Below are positions 1-64,000 of a stretch of DNA of 64,000 nt, piece after piece. The notes under the pieces are model-generated. The model saw only the letters and a list, made by a program, of their open reading frames with translations, searched no databases and was not told the DNA's origin. The stretch comes from Salvelinus alpinus (Eukaryota > Chordata > Actinopteri > Salmoniformes > Salmonidae): the NCBI RefSeq assembly GCF_045679555.1, contig NC_092091.1, positions 11,495,918-11,559,917 of the forward strand. Direction: 5' to 3'. Within the stretch, counting starts at the first letter, position 1; each line of letters begins with the position of its first letter. A program made the translations under genes and the position numbers.

Positions 1-108
1 CGTCTGAGTCGATCCTTGACCGACTCGCTCACCTGTGCACCTCACCTTTTATCAACAATACGTAGCCTTTGACCACATGAGCACTTATTAGCCTACACGT
101 AAAAAAAA

Positions 109-281
109 GAGTGTGTCCTAAATTGAACCCTATTCCCTATTGGGGGGGGGGGGGGCACAACTTTTGACCAGAGCCCTATAGAACCCTATAGAACGCTATA
201 TAGGGCACTACTTTTGACCAGAGCCTGGTCTAACTTAGTGCATAAATATATGGAATAGGATGCTATTTTGGATGCACTCAT
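109..281. repeat. Salmonid dispersed short repeat (MITE-like)
   Basis: The stretch has the motifs ccctattccctat, gcactacttttgaccagag (twice) and a closing part resembling an inverted copy of the start (ggaatagg ... ttggatgcac). Related pieces recur at 12790-12830 and 15625-15705. The layout is that of a small palindromic non-autonomous DNA element. It contains a 14-base poly-G run at 142-155. The family name is not assigned. Confidence 0.55.
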
Positions 282-835
282 ACACCTCACCTCAGGAGTG
301 TCTCCAAACACCACTGGTACTTCGTTTTGTTGGGCCCTGCTGAGAATAGCAAAAAGACTTCACCACAACGGAACCATGACTAATAACCTTTGCCAAGAGT
401 TGAGAGAAACACATATTGCAGACGGTAAGCGTCACCTTTTACACATGACCTGCAGAAGACATTTCTCTGAGTTGCTAAGAGAATCGTTCAACATATTAAA
501 AAGTCTCAATAGGCTATAGCCTATGGGTTACTCTAGCATTATGTCTGGGGGGGGGGGGGGGGGGGCTATACGAATGACGCGAACACTCTATTGTTCTGAA
601 ACGTTAAGAGGGAAGAGTATGCTAGGTCTGCTTCAATGGAGTATGATGGCGCCATACTGAACTTCCTGATTTGGCCACGTTTAATATTTGGCCATAACTG
701 AATCCAAACGTGAGTTTCTTTCTGGGTGTGGTTTGATGTGGGTGTCTATTGTGTGTGTTCGCAGGTGGGAAGAGTTAGACAAACTTTTACGCCAAGTAGC
801 TTCAGCCAGTTAGTGTGCAACCGTGACAAAGTTGG
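282..835. other. Unassigned gene-free stretch
   Basis: No recognisable exon or RNA gene. The only notable structure is an uninterrupted 19-base poly-G tract at 547-565. Short open frames here have no similarity to any family I know. Confidence 0.5.
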
Positions 836-1558
836 TTTGACTTTGGATTGTCTATCTCAGGGGCTAGTTAGGGACTGTCAATATTACACAACAACACAAT
901 CTCACACTCAACTCGTTCAAATATGTACAAAATGTATTTCAGCAGATTTTGTGCATTTTTGTGCTTTTTGTGTGGCTTAATTAGAGTGAAAATACAACAC
1001 ATTTTTGTGCGACTTCATTCATTGGAAAATACCTTTTTTAGGGGGGGGGGGGGGGGGCAGACTTCGGAACAATCTTTTGAACGTTGTTAGAGCAATGCAT
1101 GATGGGCAATGGTGTTCTACACTGCCTTTTTTGTGTGTCCCACATTTTTTTTATATATTTTTTAAAAACGCGTTAACAACCCAATATTGTTAATCAACCA
1201 GGTTGTCACCGAAATACTTGTAATAATAGTATCCTTATGTTGTTGTATTTTTAATTAATGCCAATACTGTTTTCTATGCTTGTTTACGCTTAATACTTTG
1301 GGATACTGGTGCACTTGTAGTCAGAAATGCCCTTTATTCGTGTAGGCAACACCAGGTCTACATGATTTTCTTCATAACACATTTCATATTTCGTGGAGCC
1401 TACATTACACAATTTCTTTCATAATGCATTGTATCCAAGGCTATGTCGAATTTTATGAGGGTTGCCAGATTGGAGAAAAAATATATATAATCTTTTTTTG
1501 GGGTATCGATGAAGGTATTTGATTGGGGAATGGGGATAACTTTTTATGATGGGAAATT
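836..1558 (+). repeat. Left arm of a long imperfect inverted repeat
   Basis: Reading this arm forward and 3600-4400 in reverse complement gives extended matching. Examples are the 'ggttgtcaccgaaatact' segment, 'caacccaatatt', 'tttctatgcttgttt', 'gaggttgccagattggag'-like sequence and 'gtatttgattggggaatgg'. Both arms also share a segment near 'gattgtgttgt'. The two arms are diverged and carry small indels. They are best explained as two opposite copies of one unknown dispersed repeat. A 17-base poly-G run lies at 1041-1057. Confidence 0.7.
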
Positions 1559-1966
1559 ATAATACACACGATAATACACACACACACACAAATACTTTGT
1601 TTGTACTCCTGTTATAGTCAACTCTTGACTTTTGTATTAATTATTTTTTATAAAATATTTGTAACTAGTTAACGGGTTAAGTGTTTGCAGTTTGCATTGT
1701 TCAGTAATGTTTAACATGGTTAAATAGTCGTAAATCTTTGCATGATTTATCTTTTGGAAAATTTGGCATTTTTATGCATATGCTGTATTTCCACTGATTA
1801 AAGCATTAATTAATCAACACACTACTGTAAATAAATGGACACGACCTGTTATAAAATAGGAAATTGCTCTATGTAAATAAATGGTGAGAAATGCTCAGTC
1901 TGAAGCCATTCGGCGATGGGTTTCACAGCCCTATAATAATGATACAAGTTATATCACCTTAAAAAG

Positions 1967-2348
1967 TATCACGGCTCAGGAGAAGATCCAGATGCAGACA
2001 GTTTGAAGTAACAAAAGTTTATTATAAAAACAGGGAGCAGGCAAACAACAGGTCAAGGGCATGCAGAGGTCAGTAATCCAGCGCACTGTCACAAGGTACA
2101 GAACGGCAGGCAGGCTCAGGGTCAGGGCAGGCAGAATGGTAAAAAACAGGAAAACTAGAAAACGGACTAGAGAAAAAACAGGAGTACGGGAAAAAACGCT
2201 GGTAGGCTTGACAAGACAAGACGAACTGGCAACAGACAAACAGACAACACAGGTATAAATACACTGGGGATAATGGGGAAGATGGACGACACCTGGAAGG
2301 GGGGGTTAGACAAGCACAAAGACAGGTGACACAGATCAGGGTGTGACA
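1967..2348. mobile_element. Solo LTR-like element with target-site duplication
   Basis: The segment runs from tatcacgg to gtgtgaca and is flanked on both sides by aaaaag (1961-1966 and 2349-2354), a 5-6 bp target-site duplication. The ends are close to the TG...CA of an LTR, with the first G changed to A. A TATA-like tataaata at 2255 and many 'caggcaggc' purine-rich motifs fit a salmonid LTR. There is no internal retroelement coding region, so this is a solo LTR or a similar non-coding element. Family membership was not checked. Confidence 0.6.
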
Positions 2349-2354
2349 AAAAAG

Positions 2355-3314
2355 GGTTTATTTAGAACCTCTGGGGTTTAACATGTTGGGCCAAGTAGTA
2401 TAGGAGAGTCTGACATATAACTTCTATCTTGAGTTCAGTCTTCACCAATGAAAACCAAGAGAGGCCTAGCTTTGTCCTTCATTACTGGAAAAGGCCTTGA
2501 TGATAGGCTGTAGAAAATCCTCCATCGATCTCATTAGATCAGAACAGGATGGATTCAACAGTGATTCATATTACTGGTATGCATCCTATAAAAAGGATAG
2601 TTGTGTTTGGCTGCGTAACACACATTATTTGTCTATCCATATGATGTGGATCATTGTCAGGTTATTAGATATATAAACTTCCGTAAAACAACAGAACACC
2701 ATGGTTGTAATAACACTTTAAACAGGTCATTTGTAAATGTGTAGAATGTGTTTTGTTTTGGGTCCACACTGGTAAGTTAACTTAGACCATCACAAGAAGA
2801 TTTTTTTCTGAATACCTGGTCAGGGCATAACACTTTCCATTCAGCCTCAGGCTACTTTGATGTAAGGCTTGATCACACCTGTAGTGACTACTGTCCATCA
2901 CGCCCATTGTTGCTTATCTATTGTCCAATAGATATATCAATGTAATTACACCCAACACAATGTTGAAGAACAGAATGCTTCCCACCACTAGATCGGATGA
3001 CTAGACGTGATATGGACGTAATCCAAACGCTGCCACCAATGTAGCGGAAGAAAGTGAAAGCTGCAACAGGGACTCTAACCAGGGCTCATACATGGCAAAG
3101 TGAGCTCTAATAGCAGTTGTCATGAAAGCAGAGTAGGCCTCTGGGCAGAGGCAGTAGGGCTACAACGCTGGCATATGCCTTGCTACAATAGCCTAAGTAT
3201 ATAACATGATTGACACGACCGTAATAAACATCATGAAACGACCTTGGAAAAGCCATAAGTGTAAGTCAACATAATTCATTATTTTACATGAACCTGTTTA
3301 ACTGCATTGAAATG
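2355..3314. other. Unassigned gene-free stretch
   Basis: No exon, RNA gene or clear repeat recognised between the solo LTR and the 37-bp tandem repeat. Confidence 0.5.
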
Positions 3315-3531
3315 GCTTAATTGATCATTGTCCAGACACGTTACAGATATGTCTTAATTGATCATAGTCCAGACTCGTTATAGATATGTCTTAACTGATC
3401 ATAGTCCAGACTCGTTATAGATATGTCTTAACTGATCATAGTCCAGACTCGTTATAGATATGTCTTAACTGATCATAGTCCAGACTCGTTATAGATATGT
3501 CTTAGTTGATCATAGTCCAGACTCGTTATAG
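3315..3531 (+). repeat. 37-bp tandem repeat, about six copies
   Basis: The unit contains taactgatcatagtccagac followed by tcgttatagatatgtct. Neighbouring copies are nearly identical, with the outer copies slightly diverged (taattgatcattgtcc at the left end). Confidence 0.9.
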
Positions 3532-3599
3532 TGGCAAATACCATGCAGTTGCACCAGGGGGATTTAAACCAAACAGATTTTTTTTTGCAGGTCTTCCGT

Positions 3600-4400
3600 T
3601 TCCCAACATTTATTGATGAATTAATCTCCCATCATGAAATGTATCGCCATTCCCCAATCAAATACCTTAATCAAAACCACAACAACAAAAAAACAGACGA
3701 ATACAGCTTCTTACTCCAATCTGGCAACCTTCATAAAAATCTGACATAGCACCAGGATCCCAAAGAATTAAGCGAAAACAAGCATAGAAAACCACATCGG
3801 CAATAATAAAAATCTAATAAAAACGCTACAATTATAAGTATTTCGGTGACAACCTGGTTGATTAATAATATTGGGTTGTTAACACTTTAAAAAAAATAAT
3901 ATATATATATAGAAATGTCAGACACAAAAAAAGGCAGCGTAGAACACCATTGCCCAAAATGCATTGCTCCAATAACTTTCAAAAGATTGTTCCGAAGTTT
4001 TACCTTCCAAAATGTATTTTCCTATGAATGAAGTCGCACAAAAATGTGTGTATTCTCCTATGAATTAAATCGCAAAAAAATGTGCGTATTTTCACATGAA
4101 TTAAAACACATAAAAACCGACTGAAATATTTTTTGTACATATTTGCACTAATTGAGTGTGAGATTGTGTTGTACACAATGTAAATTTGACATTTTCATGT
4201 TGCACACTTTTTTTTTGTATCTCATTAAATTCCTTCAAATATTTGTATATGAATTTCTACAATTTATAGTTGGTTTGAGGTTTTTAAGTTATTTACATTT
4301 GGCACTATTGGAATCTTAACATATTGTCCCATGTACATTGTGTAATTTACAGATGGTCTCTAACTATCCCTGTCTAACATCCAAAGTCAACCCGCATTTA
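3600..4400 (-). repeat. Right arm of the long imperfect inverted repeat
   Basis: Reverse-complement counterpart of 836-1558. It begins with the inverted 'ggaatggcgatacatttcatg' region and ends with the inverted 'ggttgactttggat' region. About 150 bases around 4180-4325 have no match in the left arm, so this copy holds an insertion or the other a deletion. The space between the arms (about 2 kb) holds the solo LTR and the 37-bp repeat. Confidence 0.7.
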
Positions 4401-5360
4401 CCACAGGCATAATGATCCCTGTCGCGAATGAATGATTACGCCAACGTGTGTGATGTCAGCTGTGGGCATATGGGCAGGATTGAAACAAACCCAACCTTAA
4501 TTTTACGTTGTGACGTAGTCACGACCAAATGTCTCACAAAACTCTGTTATGGATGAGACTGACTTTATGGCCAAAATGATCCTATTTACACTTTGTAGTC
4601 ACTTTTGATGGTAGAATGGATGTTTCTGACTCTTATCGATGCCACATAGTCCATTTTCTACTAGATAAGTAGTTTTTTAGGGGCAGTTGCTCAATTTGTT
4701 GAGATTAAATCATGGGAGGTGAATTAGATTTTCCTTAGCCTGGTTTATGATAGTCTTTCTTTCGTATTGATATTGTCAAGTAAACGATGAACTAATAGGC
4801 TAGGCGGCTTATTGACGACCTGTAGTCGAATCAAAAATGGAGAATCATATGATGTAATAACACAAATGTCAGACATGATAAGCAAGGTTTATATTTACTT
4901 GCATAAATCATGAAATCTACAATAAAATTGTCAAGGGTGACAGGCCTATACGGGTGTTCTCGGCATAAAGCAAATGGCTCGTCGTCCGCGTCCTTGCCTT
5001 TCCAGAGATGGATCATAAGACGTCATCGGGAACAATCAGGAGTCACGCAGCAGCACTCAGGGGTCAGAGCCAAGGCTGCCTGGAGAGAGCGATTCCGGAG
5101 GTGACTAAGAACCACCGACCATGGAAACAGAGTGCTGTCCTCCTTTATGAAAACATAAACACACAAGTCACCTCAACTCCACCCGCCTCCTCTCCATCTC
5201 CGCCTCCCTCCGCCTGTTTAAACTCTCCCTCCATCATAACGGAAGCATATATGACTTGATAAAGAAATTAGAATACGGCCGCTATCTAAAACCGGCAGTA
5301 TTTTAAACATGTCAATAATACATGGTTTCATTTTCCATTTCTATTATTAAGCTCTCCAAA
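4401..5360. other. Unassigned gene-free stretch
   Basis: No recognised exon or repeat. 4970-5260 is somewhat richer in G+C than its surroundings, with a pyrimidine-rich cctcctctccatctccgcc tract. Nothing identifies it as a promoter or exon. Confidence 0.4.
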
Positions 5361-5545
5361 ACATTTTCCTTATGGTTGCCCCCTCGTCTCCCACATGTGC
5401 CTGTGTGTGTGTACAGGGAACATTTTCCTTATGGTTGCCCCCTCGTCTCCCACATGTGCCTGTGTGTGTATACAGGGAACATTTTCCTTATGGTTGCCCC
5501 CTCGTCTCCCACATGTGCCTGTGTGTGTATACAGGGAACATTTTA
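5361..5545 (+). repeat. 60-bp tandem repeat, three copies
   Basis: The unit starts acattttccttatggttgc and ends with a tgtgtgtgt-atacaggga tail. There are three almost identical copies. Because 60 is a multiple of three, short open frames on both strands run through it; these are not genes. Confidence 0.9.
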
Positions 5546-6635
5546 ATTTGTTTGATGTCCCTCCCATCTGCCTTCGGGTTTCCATTCCATCTCGTATCGG
5601 GCGACGCATAGTCGTTCTAGGAAATCGACAGGATTTTGGTTGTTTACTATTGAGAGCTGGATGGGGGGGGGGGGGGGGGGGCATGGATGGGATGGGGGGA
5701 GTGGAAGAGATTAATGGTGGGGGTTTGTTTGAATTTCAAACTCAGATTAAGGATCCCTTCCCTCCCCCTCCCTGTTTATTTTCCATCTCTCCTGCCTAAA
5801 TGATGTCAATGGAAGCAGAGCTGTAGGCGCTATTTATAGCATCCCCCCCCCACCCACCCCTCGGCATCACGTGGTTCAGAGCTGCTGCACAATAACCACC
5901 TCAAGACAAGAGTGTGCATGAATAGAGGCGGTGAATATTTATCAACGGACGGGTGTCCTGCCATTGTCACATTTACCCGCTGTGCAACACCCGTTTGAAA
6001 AAAGTTGTGCGTGGGTGTGTTTGGAGTGGGTGGATGTTTTATTTTTTCTTCTTCTTAATTTAACCGAAACCTTTACGTGCAATTTCGCCCCCGCAAACGT
6101 GCAGCTGTAGCTGACTGCAACTCGCACCCATTGACAAGGATTGCGCGCGCACACACACACGCGCGCGCGCGCGCTCATATTGGGTTCATTCATTCATCCC
6201 TTCACCCAGTCATTCACAGAATTCCTCCCGAGTTCCCCGAATGACTAGACGAATGAATTTGGGAATACACTTGTTCTTCTGACGTAGAGTACATTTTGTA
6301 CTTTACCAAACACACACATCTTCAGGGACATAAAAGTACACAGTGTTCCCTTGTTATTCGTTTTTGGTGCGCTTTATGCATAGACCACATATCATGGTGT
6401 TCTACTCTTCTCTCCCCCCAAACCCCCTCCAACTGGTTGTCTCTCGCTGCGTTCACATGCTACATTACATAACGAGGCTTTACGTCTTCCTCCCATCACA
6501 AATAAAGACACGGTTCGCTGCACAAGCGTCTTCGGTTGAGAACTGAAGTCTATTTTTATTGGCTATTTCTGCATGTTGCAGGTGATGAAAATACACTACA
6601 ACCCCCATATCGCTTTCAAACCCAAATCCTTTATA
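5546..6635. other. Unassigned stretch with poly-G and alternating CG/CA tract
   Basis: Contains a 19-base poly-G run (5663-5681), a MEF2-type ctatttatag at about 5829-5838 and an alternating purine-pyrimidine tract of gcgcgc/acacac at about 6145-6176 that could adopt Z-DNA. No exon recognised. Confidence 0.4.
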
Positions 6636-7139
6636 TACACACTGAGTAGACAAAACATTAAGAACACCTGCTCTTTCCATGACATAGACTGACCAGGTGA
6701 ATCCAGGTGAAAGTTATGATCCCTTATTGATGTAATTTGTTAAATCCACTTCAATCACTGTAGATGAAGGGGTGGAGACAGGTTAAAGAAGGATTTTTAA
6801 GGCTTGAGACAATTGAGACATGGATTGTGTATGTGTGCCTTTCAGTGGGTGAATGGGCAAGACAAAATATTTAAGTGCCTTTGAACGGGGATATGGTAGT
6901 TTGTGTCAAGAACTGCAACACTGCTGGATTTTTTACACGCTCAACAGTTTCCGTGTGTATCAAGAATGGTCCCCCACCCAAAGGACATCCAGCCAACTTG
7001 ACACAACTTTGGGAAGCATTGGAGTTAACATGGGCCAGCATCCCTGTGGAACGCTTTCGACACATTGTATAGTCCAAGCCAACGATTTAAAGCTCTTCTG
7101 AGGGCAGGTGTTCCTAATATTTGGTGTACTCAGTGTATA
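6636..7139. mobile_element. Deleted Tc1/mariner-like element
   Basis: Inverted ends frame the element: cactgagtagacaaaacatt on the left and the complement of ggtgttcctaatatttgg ... actcagtgtata on the right, with TA-rich flanks. The plus strand still encodes a degraded Tc1-type transposase C-terminal region (about 6875-7072) with the family's '[18 protein letters not shown]'-like pattern. The upstream catalytic part is gone, so it is non-autonomous. Confidence 0.75.
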
Positions 7140-8107
7140 TTCCATACAGTATAGGCTATATCCATCGTCAATCAGATATAACATCAAAACAACAACTAAA
7201 ACGATATAACCGAGCCCTTTGTCAGAAATCACCAAATAAATCCCTTTGATATAGATTGGCATAGCGCTGCAACATTTACGCCATGTGTGTTTGTCTTCTG
7301 AGCTCAATCTCACGTGCGATTGAATTTGTATGGGGTTGTAACAACAGCAAATCTTTTTTTATGTATAATTTATGGCGAGGTTGCTGTTTATAGCGAGCTG
7401 CGTATATTCAGTACTGTCACACACGTGTAGCAGCTACTTCCTCGCACTCCTGCTGAAGTTGACATTCTGGCGCTTACTGGCTGCTATATATAGCACACCT
7501 CGCTGTGCTGTTACTATTCCCAGCATTGTACATGAGGGGGCGGGCGTTGCTTTTCTTTAGTAAAAGGAAGAATACATAGTTTTTGTTCACAATGGATGCA
7601 TTTATTTCTCCGTGTAGGTACGTTCCTGCCCTGGTGTCTGTGTCGTTTGCATAGCAAACTGCTGCATCGATACGTTAATCACTTATGTATCTATCAATCA
7701 CTGGGAATCAAGTCATTATCTGTATGGCGCTATCCCATGGTGCTGAATGGTATAAAATCCCCTCTCAGTCCTTGTAAAACCATGGCGAGGTCTTATTAAA
7801 AAGTACATTTATCTGGAGCCTTACAACATAAGGATATTCAAGTGTCCCTCTCATCAGCGACCCGCTGCCACTCCGTGTATTTGATGTATTCCAGTACACC
7901 AGATTCAACTTGTCAAGCCCTTGACTAGGCAGCTGGTTCAGGTGAGTTTGTTCCGGACTACAACAACATTTCCCGAGAAGAGGTTTGGGAACCACTGCTG
8001 TAAGGATAAAGACTTGGATTCGAAATGAGGTAGCATTTTTTGGTGGTTGAATGCCTCTAAGATCAGAACACAAGGCTTTAGAGACGGGGTACTATTGGTA
8101 CACGACC
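7140..8107. other. Unassigned gene-free stretch
   Basis: No exon recognised. It has a MEF2/TATA-like ctatatatag at about 7484-7493 and tataaaat near 7751. A partial MITE-like motif (aggtttgggaaccactgctg) occurs near 7980. Confidence 0.4.
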
Positions 8108-8250
8108 AGGGCCGTATCCATAAAGCGTCTCAGAGTATGAGTGCTGATATGGGATCAGGTCCACGTTGTCCATGCAATCTTATTCATTGTGATCGAAAAG
8201 CCAAAACTGATCCTAGATTTACTTTGATATGCTGGATACATACAACCCCA
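8108..8250. repeat. Short palindromic dispersed repeat (MITE-like)
   Basis: The left part has ccataaagcgtctcagagta and gtgctgatatgggatcag. The right part has an inverted form (aactgatcctagattt). A second copy lies at 13672-13795, so this is a dispersed family rather than unique DNA. Confidence 0.55.
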
Positions 8251-8834
8251 GGTAGCCAGAGTTTGGAGAAATAGGCTCTATAAGGGTTCTAGTTTAGACT
8301 ACCACCATCAATAGAGGTCACATATGTAAACCATTTATTCAAAGCTCATTGAGTTTCATGTTTTTTTGTTGTTGATTCACCTGGTTCTCCTGCTCAAGTC
8401 GACTACTCATTGAGGAACCGTTTCAACGCTCAGTCTTTCTGAGGTTTCTTCTTCTATTCTATTCCTGGTGCTGCGGCTCCACCTCCACTTCCTGGTTATT
8501 TTCGGCAGTGTGTGTTTTTGTGTCAGGCTCCGCGGATGGTGGGTTTGGGAAATACCTGGTCACGATAAATCAGGGGGGAGGTTTAGCTAAGAACATGTCA
8601 CCCCCTACTGCATGGGAAGGAGAAATGCATAGTAGTTAGTAGATACATAAAGTGCCGTGAAAAAGTATTTGCCCCCTTTCTAATTTTGCATATTTTTTTA
8701 ATACTAAATGTTATCAGATCTTCAACACCCAATGGCCCTGTGGGAAAAAGTAATTGCCCCCATACACTCGAAATTGGGTAAAGTGTTATGTAATGTCATG
8801 TAATATTTTAAATGGTATATAACTGTCTTAATGT

Positions 8835-8912
8835 TACTGGACCCCAGGAAGAGTAGCTGCTGCCATGGCAACAGCTAATGGAGATACTTAATAAATACAA
8901 AAATACAAACAA
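8835..8912 (+). mobile_element. LINE 3' tail fragment
   Basis: The motif ccccaggaagagtagctgct, then ggcaacagctaatgg and aataaatacaaa, matches the tail of the retroelement at 59640-60085 and of the fragment at 39440-39520. It is a 5'-truncated insertion inside the Tc1-like element. Confidence 0.7.
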
Positions 8913-9095
8913 CTGGTTGTGCCACCTTTAGCTGCAATGACTCCAACCAACCGCTTTCAGTAGTTGTTGATCAGTCTCTCACATCGCTGTGGAGGAATTT
9001 TGGCCCACTCTTGCATGCAGAACTCATGGTTCCTTCTATGCTTTACTGCCTCAGGACCTGGACGACTGGCCTTAATAGGAGATAAACATCAATAC

Positions 9096-12000
9096 CATAA
9101 TCACACCAGCCTCCCTCTGGACGGACCCCCCCATAATCACACCAGCCTCCCTCTGGACGGACCCCCCCATAATCACACCAACCTCCCTCTGGACAGACCC
9201 CCCCCCCCCATAATCACACCAGCCTCCCTCTGGACAGACCCCCCCATAATCACACCAGCCTCCCTCTGGACGGACCCCCCCATAATCACACCAGCCTCCA
9301 TCTGTACGGACCCCCCCATAATCACACCAGCCTCCCTCTGGACAGACCCCCCCATAATCACACCAACCTCCCTCTGGACAGACCCCCCCCATAATCACAC
9401 CAACCTCCCTCTGGACAGACCCCCCCCATAATCACACCAACCTCCCTCTGGACAGCCCCCCCCATAATCACACCAACCTCCCTCTGGACGGACCCCCCCA
9501 TAATCACACCTACCTCCCTCTGGACCCCCCCCCCCCCCACAATCACACCAACCCCCCTCTGGACAGACCCCCCCCATAATCACACCAGCCTCCCTCTGGA
9601 CAGACCCCCCCCCCATAATCACACCAGCCTCCCTCTGGACAGACCCCCCCCCCCCCCCCCCATAATCACACCAACCTCCCTCTGGACAGACCCCCCCATA
9701 ATCACACCAGCCTCCCTCTGGACGGACCCCCCCATAATCACACCAGCCTCCATCTGTACGGACCCCCCCATAATCACACCAGCCTCCCTCTGGACAGACC
9801 CCCCCATAATCACACCAACCTCCCTCTGGACAGACCCCCCCCCATAATCACACCAACCTCCCTCTGGACAGACCCCCCCATAATCACACCAACCTCCCTC
9901 TGGACAGACCCCCCCCATAATCACACCAGCCTCCCTCTGGACAGACCCCCCCCCCCCCATAATCACACCAACCTCCCTCTGGACCCCCCCCCACCCCCAC
10001 AATCACACCAACCCCCCTCTGGACAGACCCCCCCATAATCACACCAACCTCCCTCTGGACGGACCGCCCCATAATCACACCAGCCTCCCTCTGGACAGAC
10101 CCCCCCCCCCCTTAATCACACCAACCTCCCTCTGGACAGACCCCCCCCCATAATCACACCAACCTCCCTCTGGACAGACCCCCCCCCCATAATCACACCA
10201 ACCTCCCTCTGGACGGACCCCCCCCATAATCACACCAACCTCCCTCTGGACAGACCCCCCCCATAATCACACCAACCTCCCTCTGGACAGACCCCCCCAT
10301 AATCACACCAACCTCCCTCTGGACAGACCCCCCCCATAATCACACCAACCTCCCTCCGGACAGCCCCCCCCATAATCACACCAACCTCCCTCTGGACGGA
10401 CCCCCCCATAATCACACCTACCTCCCTCTGGACCCCCCCCCACCCCCACAATCACACCAACCCCCCTCTGGACAGACCCCCCCATAATCACACCAACCTC
10501 CCTCTGGACGGACCGCCCCATAATCACACCAGCCTCCCTCTGGACAGACCCCCCCCCCCCATAATCACACCAACCTCCCTCTGGACAGACCCCCCCCCAT
10601 AATCACACCAACCTCCCTCTGGACAGACCCCCCCCCCATAATCACACCAACCTCCCTCTGGACGGACCCCCCCCATAATCACACCAACCTCCCTCTGGAC
10701 AGACCCCCCCCATAATCACACCAACCTCCCTCTGGACAGACCCCCCCATAATCACACCAACCTCCCTCTGGACAGACCCCCCCCATAATCACACCAACCT
10801 CCCTCCGGACAGCCCCCCCCATAATCACACCAACCTCCCTCTGGACGGACCCCCCCATAATCACACCTACCTCCCTCTGGACAGACCCCCCCCATAATCA
10901 CACCAGCCTCCCTCTGGACAGACCCCCCCCCCCCCCATAATCACACCAACCTCCCTCTGGACCCCCCCCCACCCCCACAATCACACCAACCCCCCTCTGG
11001 ACAGACCCCCCCATAATCACACCAACCTCCCTCTGGACGGACCGCCCCATAATCACACCAGCCTCCCTCTGGACAGACCCCCCCCCCCATAATCACACCA
11101 ACCTCCCTCTGGACAGACCCCCCCCCATAATCACACCAACCTCCCTCTGGACAGACCCCCCCCCCCCCATAATCACACCAACCTCCCTCTGGACGGACCC
11201 CCCCCATAATCACACCAACCTCCCTCTGGACAGACCCCCCCCATAATCACACCAACCTCCCTCTGGACAGACCCCCCCATAATCACACCAACCTCCCTCT
11301 GGACAGACCCCCCCCATAATCACACCAACCTCCCTCCGGACAGCCCCCCCCATAATCACACCAACCTCCCTCTGGACGGACCCCCCCATAATCACACCTA
11401 CCTCCCTCTGGACCCCCCCCCACCCCCACAATCACACCAACCCCCCTCTGGACAGACCCCCCCATAATCACACCAACCTCCCTCTGGACGGACCGCCCCA
11501 TAATCACACCAGCCTCCCTCTGGACAGACCCCCCCCCCCATAATCACACCAACCTCCCTCTGGACAGACCCCCCCCCATAATCACACCAACCTCCCTCTG
11601 GACAGACCCCCCCCCCCCATAATCACACCAACCTCCCTCTGGACGGACCCCCCCCATAATCACACCAACCTCCCTCTGGACAGACCCCCCCCCATAATCA
11701 CACCAACCTCCCTCTGGACAGACCCCCCCATAATCACACCAACCTCCCTCTGGACAGACCCCCCCCATAATCACACCAACCTCCCTCCGGACAGCCCCCC
11801 CCATAATCACACCAACCTCCCTCTGGACGGACCCCCCCATAATCACACCTACCTCCCTCTGGACCCCCCCCCCCCACACAATCACACCAACCCCCCTCTG
11901 GACAGACCCCCCCCATAATCACACCAAACTCCTTCTGGACGGACCCCCCCATAATCACACCAGCCTCCCTCTGGACAGACCCCCCCCCCATAATCACACC

Positions 12001-12604
12001 AACCTCCCTCTGGACAGACCCCCCCATAATCACACCAACCTCCCTCTGGACAGACCCCCCCCATAATCACACCAACCTCCCTCTGGACAAACCCCCCCAT
12101 AATCACACCAACCTCCCTCTGGACAGACCCCCCCCATAATCACACCAACCTCCCTCTGGACAAACCCCCCCATAATCACACCAGCCTCCCTCTGGACGGA
12201 CCCCCCCATAATCACACCAGCCTCCATCTGTACGGACCCCCCCATAATCACACCAGCCTCCCTCTGGACAGACCCCCCCATAATCACACCAACCTCCCTC
12301 TGGACAGACCCCCCCCCCCCATAATCACACCAACCTCCCTCTGGACAGACCCCCCCATAATCACACCAGCCTCCCTCTGGACAGACCCCCCCCCCCACAA
12401 TCACACCAACCCCCCTCTGGACAGACCCCCCCATAATCACACCAACCTCCCTCTGGACAGACCCCCCCCCCCATAATCACACCAACCTCCCTCTGGACAG
12501 ACCCCCCCATAATCACACCAACCTCCCTCTGGACAGACCCCCCCATAATCACACCAACCTCCCTCTGGACGGACCCCCCATAATCACACCAACCTCCCTC
12601 TGGA
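9096..12604 (+). repeat. 3.5-kb C-rich minisatellite, about 95 units
   Basis: The unit is ataatcacaccaacctccct followed by ctggacaga and a run of 6-18 C. Unit length varies from about 34 to 46 bp because the C run varies. Subtypes (ggacgga, catctgtacgga, ccggacagc) recur in the same order, showing block duplication. The open frames on both strands are repeat artefacts. On the minus strand every unit carries a G run. It lies wholly inside a Tc1-like element. Confidence 0.95.
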
Positions 12605-12648
12605 GGAGAAAATCAGAGTAGGGGGCAAATACTTTTTCACGGCTCTGG

Positions 12649-13671
12649 TACATACATGCAAACATAAAAGTTGTATAGACGCACCAGAAAGAGAAATAAC
12701 AAATGATCAGGTTTAAAATAAGGGCAACAAGGCTGAAGGAGGAGTCAAAAGAACCTTGTGAGACCAGAGCATCCGGGAGACAATGGTCACGTCTCAAACG
12801 AAGCCCTATTCCCTATTTAGTGCACTCAGTATTGGCAAGAAAACGGCAGGGGTAATTTGTGCAACTCAAAACGCCCTGAGACAAATAGACTAATGCATAC
12901 TCATCCAATCAGATACACGCCTCTCTTTTTGTATTGTTTCCATCCATGTCATGGTAGAGTCATGTTGACCTCAATAGGTCACCATAGTCCCAAGCCCTAA
13001 TCATTTACTAAGATGTATTCACTTATCTCAGATCTACAGTTCATTAGAACCACGCAATGGGGAATGTCAGCCAAGGTGGTTATGATGTTCTGACTCCACT
13101 TGACAAATATGACTGACTCATTATAGAGGAACAATTTTTACACTCTGGGTTGAAGAGAAAGGGATTCTCTCTACCTGACTAGCAGGGCCGTGTTCAACAG
13201 GCAACAACGTTGTGCAACGTTTAATAGAACAGAAACGGTGTTAAGTGTGATTATGGTGGCTCCAGAAAGTGGTTGTGTACAGTGGACATGTGTTATTATG
13301 GTTCAGAGGGATGTTGTGGACATGTGGTGTGATTTCGAAAATGTTCACCTTCATATAGATCAGTTTAAACCACGCCCACAAAACATAAGAAAACATACCT
13401 TAGAGAATACTGAAGAATGGTAAGCATAGTTTGTGGAAAATGTGACGTTCTATTTACACCGTTGTGAAAAGGAGCAAAACATATCACGAACTGAATGCGT
13501 CCCAAGTCTCAAAGCTTCTCATACCCGGTAAGACTTACCGGATACGAATGTATTCTGCAATGCAAAGAGAATCAAAAAACGTAAATTACTATTGCAGGAG
13601 TTCAGGGGCAGGGGGGACAAAATGCTGGTCTGTGTTGCCCTCTAGTGGAGGATTTCAGGGTCCATTTTAAT
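12649..13671. other. Unassigned gene-free stretch
   Basis: A partial copy of the ccctattccctat-type MITE is at about 12790-12830. Otherwise no exon, RNA gene or repeat was recognised. Confidence 0.45.
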
Positions 13672-13795
13672 AGATTAAGAGTGCTGATCTCGGAGCAGCG
13701 TGGCATTTTATATCATCATGAATAAGATTAGATTGACAGGGAGACCTGATCCTGGATTAGCACTGCTACTCTGAGATACTTTATAAAATGGGACC
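13672..13795. repeat. Palindromic dispersed repeat (MITE-like)
   Basis: The left half agagtgctgatctcgg is mirrored by the right half tgatcctggattagcactgc and ctctgagatactttataaa. It is related to 8108-8250 and directly precedes the 21-bp minisatellite. Confidence 0.6.
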
Positions 13796-13819
13796 AATTG
13801 TTCAATGTCAAAAGGCCAA

Positions 13820-14442
13820 CAGCAGCCCGGATGTTCATGGCCGCAGCCCGGATGTTCATGGCAGCATCTCGGATGTTCATGGCAGCATCCCGGATGTTCA
13901 TGGCCGCAGCCCGGATGTTCATGGCAGCAGCCCGGATGTTCATGGCAGCAGCCCGGATGTTCATGGCAGCATCTCGGATGTTCATGGCCGCAGCCCGGAT
14001 GTTCATGGCCGCAGCCCGGATGTTCATGGCAGCATCCCGGATGTTCATGGCAGCATCCCGGATGTTCATGGCAGCATCTCGGATGTTCATGGCCGCAGCC
14101 CGGATGTTCATGGCCGCAGCCCGGATGTTCATGGCAGCATCTCGGATGTTCATTGCAGCATCCCGGATGTTCATGGCAGCATCTCGGATGTTCATTGCAG
14201 CATCCCGGATGTTCATGGCAGCATCTCGGATGTTCATGGCAGCAGCCCGGATGTTCATGGCCGCAGCCCGGATGTTCATGGCCGCAGCCCGGATGTTCAT
14301 GGCAGCAGCCCGGATGTTCATGGCCGCAGCCCGGATGTTCATGGCAGCAGCCCGGATGTTCATGGCCGCAGCCCGGATGTTCATGGCCGCAGCCCGGATG
14401 TTCATGGCCGCAGCCCGGATGTTCATGGCCGCAGCCCGGATG
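13820..14442 (+). repeat. 21-bp minisatellite, about 30 copies
   Basis: The unit is gcagcccggatgttcatggc plus one base. Variants are cagcatctcgg, cagcatcccgg and ttcattgcag. The period equals seven codons, so frames on both strands stay open for over 220 codons; these are artefacts. The array ends next to a fragment with the dispersed motif gatttgggatgcactcc (about 14490). Confidence 0.95.
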
Positions 14443-14696
14443 GAACACCATATCTTCCTACTTAATGGGGAAGAGTGCGATTTGGGATGCACTCCTTGCC
14501 TTGCTATTACAATTAACGTTACCCAATAAGCAATAAACGCAGACTAGAAATCTATTACAATTAACATTACTCGATAACAAATAACCGCAGACTAGAAATC
14601 TATGAACGCTTAAAGAGTATGCTGTGTGTATTGTGAGAACAAATTCATAATTTACTTCCAGATTGATATCATTATTGTAAATTGCTTACGTGAGTT

Positions 14697-14962
14697 TGAC
14701 CTTAAGCTCGTCCTCAGGCTAATGGATCTGAAGCTCGTCCTCAGGCTAATGGATCTCAAGCTCGTCCTCAGGCTAATGGATCTCAAGCTCGTCCTCAGGC
14801 TAATTGATCTCAAGCTCGTCCTCAGGCTAATTGATCTCAAGCTCGTCCTCAGGCTAATTGATCTCAAGCTCGTCCTCAGGCTAATTGATCTCAAGCTCGT
14901 CCTCAGGCTAATTGATCTCAAGCTCGTCCTCAGGCTAATTGATCTCAAGCTCGTCCGCTGGC
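14697..14962 (+). repeat. 27-bp minisatellite, about ten copies
   Basis: The unit is gatctcaagctcgtcctcag then gctaatt. The first copies have aatgg in place of aattg. The period of nine codons keeps frames open on both strands without coding meaning. Confidence 0.95.
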
Positions 14963-16095
14963 TAATTGATACAGCGAGGAAAAGAGAGCCAGCTAGCGGC
15001 CAATACTAGTTTGATCTCAATCACAAGAAAGTTCTTCATTCAGGAGGCTATGATTGACAAGATAATATATTTGATATTTAAAGTCTATTAGGTCATTTGA
15101 GAAATCTAAACCATAGAAACCACACCTTGACAATATGAACACATAATAAACCATCTTGGTATTGATGTTCATCAGTTTGTTGTCGGGCATTTCCTACAAG
15201 TCGTCTTCTGCTTCACTGAAAAACAAACTATTCAGATAAAAGAGGTGAGGAATTGAAACTACCACCCGATTCAGAAATATGAGAGGGAGAGAAAGAACCG
15301 CCCCCCCATCCATCCTCCTCCTCCAACACACGTGTCCCCACATGCAGACCTGTAGCTCCCACTGAGCCTGTGTGCGTGTGTCGAACCTAGCCAGCATGTG
15401 TGCGATGCGTGAGCAAGAGAGAGAGAGTCGGCACTCCATCCGGGTGTGTAAAATAAAAGAGCTTTCTAAACAAGGCAGCCGCTATTTTTAGCTCCTTCAA
15501 TTATTGGGCGCCAGATTCTACTCTCCCTACTTCAAAGCAGTTCTCCACACTCAGTCCCGACGCTGGGGGAGCTGGAGGGGAGGGAAAGAAGGGAGGGAGG
15601 GGTGATGCAGGAATGGAGACAGGATTCATCCCAAATGGCACCCTATTCCTGTACAGAACACTACTTCTGACCACTATGTAGGGAACGGGGTGTCATTTGG
15701 GAGACAGGGAGGGGGGAAAAAGAGCATCCAAGCAAACCTGACAGAGGGGGTCTCGGGAGAGTGAGAAGAGAGGAAGGGATAGAATAGAGGAAGGGAGAGA
15801 GAAAAGGGGGACTAGAGAAGAGGGGGAGGGAGAAGAGAGGAAGGGATAGAACAGAGGAAGAGAGAGAAGAGGGACTAGAGAGAAGGATAATATAAAATGT
15901 GGATCCCAGATAGCAGGGCTAAAATTAGCTCTCCCTTCCTCCCCTCTCCAGTTGATGAAAGGGTCTGAGCCAGGACTAAACAGAGGGGGTGAGGGAAGGT
16001 GAAAAGTGGAAGGGAGGAGTCCAGGACAGTCCGAGAGGGAGGGAGTGATGAGAGAAGCATACAGGTGTCTATGCTGCCCTTTCCCACTTGTCCTT
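14963..16095. other. Gene-free stretch with purine-rich tract and a MITE copy
   Basis: 15570-15880 is strongly A/G rich on the plus strand (repeated agagaggaaggga), a possible triplex-forming region. 15625-15705 is a copy of the ccaaatggcaccctattcc-type salmonid MITE. A MEF2-type ctatttttag lies at about 15483. No exon recognised. Confidence 0.5.
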
Positions 16096-16103
16096 CAATC
16101 ACT

Positions 16104-17150
16104 TTCGAGGCCTCTCCAACAGCTGCCAATGTTGTGTTGTTCGGGTCGAGGCCTCTCCAACAGCTGCCATGTTGTGTTGTTCGGTCGAGGCCTCTCCAAC
16201 AGCTGCCATGTTGTGTTGTTCGGTCGAGGCCTCAACAGCTGCCATGTTGTGTTGTTCGGGTCGAGGCCTCTCCAACAGCTGCCATGTTGTGTTGTTCGGT
16301 CGAGGCCTCGACAGCTGCCTTGTTGTGTTGTTCGGTCGAGGCCTCAACAGCTGCCATGTTGTGTTGTTCGGTCGAGGCCTCTCCAACAGCTGCCATGTTG
16401 TGTTGTTCGGTCGAGGCCTCGCCAACAGCTGCCATGTTGTGTTGTTCGGGTCGAGGCCTCGCCAACAGCTGCCATGTTGTGTTGTTCGGTCGAGGCCTCA
16501 ACAGCTGCCATGTTGTGTTGTTCGGGTCGAGGCCTCGCCAACAGCTGCCATGTTGTGTTGTTCGGTCGAGGCCTCTCCAACAGCTGCCATGTTGTGTTGT
16601 TCGGGTCGAGGCCTCAACAGCTGCCATGTTGTGTTGTTCAGTCGAGGCCTCTCCAACAGCTGCCATGTGTTGTTCGGTCGAGGCCTCTCCAACAGCTGCC
16701 ATGTTGTGTTGTTCGGGTCGAGGCCTCAACAGCTGCCATGTTGTGTTGTTCGGGTCGAGGCCTCTCCAACAGCTGCCATGTTGTGTTGTTCGGGTCGAGG
16801 CCTCGCCAACAGCTGCCATGTGTTGTTCGGTCGAGGCCTCTCCAACAGCTGCCATGTTGTGTTGTTCGGTCGAGGCCTCTCCAACAGCTGCCATGTTGTG
16901 TTGTTCGGGTCGAGGCCTCAACAGCTGCCATGTTGTGTTGTTCGGTCGAGGCCTCGCCAACAGCTGCCATGTTGTGTTGTTCAGTCGAGGCCTCGCCAAC
17001 AGCTGCCATGTTGTGTTGTTCGGTCGAGGCCTCGCCAACAGCTGCCATGTGTTGTTCAGTCGAGGCCTCGCCAACAGCTGCCATGTTGTGTTGTTCGGGT
17101 CGAGGCCTCAACAGCTGCCATGTTGTGTTGTTCGGTCGAGGCCTCCAACA
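16104..17150 (+). repeat. 35-40-bp minisatellite, about 28 copies
   Basis: The unit has tcgaggcctctccaacagct then gccatgttgtgttgttcgg. Variants lack 'tccaac' or four bases of the gttgtgttg part, so period length varies and frames on both strands run for 280-440 codons without being genes. Each unit contains an E-box (cagctg), an aggcct palindrome and a ccatgtt YY1-like core. Confidence 0.95.
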
Positions 17151-19073
17151 GCCGTTTCATCTCTTCCTCTGCAAGTTTCCATTTTCGCCTTGCTGCTGTC
17201 ATTCTCTCCAAGTGTCAAGCCTGGATAGATTACAGTTGGTCAAAAAGCAGATATGTTTTTGCTTTGAAGCTAACTATTCTCCTAACCTGCTACGAAAAGT
17301 CAATTCTGACATCCTTTGTATACTATAGTATCTAGTCAAATCACTGTCCAAGGTGCTGAAGAAAAGGGTTAGGGGGCAGCTTGAGAGGCTTCAGGATCAT
17401 CAGCAACCTAAGCACAAATGTTTGTGTCACCTTTAGATAAAAAGGTCACAGTAATATTTAACACACCAATATTCTTAAATCTCTATAGAAACCATGTCAA
17501 GCCATTACTTCCTGTGGTGCTGAGGGTGAAAGGGAGTACTTCGCTGCTGTAGAACTGAGCGGATTGGTTAGGTGGAAGCAATATGTTAATATTTCCACCC
17601 AGCAAATCACAAGGCAGGACGAAGCAATCCACCATAACATGAATATATATTAATTCCTCTCAGATCTACAGGAAACAGTGGGATGTCATTTCCTTCAAGA
17701 TACCTTACTCTTCCTTTGACAGCAAGGTCACGTGGGCTTCAGAAAACACCAGTTTTCACAAAAAAAAGTTAAATCAAATCAAATTAACGAATCCTAGCAA
17801 GTGAAGCTCGATACAAGTTAAAACAAGGAGTTGTATTCAGGTGGTCTTTTTTTGTAGCAACATTTCATAACAGTACGTACCAGTACTGTGATTGAGATGT
17901 CTGCGCAACAGTACGTACCAACAGCACCGGTTGCGTTCAAATCAACAGTTGCTACGTTTCCTTCAACCCGAATGCCCCCCAGGAGTCTGTTTTGTCTTTT
18001 GCATCGATTGACTATACAGACGATACAAAACAAACTATAAAGCAGAGAACCAACAAACAGGTCAACTTCTGTATACTGCATAGTGAGGAAAAGGTTTGAA
18101 GGACCATTTGGTAGAAAAATACTCAGAAATAAATCGATAATGTATGCCAATCAGATTTGATTTCCTTTTTTTAATCCAAAAGTTTTTAAATAACATTTAT
18201 GGGGAGAAATATTTAATTAAAATAAAATAAAAAAGCATGCAAAACATTAATGGAAAACTCAAATTGAGGTTCTAAACTCATTTAAATTTAGTAGAAAAGT
18301 TACTTGGGAGTTAATTAAAATTGAACTCCCAAGTCCTCAATCTGCCTTGGCTGATTCGAATGACAACCAATGTCCAATTAAACAAATTAACTTTGTAATG
18401 ATGATCTATTCAGCGTCACACAACCTGTTTTGCAGAGGAAATAATCTGGTTTTTCTACTACCTAAAAATTCAGAATACATTGGTTTTCAATGCAATTGTC
18501 TTATTTTAACACGGTGTTACACAAACAAAAGGGCATGGTGGTGGAGACATCAATACAAGTTTGATAAAAAAATTCAGATGAAAACATTTTGATTCATACA
18601 AAGTAGCGAAGAGAGTAAGCCAATCCAAATCCAAGCTCGATTTTTTTTTAAAAGAAATAACAAGATAGAATGCATTCGTCAACACTTTATAAAACTTTTT
18701 TTTTTTCTGACAAAAATATCAAATCAGGTACAACTTGTCAGTCTCTGGTTCCACAAAAATACTAATAAAAAACTAAAACCACAAGGATCTACTTGAACAA
18801 TCGCTTCACCAGGCAAGAGTGTGAGGGTGGAAATGTCAGGTAGGAACGTCCAAATCCCAGTCTCCTTGACGTGGATTTACTCTGAGGGCAGGAAACGACC
18901 AAAAAAAACAAAACTTCCTTTGCACAGGTGTTTGGAGGGCGGAGGAAAAAGAACAAGTGGACACAGGTTAAGGAGCGGTGGTCATGGAGACCCCCTTGGT
19001 TACGGCAGGGATCCTGATGTGCTGCAGTTCAGTGTGTGTAGTGTGTGTGTGTAGTGTGTGTGAGATGGTGGAC
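17151..19073 (-). other. Probable api5 3' flank and 3' UTR region
   Basis: The api5 stop codon is at 19074-19076, so at least part of this stretch is its 3' untranslated region. I find no unambiguous minus-strand AATAAA; an ATTAAA occurs at 18212-18217 (minus strand). There is no other recognised gene or repeat. The extent of the 3' UTR is inference. Confidence 0.4.
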
Positions 19074-22000
19074 TCAGTAGATTCGGCCTCGGCTCCTGCC
19101 TCCCCTGCCCCCGAATCCTCTTCCCCGGCCGCCCCTGAAGCCTCCGCGCTGCTCTGGAATCACAGACGGGCACAACAGACAGGGGATCAGTATGGACAAT
19201 CATCGTAAGGGCCAGTAGATTTTTCTGACTGTTAGCCAGGAATACCCTCTGGGCCTTAGTTTGAAGGGATCCAACAGCCTATAAAAGGAAAAACTAACCG
19301 GCTAAAATGGTCAGGGGAAATACTTCTGGTGTTACTCCATGTGTGTTATAGCTCAAAAGGATCGTAATATGGAGACATTTCCTCCCATTCAGTTGCAGAT
19401 TTCTCAAATGCTCACATGAAACAGAGGGCTCAGCTTGAAAACAATGCCTTATTTGGGTTAATTAAGCAATAAGGCACCCCAGGTTTGTGTTATATGGCCA
19501 ATATATCACGGCTAAGGGCTGTGTCCAGGCACTCCGCAATGCATCGTGTTTAAGTACAACCTTAGCCGTGGTATATTGGCCATATACCACACCACCTCGG
19601 GCCTTATTGCTTATGGCCAATATACCACGGCTTAGGTTGTACTTTGCCTGGACACAACCCTTGGCCGTGGTATATTGGCCATATAACACAAACCTGAGGT
19701 GCCTTATTGCTATTATAAACAGGTTACCAACGTAATTAGAGCAGTAAATATATGTTTTGTCAAACCTGTGGTATATGGTCTGTTATACCATGGCTGTCAG
19801 CCTTTCAGCATTCAAGCCTCGAACAACCCAGTTTATAACTATCCTTTGAACAAGGTACATTCTAGCATCAAATCATTAGCATGTGCACCTCGGTCACTCA
19901 AGTAACACCACCAGAAAGGGTGTACGTGGCACAATACACGGTGGAAGTGAACAATATCCAACACACACATTGGAGAGGATCAGTAGGCCCCCAAAACATG
20001 ACCACAGTTCAGTCAGTAGATCATCTCACCCAGAGTGACTACGTCACACCAAGAGCATTCTACTTATGTAGGAGAAACAAAACGTCAGAGAATATGAGGA
20101 AAAAAACAGATGTCTGCGCAACGTCTGTCTTCCACCCGGTGCCCCTTAAACCCAGCTATGGCTCAGTGTGCCGCCCTCGCCGCCCCAGCGTCACCCTCAC
20201 CGTTCGAGAAGTTGCCGATGGTGGCGCTGTACTTGCCACTGGGGGGGTTGTAGATCTGCCGTGCGTCCCTCCGGGGCAGGGGGGGGGACAGCTGCTTCTT
20301 CATGGTACTGCCTGCACCCATATCCTCCCCGGACGGGCGCTTCAGACTGTGGTGGGCAAAGAGGGCAAAGGTCACAGTGTTATGACCCCAGCTGACCTTA
20401 TCTAATGGTGTTTTATCTGAAGATGTGCAACTGACAAGTTGCTAGTGTCCCTGTATAATGTATTACAAATCCATTCATCAGTCATTGATGTGGGCAGGTC
20501 CGTTGAGATGAGACTGAAACCCATGAATGAACATTACACTCCAAAAATCAACGTTTGTCAGATGTTTTCCCATACCCTAAGTGACACATCTTCAGTTAAA
20601 TTCCACAAATCTGGACACTACATGGTACTTATCAATTCATTTTAGATTTATGGCATAGAGTGCGATTTACAAAACAGACGGCCTGGCATTGAACTGATCC
20701 TGACGGACTACTTTTGGAGATCTGAAAACATCTGACCCATTTAGATTTTTGACAGTGTAATGCATCGTTAAGACTGATAAAAGAACACCTCGTCAGAAAC
20801 CCGATATTCTGGGTCACCAGATTCCCCGTGACAACATTGAAAGAGGCTTACGCTACTGCCTCAGCCTTCTGGACAGGCTTCCAGGACAGCGTGACTGTGC
20901 TCTTGTACGACGGTGGGTTGTGGAAGAGATCCTGCAGAGAAAGGGAACAGTAATGAGAATGTTAGCTAGCGTTTCAGGGTCGACCAAGTGCGTTTCAGGG
21001 TCGACCAAGTGTTTCGAACTCCTCACCTTGATCAGAACGTTGATGTTGTTGGTGATCTTCAGAGCCACCACTTTGATCTTGTTCTGAGATGGAAAGACAA
21101 CATAACCATCAGGGAATACTCACAATAGAAAACTGTCTACAGCGCTTGATTGAAATCAGAACAACTGTGAGGCTTGTCAAGAAGAAACAAAACAAGTGAC
21201 GTATCATTGGAGACCAAAACAACAGCCATGATACACAGCTACCTCTTCGGTCTTCAGTGCGTCTCCCGTCTTGCCTTGCAGGGCAACTCGCAGCTGGCGA
21301 ATGTATACCTGCAGCCCTCTGGCGAAGTACTGTAATCTGGAGGCAGGAGAGAAAAAACAAACTTGGGTTATACACCTTTCAAACCAAGACGGTTTTCTCG
21401 CCATCTTCAACATCCCGCCAACTTTTAGTTATACATTTCCACCAACCGACCCAGTAATGATCTCGGTAAAGTTCTGCCTACGGCTTAGTATGAACCGTAG
21501 CCGTAACGCTGAGGCGGTATTGGCACGCTCTTGGTGGTTGCTAGGCAGCTAACTACTATCATCCTGGCAGTTGTAAACTTTGCGAGGCATGTCACTTCAT
21601 CCATCTCGTCGCGTAGCCCACCACATGCACTGTTGTTTTCTCAACTACAACTGGATGGATCCATAAAGACTTACTGTGGGAATAAATATCACTGAATGAC
21701 AAAAACAATATGGAAATAAAATAGGCTATTGCAATAGAAGGCATCAAATTGTTGCTTACTGAAACTCCCAAAGTCATTCAATTGTTATAAACTATTCAAA
21801 GCATTAGCCTACCTGTGTGGAGTCACTATTTCAGCACCGTTTCACACTGTTTTGAGACAAACGTGTTTTTCTTTTCTTCCACTGAATTGCTGTTTGGATA
21901 TTGGTTAGGCTACAATTAGGCTGTGGAAATGTTAGCTAAGTGGAGGCGAGTGCTGCTCATGATCATCTTGTCTAGTTGGCTCATTATTTCGCATTGATCA

Positions 22001-25000
22001 GACCATTTTGCCAGCATGTTATGTAGTTTAACTAACGGATTATTTTGCTCTTCACTTGCAGTCGCTTAGTAGCCTAGGCCTACTCCCTACCAGTCACTTA
22101 GTAGCCTAGGCCTACTCCCAACCAGCATGTGACTTGTTTTAAAGTGATTTTGTTTCACTGAATCTGTCTGTTTATTTGTTTAATTCTAAATAAGTAGAGG
22201 TGGGACAGCTCCATCTATCACTGCTCAGAAACATTTAGCATGCTATAATGTAGCCGAAATCAGGTAAACGTCTATTTTTTGCTCAATTGCATAAATGCAA
22301 CTCCAAAAGCCCCACGGAGGATGTGAAATTTGAACACGAGACTCAAATGCTTTTGAAACGATAGAACGCTATTATTTTCTAAGTGTATAAAGAAGATACT
22401 CAATGTGAGACCCTACCCCCTAACATAACAGAGGTTAGGAAGGAGAAAAAGTGGATTAAAATTGTCTTTTTTAAAAACACGGACTTGCCTTGGGCTCTTT
22501 ATTTATATGTTTCAGCAGTTCCACACGTTGCCATGCGGGGATGTTTTTTTTTTGTGTGTAATTTATTCTGTTATATTTCATTATATTCTTAGCCTACTAT
22601 AAAATACAATGAGCTCCAATTGGGACAGTGAAACATTTGTTGTTTTGACTGTATACTCTCAACACTTTGACATGATACAATGACTGAGGTTAACGTGAAG
22701 ACTGTCAGCTTTCATTTGAGGGTATTTTCATCCATATCAGGTGAACCGTTTAGAAATTACAGAACTTTGTGTATATATCATCCCACCCATTTTTGGGAAC
22801 AAAAAATATTGGGGCAAATTCACTTGTGTATTAAAGTAGTCAGGTTAACTATTTGGTCCCATATTCGGATTGGAGGTTAACTTTAAAGTAACGCTAGTGG
22901 TCAACAACTCAGATGTGGAAGCCAAACAACTCAAATGCTTAGAATAATGCTTGTTAATGATTTGTACCTTAAGTGGATGCCTTGTACGTCTATCCATTCA
23001 TTTTACAGCGTAATTAAATACACGTGTATTTAAAATTCAATTTTTCAGACATTTCTTCATTGTCTACTACTGTAAATCCCCTACAGTCTCCTGAAACAAT
23101 TCTGTTTATCCTCTGGACTCAGATAAAGACAATTCATTTAATGGGCTAATTGCTTAGGTCTTATTACAAGTCGAATGTGACGTTTATATAATATACACAT
23201 ATATCAAATACTACTGCCCACTACAACCTCAGTCATTGTATCATTTGAAATCCAAAGTGCAAGAAGTACAGAGCCAAAACAACTAAATGTGTCACTGTCC
23301 CAATGCTTTGAGCTCACTGTGTGTGTGTGTGTCGACTGTAGTCAGGGTAACCCAAGTAGGCCTAGTTTGTTGAATGATCAATAAACACCTATTGATTTCA
23401 TGTGAACGGCTCAGCCATATAGGAAGCACAGACTAGTAACATCATTCAACTCGAAATATGCCATTCTAATCTTTTGAAAATACATTATTTATGTTTCTTA
23501 GGACTTGCATAAAACTATCTATCCAATAGTGGATTTCTTTGTGATGGGTGTATATTCCAACTGATTTATTCAAATAAGACGTCCATCCACATCTAGTCCC
23601 ACACTGGACGGCATGTAGAAAAGACTTATCCAGGAAGGAATGTGGTCAAAACAGGACTGTAAGAACTAGGTTCTAATAAAACATGGCCAGATTAAAAACG
23701 ACAGGCAACATTCAGTAAAGTCTGTATGTAAAAGGGTATTAGACTGACTTAAAAAAATAATAAATTAAAACTACGACGCGGTAACAAATCACTAACATTA
23801 CTGGCACCCACACGCTACAGTAGAGACTAATACAAATTAAACAGAAGTGTTGTGAAAACGCAGATGACTCTGATGAAAATGGGGACTGAAATAAATTGAA
23901 ATGCCAAACGTTCCCACAACACACCAAGACTTTTCAAAAAGACAAGCGAACGTTGCCAAAAACGTTACGGGGCAAACCCTCCTCTACCTGATCTTGAAGT
24001 CTTTGAGGCGCTCTGCATTGATCTTGTCAATGAGGAAATCAGGGAGCTTTTTGCCCAGCTGGTGGAAGCTGAAGAGGAGACACTCCACGTAGCTGAACTG
24101 CAGCTTGGGCTCGTCGCTCAGCGTGTTCTCGCCGTTCTCACCCTCCGCCTCTGGAGGCAGCGGCATGAACTCCTAGACACAGGGAGGAAGGGTGGACCAG
24201 TTAGCCTTTTACCCGTCGGGACCAGTTAAGCCAAAACACACCATAACCAACAACCGGCCTCATACTTCGGCACGGTCTGTTTGGTACATTGGCCTTTCAC
24301 CAGTCTGATAAATCAGACCGTTACGTAAGCTGGTCCAATAATCAACAACTAGATATAGAGATATGCAGTCTGGTGAAAGCCCTCCTAACCCCATTAGAAG
24401 GTACCAGTCTGGTGAAAGCCCTCCTAACCCCATTAGAAGGTACCAGTCTGGTGAAAGCCCTCCTAACCCCATTAGAAGGTACCAGTCTGGTGAAAGCCCT
24501 GCTAACCCCATTAGAAGGTACCAGTCTGGTGAAAGCCCTCCTAACCCCATTAGAAGGTACCAGTCTGGTGAAAGCCCTCCTAACCCCATTAGAAGGTACC
24601 AGTCTGGTGAAAGCCCTCCTAACCCCATTAGAAGGTACCAGTCTGGTGAAAGCCCTCCTAACCCCATTAGAAGGTACCAGTCTGGTGAAAGCCCTCCTAA
24701 CCCCATTAGAAGGTACCAGTCTGGTGAAAGCCCTCCTAACCCCATTAGAAGGTACCAGTCTGGTGAAAGCCCTCCTAACCCCATTAGAAGGTACCAGTCT
24801 GGTGAAAGCACTCCTAACCCCATTAGAAGGTACCAGTCTGGTGAAAGCCCTCCTAACCAAATTAGAAGGTACCAGTCTGGTGAAAGCCCTCCTAACCCCA
24901 TTATTAGAAGGCTGAGATGCGCAAGGCTGTTACTTACAAGCAGCTTCTCAAACAGCATGGTGAGGTTGGTCTCCACCTTCTCCATGTCCCCACAGAATGG

Positions 25001-28000
25001 ACTCATCTCAGCAAGCAGCTTCAGCACCTACACACACACACCACATGTCAATGCTATTGTCCCCGGCATGTTGGAGCCAACATGGAGGACTAGTTGCCTG
25101 AACTCTGTACGGTTGGTACAGGGGAGGGTGATAACTGACCTCCAGCTGAATGTCCAGATCAGCCACGGGACTGGTCAGGGAGCTGAGGTTGGGCAGGACG
25201 TGGTCACAGAAGTAAGTGACGAAACGGGTGGAATGGACATTTTTCTGGAAGTGTAAAAATAATGAGTTTCAAGCTCAGGAAGTTAAAGTTTATTTGTCTC
25301 TGAGGAACATTTGTTATTGGGGGGGGGGGGGGGGGGGTCAGAAGCTTGAACAAACATGCATAAATAGAAAATAAGTAAAAATGAGACGTAAAGGCACAAA
25401 CACAATTAGCATTTTGCAAACAATTACAGTGTATGTGGTGACAGTGAGCATTGTAAAACAAAAGTTTTGCAGTGTTTGGTGATACTCTGTGTGTTGTGAG
25501 CAGGAGATAAGCAGTTGCTTCAGTTGGTAAGAGTGTGGCACTAGCAAAGCCAAAGTCGCAGGTTCAAGTCCCACAGGACACACACAAAAATGACTATGAA
25601 CTCACTGTACTGGAAGACACTAAGTGGAGTATAGTATGTTAGAATGTCTGTGTATCACTCTCAGAGAAGAGGTGGAGTATATTATTATGGCCTGTGTGTG
25701 TGTATCACTCACAGAGAAGAGGTGGAGTATATTATTATGGCCTGTGTGTGTATCACTCACAGAGAAGAGGTGGAGTATATTATTATGGCCTGTATGTGTG
25801 TGTGTGTATCACTCACAGAGAAGAGGTGGAGTATATTAATATGGCCTGTGTGTGTATCACTCTCAGAGAAGAGGTGGAGTATATTATTATGGCCTGTGTG
25901 TATCACTCACAGAGAAGAGGTGGAGTATATTATTATGGCCTGTATGTGTGTGTGTGTGTATCACTCACAGAGAAGAGGTGGAGTATATTATTATGGCCTG
26001 TGTGTATCACTCACAGAGAAGAGGTGGAGTATATTATTATGGCCTGTGTGTGTATCACTCTCAGAGAAGAGGTGGAGTATATTATTATGGCCTGTGTGTG
26101 TGTGTGTGTGTATCACTCACAGAGAAGAGGTGGAGTATATTATTATGGCCTGTGTGTATCACTCTCAGAGAAGAGGTGGAGTATATTATTATGGCCTGTG
26201 TGTGTGTCACTCACAGAGAAGAGGTGGAGTATATTATTATGGCCTGTGTGTGTGTCACTCACAGAGAAGAGGTGGAGTATATTATTATGGCCTGTATGTG
26301 TGTGTGTGTATCACTCACAGAGAAGAGGTGGAGTATATTAATATGGCCTGTGTGTGTGTGTGTATCACTCACAGAGAAGAGGTGGAGTATATTATTATGG
26401 CCTGTGTGTGTATCACTCTCAGAGAAGAGGTGGAGTATATTATTATGGCCTGTGTGTGTGTATCACTCACAGAGAAGAGGTGGAGTATATTAATATGGCC
26501 TGCGTGTGTGTGTGTGTGTATGTATCACTCACAGAGAAGAGGTGGAGTATATTAATATGGCCTGTGTGTGTGTGTATCACTCACAGAGAAGAGGGGCAGG
26601 GCCTGGCGCGTGCACTGCAGCAGGCGGTCCACAGTGTCGGGGTCAGCGGGGTTCAGGGCCTGCTCCAGAAAGGCCTGCTCCACCACCAGCTCCACCAGCT
26701 GCTGCCGTCCACTCATCGTCTGCAGGCCCTTCAGCACCATCAGGATACGCATCAGCAGCACAAACTCTTCCCCAGTCACGTCCTCCAGCACCTGGGGTAG
26801 GAACAGGTCAACGCGGGACACGGGTCAACGTGGGACACAGGGCTGGGTCGTGTTCAGAAGGCACCAAACAGAAGAAAACTGACAAACTGGGAGGGACTAC
26901 CAGGACTTGTCCAACAAGAAAGTAATTTTTTGCTTTCAAGACGTTTTTGCTACGATGTGCTCTAATAAAAATGACCCAGGAGTCACCAGCTAGAAATATA
27001 TCCTACATCCAACTAGGTGACAGATCCCTCCTACAGAGCTCTTGTATTCAGTTTGTAAACTAATAATAATAAAAATGAATTCTAATCTATCCAAGCCCTT
27101 TCACAAAGAGCTCTACTAACCAGCCCCAAGCAGGGAGTTAGTTCACCACGCGGATCGATGCTACCAAAGCAGAGTGCTATGGAACAGACCTTCTTTGTCT
27201 CGGTGAAGATGTAGTCCTCCACCTCCTTGGTCATGGCGTCCTCAGGCATGGTCTTCAGCTTGATGGAGAGGAACTTGATGGCCCTCTCCCTTACTATGTC
27301 CTCCCCCTGCAGGATCTGAGAGAACAGACCTCCTAGTGTAGCTGAGACAGAATAGAGAAATACAGGTTGGTTAGCCACAGGACATAAAGAGGCTATGCAG
27401 AAGTCCTGCCTCTGGGGGGGAGGGGGGGGGGGGGCGCCCGAGGCAAAAAAAAGGGTATTATAACCATGTTATGCTCACCTCAACGAACTAACTATGACTA
27501 CCCACTAACTATGATGGTTCATTTAATATTTCTAACTATTCCGGTGCCCAGTTCACCCATTCATTTGGAATTAAGGTCTACCACATGTTTACTAACTCGT
27601 TGTTCAGAGTTCTACATAACAGACAGCGTGGAATACAGTCAGGTATGAAAACATCTGGGGGAAAAATACAATTTCTTTTGAACTACTCTTTTCTTTTTAG
27701 AGCATTGCACGAATACAAGAGCACGAGGCAGGGAGCCCTGCCTGTTCACTAGTGTACACAAGAGCACGAGGCACGGCATCCTGCCTTTTCACTAGTGTAC
27801 ACAAGAGCACGAGGCACGGCGTCCTGCCTTTTCACTAGTGTATACAAGAGCACGAGGCAGGGCGCCCTGCCTGTTCACTAGTGTACACAAGAGCACGAGG
27901 CAGGGCGCCCTGCCTGTTCACTAGTGTATACAAGAGCACGAGGCACGGCATCCTGCCTTTTCACTAGTGTACACAAGAGCACGAGGCACGGCGTCCTGCC

Positions 28001-31000
28001 TTTTCACTAGTGTACACAAGAGCACGAGGCACGGCGTCCTGCCTTTTCACTAGTGTACACAAGAGCACGAGGCACGGCATCCTGCCTTTTCACTAGTGTA
28101 CACAAGAGCACGAGGCACGGCATCCTGCCTTTTCACTAGTGTACACAAGAGCACGAGGCGCGGCATCCTGCCTGTTGACTAGTGAAGTTGTCAGTCATCT
28201 CACGTTTGAAAACATACTCATACATGAGATAAAATGTAAAAAAAATAAAAATAAAAATGGACTCTTACCCTTCGCGTCCATCTTGAAGATGGAGACCAGC
28301 GCTGTGTTCACTTGGTTGAATTCGGCCGAATCGTCTGTAAACAACAACGTAGAAGAGAGTATAAATATTGGTCCAACAGCATCCCAGACGGTACATATCT
28401 CCTATTGACACCGACCCAAACACCACCATGGTATACATAATGTCCACTCCCAGGAGAGTACAAACTCCACCATGGTATACATAATGTCCACTCCCAGGAG
28501 AGTACAAACTCCACCATGGTATACATAATGTCCACTCCCAGGAGAGTACAAACACCACCATGGTATACATAATGTCCACTCCCAGGAGAGTACAAACACC
28601 ACCATGGTATACATAATGTCCACTCCCAGCAGAGTACAAACACCACCATGGTATACATAATGTCCACTCCCAGGAGAGTACAAACTCCACCATGGTATAC
28701 ATAATGTCCACTCCCAGCAGAGTACAAACACCACCACGGTATACATAATGTCCACTCCCAGGAGAGTACAAACACCACCACGGTATACATAATGTCCACT
28801 CCCAGCAGAGTACAAACACCACCACGGTATACATAATGTCCACTCCCAGCAGAGTACAAACACCACCAAGGTATACATAATGTCCACTCCCAGGAGAGTA
28901 CAAACACCACCATGGTATACATAATATCCACTCCCAGCAGAGTACAAACACCACCATGGTATACATAATATCCACTCCCAGGAGAGTACAAACACCACCA
29001 TGGTATACATAATGTCCACTCCCAGGAGAGTACAAACACCACCATGGTATACATAATGTCCACTCCCAGCAGAGTACAAACACCACCATGGTATACATAA
29101 TGTCCACTCCCAGGAGAGTACAAACACCACCATGGTATACATAATGTCCACTCCCAGGAGAGTACAAACACCACCATGGTATACATAATGTCCACTCCCA
29201 GCAGAGTACAAACACCACCATGGTATACATAATGTCCACTCCCAGGAGAGTACAAACTCCACCATGGTATACATAATGTCCACTCCCAGGAGAGTACAAA
29301 CACCACCATGGTATACATAATGTCCACTCCCAGGAGAGTACAAACACCACCATGGTATACATAATGTCCACTCCCAGCAGAGTACAAACACCACCATGGT
29401 ATACATAATGTCCACTCCCAGGAGAGTACAAACACCACCATGGTATACATAATATCCACTCCCAGCAGAGTACAAACACCACCATGGTATACATAATATC
29501 CACTCCCAGGAGAGTACAAACACCACCATGGTATACATAATGTCCACTCCCAGGAGAGTACAAACACCACCATGGTATACATAATGTCCACTCCCAGCAG
29601 AGTACAAACACCACCATGGTATACATAATGTCCACTCCCAGGAGAGTACAAACACCACCATGGTATACATAATGTCCACTCCCAGGAGAGTACAAACACC
29701 ACCATGGTATACATAATGTCCACTCCCAGCAGAGTACAAACACCACCATGGTATACATAATGTCCACTCCCAGGAGAGTACAAACTCCACCATGGTATAC
29801 ATAATGTCCACTCCCAGGAGAGTACAAACACCACCATGGTATACATAATGTCCACTCCCAGGAGAGTACAAACACCACCATGGTATACATAATGTCCACT
29901 CCCAGCAGAGTACAAACACCACCATGGTATACATAATGTCCACTCCCAGGAGAGTACAAACACCACCATGGTATACATAATGTCCACTCCCAGGAGAGTA
30001 CAAACACCACCATGGTATACATAATGTCCACTCCCAGGAGAGTACAAACACCACCATGGTATACATAATGTCCACTCCCAGGAGAGTACAAACACCCCCA
30101 TGGTATACATAATGTCCACTCCCAGGAGAGTACAAACACCACCATGGTATACATAATGTCCACTCCCAGGAGAGTACAAACACCACCACGGTATACATAA
30201 TGTCCACTCCCAGGAGAGTACAAACACCACCACGGTATACATAATGTCCACTCCCAGGAGAGTACAAACACCACCACGGTATACATAATGTCCACTCCCA
30301 GGAGAGTACAAACACCACCACGGTATACATAATGTCCACTCCCAGGAGAGTACAAACACCACCATGGTATACATAATGTCCACTCCCAGGAGAGTACAAA
30401 CACCACCACGGTATACATAATGTCCACTCCCAGGAGAGTACAAACACCACCATGGTATACATAATGTCCACTCCCAGGAGAGTACAAACACCACCATGGT
30501 ATACATAATGTCCACTCCCAGGAGAGTACAAACACCACCATGGTATACATAATGTCCACTCCCAGGAGAGTACAAACACCACCATGGTATACATAATGTC
30601 CACTCCCAGGAGAGTACAAACACCACCATGGTATACATAATGTCCACTCCCAGGAGAGTACAAACACCACCATGGTATACATAATGTCCACTCCCAGGAG
30701 AGTACAAACACCACCATGGTATACATAATGTCCACTCCCAGCAGAGTACAAACACCACCATGGTATACATAATGTCCACTCCCAGGAGAGTACAAACACC
30801 ATGGTATACATAATGTCCACTCCCAGGAGAGTACAAACACCATGGTATACATAATGTCCACTCCCAGGAGAGTACAAACACCACCATGGTATACATAATG
30901 TCCACTCCCAGCAGAGTACAAACACCCCACGGTATACATAATGTCCACTCCCAGGAGAGTACAAACACCACCATGGTATACATAATGTCCACTCCCAGGA

Positions 31001-34000
31001 GAGTACAAACACCATGGTATACATAATGTCCACTCCCAGGAGAGTACAAACACCACCATGGTATACATAATGTCCACTCCCAGGAGAGTACAAACACCAC
31101 CATGGTATACATAATGTCCACTCCCAGGAGAGTACAAACACCACCATGGTATACATAATGTCCACTCCCAGGAGAGTACAAACACCACCATGGTATACAT
31201 AATGTCCACTCCCAGGAGAGTACAAACACCACCATGGTATACATAATGTCCACTCCCAGCAGAGTACAAACACCACCATGGTATACATAATGTCCACTCC
31301 CAGGAGAGTACAAACACCACCATGGTATACATAATGTCCACTCCCAGGAGAGTACAAACACCACCATGGTATACATAATGTCCACTCCCAGGAGAGTACA
31401 AACACCACCATGGTATACATAATGTCCACTCCCAGGAGAGTACAAACACCACCATGGTATACATAATGTCCACTCCCAGCAGAGTACAAACACCACCATG
31501 GTATACATAATGTCCACTCCCAGGAGAGTACAAACACCACCATGGTATACATAATGTCCACTCCCAGCAGAGTACAAACACCACCATGGTATACATAATG
31601 TCCACTCCCAGGAGAGTACAAACACCACCATGGTATACATAATGTCCACTCCCAGCAGAGTACAAACACCACCATGGTATACATAATGTCCACTCCCAGG
31701 AGTACAAACACCACCATGGTATACATAATGTCCACTCCCAGCAGAGTACAAACACCACCATGGTATACATAATGTCCACTCCCAGGAGAGTAGAAACACC
31801 ACCATGGTATACATAATGTCCACTCCCAGCAGAGTACAAACACCACCATGGTATACATAATGCCCACTCCCAGGAGAGTACAAACACCACCATGGTATAC
31901 ATAATGTCCACTCCCAGCAGAGTACAAACACCACCATGGTATACATAATGTCCACTCCCAGCAGAGTACAAACACCACCATGGTATACATAATGTCCACT
32001 CCCAGGAGAGTACAAACACCACCATGGTATACATAATGTCCACTCCCAGCAGAGTACAAACACCACCATGGTATACATAATGTCCACTCCCAGGAGAGTA
32101 CAAACACCATGGTATACATAATGTCCACTCCCAGGAGAGTACAAACACCACCATGGTATACATAATGTCCACTCCCAGCAGAGTACAAACACCCCACGGT
32201 ATACATAATGTCCACTCCCAGGAGAGTACAAACACCACCATGGTATACATAATGTCCACTCCCAGGAGAGTACAAACACCATGGTATACATAATGTCCAC
32301 TCCCAGGAGAGTACAAACACCACCATGGTATACATAATGTCCACTCCCAGGAGAGTACAAACACCACCATGGTATACATAATGTCCACTCCCAGGAGAGT
32401 ACAAACACCACCATGGTATACATAATGTCCACTCCCAGGAGAGTACAAACACCACCATGGTATACATAATGTCCACTCCCAGGAGAGTACAAACACCACC
32501 ATGGTATACATAATGTCCACTCCCAGCAGAGTACAAACACCACCATGGTATACATAATGTCCACTCCCAGGAGAGTACAAACACCACCATGGTATACATA
32601 ATGTCCACTCCCAGGAGAGTACAAACACCACCATGGTATACATAATGTCCACTCCCAGGAGAGTACAAACACCATGGTATACATAATGTCCACTCCCAGG
32701 AGAGTACAAACACCACCATGGTATACATAATGTCCACTCCCAGCAGAGTACAAACACCACCATGGTATACATAATGTCCACTCCCAGGAGAGTACAAACA
32801 CCACCATGGTATACATAATGTCCACTCCCAGCAGAGTACAAACACCACCATGGTATACATAATGTCCACTCCCAGGAGAGTACAAACACCACCATGGTAT
32901 ACATAATGTCCACTCCCAGCAGAGTACAAACACCACCATGGTATACATAATGTCCACTCCCAGGAGTACAAACACCACCATGGTATACATAATGTCCACT
33001 CCCAGCAGAGTACAAACACCACCATGGTATACATAATGTCCACTCCCAGGAGAGTAGAAACACCACCATGGTATACATAATGTCCACTCCCAGCAGAGTA
33101 CAAACACCACCATGGTATACATAATGCCCACTCCCAGGAGAGTACAAACACCACCATGGTATACATAATGTCCACTCCCAGCAGAGTACAAACACCACCA
33201 TGGTATACATAATGTCCACTCCCAGCAGAGTACAAACACCACCATGGTATACATAATGTCCACTCCCAGGAGAGTACAAACACCACCATGGTATACATAA
33301 TGTCCACTCCCAGCAGAGTACAAACACCACCATGGTATACATAATGTCCACTCCCAGGAGAGTACAAACACCACCATGGTATACATAATGTCCACTCCCA
33401 GCAGAGTACAAACACCACCATGGTATACATAATGTCCACTCCCAGGAGAGTACAAACACCACCATGGTATACATAATGTCCACTCCCAGCAGAGTACAAA
33501 CACCACCATGGTATACATAATGTCCACTCCCAGGAGTACAAACACCACCATGGTATACATAATGTCCACTCCCAGCAGAGTACAAACACCACCATGGTAT
33601 ACATAATGTCCACTCCCAGGAGAGTAGAAACACCACCATGGTATACATAATGTCCACTCCCAGCAGAGTACAAACACCACCATGGTATACATAATGCCCA
33701 CTCCCAGGAGAGTACAAACACCACCATGGTATACATAATGTCCACTCCCAGCAGAGTACAAACACCACCATGGTATACATAATGTCCACTCCCAGCAGAG
33801 TACAAACACCACCATGGTATACATAATGTCCACTCCCAGGAGAGTACAAACACCACCATGGTATACATAATGTCCACTCCCAGGAGAGTACAAACACCAT
33901 GGTATACATAATGTCCACTCCCAGGAGAGTACAAACACCACCATGGTATACATAATGTCCACTCCCAGCAGAGTACAAACACCACCATGGTATACATAAT

Positions 34001-37000
34001 GTCCACTCCCAGGAGAGTACAAACACCACCATGGTATACATAATGTCCACTCCCAGCAGAGTACAAACACCACCATGGTATACATAATGTCCACTCCCAG
34101 GAGAGTACAAACACCACCATGGTATACATAATGTCCACTCCCAGCAGAGTACAAACACCACCATGGTATACATAATGTCCACTCCCAGGAGTACAAACAC
34201 CACCATGGTATACATAATGTCCACTCCCAGCAGAGTACAAACACCACCATGGTATACATAATGTCCACTCCCAGGAGAGTAGAAACACCACCATGGTATA
34301 CATAATGTCCACTCCCAGCAGAGTACAAACACCACCATGGTATACATAATGTCCACTCCCAGGAGAGTACAAACACCACCATGGTATACATAATGTCCAC
34401 TCCCAGCAGAGTACAAACACCACCATGGTATACATAATGTCCACTCCCAGCAGAGTACAAACACCACCATGGTATACATAATGTCCACTCCCAGCAGAGT
34501 ACAAACACCACCATGGTATACATAATGTCCACTCCCAGGAGAGTACAAACACCACCATGGTATACATAATGTCCACTCCCAGCAGAGTACAAACACCACC
34601 ATGGTATACATAATGTCCACTCCCAGCAGAGTACAAACACCACCATGGTATACATAATGTCCACTCCCAGCAGAGTACAAACACCACCATGGTATACATA
34701 ATGTCCACTCCCAGCAGAGTACAAACACCACCATGGTATACATAATGTCCACTCCCAGCAGAGTACAAACGCCACCATGGTATACATAATATCCACTCCC
34801 AGGAGAGTACAAACGCCACCATGGTATACATAATGTCCACTCCCAGGAGAGTACAAACATTTCCCCTCAACACGGCATGTGCTACATTGGTTTGATACAA
34901 GGTACGAGTGTTGCTCGGCATACCGGTAACGTTCCCATGGTAATCGTACATTACCAAAACATCACAATACCAACAGTTTTAGAATAACGCAGTAACGTTT
35001 CATATGATGCTACCGATTTTTTCAGCCCTACCGAACCTGCTGGCGCTTGTTATAAAATGTTTATAAATTCAGTTGAATTCAAGCAACAGCCACTGGTATG
35101 CGCCAGTTCAATAACATCCACCTCACTCGCCTGCTTCTGGGCTTTCCCTGTATATAATCTTGCTATAGTACTGCTGCTCTTTAATTACTTGTTACTTTTA
35201 TTTCTTATTCCTATTTTTTCTTAAACCTGCATTGTTGGTTAGGGGCTCATAAGTAAGCATTTCACTATAAGGTCTACACCTGTTGTATTCGGCGCCTGTG
35301 ACAAATAAAATTTAATTTGATCTATTACTCTATCCGTTTTTAAAATGGAATTTAGCCGTGATGGCGAGTGGGATTTTTGTTTTTTTTGTTTAAAACAATA
35401 ACATGACAAAACACACATCACAACATAAAGAGAAACCTAAGACAACAACATAGCATGGCAGCAACACATGACAACACAGCATGGTAGCAACACAACATGG
35501 TAGCAGGCACAAAACAGGGTACAAACATTGGGCACGGACAACAGCACAAAGGGCAAGAAGGTAGAGACAACAATGCATCACTGCAGTCCTTGAATCTTCT
35601 GTTACATTTGTTACATCGGAGTAGCGTGAGCAAAGTTGATACATTATATAATTTCATTGCCTGTTATAACTATGGGCACAGGCCAGTCTGAGTAGACTGC
35701 AAGTTCGCTGTGACGCAGCCTCCCGAGTGCCAGAGTCAATTGAGCACAAGCCTAAACGGGTAAAAATATGACCCATATTACCAGAGACACCTTTTTTCTT
35801 TCTATGGGATTCCTTTCTAACAGTTTTATCCCCCTATTATGTATTTTAAATTATTTCCTCCTTGCACTGTCTGTTATGTATAAATCTTTTTACTGACCAA
35901 AGGAGATATGAAGAATTATTTTCTATAATACTTTATATAATTTCACAAACCATGCCGCGGGCCGTTTTAAACTAATCCGGGGTAACCAATTATTGGTTTG
36001 ATAACAATGTTGTTCAGTCATGTTACCTAGCTAGCTAACAACCCGGTAACTTGACAATAGTGTCTAGGCTAATTTGATAGGCCCAGGAAGAAAGGAAAAG
36101 GGTCTGCTACTCATGACAGGTGCTTCTAAAAAAAAAGGGAAGGATTCATGTAGGCCTAAACTATATTAAAAACATTCTCCTTCTGGTGTTACTTCAATTC
36201 TGTTTGGTGCCTAACATTTTAAAAGTTTGGGGCAGTGTGTTTATGAGAGAGAAGGAAACAGAGTGTGATGAAGGGAGGGAGATGTGTGTTTGTGTGGGAG
36301 AGAGTAGTGTGTGTGTTTATGAAGGATTCGATCTGTGTTTATTAAGTGAAGACTAAAGAAGGTTTCATGCAGTATTTTCCCTTACTGCCATAATGATATG
36401 CAGATCAGTATGCATGTATATTCCACTAGGCCACTCCCCCCTCTGTGGTAAAAGCAATACTTGGCCTGGTATCGAAATTAAAATGTTCGTATCACAACAA
36501 CACTAAGTTACATGTGAAAATGTCTAGGCGGGTTAGCTTAAGAGTACTGTACCTGTCTGGAGAAGCTGGGTGAGGATATCTGCTACCCTGACGATGTTCT
36601 CCCCGGCTGCGAAACGGGGGAGCTCTTTGATGGCCTGCCTCCGAATCTACAGGAGGAAAGACGAAGAACCAACAACCGGTGAGCAACAGAGTAGTAGGAC
36701 TACTGTGACCAGGCATTAGATATACAGCTACACTTATATATTGACGGATTAAAATCAAACTTTTTTTTCTTTCTTCCCCATTCTGCACAATGGAATTACC
36801 CAAATGGATACGATTGTGCCTAAAATCATTACCGAGACGTCTTCATCCTCACACAGGTCAAGCTGAGCGTTGATTGCTGCATCCGCCAGCTCTGGGAAAC
36901 TGCTGAAGAATTTGGGAATGAACTGTGCTGCCAAGCGCTTCTCTTTAGGACCCCCTTTCACGCCATCAAGGATCACCTGATAGGCATCTTTGTGCTGGAG

Positions 37001-37873
37001 GATAGATCCAAACAATTTGATACATTAACAAGTTTGTAATATTAGGACATCACTGTCCTACATGAATGCAAAAGCTTCCAGTTTAGTGTTGGTCAAAATA
37101 CTGAGTAGACTAGAGATGAGACTTCTGCCCAACAAGCATGCAATACTTGAATCCCTTGGCATTATACTAGCAAGTTGTCAGTAGTAGTAACTACCTAACT
37201 TAGCTAGCTAACAACACTTAAGAGAGAGCGCCTTTGATTTTTACATTGTAAATCTAACCAGTTGCAAATAATGCCATGGCTCAACAAAAAAAAAAATCAG
37301 GAGCTGTGCAAGGCAATCAGCGTTAGCTAGCTATCCGCTATTTAGCTAGTGTGATAGGGGTCAGGTCAAATCAATTGGCTAGCATGAAGCTAGCTAGCTG
37401 TCTGTGTTCTCTGTTTTGACTTCGCTAAGCCTACTAAAATGTATTAAAAACATCGTCAAGTAACTAACTAGTTACCTTACTTGCTATACATGTAAATTAA
37501 TAGCGCATAGTTAACGTTAGTTCCATGAGTTACCTGGAAAACTACGATACAAACGCCGGGTAAATCAAGTGGAACAGGATTAGCTTGCAAATTAGGCCCA
37601 TTTTAGCTTGCTAGCAAGCTAACGTTAGTTTAACATGAGATGCTAACTAGCTAGTTACTATACTTAACCAATGCGTGTGGTTCGGCCTAACTTTCACCTC
37701 TGGCTTCCACTACTGTACCTTATTTGAAGAAAAAAAGTGGAGCTACTCTGGAAGATACTTCAATTACTTAGATAACTAGACATCCATCTCATGCATACCT
37801 GGCTCAGATCCTCCGGCTTGGCATCAGCAAGAATCCCATAGTTACGATACAGCTCCTCGATAGTGACCGCCAT
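19074..37873 (-). CDS. api5: Apoptosis inhibitor 5 (14 coding exons)
   Basis: Nuclear HEAT/ARM-repeat protein that blocks apoptosis, with reported partners in the family including FGF2 and Acinus. Coding exons 5' to 3': 37799-37873, 36833-36994, 36553-36646, 28269-28334, 27190-27341, 26585-26791, 25140-25244, 24938-25027, 23988-24172, 21243-21336, 21027-21083, 20852-20931, 20201-20346, 19074-19153. They sum to 1593 nt, 530 codons (human 524), with phase kept at every GT-AG junction. Recognisable blocks are ELYRNYGILADA (exon 1), KEKRLAAQFIPKFF (exon 2), GGLFSQILQGEDIVRERAIK (exon 5) and KNVHSTRFVTYFC (exon 7). The lysine acetylated in human (K251) corresponds to residue 253, the first of exon 7. 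Heptad leucines 380, 387 and 394 mark the leucine-zipper region of exon 10. A basic segment near 456-475 suits a nuclear signal, and residues 505-530 form an RGG-rich tail. The exon-5 donor (AAG|GTCTGT) is weak. Introns are swollen by four minisatellites. I am sure of the identity; exon 12/13 joining (GTAAGC donor) rests on frame and family likeness. Confidence 0.96.
19465..19711. mobile_element. Palindromic MITE in api5 intron 13
   Basis: The ends are mirror images: agcaataaggcacc and ggtttgtgttatatggccaa on the left, their complement on the right. The interior repeats the motif ccgtggtatattggccatat in both orientations four times. The element could extrude a long hairpin. It has no coding capacity. 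Confidence 0.85.
22609..23314. mobile_element. DNA transposon remnant with long terminal inverted repeats
   Basis: The left end has tgagctccaattgggacagtg-like sequence, followed by aaacatttgttgttttg and gatacaatgactgaggtt. The right end, reverse-complemented, repeats these (tgagctc, ttgggacagtgacacat, ttagttgttttggc, gatacaatgactgaggtt). Arms are about 90 bp. No transposase was recognised, so it is a non-autonomous element in api5 intron 10. Confidence 0.7.
24366..24909 (+). repeat. 39-bp minisatellite in api5 intron 8, 14 copies
   Basis: The unit is cagtctggtgaaagccctcc followed by taaccccattagaaggtac. Copies are almost identical (single changes gctaacc, cactcct, aaccaaatt). The period of 13 codons keeps frames open on both strands. 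The array starts about 30 bp into the intron from the exon-8 donor at 24938. Confidence 0.97.
25511..25580 (+). repeat. tRNA-derived SINE fragment
   Basis: tcagttggtaagagtg resembles a pol III A box and gcaggttcaagtcccac a B box with T-arm. The acceptor stem does not pair and the anticodon arm is irregular, so this is a SINE head or tRNA relic rather than a working tRNA gene. It lies in api5 intron 6. A 19-base poly-G run is nearby at 25319-25337. Confidence 0.55.
25640..26580 (-). repeat. About 50-bp minisatellite carrying copies of the api5 exon-6 donor
   Basis: Eighteen units run up to the exon-6/intron-6 boundary at 26585. On the minus strand each unit reads CTCTTCTCT-GTGAGTGATA then a CA tract, GGCCATAATAATATACTCCA. 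The first part equals the last nine bases of exon 6 plus its donor. In five units GTGAGT is changed to GAGAGT; about 13 keep a perfect donor. Unit length varies with the CA tract. All open frames here are repeat artefacts. Confidence 0.95.
27712..28188 (+). repeat. 43-bp minisatellite in api5 intron 4, 11 copies
   Basis: Units start every 43 bp from 27719 to 28149. The unit is gagcacgaggcacggcatcc, then tgccttttcactagtgtacacaa with the motif broken by single changes. In some units ggcagggcgccctgcc forms a perfect short palindrome. Confidence 0.97.
28421..34858 (+). repeat. 6.4-kb minisatellite of a 44-bp unit in api5 intron 3
   Basis: About 146 copies of a unit reading accatggtatacataatgtc then cactcccagg/cagagtacaaacacc. 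The main variable site is G/C in cccag[g/c]agag. Rarer variants are aatatcc, gcccact, tagaaac, a 2-bp deletion (caggagtac) and a 3-bp deletion (aacaccatgg). Variants recur at fixed spacing, so blocks of units were duplicated together. The unit length is two modulo three and has no minus-strand stop, so all three minus frames are open for more than 2,100 codons. These are not genes: they cross api5 exon 4 in wrong frames and are pure repeat. Confidence 0.98.
35105..35325 (+). mobile_element. LINE 3' end fragment (L2-like)
   Basis: The tail motif taagcatttcactataaggt, then ctacacctgttgtattcggc and acaaataaaatttaatttga, is the classic end of a salmonid LINE. There is no reverse transcriptase left. 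It lies in api5 intron 3. Confidence 0.7.
35375..35620 (-). repeat. Dispersed salmonid repeat, inverted copy
   Basis: Reverse complement matches 53395-53640: the ttgtctctaccttcttgccc / tttgtgctgttgtc motif and repeated 'gctaccatgttgtg'. The two copies lie about 18 kb apart in opposite orientation. Confidence 0.7.
35621..36551. other. Remainder of api5 intron 3
   Basis: No repeat or exon recognised apart from simple gtgtgt tracts at about 36280-36320. Confidence 0.4.
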
Positions 37874-38200
37874 CAGCGTGCGTCCAACTGCGTGTTGTCG
37901 AGATGATAATACAAACAATATTCCACCGATATGACTTTAAATAATTTCCTTTAAGTCCAGAATTTCTCCAAACATAAACAATATTACGTGCTGTGTACTG
38001 GAAAAGGGGATGGGGAGAGGAAATTTCTAGAACGCTGCGAATGAAACCCCGTTGTCCGTTCCAACAACGTACACTAGCCTTGCTACGAAAATTAGTATCA
38101 GGAAGTACATTAGTGCGCATGCGCTTGCTTCAGGGACTCGCATCAACGTTCTGAAACGCGCGGACTTCTTCCCTACAATACTTTAGTTTACACTGTCCGA
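37874..38200 (-). promoter_or_regulatory. Probable api5 promoter and 5' UTR
   Basis: The segment lies immediately upstream of the api5 start codon. It contains tgcgcatgcgct at 38114-38125, a nearly perfect palindromic NRF-1 site, and an ETS-like caggaagt at about 38099. There is no TATA box near it. A TATA-less NRF-1/ETS promoter fits a housekeeping gene. Transcription start is not visible. Confidence 0.5.
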
Positions 38201-38368
38201 GTGAAGTTATACATTTGATGACAGTGATGGCAAACGCATATCCTATACATAAAGTAGGGACAATGGACCTTTACTTTCACTGTATGATACATTTTTAATG
38301 GCACAGCTTTCGGACCAACTCGAGCGCATCCAAAAGCTTGTCTGACATCAACTTTATGCAAAAATGTT

Positions 38369-38924
38369 CAGTGGTGGAAAAAAGTACCCAATTGTTACAC
38401 TTTTAATTTTATTTATTATTAAGACGACTCAAGTAATAGTGAAAAGTCACCTAGTAAAATACTAATTGAGTAAAAGTCTAAAAGTACAGTATTTGGTTTT
38501 AAATATACTTATAAAAGAAAACTATAAATCATTGCAAATGTCTTATATGAAGCAAACTAGATTATTTATTTTTTATATAAAACAATGTATGGCTAGCCAG
38601 GGGCACTCCAACACTCAGACATCATTTACAAACGAAGCATTTGTGTTTCGTGAGTCCACCAAATCAGAAGCAGTAGAGATGACGCGCGTTCTCGTGATAA
38701 GTGCATGAATTTCACCATTTTCCTGTCCTGCTAAGCATTCGGGAATGTTACGAGTAAGTCTGAGTGTCAAGGAAAGTGCATGGGAGTAAAGAGTACATAT
38801 TTTCTTTAGGACTGTAGTAGAGTAAAACTAAAAGTTGTCAAATCTAAATAGTAAAGTACAGATACAAAAACTACTTAAGTAGTAGTACTTCAAAGTATTT
38901 TTACGTATTTACTTTACACCACTA
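38369..38924 (+). mobile_element. hAT-like non-autonomous element
   Basis: Starts cagtggtggaaaaaagtacc and ends actttacaccac(t). Its interior is full of agtaaaagt / ctcaagtaa motifs. An imperfect 8-bp flank duplication (aaaatgtt / aaaatggt) is visible. The same family occurs inverted at 51557-52074, where the duplication is exact. Confidence 0.75.
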
Positions 38925-39439
38925 AAAATGGTTTAATCCATGTTGTTTCAATACACAAACCAAAAATCAACCGGAAGGCAAGTGGATGCTATAGAGACTC
39001 AGTGTAACTGTAGAGGATAACATTTATTAAAATCAGCATAATAATCCAGACCACATTGACATATTTGACTCATGATAAGGGCACTCATGGCTGATGTCTG
39101 CCTTTCTTAGGTTTCCACTAGAGGTCTTCACGGATCCACCTGTAACCGAATACCCGAGAGGGTTCGGATCCAGAATTCTAAATAATGTCACAGGTCTGGG
39201 TCGGATCTGATATGATTGTCTTTTATGATTGTATGTGTAATTTTAACGACCAAATAAACCTGCAAACCTGCTTTCTTAAAACAGATAAAGCATCACCTCA
39301 CAGCACAACGCCTCTCCACTATTTGACCTATAGATAGTTTGTGTGTATGCATTGATATGTAGGCTACGTGTGCCTTTATATATTTTTTTATGTAGTTCTG
39401 TCCTTGATCTGTTTTTGTCTATTAATATTCTGTATTATG

Positions 39440-39522
39440 TCATGTTTCATGTTTTGTGTGGACCCCAGGAAGAGTAACTGCTGCTTTTGCAACAGCTAAT
39501 GGGGATCCTAATAAAATACCAA
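39440..39522 (+). mobile_element. LINE 3' tail fragment
   Basis: ccccaggaagagtaactgct then gcaacagctaatggggatcc and taataaaata matches the retroelement tail at 59640-60085. Confidence 0.7.
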
Positions 39523-39683
39523 ACCGACTTGTCCGGAAGTACCCGTACAGATCTGCATGTGACTGCTGCAGTACAGAGAGATAGAGAAATCATATCATTT
39601 ATGCTGCTCCTCTTTTCACAAGAGTGGCATGTCTAGCTTGTTGTTGGCCAATCATAAGTCATCAAAGCAGCAATAGGCTAGAC

Positions 39684-39878
39684 CAGGGTTTTCCAAACTC
39701 GGTCCCGGGGACCCTAAGCGGTGCATTCCCCCCCCCCCCCCCCCTAGCACTACACAGCTGATTCAAATAATCAACTCATCAATAAACTTTGATTATTTGA
39801 ATCAGCTGTGTAGTGCTAGGGCATAAAAACTAAACGTGCACCGCATAGGGTCCCCAGGACTGAGTTTGGAAAACACTG
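39684..39878. mobile_element. Palindromic MITE
   Basis: The left end cagggttttccaaactcggt is mirrored at the right by gagtttggaaaacactg. The interior tagcactacacagctgattc is also mirrored (gaatcagctgtgtagtgcta). A 17-base poly-C tract lies at 39728-39744. Second copy at 48651-48833. Confidence 0.8.
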
Positions 39879-40649
39879 GGCTACAGTCATAGAGCCTCCA
39901 CGTGTGGCAAAAGTTAGGAAATATCAATGGAATATTTAATTTAAAATGACAGAAGTTAAAGGAGAGGGATAGGCTACAAAGACCAAGAGCCAACAGGTAG
40001 GCTGCTACTTAATATTCTGAATGAAGTTGTTTGTAACTGTGTAGGACGAGAATAACATAGCTAGGTAGGCTGCTATTACTCTACTATAGCGCGAGTCGGC
40101 TTGGTCGGTTGCCGTTTCTCGTCTCTCCCTCCCTCTTCCCTGCTCCCCGTGTCACTAGCTCACACGTCCTGCTAGAGCTCTACCTCTCTCGCGCTTTATC
40201 AGCTCCGGTAGCTTAAATGGACTTTTCTGTCAATTCCCTCACTCAGATGTGGTCTGGATCCGACCAGGTCTACGCGGAATGGGTCTAGTCGTCCTCGTGT
40301 CCATTCGGAACGGGTTCTCTATATTTAACAAATAAATGTATGCATATTGGGTCCGGATGGGAAAGCCCCAGGTCCATTTGGGAACAGGTCCAACTTTTTG
40401 GACCCGTGAAGGCCTCTTGTTTTAACATCTTGAGCACTGGAGGCTCTCATCGTTCAATAGTAGTGGAAGAAAATCCCCATTATTGCCTTGTCCATTTTAC
40501 TTACAATAGTTTGGTTGTAGTAGACAATTCATTCCCAGCAACCTTCGCTGTGCTGAAAGTGACCCCTATAGATCACCTCCCATTTCCTAAAACCAACGAA
40601 ACAAACTCCTGTGTTCCATAATTCAATACAGCAAGACAACAGGACGACA

Positions 40650-43600
40650 TCACAGAAATCGGATTCCAGCTCCAAACTGGACCCCGTCGCATATCCTAAA
40701 CAAACAAAGACCAAAGTGTCATTTCTAAACATTAACCCAATACCCTTATCACAATATTGGGCCAAACATCTAGCTGTACTGGGCTAGCCTGGTTACACAA
40801 CCACCACATTTGCTGAAACCATTATGGAAATGTCACTGGAAAATAAATTTACCAAGCCAGTATGGTTTGGGTTGGCCCTTTACAGTGAATCAGACATAAC
40901 TGTTCTGCTCAACTTCAGTGCATTCGGAAAGTATTCAGACCCCTTTTTGTTACGTTACAGCCTTATTCTACAATGGATTAAATTATTTCCCCCCTCGTCC
41001 ATCTACACACAATACCCCATAATGAAAAGGCAAAATCAGGTTTTTAGAAATCTTTGCTAATTTATATATAAAAAAAGATCACATTTACATCAGATCTCAA
41101 AGACCTAAGATTAAGAATTGTTGACTTGCATAAAGCTTGATATTCATCAGTCCACGGTAAGACAAATTGTCTATAAATGGAGAAAGTTCAGCACTGTTGC
41201 TACTCTCCCTAGAAGTGGCCATCCTGCAAAGATGACTGCAAGAGCACAGTGCAGAATGCTCAATGGGGTTAAGAAGAATCCTAGAGGTTGAGGTTATTGC
41301 CGCCAAAGGAGGGTCAAGCAGTTATTAAATCCAAGGGTTCACATGCTTTTCCCACCCTGCACTGTGAATGTTTACATGGTGTGTTCAACAGAGACAAAAA
41401 CATAACTTAATTTTTGTTTTTTTGTTTAAGCAGACTGTCTATTGTTGTGACCTAGTTATGAAGATCAGATCAAATGTTATGATCAATTTATGCAGAAATA
41501 CAGGCATTTTCAAATGGCTCATACTTTTTCTTGCCACCAAGTATTCAGACCCTTTACTCAGTACTTTGTTGAAGCACCGTTGGCAGAGATTACAGCCTCG
41601 AGTCATCTTGGGTATGACGCTACAAGCTTGGCACACCTGTATTTGTGGAGTTTCTCCTATTCTTCTCTGTAGATCCTCTCAAGCTCTGTCAGGTTGGGTG
41701 GGGTGCGTCGTTGCACAGCTATTTTCAGGTCTCTCCAGAGATGTTCGATCAGGTTCAAGTCCAGGCTCTGGTTGGGCCACTCAAGGACATTGAGACTTGT
41801 CCCGAAGCCACACCTGCAATGTCTTAGCTGTGTGCTTAGTGTCTATGTCCTGTTGGAAGTGAACCTTCGCCCCAGTCTGAGGTCCTGAGCGCTCTGGAGC
41901 AGATTTTCAAGGATCTCTCTGTACTTTGCTCTGTTCATCTTTCCCTCGATCCTGACTTGTCTCCTAGTCCCTGCCACTGAAAAACATCCCCACAGCATGA
42001 TGCTGCCACCACCATGCTTCACCTTAGGGATGGTACCAGGTTTCCTCCAGACGTGACGCTTGGCATTCAGGCCAAAGAGTTCAATCTTGGTTTCATCAGA
42101 CCAGAGAATCTTGTTTCTCATGATCTGAGAGTCATTTAGGTGCCTTTTTGGCAAACTCCAAGCAGGCTGTCATGCGCCTTTTACTGAGGAGGGGCATCCG
42201 TCTGGCCACTCTACCATAAAGGTCTGATTGATGGAGTGCTGCAGAGATGGTTGTACTTCTGGAAGGTTCTCCCATCTCCACAGAGGAACTCTGTCAGAGT
42301 GACCATCGTGTTCTTGGTCACCTCCCTGACCAAGGCCACTGTGTTCTTGGGGAACTTCAATGCGGTAGAAATGTTTTGGTACCCTTCCCCAGATCTGTGC
42401 CTCGACACAATCCTGTCTCGGAGCTCTACGGACAATTCCTTCGATCTCATGGCTTGGTTTTTGCTCTGACATGCACTGTCAACTGTGGGACCATTTATAT
42501 ACACAGGTGTGTGCCTTTCCAAATCATCTCCAATCAATTTAAATTTACCACAGGTGGACTCCAATCAAGTTGTAGAAACATCAAGGATGATCAATGGAAA
42601 CAGTATGCACCTGAACTCAATTTCGAGTCTCGTAGTAAAGGGTCTGAATATTTATGTAAATAAGGCATTTTATACATTTGCGAACATTTCTAAAAACCTG
42701 TTTTCGCTTTGTCATTATTGTGTATAAACTGATGGAAAACCATTTATTACATTTTAGAATAAGGCTTTAACGTAACAACGTGGAAAAAAGTGAAGGGGTC
42801 TGAATACTTTCCGAATACACCGTATATGAACTATATAGTATTATTTCTAAGCTATGGACTATCATGTCATGGTTTGATAACAGGAAGGGCAGATAATAGG
42901 CTACCTGTCTCCACTCTGGACGCCCATGGGAATGCAGTAGTTGAGCTCCAGCCGGGCGATGTTTCCAAGTCGCAGCACGATTCCCGCTCCATAGGACCAG
43001 CGGATACACTCCGCCAGCTTACTCAGGTGTGCTCGAGGCCCGTCACCTGGAGCAACACACATACACACCACAGCCGAGGGGTCATTCCACCTCAAAAAGC
43101 AGAAGGAAGCGGATTTCCACACCCACCATGTCAGATTGTTCTGAAATCGTTTTTGTTGTTAAAAGCTAACAAGATTAGCATTCCCGGAAACATTTAGTTG
43201 AAATCTAATTGGCTCTACATATTACTAGGTCATTCCACTCCTCCTCCTCTATATATATAATTGTGATTGAGTCCTGCGGATTTCTCATACTGATGAATTT
43301 GAACATAGGCAGCTTGTTAAGATGGTATTACAGCTATCATCTCAGAACATCTGACACTTCCACTTCATAGATCGTGGGGTTCAATTACATCTTTAAAACA
43401 CACACCATAGTTGAGGTTACACAGGTTCCCAGCATTGAGGAAGAAGTGGGTCCTGAAGAGGTCTCCGAATCCCCCTTTGCCTGGACGGAAGGGCAGTGGA
43501 GTATACAGGTGGATGGCTCCAGCCCAATACACCTCACCTCCCAGGTAGTCACCTGGTCATTCAAACAATAAAACCACATGTGATGTGAGAAAGTTACCCA

Positions 43601-46600
43601 TCTTTTTATTTTTTTTATTTAAAAAAAATCTGACTTCATTCAAACGGACAGAGGATAACATCTCACCTTCACTCTGTGGGCCGATGCTGTACATACTGAA
43701 TCCTCTGACGCTAGTAGGACCACCGAGATAGAACCTAAGACATATCGGTAGAAACCATAGAAACAGTCCATAAAAACAAACCATAACCATCATGCTTCTA
43801 GGGAAAGAGGATCATTTTGTACATGTATTAAAACTGAGTTTGGCCAATTCCAGTCCCCTTGTTTAGGGGATCTGTGGTCCGACCTGGGATAATTTTTTTA
43901 TATAGAAGGACTGAGAAGCTCAGTTCCGGTGACTTGAGGATATATATATATTTTCAAACACCATCTAAAACAATTTCCACCTCCAGAAATGAGCCCCAAA
44001 AACATATTGGTAAAAATGTTTAAATTATTTGTTCCATATATCCTGTCTATTGTCAGATGTTCTATTAGTAATAGGCATTATCACCTCTAGCCAACTGATG
44101 CTGCATAGCGGCTATAACATGTAGATAGGCTGAAGCATGGGGTTTGACCATCTGCATTTACCCTACTGGACACAAGGTTCTGAATGTTATTATTTTTATA
44201 ATAAATATCATACCAGTCAAAAGTTTGGACACCTACTCATTCTAGGGTCTTTATTTTTTACATAGTGAAGACATCAAAACTATTAAATAACACATATGGA
44301 ATCATGTAGTAACCAAAAAAGTGTTAAACAAAATCAAAATATATTTTATATTTGAGATTCTTCAAAGTAGCCACCCTTTGCCTTTGACAGCTTTGCACAC
44401 TTTTAGCATTCTCTCAACCAGCTTCATGATGTAGTCACCTGGAATACATTTCAAGGTGAATGAGTAGGTGTCCAAACTTTTGACAAGTACTGTATAAATA
44501 ATGACTTACTATTCACTTGAATTATTATTTATTTTCAATTGCAAAGTAAGTCCTTGTCCTTTTAAGACAATTTTCTCCTTTGAGATTTGTTGTCAGCATG
44601 CTTGAAACTCCAGTTGGAACTGAATCTGTTAAACGACACCACCTGAAGGAGTAAAGAAATAAATGGTAGCAAACTGTGACGCCGCTCTGGTTTAACAAAG
44701 GCCAAAACTGCTTTCAAAAAGGCTTTTCCCGCGATGGCATTAATAACTGTTGTGCATTGACAGAATACATGTTTCCCTCCCTATCGCAACCTGAATGCAC
44801 CTCGAGAGGAAAACCTTTTCATATAGAACACACAATAACAAGGTTGTAAACCAAAACAACAAGCCGACCAGGGAAACAGTGTTATGTTGTAAAACACAAC
44901 AACAAGCCGACCAGGGAAACAGTGTTATGTTGTAAAACACAACAACAAGCCGACCAGGGAAACAGTGTTATGTTGTGAAGCACAACAACAAGCCGACCAG
45001 GGAAACAGTGTTATGTTGTGAAGCACAACAACAAGCCGACCAGGGAAACAGTGTTATGTTGTGAAGCACAACAACAAGCCGACCAGGGAAACAGTGTTAT
45101 GTTGTGAAGCACAACAACAAGCCGACCAGGGAAACAGTGTTATGTTGTAAAACACAACAACAAGCCGACCAGGGAAACAGTGTGCAGTTCTAACACACTC
45201 ACGGGAAGCTTAGTAAAGCTTAAACCAAGTTTATTCACCCACTGGGTCATACAGCTGCATAAGACAAGGAACATATTTATATAAGCACCTGTATTTGCCC
45301 CTTCCTTACACATCTAAACAGCCAATACATCTCTGTTGCTAAGATTATATACTTCCTCACTTCATCTGACCTCTGCCCCAAATTCCTCACGCCTTCCCAC
45401 AGGATCTCTGAATGTCCAACAAAAACATATCCTGACAGAATGTAAATGTTATACATTCCCCTGTCTCCCTCAGTGACATGAATAAGTATATTTCATATGT
45501 AAAAAGTCAGAACCCATCAATAGGTCAACTATTCTACTAGGCGGTTGTCTGATTTGTGTTAATAACATTACATGGTGAAAAATAGTAGCACTGGAAAGTC
45601 CTGACCTCAGTGATAAAGTTGAGGCTTTGAATGACTTTACCAGCAGCTACAGTAGGCTAGACTCATTTATAGACCATTTCATTCCCTTCATCTGAACATC
45701 GGAGTGTCAGCAACAATCATGCATGTCAGTTCAGTGCACACAGCTTAACAGAGAACATTACATATTTGGGAATATATTTCATAGAATATACATGCTTCAG
45801 TGTTAGGCTGTCATCTCCAAACCAAAGACTTTTATTTCGGATCTACACGGATCTCAAAAACGACCTCCAGAATCCATATGACGGAAATCCATCGAACTTT
45901 AACCCCTGACTATACAGTATAAAGACATGGCAGGGCCACATTAAAATCGGCTAGCGTCCCCTGTGTTTCAATTATGGTTTTGTGAAACAGAGAAGTATTG
46001 TCTCACCTGTCAGCAATGCAAGTTGGCTTATCTCCAATGGGCAGGAGGCATCCACCCCAGAGAGATGCAGACAGGACCTGGAAGATAGAGGACGAGGTCT
46101 CAACAAATGTGCTCTTTTATCCACACATTTATCCCAACCTGGTCAAAACCATTCGTCAACCCTCCATCAACAAGCTGTTTACATAGCAGGAGAGGGAGAG
46201 CCTGAGTCTGTCTCAAACTTTGAATACCCGGCTATGAAAAGCCAACTGACATTTACTCCTGAGGTGCTGACCTGTTGCCCCCTTATACAACCACTGTGAT
46301 TATTATTTGACCCTGCTGGTCATTTATGAACGTTTTAACATCTTGAAAAACGATCTGACCTTAATGGCCATGTACTCTTATCTCCACCCAGCACAGCCAG
46401 ACGAGGACTGGTCACCCCTCAGAGCCTGGTTCCTCTCTAGGTTTCTTCCTAGTTTCCTGTCTTTCTAGGGAGTTTTTCCTAGCCACCTTGCTTCTACATC
46501 TGCATGGTTTGGGGTTTTAGGCTGGGTTTCTATATAAGCAATGTGACATCTGCTGATGTAAATAGTGTTTTATAAATAATTATATTGATTGATGGTTATA

Positions 46601-49600
46601 CTATAAAGATTGTCCAGAACCAGTTCAATACTCAGACTGAGATCCAACTTGTGATTTATGTGTGTAACTAAAGTTTATCGCACACATTTCTTCTTAATAA
46701 ATAGGACGATTTTAGTTTCTCACCGAGTCCCAGAAGAGACGTTTGTTAAATTGGAGCTCAAAGTCCTCTTTCAGAAAACTGGCATCTCCTCCAGTGTAGC
46801 CAGCCAACTCCTACAAAACCACAACGCATCAGCTGAATAAGTTGTTGGTTCATAAACGATCTGGGGAAAATGGTTTTATTACGGTATTACCATTGAATAC
46901 AACACTGGTCCAGGTAATGTTCACCTAACCTACACACCTGGTTGATTTTGAGCAAGGCTCCCCTCCTGGGAAGGATTGTGGAGTTTCTGGTGTCGATGAC
47001 CATGGCATGCTATGAGGGCCAAGGAGAAAAGAGCAACATGTTGAGGAAAAAGTCAAGTGTCTAAGTAGGGCCGAATCCTAACTCGAGATACACGTGCGTA
47101 AAAATGTTTTTGCACAAATTTCCCATTGACGTCATCAATGGAAGATTTACACAAAAGCCTAAATGAAGTGTACAGATCTCAGAACAGGAGTTTGGGCCTA
47201 AATGTATTACCACAATGTTTTAATCCCTGGGACTAAAAAAAGGGTAGTCGTGTGAGGGATTGTGAAGCGAAACTCAAGTCCCGGTACCGAGAGTGATGAC
47301 TTGAGGGAGTGGCCGCTCTCCTCCCGGACTGCGAATGAGGCGGTACGCGCCAGACATCCCAGCTCTCGCCACACACCCTCCCACTTCAGGGTGTGGTTCG
47401 TCTTCCAAAGAGGGAACTGTTTGTAAAACAGAGAGGGAGAAAGAAGAGAGAGGATCAACCAAAAGCATTACAGTAGGATGAAATTTTATTTGATAAAAAA
47501 TAGCTGAGAAGTTCCAATTCTACTCATCGCAGATAGCATAACAACCGTAAATGACAACTCTATAGTAACGATAGATGGAGTAATGGAAAAATGATCTTTA
47601 CACTGAATTCTGTGGAGACGCCACGATCAGTCTCTCTCAGCGAGCTCCATGGAAACTGGCCTGTGACTTTGTAAAAGTTAACGGCAAAACTGCAACAGCA
47701 AGAGCAAGTCAATTAGAAGAAGAACAAAAAGAGCCCAGGGATCTATAGAATGAACAACTTAAAAGGTGCTACACATAGCTTCCACAGAGGAAAACATTCA
47801 GAGAAATGCTAAGTAAATTGCAACAGCACTAGGCTCCATTCAAAACAAATCTCCCCCGTATCCACGGCAACAATGGCGGAGACTCGTGCTTGAGCCTCTT
47901 ACTTTCGGTTTTGGTTCACCAGCTTTACTGATAATATATATTTCACAGCGATTTATGTGGTACAATGATTCCCGACACTATTCCGTGGTTGTTTTCTCAA
48001 ATAAACTGAACAACCAGGAAATGGCACAGTGATTTCTACATTGGCCGCTTGACACGATTTCCACTAGATAACACAGCCACAAAGTAAAAACAGCTTTCCT
48101 TCAGATGCTGCAGCGGCGGGAGAAATCAATAGTCAAATATCACAGCCAACTACAACACTGGCGGGTTAAGTAATACTGTGAAACACTATCATTCCACTAT
48201 TACTGCAGATATATTATGGACATTTTAAGAAATTACAAATCAAAAAAAGTATCAAATATAGATCCGGTGTTGCACCTTTTAAACGTAAATCTGTGTATTT
48301 ACAGCAGTGCTTATAATATAAGTGGCAGGTTTTTTGTTCTCATACTTGCGCTCAAAGTGACCAGGTTGAGGCTTGAAGAAAGACAGCCCATAGGAAGTCT
48401 CTTTGGTACCGTAGGAGAACTGGAAAGTAAGCTTTTCCGCACGACCGAAAACATTGGGCAGCTTCAGACCAAGAACCTACAGTAAGAGGGAGGGAAAACT
48501 AGTCAAAAACCTGACCACAGCAGAGGACGGTACCTCCTATAGCATGTGTAATCACCACCATAGCTCTTTATAAATTAATCTGTCCTTGATTTCTAATTTT
48601 CTTCTCTCCTCGCTTCCTTCTCAAAACACATTGGAGAATTAGGTCCAAGGCAGTGTTTCCCAAACTCCGTCCTCGTGACCCCAATGGGTGCAGGTTGTTT
48701 TTGTTCTTCCCACAAGCACTACACAGCTGATTTAAAATTATTAAAGCTTGATGATTAGCTGAATCGGCTGTGTAGTGCTAGGTTAAAAACGTGCACCCCT
48801 TGGGGACCCGAGGACCGAGTTTGGGAAACACTGGTCCAAATGCAGGGACATTGGGTCCTTCTCCTCCAATACAATTTAGAAGGAGATAAGGAGATAGGAA
48901 TCACGACAAGATGACTTGAGATAGAGCCCCAGGAGTTCTCACCATGCTGCCTTCGTTATTTCCAACCATGGTGTTATAGCTACCAGTCATACGTCTCAGC
49001 TCAGTCACTGCAAACGTCACATCTAGTCCGTTAGGCAGAGCATCCACCCCTGAAAGGAAGTGTTGTTTTTTTAATAAAATGTTTGTATTTTTTGGAGTGT
49101 TTTAACCACTTTCCCCATTCATTTGATTATTTTCCCAATGTAATATGCAAAACTTTGATACTGATAGTGTTCAGATTAATAACGGATGATCTTTCTAACC
49201 ACAGTACCTTGTGAGGTATCAATAACAACCTCCACCTGTCTGAAGATACCAAGACGGAGGAGCTTCTGTCTGGCTTCGTGGGCTCTCTTCATTACCTAAA
49301 AAACAAAAACAACAACTGTAAACAAAGTAAGTTATACTTTTGCTACAATCTCAACACCGTCTCCACACACAGCGTTTCCCCACTAGCTCCGGCTGTCGGC
49401 TATACAGCCGATTACAGACTCATTTTCAGACAGGTACTTTTTCCTCACTGAAATAAACTAGGCTACTTTTCAATTGGCTAGTCAGAAAAAAAAGGTCTTA
49501 AGAACCCTCTCCTGCTAGAATGAACGACATGCATCTTCTAGCGATCTATTGATAGGACATGCGCCTGTCAATCACAAAGCGAGCAAAGACAGGGAAACAC

Positions 49601-52600
49601 TGCTGGTTTGACAGTCTGCTGTCTGTCCCGACTCTCGGTACCTGGGTGTGTGCGCTGAGGTTGCAGTCAAATTTCTTTACACGTATGGAGAGAGCATATG
49701 GAAAGACGTTTTAACATATATTCATATTTTTTTTTATATCCATAAAACTATTCTATATCAATTATTGAATTTTTTATTAAATAAATAAAATATATAAATA
49801 TATTTTTTATCAACAACAAATTATTTATGGGAAAATACAATTATTGATATAAAAAAAATCATATGAATATATGTTAACATCTTTCCATAGAGAGCATGAA
49901 TTTGCATGTCCCATATAATATGGGAACGACCAGTTGACATCCACTTAGTCTATTGTTTTCTGGTACATTCCTTCATTTTCTTTCCAGTCAGACATTAAAG
50001 GGATACAATTTGTATGTCTCTGTGTCCAGAAAGAAGAAAGTTTGAGGTAGTTTTGCGAGCCAATGCTAACTAGCATTAGCAGATACCCATGAACTTCTAG
50101 TCATTGCGCTAACGCTAGTTAGCAACTTAATTTAAACTGCACGCAAAGACATAAATGGTATCCACGAGTTAATCTACAATGCATTTAAGAACTACACCAT
50201 GTCTGGCCAGTGAGGAAAAAAATGTAACGTTGGGCCCTGACACGTTTCAGAAGCAGCCACGGCATGGTGGGAGGGAGCCTGGCTGGCTACTTTTTCTATT
50301 TGGCTGGCTACTCCATTTGCTTGTGGAAAACACTGCATACTGTCTCCACACATTAAAATCGGTGGTCTGTATCCTACTGTACTGATAGATTCACTCACGT
50401 CAATCAAGTTCTTTGCTCTGAAGACACCAGCAATCTCGTATGTTAAGCAATCCTCCTTGGTTCTTCCCAGACCATCTATGTGAACATGCTGGACTATGAC
50501 CTATAGGACAAATATACAAAGGAGTTATAAGCAGCATTGACAGGCAACAATAAAAAGGTAACTTTGACATTCAACCACACAGAAAAGATGAACTAAGAAA
50601 CAACTTGAGCCGTACATCTTTGTTTTCAAGAACCTCTTGTTTTGATTCCTGCTCCATATCTGGTGTCTCGATGTCATCCGCATGAACCCCCAACTCAGGT
50701 CCCTGCATCGGCAGAGGATCAAGACTCTGCAACACAACAGAGATTGTGATGAATCAATGACTGACCAGGATACTTCTTGTATTGTAAAGCTAGTTATCTG
50801 TACAAAACCCAATAGCTAAAATGGCAGTTAGGTGGCTTTAGTGGTTTGGTTATTATGATAAAGGTAGTTGGTAAATACCATATTGAGATGAACTAGTACA
50901 AGTCATTCATCAAAATGTCATAAGTTGAAGTTAGTGGAAATTTCAGAATGTGGTTGTAAGCATCTAAGCAAGCACATGACGGCACTGGAGAATGGCACTG
51001 AAATGTATAGAGGCCGTTTTGCAGGCTATTTTGTGTATTTATTAATTTTTTCCTTCTGGACATCAGAAAAGCGATCACTAACCTCGATTTGGATGAAGAT
51101 TTCTACATCAATGAGTCGAAGGCACAAGACATACTGCTTACCTAGGACCAGGCCCTAATCTCTGACACTCGGAAGAAACTGCCATGTGTGTACACTGATC
51201 AGATTGTTTGGTTTGATGATGCTCCCCCATGCATTAGTTCTCTAGGCAGCATTCTGCCTTCTCCCGACCGTTCTCAGCCATTAGCTTCGACCCACAACTG
51301 CCTCATGTGAACTACAATCCCGACACCGTGTTTTAGCATTTAGGTTAATAATCATTGCTTGCAATATGACTTTCGAAACATATGGCCCTTATCTTTCATC
51401 AGCGAGAAAGAAGCCTTCAAATAAAACACTTATACAACTATGGGTGCCTCCATCCAACAAAACTACACTTCTGCTACACTTCCCGAGTTAAAATGGTTAA
51501 AATTATTGCATGCTAGATAGTTACCTGGAAACCAGACGTTGAATTGCATTGAATTCCAGTGGTGTAAAGTACTTAAGTAGGACTAAAGTAGTTTTTGGGG
51601 GTATCTGCACTTTACAATTAATATTTTTGCCAACTTTTACTTCACTACATTCCTAAAGAAAATAATGTACTTTTTACATTTTCCCTGACACCCAAAAGTA
51701 CTCGTTACATTTTGACAGGAAAATTGTCCAATTCACACACTTAACAAGAAAGATCACTGGTCATCCGTACTGCCTCTGGACTCACTAAACACAAATGCTT
51801 TGTTTATAAATTGTCTGAGTGTTGGCGTGTGCCCCTGGCTATGCATCAAATGTTTTTATTTTTGATGGTGCAGTCTGGTTTGCTTAATATAAGGAAGTTG
51901 AAATGGTTTATACTTTTACTTTTGATACTTAAGTATATTTAAAACCAAATACTTTTAGACTTTTACTCAAGTAGTATTTTACTGTGTGACTTTCACTTTT
52001 ACTTGAGTCATTTTCTATTATTAAGGTACCTTTACTTTTACTCAAGTAGGACAATTGAGTACTTTTTACACCACTTGAATTCTACATCAGACAGAGAGTG
52101 TTTGAATCAGTAAAGTTTACGCTCACGTCCTCTACAAGACAGAATGTTGAATAAAATCATATTTTAACGCGCTTTACCGGTTGTCCGTGCGGTTGGTCCT
52201 TTTGACCGTAGGAATGTGAGACAATATATCCACAGGAAAGTATAATTACATCAAGTTTTTTCAAAGCGCTGGTAGTGTGTTCAGATGCATGCACACAAGA
52301 TAAATATTACATACAGAAGACGCACGCATATTTGCCGAGCTCATGCACGTGTTTACATGGTTCTGCGCTTCAGGTGATTGACATCTGATATCAGCTAAAC
52401 TCCCTCCTACAGAAGACGCCTTCGGCCAATGACTCGTGTCATGATCAAAGGGCTAACCTCACTATTTAAGATCCGTGAACGTGTAGGGCGCCCGTTGCAC
52501 GAGCAACGTTCACTAATGCTGTTGTTGTAACTATGATCATGTTAATTTACTTTACTGACATCGACAGTCCATGTATCTGAAGTTCAGCTAGTTTTCATAG

Positions 52601-52745
52601 TTGGCAAGCTGTCCAACTGGGCCCCTTTCGCTGTACGTGACAGCTAGCTATACTAAGCTAGCTATTGGCTACTGCACTCAGAGGTCATGCTGTCACCCTT
52701 TGCATTTTGAGCAGTTATCCTTACCCTCGCGTGGACGGTGCCCAT
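40650..52745 (-). CDS. samm50: SAM50 homologue, mitochondrial outer-membrane beta-barrel assembly (15 coding exons)
   Basis: Central subunit of the sorting and assembly machinery that inserts beta-barrel proteins into the mitochondrial outer membrane; it also takes part in the MICOS-linked bridging complex. Coding exons 5' to 3': 52725-52745, 50616-50726, 50399-50500, 49208-49295, 48943-49049, 48346-48476, 47602-47689, 47288-47416, 46938-47009, 46724-46810, 46007-46077, 43667-43734, 43406-43552, 42905-43046, 40650-40695. They total 1410 nt, 469 codons, the human length, with phase preserved throughout. Start MGTVHAR is the family start. A POTRA domain covers about residues 45-125 ([26 protein letters not shown]). 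The bacterial-surface-antigen barrel follows ([69 protein letters not shown]). The C-terminus FGAGIRFL is the beta-signal and sits on the last 46-nt exon. That exon is parted from exon 14 by a Tc1-like element. Exon 7 uses the GTAAAG donor rather than the overlapping GTGTAA. No TATA or clear poly(A) signal was seen. Confidence 0.96.
40916..42822 (-). mobile_element. Tc1-like transposon in samm50 intron 14, broken transposase
   Basis: Ends cagtgcattcggaaagtatt and aatactttccgaatacaccg are inverted repeats, with TA after the right end. The minus strand encodes a Tc1-family transposase in pieces: the N-terminal part at about 42440-42340 ([20 protein letters not shown]) and the central part at 42154-41843 ([27 protein letters not shown]). 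The region coding the second half of the DNA-binding domain is deleted near 42330. Frame breaks follow, and a foreign segment interrupts the left side. It is non-functional. Confidence 0.88.
41093..41540 (+). mobile_element. Second Tc1-family fragment nested in the first
   Basis: Sequence foreign to the host Tc1 copy. Its plus strand codes a Tc1 DNA-binding region ([20 protein letters not shown], then [17 protein letters not shown]). After it the host element resumes with aagtattcagaccctttact. Exact insertion borders are uncertain. Confidence 0.65.
44213..44492. mobile_element. Tc1-derived MITE in samm50 intron 11
   Basis: Inverted ends ccagtcaaaagtttggacac / gtgtccaaacttttgacaag, each next to TA (44211-44212 and 44493-44494). 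The interior shares aacacatatggaatcatgta and attctcaaccagcttcat with the larger element at 54602-56350, so it is an internally deleted relative. Confidence 0.85.
44850..45190 (+). repeat. 43-bp minisatellite in samm50 intron 11, eight copies
   Basis: Unit aacaacaagccgaccaggga then aacagtgttatgttgtgaagcac broken by a/g changes. Copies start every 43 bp from about 44861 to 45161. Confidence 0.95.
46240..46600 (+). mobile_element. SINE-like/LINE-tail dispersed repeat in samm50 intron 10
   Basis: Contains the widely shared fish repeat core ggttcctctctaggtttctt, gggagtttttcctagccacc and ggggttttaggctgggtttc, then gacatctgctgatgtaaata and a tail toward gattgattg. Family assignment is tentative. 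Confidence 0.6.
48651..48833. mobile_element. Palindromic MITE in samm50 intron 5
   Basis: Ends cagtgtttcccaaactccgt and gagtttgggaaacactg are inverted. Flanks gtccaagg / gtccaaat suggest an 8-bp target duplication with two changes. Same family as 39684-39878. Confidence 0.85.
49698..49888. mobile_element. Short palindromic MITE with 9-bp target duplication in samm50 intron 3
   Basis: Terminal inverted repeats atggaaagacgttttaacat / atgttaacatctttccat enclose a very A/T-rich interior. Both sides carry agagagcat (49689-49697 and 49889-49897). The duplication of eight or nine bases suits hAT or MULE families. No coding sequence. Confidence 0.85.
50990..51310 (+). mobile_element. Possible LINE coding remnant
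   Basis: The stretch ggacatcagaaaagcgatca, ctaacctcgatttggatgaa and gaccaggccctaatctctga looks like a LINE 5' coding remnant known from other salmonid loci. Frame is broken. Assignment is from memory and weak. It lies in samm50 intron 1. Confidence 0.4.
51557..52074 (-). mobile_element. hAT-like non-autonomous element with exact 8-bp target duplication
   Basis: Starts cagtggtgtaaagtacttaa and ends gagtactttttacaccac. It is flanked by ttgaattc on both sides (51549-51556 and 52075-52082). Opposite-orientation copy of 38369-38924. It lies in samm50 intron 1. Confidence 0.88.
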
Positions 52746-52935
52746 GATTAAGGTCTTGAATGTACAGTCCTTCAAATGTTGGTGTTTATTTTACGAAATT
52801 AAATTACATTTAATTCACGCTCGGCTCAATAAAGATGTAGCTTCGTGGACGGGGGAAGCCATGACACCATCAAAACCACACCCCCTAACTCATCCTGGGT
52901 GTATTCAAGATGTCAACGTTTCACAACGTATTGCA

Positions 52936-53147
52936 TTTATTTGATTTAACCTTTATTTAGCTCGGCAAATCAGTTTAAGAACAAATTCTTATTTACAATG
53001 ACGGCCTACCTAGGCCAAACGCCGGATGACGCTGGGCCAATTGTGCGCCGCACTATGGGGCTCCCAATCACAGCTGGATGTGATACAGCCTGGATCCGAA
53101 CCAGGGACTGTAGTGACCTTAAATCGCTGCACCACTCGGGAACTAAC
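52936..53147 (-). mobile_element. tRNA-derived salmonid SINE (HpaI/SmaI type)
   Basis: In minus orientation: the plus strand reads tail-to-head, from aacctttatttagctcggca via aattcttatttacaatgacg and gccaattgtgcgcc to the inverted tRNA-like head (gatccgaaccagggactg, gctgcaccactcggga). Related to 58885-59105. Confidence 0.8.
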
Positions 53148-53394
53148 ATTTTTGACAACAGCTGGTTACTGTAAACACAAAACAATAGTGTACACATAAA
53201 ACATATTGAAGGCAGAGATTCATATTTTCAAAACTGAAGCTTTGCTTATTTATTATATATAATAACATGTACTTGGGTTTGTGTAGGACTTTTCGAACAA
53301 GTGCATGATGGATGGTGGACAAGCAGAGACAACTTGCATTCAAGAATGTGACCATACTGGGTCCAGACAACATAAGTCTGCCTGTAGCACTAAC

Positions 53395-53745
53395 CCAATT
53401 TCACCAATACGTGATGTATTGTCTCTACCTTCTTGCCCTTTGTGCGGTTGTCTGTGCCCAATAATGTTTGTAACATGTTTTGTGCAAATGCCATGTTGTG
53501 TTGCTACCATGTTGTTGTTGTGTTGCTACTATGCTGTGTTGTCATGCATTGCTGCCTTGCTATGTTGTTGTCTTGGGTCTCTTTATGTAGTGTTGTGTTG
53601 TCTCTCTTGTCGTGATGTGTGTTTTTGTCTTAAATTTTATTTTTAATCCCAGGCCCTGTCCCCACAGGAGGCCTTTTGGTAGTCCGTCATTGTAAATAAG
53701 AATCTGTTCTTAACTGGCTTGCCTAGTTATAAAAAGGTGTAATAA
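53395..53745 (+). repeat. Dispersed salmonid repeat with SINE-like tail
   Basis: Begins ttgtctctaccttcttgccc, continues with gttgtgttgctaccatgttg-like repeats, and ends cattgtaaataagaatctgt, tcttaactggcttgcctag. The end is shared with the tRNA SINEs. Inverted copy at 35375-35620. Confidence 0.7.
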
Positions 53746-54601
53746 ATAAATGGCTTTCTTTAATGAAGAGTTCATGACGCCATCATAGACATATCAATCA
53801 AAATACCACACACTATTTTGACTTAAATGTTGCTGAGCTTCTCTGTAAAAGAATGAGGAAAAATACAGAAAGATAGTCATATCACAGATGATCTCACAAT
53901 AATAAACATTTAATCCAGTGAATAAATAACGGGTTTATGTTTGACTGAAAAGAGATCGATTTTACGTCTCTTTCGAAGGTTTCCTGCGATAGGAACCTTC
54001 GAGAGATACTTCAGGATACTCATTAAAAATTCATTATCCCCTGAGTCGTTAATGCCGCGGAACAAAATCATGCATAGTATGTTGAGTGAGTGTTTTCTTC
54101 AGGAGTGATGAATTATTGTAAACATTGGGGTGGCTAATCTCAGAAACCCAGAAGTAAAATTTTGCGTAATTGCGTCAGATATGTTACGTGCGTCTGTCAA
54201 CGAGAGATTATGTATAGATTTATATAGGGCCGAATCATCGGTCTGCCCCCCCCCAACTTTTGGATGAATCTCATTGTCCCCACTTGTTTTTGATGCACTT
54301 ATCTGATACAGTAGGTAGTTGTCCCACTGTCTTTTCACATCCAAATGGTTTCTGGGCCATTGCCATGCAAATTATCAAAGGAACCATTTCTATTACCCCC
54401 CCTCCATGTATTGAACAAAAGTGATGTGCCCTTATTTGGTAGGGTCAAAGATTCCAAAAATGGTATCCAAGTTTGTGTCATTGAACAGGCTTGGGCAATC
54501 CAGTGACCGGATTTTGGACATTCTTAACAGTTCAAGATGTGTGATTTAACTCTTGGTCTCTCTGTAGTAGAAACAGCACAGAAGATGGGAAAAGATATGT
54601 A
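53746..54601. other. Unassigned gene-free stretch
   Basis: No exon or repeat recognised. Confidence 0.4.
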
Positions 54602-56350
54602 CACTACCGGTCCAAAGTTTTGGAACACTTAATCAAGGGTTTTTCTTCATTTTTTACATTGTAGAATAATGTAATGCGATGCTACTGGAGGCAGAGAAGT
54701 TAGGCGCAGGAGAGCAGAAACTGATTTACAACGATTGTGTTTAATAACCATAAACCACCGTCAACAGAACAATACAATAAATGGGTCAAACAAAACCCGG
54801 TAAATACCAGCATACCGTGCACAAGCACTACAACAAACTATTACGGACAAGGACATGGGGGGGGGGGGGGGGGGGGGACAGAGGGTTAAATCCACAACAT
54901 GTAATTGATGGAATTGGAACCAGGTGTGATGGAAGACAAGACAAAACCAATGGAAAATTTAAGTGGATCGGAGATGGCTAGAAGGTCGGTGACGTCGACC
55001 GCCAAACGCCGCCCGAACAAGGAGAGAGACCAACTTCGGCGGAAGTCGTGACAAATAATAGTGACGACATCAAACTATGAAATAATAACATGTAGTTACC
55101 AAAAATGTGTTAAAATCAAAATATATTTTATAGTTGAGATTCTTCAAATAGCCACCCTTTGCCTTGATGACAGCTTTGCACACTCTTGGCATTCTCTCAA
55201 CCAGCTTCATAAGGTAGTCACCTGGAATGCATTTAAATTAACAGGTGTGCGTTCTTAAAAGTTAATTTGTGGAATTTCTTTCCTTCTCAATGCGCTTGAG
55301 CCAATCAATTGTGTTGTGACAAGGTAGGGTTGGTATACAGAAGATATCCCTATTTGGTAAAAGACCAAGTCCATATTATGGCAGGAACAGCTCAAATAAG
55401 AAAAGAGAAACGGTCAGTCAATCCTGGAAATTTCAAGAACTTTGAATGTTTCTTCAAGTGCAGTCGCAAAAACCATCAAGCGCTATGATGAAACTGGCTC
55501 TCATGAGGACCGCCACAGGAATGGAAGACCCAGAGTTACCTCTGCTACAGAGGATACGTTCATTAGAGTTACTAGCCTCAGAAATTGCAGCCCAAATAAA
55601 TGCTTCAGAGTTCAAGTAACAGACACATCTCAACATCAACTGTTCAGAGGAGACTGTGTGAATCAGGCCTTCATGGTCAAATTGCTGCAAAGAAACCCCT
55701 ACTAAAGGACACCAATAATAATAAGAGACTTGCTTGGGCCAAGAAACACGAGCAATGGACATTAGACCGGTGGAAATTTGTCCTTTGGTCTGGAGTCCAA
55801 ATTGGAGATTTTGGTTCCAAACGCTGTTGTGAGACGCGGTATGGGTGAACGGATGATCCGGTGTGGGTGAACAGATGGTTTTTCAACAGGACAATGACCC
55901 AAGGCACCTCCAGGCGGTGTATGGGCTATTTTACCAATAATTAGAGTGATGGAGTGCTGCATCAGATGACCTGGCCTCCACAATCCCCTGACCTCAACCA
56001 AATTGAGAAGGTTTGGGATGAGTCAGACCACAGAGTGAAGGAAAAGCAGCCAACAAGTGCTCAGCATATGTGGGAACTCCTTCAAGGCTGTTGGAATAGC
56101 ATTCCAGGTGGAGCTAATTGATAGCTTTGCACACTACTGTCATTCTCTCATCAAGGCAAAGAGTGGCTATTTGAATAATCTCAAATATAATATATATTTG
56201 GATTTGTTTAACACTTTAGGTTACTACATGATTCCATATGTGTTATTTCATAGTTTTGATGTCTTCATAATTATTCTACAATGTAGAAAATAGTAAAAAA
56301 TAAAGAAACTATTGAATGAGTAAGTGTTCTAAAACTTTGGCCCAGTAGTG
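54602..56350 (+). mobile_element. Tc1-like transposon, degraded, with a nested solo LTR
   Basis: Inverted ends cactaccggtccaaagtttt / aaaactttggcccagtagtg, each next to TA (54600-54601 and 56351-56352). The plus strand holds transposase pieces: [20 protein letters not shown] (about 55448-55507), [20 protein letters not shown] and [16 protein letters not shown] (about 55729-55776). There are frameshifts and a deletion in the catalytic part, so it is inactive. A solo LTR-like element splits it at 54670-55053. Confidence 0.88.
54670..55053. mobile_element. Solo LTR-like element with 5-bp target duplication
   Basis: Starts TG (tgtaatgcgatgc), ends CA (gtcgtgaca) and is flanked by aataa on both sides (54665-54669, 55054-55058). 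Removing it rejoins the Tc1 sequence gtagaataa-tagtgacgacatc seamlessly. It contains a 21-base poly-G tract (54857-54877). No coding region. Confidence 0.8.
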
Positions 56351-56352
56351 TA

Positions 56353-57795
56353 TGTCATGTGTCAATATTCCACAAAGTCATACTCGTATCCTTCATCCCT
56401 TCTATTCATCAAACTAGTAAATCCTGGGTGAAAAACAACACTGCAGTATAAGAAGAGTACAAAACACAAGAAGGTGAAAGAAAAAACATGATTTGGGGGG
56501 TGAATTCATTAACTAATGTTGCCAAAGAGGATGCTAGTGTATTTTGTTTTGAAGTCCCGCTCTCCAGCCTTAGTCAGTCAAGCCATCAGTGCAGTTAGCG
56601 TTAGCAGCAGCAGGCTAGCTTACTTTTTTTTTTGTACTTTAAACCAGCAAACATGATAGGAAGAAAATGTTAGAAAGTCATTTAAAATAAGTCTAAACTG
56701 GTCTGTAAAAGACGAGCATGCTTGTCTCCACGAGTTCTCCTAGATATTGCCATACTTGCGGTGTGAAAATAATATTTAGCTAGCTACATTGATTGTTATG
56801 GATACGCCAGGTGGTCACGGACACAGATATATAATTAATTATATTTCTATCATGTGGCAGCTGCTCTTCTTGTGCTCTGATCAGAATGATGATAACAAGA
56901 ATACTTTTTTATTCATAAATAATGAAGCTCACATTTTGAAATATATTTGGTGAATGACGACCTTTCTCAGAATCCTTACGTGTGTGGACCTGATTTTTTT
57001 CTTATATCATCTATTAAAGCATAAACACAAAAAAACATGTGTTCACATCCGCTGATTTAAAAAAAAAGAACACTGAATTTTACATACACACATACAGTTT
57101 GTGACAAATTCATACTAGTCTGTGCAGTATCTATAGCTGACATCCTTCACAGAGCATGTATCAAGGCAGGAGTGATCCCATCAGAAGACATGGTCTAAAC
57201 TGAAGATCACTTTTATGTCTCTCACATCAAGTACAAGTAAAGGGGCACCTACTCTGCAAGTAGTCCTATCCTCAACACCTCATAAGTTATTCATGGCTAC
57301 ATTTATACAAATTTATGATCCTTTGTCCAATTATTGGCAATTAGTGGACAAGTATTAGAATTTGTGCCCTCTATTAGAATAATAAACTAAAGGGGGGTTT
57401 TGAATTATTTTTGTTGTATTAATGCTATTTAATCTCTCCTCAGACTAATATTATTCTGTTTGTCCTGTGGGTACCTTTGCCACTGTTCCACCCCTTGTGT
57501 ATTGCGCTGTCATGGTGTATGGCTCCAAAAAAACACAATGAGAGGCTCCTGAGCTCAATGAGAGGCTCCAACCAGCCATGTGAACCCATCATTGCCTGAT
57601 GCAACTTTGAATAGTATTGGCACAGGTACATTTACGCCAAATGTCATATGCCATTACATATGTGATACATACGCACATGCACATCCTATTTTCTATTCAT
57701 AATTGTCTCCTTTGTTGTGGTTTGAGCATGTACAATATGTACATGGATTCCTCTGGAGCAAGATACTGTATGAAAAAACACGTCCCCCGAAAGGG
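56353..57795. other. uqcc6 3' flank and unassigned intergenic DNA
   Basis: A minus-strand ATTAAA at 57428-57433, about 365 bp past the uqcc6 stop, is a possible poly(A) signal. No other gene or repeat recognised. Confidence 0.4.
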
Positions 57796-58191
57796 TCACT
57801 GTCTCTGTTCAGCCGCAGCAGCCTCTTCTCTGCCCAGCAGTTCTGTCCTCAACTCGCCAGGTTTGGGAGGGATTTCTGGAAAAGTCTGGCGAAGGGAAAT
57901 GAAACGCGTATGCATCACATTGGATTATCAGCAACATTTTCAAGCAATACATTTCCATGTATGATTTTATCAACAAGTATGCAAAACACAAAGACAACGT
58001 GGACCTTTTCATTTTACAATACATTTGGTCATATAATGTAAAAAGCACACGGGGGCGGATAGGGTGCTTGTTCCCGTGCTTACCAGATCGGGTCTGTAGT
58101 ACTGATGGATAACCTCTGTTCCGGCGAACATGGATAGTACACCGGCACCAAACATCCGCAGGTACCGAGGCCAAGATACACCGGCAGGCAT
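57796..58191 (-). CDS. uqcc6: Brawnin, ubiquinol-cytochrome c reductase assembly micropeptide
   Basis: Small mitochondrial inner-membrane protein (human C12orf73) needed for assembly of respiratory complex III. Coding exons: 58084-58191 (36 codons) and 57796-57885 (29 codons plus stop), total 65 codons against 71 in human. Exon 1 starts at MPAGVSWPRYLRMFG and carries the single hydrophobic stretch (about residues 12-26) before the conserved HQYYRPDL. Exon 2 has PEIPPKPGELRTELLG and an Ala/Glu/Gln tail, shorter than the human Lys-rich end. The acceptor is CGCCAG|ACT at 57886: the later TTCCAG would break the frame. A CTG|GTAAGC donor ends exon 1. An inverted CCAAT (plus-strand ccaat at about 58213) lies just upstream, and a possible 5' UTR acceptor is at 58225. 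Whether the first exon is non-coding and further upstream is not visible. It is head to head with tdg. Confidence 0.93.
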
Positions 58192-58289
58192 CTTCAAATC
58201 AGCCCGAGAGGACCAATCAGTTACCTATACAGGAGAGGGATGGACAGTGATGTAGTCATTATACATTAACAGAGGGTGTTCTTTTAATG

Positions 58290-59650
58290 GAAGCCTCTCC
58301 AACATAATCCAGGTAGAATCAGGAATTCCCTAGGCCCCTTACTTTTTTCAATCTTGACTAATGACATGCCACTGGCTTTGAATAAAGCTAGTGTGTCTAT
58401 GCATGCAGATGACTTAACTCTATACACATCAGCTCCTACAGTGACATAAATGACTGCAACGCTTAACAAAGTGCTGCAGTTAGTTTCAGAATTGGTGGCA
58501 AGGAATAAGTTCAATCCTAAATATTTCTAAAACTAAAAGCATTGAATTTGGGACAAATCTTTCACTAAGCCCTAAACCTCAACTAAATCTTGTAATGAAT
58601 AATGTGGAAATTGAGCAAGTTGAGGTGACTAAACTGCTTGAATTAACCCTGCATTGTAAACTGTCACGGTCAAAAATGTTTACAACAGTAGCTAAGATGG
58701 GGAGAAGTCTGTCCATAATAAAGCACTACTCTGCCTTCTTAACAACACTGTCAACAAGGCAGGTCCTACAGGCCCTAGTTTTGTCGCACCTCGACTACGT
58801 TTCAGTCGTGTAGTCAGGTGACACAAAGAGGGACTTAGGAAAATTACAATTGGCTTAGAACAGGGCAGCACGGCTGGCCTTTAAATGTTTTTTATTTTAT
58901 TTATTTTTTTAATCTTTATTTAACTAGGCAAGTCAGTTAAAAACTAATTTTTATTTACAATGACGGCCTACCCCAGCCAACCCTGGGCCAATTCTATACT
59001 GCCCTATGGCACTCCCCAGTCACGGCCAGATGTGATGCAGCCTGGATTCAAACCAAGTACTGCACTGAGATGCAGTGTCTTATTCCACTGCACCACTCTG
59101 GAGCCCTAAATGTACACAGAGAGATAACAACATTAATAATATGCATGTCATGTCAATCTCTCATGGCTCAAAGTGGAGGAGAGATTGACTTCATCATTAC
59201 TTGTTCTTGTAAGAAGTGTTGCCAAGCTGAATGCACCGAGGTGTCCGTTTTAAAATACTAGCACACAGCTCAGACACCCATGCATACCCCACAAGACATA
59301 CCCCCAGAGGTCTCTTCACAATCCCCAAGTCCAGAACAGACTATGGGAGGCGCATAGTACTACATAGAGCCATGACTACATGGAACTCTATTCCACATCA
59401 GGTAACTGATGCAAGCAGTAGAATCCGATTGAAAAAACACCTTATGGAACAGTGGGTGTGAAGAGACACACACACAGGTACAGACACGCGCATACGCACA
59501 CACACGCTAGCACACGCACTCTACACACGTACATTATAATATTGTTGAGTATTATACATTTTGTGTTGTGGATATGTGGGGGTCTGACAGTGTTATATGA
59601 TGTACTGTTTTATCTTTGTTTTATGTGTAATATAAGTGCCTTAATGTGTT
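58290..59650 (+). mobile_element. LINE reverse-transcriptase remnant
   Basis: Plus-strand pieces of a teleost LINE RT in order: the MHADDLTLYTS block at about 58397 (the catalytic YADD has become HADD), then VEIEQVEVTKLLEL, GRSLSIIKHYSAFLTTLSTR and LVLSHLDYVSVV at 58595-58813, then HSSDTHAYPTRHTPRGLFT and RIVLHRAMTTWNSIPHQV at about 59231-59461. Stops and frameshifts abound and a SINE is inserted at 58885-59105. The tail continues into the 54-bp tandem array. Confidence 0.85.
58885..59105 (-). mobile_element. tRNA-derived SINE nested in the LINE
   Basis: The plus strand reads aatctttatttaactaggca, ttatttacaatgacggccta, tgatgcagcctggattcaaa and ccactgcaccactctggagc, the inverted form of a salmonid SINE head. 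It interrupts the LINE between the RT blocks. Confidence 0.8.
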
Positions 59651-59654
59651 TGTA

Positions 59655-60085
59655 CCCCAGGAAGAGTAGCTGCTGCCTTGGCAGGAATGAAAGGGGATCC
59701 ATAATAAACCCCAGGAAGAGTAGCCGCTGCCTTGGCAGGAACTAATGGGGATCCATAATAAACCCCAGGAAGAGTAGCCGCTGCCTTGGCAGGAACTAAT
59801 GGGGATCCATAATAAACCCCAGGAAGAGTAGCCGCTGCCTTGGCAGGAACTAATGGGGATCCATAATAAACCCCAGGAAGAGTAGCCGCTGCCTTGGCAG
59901 GAACTAATGGGGATTCATAATAAACCCCAGGAAGAGTAGCCGCTGCCTTGGCAGGAACTAATGGGGATTCATAATAAACCCCAGGAAATGTAGCCGCTGC
60001 CTTGGCAGGAACTAATGGGGATCCATAATAAACCCCAGGAAGAGTAGCCGCTGCCTTGGCAGGAACTAATGGGGATCCCTAATAA
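59655..60085 (+). repeat. 54-bp tandem array made of the LINE 3' tail, eight copies
   Basis: Unit aaccccaggaagagtagccg then ctgccttggcaggaactaat and ggggatccataat. It is the terminal part of the retroelement to its left, repeated eight times. The last copy ends aataaatacaaaaaaataca like normal single tails elsewhere. Confidence 0.95.
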
Positions 60086-60300
60086 ATACAAAAAAATACA
60101 AATACTGCAGAGGGAGCACGCCCCCATCCACATCAACGGGGCCACACATCACTGACAACCTGAATTGTTCCATCCACACAGACAGTGTGGAGAAGAAGGC
60201 GCAACAGCACCTCTTCAACCTCAGGAGGCAGAAGAAAGCCAGCTTGGCCCCTAAAACCCTTACAAACTTCTACAGATGCACCATTGAGAGCATCCTCAAT

Positions 60301-60480
60301 GGAACGGCTGGTAGCCTAGTGGTTAGAGCGTTGGACTAGTTACCGAAAGGCTGCAAGATCGAATCCCTGAGTTGACAAGGTAAAAATCTGTCGTTCTGCT
60401 CCTGAGCGAGGCAGTTAACGGTAGGCTGTCATTGAAAATAAGAATTTGTTATTAACTGACTTGCCTAGTAAAATAAAAAA
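60301..60480 (+). mobile_element. tRNA-derived SINE (HpaI type) nested in the LINE
   Basis: Head with pol III A box tagcctagtggttagagcgt and B box region aagatcgaatccctgag. Body gtcgttctgctcctgagcga. Tail cattgaaaataagaatttgt and taactgacttgcctag. Confidence 0.88.
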
Positions 60481-60841
60481 TCCTGTTGAGCTGTATCACC
60501 ACCTGGTAAGGCATCTTTAACCGCAGGGCTCTCCAGGGGGTGGTGCCTGCCCCCCAGGACATCTACAGCACCTGGTATCACAGGAAGGCCAACAAGATCA
60601 TCAAGGACCTCAGCCACCCAAGCCACAGCGTGTTCACCCTGCTACTATCTAGAAGGCGGAGACAGTGCAGGTGGGACTTCTCCAGGCCATCAGACTGTTA
60701 AAAAGTCACCACTAGCTGGCCTCCGCCCAGTACCTTGCCCTGAACTTTAGTCACTGTTACTAGCCGGTACTCGAGACTGCTGCCCTATGCCCTAGTATTC
60801 ATTATCATTGAGTACTCGTCACTTTAATAGTGTTTACATAC

Positions 60842-61548
60842 CGTTTTTCTTTTGAATTCAGGAGGCTAGTATCAGCTACATTTATGCCTTTACTAGACTA
60901 TGGGGATATTTTATATATGAATGCTTCCGCTCAGTGTTTGAGATCAATTGACACCCTTTACCATGGCACTTTGAGATTTATTTTAAAATGCAAAACACTT
61001 ACGCACCACTGCACTTTGTATACCAGGGTTAGCTGGCCTGCTCTAGTCACTCGTAGGCTCAGTCACTGGTATACTTTTATTTACAAAGCCATTTTGGGTT
61101 TACTACATTTTTATTTGGGCATTTATATTGTTCAGAAATGTGGTGGGTACTCTCTTCGTTCGCTAGACTTTATCCTGCTAACTGTTCCAAATGTCCAAAC
61201 TGAATTTGGTAAAAGGGCTTTTATGTACTCTGCGCCATCGTCTTGGAACGTCTTACAAAATACTTTTAAACTGGAAGAACTTGTCCCGATTGGTGTTTTT
61301 AAAACACTGATGAAGGATTTTGAGACTGATTCCCTGACCTGTCAATGTTTTTAATTTGCTGTTTTTGATTTTGTTATACTCTTGTGAATTCTATGGTTTT
61401 TACTAGATTACTTGTAGTTTTTCATGTTGTTTGTCTGTAATTTTTGTAATGACTTGGTGCTGCCTATCTTGGCCAGGACGCCCTTTAAAAAAAGATTTTA
61501 AATCTCAATGAGCCCTTCCTGGTTAAATAAAGGTTTAATAATAATAAT
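60842..61548 (+). mobile_element. Second LINE 3' fragment, inserted in the first
   Basis: A 174-codon open frame (60830-61354) carries a non-LTR RT C-terminal region (LVSATFMPLLDYGDILYMNA, FGKRAFMYSAPSSWNVLQ). After it come aggacgccctttaaaaaaag and a taataataataa tail. It is 5' truncated; the open frame starts in host-element sequence and is not a gene. Confidence 0.82.
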
Positions 61549-61842
61549 AAACGTCATATGTATGTACTGTATTCTAGTCAAGGCTCATCCTATAACTACT
61601 GCTGTACACAAATGTTTTATTCATATACTGTCCATCGTGTCTATACACACCATCATATACATATCTATTTATATTCCAGACTCTGACATTGCTCGTTCTA
61701 ATTTTAATTCCTTTATATGTATTTTGGGGATTTGGGTGTATTGTTAGGCATTACTGCACTGTCGAACATAAGATTTTCGCTACACCCGCGATAACATCTG
61801 CAAAATATGTGTACGCGACCAATACAATTTGATTTAATTTAG

Positions 61843-62321
61843 AATGGATTAATGATGTGAGCTCCACACTCCGACCCAGTAGGCGGCGACAACGCAAATA
61901 CTTTTGTTAGGGTAAAGCTAACAATAAACTGAAAAGACGCTTCACCCCAATGTTCCTAAATGGTCTTTGTTTTGGGTCCATTGATCGCCCTCAATCGGTA
62001 CATTTTGTGAAAAAGGAATTCTAAACATATGTATAACAGGTATGTCGCTACTCAACATCTCTTGTATTAGCACGTTTATATACTCCCCTTGCAATTTCCC
62101 AGCAAGCTTGTTTAGTAGCTAGAATGAATGTTAGTTGTCTGTAACCCTTTTTTTTTACCACCAAACGTCTTTGTGGTGTTGTGATAACAATCAGTTTGCC
62201 AAATCTAAAGGCCGATAGTTTGCCAATCACTCCTACTGTGGTAAATGACAGTGTAAAAGGGCATATCATTGTAGCTAACAGCAACATGAATGTTAATTTA
62301 TTTAAGTAAATCCTCGTAAAG
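61843..62321 (+). promoter_or_regulatory. Probable tdg promoter and 5' UTR region
   Basis: Sits between the LINE end and the tdg start codon. A GC-rich agtaggcggcgacaacgc patch occurs at about 61878. No TATA box. The start site is not visible, so the call rests on position. Confidence 0.35.
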
Positions 62322-63938
62322 ATGGAAGAAAAGCAGTATACGTCACTGACGGTTCCTACGGATTATCTCCAACAGTGGTGAGTTGTCCTCCGAACGCGTT
62401 GGTGTTGGGAGGTTTTGCATAAAATACAATTGTTGTGGAGTGTCAGTGTGGAGGTCTCCATCAACATGTATTAAATAAAGCTCATTTTGCAATAACTGTC
62501 AAAACAGTTCCTATCGCCATGGCCTACAGCAGGCTATGTATTATTGTCATCATTAGACAAAGCATGCTTTTCTCCCCCCCACAACACTGTACTTTTTAAA
62601 ATTAAGAAACAATTATGATCCTGTGAAGACAGACCGACAGGAAGGCAGACATTTTTACATGGTACAATGTACATGATTAAATAATGATTTGCAAAGAAAA
62701 AACTGATTGGAAGTTTATATGCAAAGTTACTCTATGGATGCAGAGTGAGGTAACATGTCATTGATAGGCCATTTACATTTAAGTAAAGTAATCCTAGACG
62801 TTAAAACACATGCATCCTTACAACATGATCATTAATAGCACACACACCCATGTCAAACCCAAAAGTTGGGCCATGAATGTTTTCTGACCAGGAAACATGA
62901 GACGTCAAACCAATGTGTGTGTGAAATGTATTCTAGGAAGGTTGCTGTCATATTTGTTGATGTAAACTCACATATATACTGGGTTCCTAGGAGCATGAAC
63001 CGTTTCTCTATGGACCCTCAGTCATTTCTTTGTCTTCCGGTTTGTCACCTCTCTGGACAAACCCCATTTGAAAACAAAAGAAGATGGTGTCACCCCAGTC
63101 GGTTTCTTTTGTCTTCTGGACCTGTAGGTACCAGTCCACCCAGCAGCACCCCCAAGCTCAACATGTGATGCAGTACCATAACACGGGTCATATGGGTCAT
63201 TACATGGAGGGATCCAGAGAGGACCGGGTCATGACGGAGCTGTCTGTCCACCAGGACCTCCCTGTCCACCAAGAGCTGGACTTCCTTCACGACTTCCATC
63301 AAGAGCCAATCGTCCAACACGATCAGCCTGTGGATACATCACAAGGTATGTGATGACCGCCCCCACCCCCTTACTTAGCCAGGCCGTCTGCCATGTTTGT
63401 GTGGTCAATATTTGTACAGCTTTATTTGTTGTGCGCTCTCTCCTCTGCGTACACACATTTCCCCAGTCCCCACCACCCTGGTGTTAACATGAACTGATCT
63501 ATCCTCACGCGGTGCTGTTCCAGTAATCAATCCGATTATATTTGTCCAGCACCTTCCACAGAATCATTGGGCGTGTCTGAGATTGACTACATTGCAGTCG
63601 GACTGCACAGGATCACTGATTTTTATAAATCCCCATTTTGCTTCCCGGAGAACCACTCATTATGTGATCAAGATTTGCGATTCTGCACCTCGCCTCAAAT
63701 GGATTCCCCCGCAAACCTGTTCATTTTCTGTCTTTTAGCTCCGACGCCAGGGAAGAGAAAGAGAGGTCGGCCTCCCAAACAGAAGCCGGGGGAGGGCCAA
63801 CCGCAGGAGGACTACGATCAGGCAGAGGCCCTGAAGAAAGCCAAAAGGACCCTTAACCGTTTCAATGGCATGTCAGTGGACGAGGTTATGGCCAAAACCC
63901 TGCCAGACATTATTGACCATAACCTGGACATTTTGATA
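62322..63938 (+). CDS. tdg: Thymine-DNA glycosylase, first three coding exons (runs off window)
   Basis: Base-excision repair enzyme that removes T from G:T and the oxidised 5-methylcytosine products 5fC and 5caC in the nucleus. Coding exons: 62322-62377, 63128-63345, 63739-63938, giving 158 codons in frame. Junction codons TG|G (Trp) and G|CT (Ala) are split. The ATG has a good context (aagatgg) and starts MEEKQYTS. Exon 2 is a His/Gln-rich regulatory N-terminus. Exon 3 begins with a basic segment KRKRGRPPKQK that contains an AT-hook core (RGRP). It then enters the fold with LNRFNGMSVDEVMAKTLPDI and HNLDILI, matching the human RFNG...KTLPDI...NLDI segment. The next expected residues (the GINPG catalytic motif with the key Asn) lie in the following exon beyond the window edge. 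Confidence 0.93.
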
Positions 63939-64000
63939 GTGAGTTTTAACATTTAATTTGTGACATTTTCAGACTGGTGATGTTGAGTAGGGCTGTTTAT

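Follow-up and report, generated by a model that had tools for sequence, protein, structure and literature searches.

A minisatellite that multiplies the exon-6 splice donor in one of two salmonid copies of api5

The api5 gene of the window (the whole 64,000-nt stretch of DNA analysed here) carries, flush against its exon 6, a minisatellite that repeats the exon-6/intron-6 junction in tandem, so that the true splice donor is followed by 13 decoys with the same predicted pairing to U1. The array is confined to this copy, of the two api5 copies found. What is new is its absence from the intact second copy, on C9, which carries one decayed duplicate of the same junction. We consider that the array is probably a young, largely tolerated minisatellite, with the true donor mostly used and with low-level slippage to the nearest decoys. 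The features on which the argument depends are as follows (a slash in a motif marks a real or potential splice boundary).

19074..37873, minus strand: api5 coding region, 14 exons with a complete 530-codon frame (from exon coordinates and translation; all introns GT-AG)
26585..26791, minus strand: api5 exon 6, 207 nt, in frame, last base 26585, 3' end ...CCCCTCTTCTCT
26577..26584, minus strand: true exon-6 donor GTGAGTGA, U1 pairing -6.3 kcal/mol
~25624..26594, minus strand: minisatellite of 19 units, unit 1 being the real junction, followed by 18 further copies (TRF and cutting at CTCTTCTCT)
25707..26541, minus strand: span of the 13 intact decoy donors, U1 pairing -6.3 kcal/mol
26532, 26470, 26372, 26318, 26262, 26214, 26120, minus strand: first intron bases of seven decoys
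26014, 25968, 25910, 25816, 25760, 25712, minus strand: first intron bases of the remaining decoys
25624..25671, minus strand: last, divergent GAGAGT unit, without CAGGCC, at the array edge
25598..25608, minus strand: donor-like ACA/GTGAGTTC just past the array, -5.7 kcal/mol
25140..25244, minus strand: api5 exon 7, 105 nt, in frame; the predicted skipped exon if the array behaves like that of ABCA7

The identity of the gene is supported by the API5 structure chains 3u0r, 6l4o and 3v6a, which match the exon 7-8 peptide (E 1.5e-29 to 3.2e-29). An earlier, sequence-only reading had placed an array of 18 junction copies at exon 6, with about 13 GTGAGT donors and five GAGAGT, and both its coordinates and its tallies prove essentially right. 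The TRF rows for the array include 25624-26509 and 25624-26594, and on the minus strand CTCTTCTCT with G(T/A)GAGTGA after it has 19 matches, of which one is the real junction and the other 18 lie downstream of it. TCT/GTGAGT is present in 14 of the 19 units (the real junction and 13 of the 18 copies), and GAGAGT in five of the 18 copies (unit starts 26429, 26175, 26071, 25873 and 25671). The next bases are GATA in 17 of the 19 units and GACA in two (26271 and 26223). Each unit had been described as repeating nine exon bases and as holding CAG/GCC; the exon-tail repeat stands, with an exact match of 10 nt (CCTCTTCTCT) rather than nine, and CAG/GCC is found in 18 of the 19 units, the exception being the last, divergent one.

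The 18 full units measure 46-62 nt, and this variation comes mostly from a CA tract, the longest uninterrupted run of which is 2-9 CA per unit across the 19 units; the pyrimidine string CUCUUCUCU is present in every unit. Once the CA tract is dropped, 3 of 39 core positions vary among the 18 full units and mean pairwise identity reaches 97.6%, indicating that the array has been recently homogenised. One of these three variable positions is donor base +2, such that the donor is dead in 4 of the 18 full units, or in 5 of 19 once the partial last unit is included. A 19-mer, CTCTTCTCTGTGAGTGATA, has at least 12 matches in the 2.37-Gb assembly, all 12 of them in the array. A chance origin is not a serious alternative. 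A search for higher-order repetition found no lag from 1 to 8 above shuffles (lowest p 0.12), and a candidate link between GAGAGT and short CA tracts was dropped (p 0.08, 4 versus 14 units).

Donor strength was estimated as the energy of the duplex with the 5' end of U1, with pseudouridine treated as U. On this measure, the true donor pairs at -6.3 kcal/mol, as does each of the 13 GTGAGT decoys, and the GAGAGT sites at -2.8; the bank of identical donors previously described is thus upheld as far as predicted pairing goes, and the true donor and its decoys are indistinguishable by U1 pairing. The 13 real donors of the gene span -5.3 to -10.1 kcal/mol. Between exon 1 and exon 13, 57 of 1613 GT 11-mers pair as well as the exon-6 donor, 14 of them in the array. 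By U1 pairing alone, with exon 6 and intron 6 together offering 68 GT sites, the Boltzmann share of the true donor is 0.067, and that of the true exon-6 donor in the C9 copy is 0.994. We note that the earlier suggestion of U1 titration finds no support as a global effect, given that a dozen extra sites per transcript would face about one million copies of U1 per nucleus.

Masking of donors by hairpins was considered and rejected. A fold of CUGUGAGUG against the CA tract is possible in every GTGAGT unit, and the real donor looked buried. Mononucleotide shuffles were encouraging (1.1% as stable); however, in the seven stretches compared with dinucleotide-preserving shuffles, z ranged from -1.28 to +0.45, and 17% of 300 background GT sites were equally closed. 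The idea that ACTCCAC pairs with GTGAGT in the decoys only was likewise abandoned, as folding gave otherwise.

The predicted consequences of decoy use are uniform. Reading through past the true donor meets a TAA as the 11th codon of unit 1, which is 52 nt long, in accord with the in-frame stop within 11 codons noted previously. Since each decoy includes unit 1 with its TAA, the computed product is 262 residues at all 18 positions, dead ones included, which bears out the expectation that distal donors would truncate API5. Were the decoy of unit 2, the nearest one, to be used, the stop codon would begin only 22 nt short of the end of the lengthened exon, but seven further junctions follow that of the decoy, such that decay of the transcript would be expected. 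The proposal that each unit could act as a 29-nt pseudo-exon holds in part: the length is correct for units 1, 3 and 5, where the shifted frame would give 284 residues, but in 5 of the 18 cases the donor of the pseudo-exon would be a dead GAGAGT site, and the array acceptors are poor, with pyrimidine fractions of 0.35-0.47 in 18 of 18, compared with 0.65-0.94 in 12 of the 13 real acceptors (the exception being exon 8, at 0.47). Donor and acceptor within one unit lie ~20-35 nt apart, which is too close for an intron, the minimum length of which exceeds that distance. By computation, neither skipping of exon 7 nor skipping of exon 6 would disrupt the frame, the products being 495 and 461 residues long, respectively.

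The comparison with the paralogous copy, which the sequence-only reading had proposed, was then available from the same assembly, where a protein search returned four places on C6 (this contig) and four on C9. In the C9 api5, every one of the 14 exons is present, the 13 corresponding introns have GT and AG ends, and the 530-codon frame is intact; the pair is presumably a product of the salmonid whole-genome duplication. The array is absent from the C9 gene: intron 6 measures 1340 nt here versus 469 nt there, and TRF found no repeat inside C9 intron 6. Introns 3, 4 and 8 are also longer in this copy (8218 versus 1940, 927 versus 403 and 765 versus 379 nt), and together with intron 6 they are the four array-bearing introns of this copy. 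The size difference runs both ways, with intron 9 at 2651 nt here versus 1865 in C9 and intron 13 at 1047 versus 5407. Over the two C9 loci, TRF gave four rows, none of which corresponds to the four arrays of this copy; one of them (~2 partial copies, in intron 3) resembles the 44-bp unit described below.

In the C9 copy, exon 6 ends as TCG/GTGAGTGATGC, and 33 nt from the true donor there follows GCCAGGCCCTGCCCGTCTTTTCTCT/GTGTGTTATAACACACACACACACAGGCC..., that is, one decayed duplicate of the exon end with its donor, GCCAGGCCCTGCCCGTCTTTTCTCT/GTGTGT. Aligned to the exon end and unit 1 of this copy, it scores 86, where the best of 1000 shuffles reached 26; the score of 86 derives partly from shared intron, with the first 14 exon-tail bases matching ungapped. 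Predicted U1 pairing is -10.2 kcal/mol for the C9 true donor and -1.9 for the decayed copy. The breakpoints of the C9 duplicate differ from those of the array units, each of which takes in ~10 exon bases, which implies either independent duplication of the junction in both copies or one old duplication that was later remodelled. The decayed C9 copy and all units here read TCT, suggesting, from two of the three sequences compared, that TCT is ancestral and TCG derived.

The weaker exon-6 donor of this copy is not specific to the array, as the U1 energies of the two copies disagree at 8 of the 13 donors, this copy having the weaker donor in 5 cases and the stronger in 3, and for the same reason the exon-6 donor difference may, judging by these sequences, be ordinary drift. 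A change of the same kind is seen at the last base of exon 8 (24938), which is T here (CTT) and G in C9 (CTG; L017 ~7456), with the exon-8 donor pairing at -7.0 here versus -10.7 kcal/mol in C9. The donor-like site just past the array has a C9 counterpart, TTA/GTGAGTGC (L017 ~6798; -6.8 kcal/mol), and the flanks beyond the array align; in both copies, the sequence preceding this GTGAGT site has diverged, and the site is possibly an older relic of the junction.

Minisatellites are not peculiar to intron 6. On the minus strand, api5 intron 8 holds one at 24366-24903 (39-bp unit, ~14 copies), intron 4 one at 27715-28184 (43-bp unit, ~11 copies) and intron 3 one at 28417-34859 (44-bp unit, ~147 copies), each of the three lying no more than 84 nt from an exon. 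When four arrays were placed at random within their own introns, they lay that close in 1.2% of 20000 placements, and when any fitting intron was allowed, in 0 of 20000, the 84-nt threshold having been set after seeing the data. In C9 intron 3, the 44-bp unit has a near-single-copy "seed" (score 54 versus a maximum of 31 in 200 shuffles), and C9 intron 8 holds a weaker seed for the 39-bp unit (37 versus 30); the candidate seed of the 43-bp unit in C9 intron 4 was unconvincing (23 versus 22). Outside the api5 coding span, minisatellites occupy 9095-12604, 13820-14442 and 16105-17152, with units of 36, 21 and 39 bp, and the 64-kb window as a whole gave 33 TRF rows, some of them overlapping. By eye, api5 intron 13 contains, at ~19460-19720 on the minus strand, inverted repeats with AATAAGGCACCTC and GGCCAATATACCACGG, presumably a dispersed element common in salmonid genomes, and the plus-strand ORFs at 60812-61354 and 63498-63956 resemble, also by eye, part of a non-LTR reverse transcriptase and an exon for thymine DNA glycosylase.

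The state of the C9 copy, without an array and with one decayed duplicate, indicates that the array grew by duplication of the junction, and that the junction was duplicated in both copies. Repeated tandem duplication of the exon-6/intron-6 junction, each full unit comprising ~10 nt from the end of the exon and 36-52 nt from the intron, would account for its structure. We infer that the spliceosome would mostly take the true donor, since that is the one encountered first beyond a normal exon, that a small share of transcripts would slip to the nearest decoys, gaining 52 or 114 nt with a stop, and that these transcripts would be degraded; longer arrays may also raise in-frame skipping of exon 7, by analogy with human ABCA7, and the decoys would be tolerated rather than selected. 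Several points weigh against this account. The low Boltzmann share of the true donor relative to that in C9 means that leakage could be large. When 5' splice sites compete, the intron-proximal one, which here is a decoy, has often been found to be favoured. The stronger exon-6 donor of C9 is not peculiar to exon 6. Finally, in the portion of the ABCA7 report drawn on here, unit retention stays constant with VNTR length, so that the notion of more copies causing more leakage is unsupported there.

Of the other accounts, complete inertness of the array, with splicing always at 26585/26584 and the decoys silenced by exon context or hnRNP binding, is one that we regard as unlikely, if worth keeping in mind. 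The CA tracts and CUCUUCUCU suggest, on sequence grounds, hnRNP L and PTB as candidate silencers, and both elements are found in every unit; strings of the CUCUUCUCU type are PTB-binding motifs, and the site here is putative. The poor array acceptors also fit, yet the true donor has the same motifs, and silencing would thus have to discriminate by position. Furthermore, hnRNP L reportedly stimulates eNOS splicing through CA repeats of variable length, going by the title of the paper, an effect of opposite sign. Repression of cryptic exons by hnRNP L via CA-rich motifs, which would favour silencing, is reported in PMC10057836 and PMC5974433. Against silence speaks the ABCA7 decoy unit, used at ~2% in the excerpted data of PMC5954066.

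Readings in which the array has a function fare worse. It is improbable, in our judgement, that the array is a selected device which adjusts api5 output through unproductive splicing and is tuned by copy number or by the level of hnRNP. The 13 intact decoys of 18, all with the same truncated product, would suit it, as would the C9 copy with one good donor and a dead decoy, such that the two copies could differ in output; nevertheless, only three core positions vary and the donor is one of them, being lost in 4 of the 18 full units, and the arrays in three other introns, which include no true donor, point to general minisatellite growth. A related reading, to which we give only slightly more credence, holds that the api5 copies resolved the same donor duplication in opposite ways, the array being a device of dosage divergence and its copy number a heritable dial: C9 would have strengthened its true donor by the synonymous change of TCT to TCG while its extra donor decayed, and in this copy the equal donors would have multiplied to 13 decoys, lowering productive output. 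Still more remote is a U1 bank. Telescripting is the protection by U1 against premature cleavage and polyadenylation, and the decoys might recruit U1 and so shield an intronic poly(A) signal; intron 6 does contain an AATAAA, at 25294, downstream of 14 donors at -6.3 kcal/mol, the true one included. The C9 copy, however, manages without an array in a shorter intron, and this AATAAA is unremarkable, being one of 12 AATAAA/ATTAAA on the minus strand from 37798 to 19154. We are equally disinclined to view the array, or its copy number, as inflated by an assembly artefact. Tandem arrays are error-prone, but CA length and three core positions vary between units, the flank past the array aligns to the C9 copy, and the lag analysis found no multi-unit repetition.

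The array offers an extreme natural test of how the spliceosome chooses one donor among 14 in a row with identical U1 pairing, and the array-free C9 api5 in the same nucleus provides a built-in control. It may also be a non-human case of the ABCA7 VNTR splicing mechanism, and, should decoy use occur, differences in array length could translate into differences in api5 output.

Among the literature matches listed, from queries that were not made by the gene name api5, no title named api5. The sequence-only reading had called a bank of donors next to an exon unusual, which overstates the case, since donor repeats are documented in human ABCA7 and IFI6. The part of PMC5954066 considered here describes an ABCA7 intron-18 VNTR that includes the exon-18 donor and from which a single unit can be retained; it gives frameshifted isoforms at 14 +/- 6 and 2 +/- 1%, the second corresponding, by order, to one-unit retention, and shows that exon-19 skipping rises with VNTR length and unit retention does not. 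In the same source, as in api5, the minisatellite lies flush with the exon and includes its donor, a donor in a downstream unit shifts the frame to a stop, and the next exon can be skipped in frame; the ABCA7 unit itself begins with the donor GT. The api5 array likewise directly adjoins exon 6 and takes in its donor, and 13 of its 18 extra units match the true donor in strength. The ABCA7 array, according to this portion of the report, differs in its 25-bp unit, C-rich region, range of ~12 to 427 units, measured splicing and disease association. That of api5 belongs to a fish gene, and its full units of 46-62 nt combine a CA tract with ~10 nt from the end of the exon.

The human IFI6 case differs from api5 in its reading frame. 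Its 12-nt unit reportedly leaves the reading frame intact, with 4 residues gained for each unit, so that its decoys would be in frame; in api5, unit 1 is not a multiple of three, at 52 nt with its in-frame TAA, and every decoy truncates. For IFI6 (6-16, G1P3; Turri et al. 1995), PMC4526556 describes two downstream units of the minisatellite serving as donors and three mRNA species. In human genes of segmental duplications, tandem repeats at exon-intron boundaries alter splicing (PMC2812944); the cases in the excerpt resemble api5 in the expansion of a minisatellite at such a boundary and differ in that new introns arose within recent human paralogues. In api5, the intron is common to both gene copies, with all 14 exons and 13 GT/AG introns present in the C9 copy too, and the array lies inside it. 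Closer in taxonomy is rainbow trout irak3, where, in the section of PMC6763605 consulted, 15-17 nt of exon 5 occur four times directly upstream of exon 5: here too an exon end of a salmonid gene is repeated in the adjoining intron, on the acceptor side and in four copies, as opposed to the donor side and 18 extra copies in api5. Collectively, these comparisons place the api5 array within an already known kind of donor-multiplying array, exemplified by human ABCA7 and IFI6, of which it is a striking and rather extreme example.
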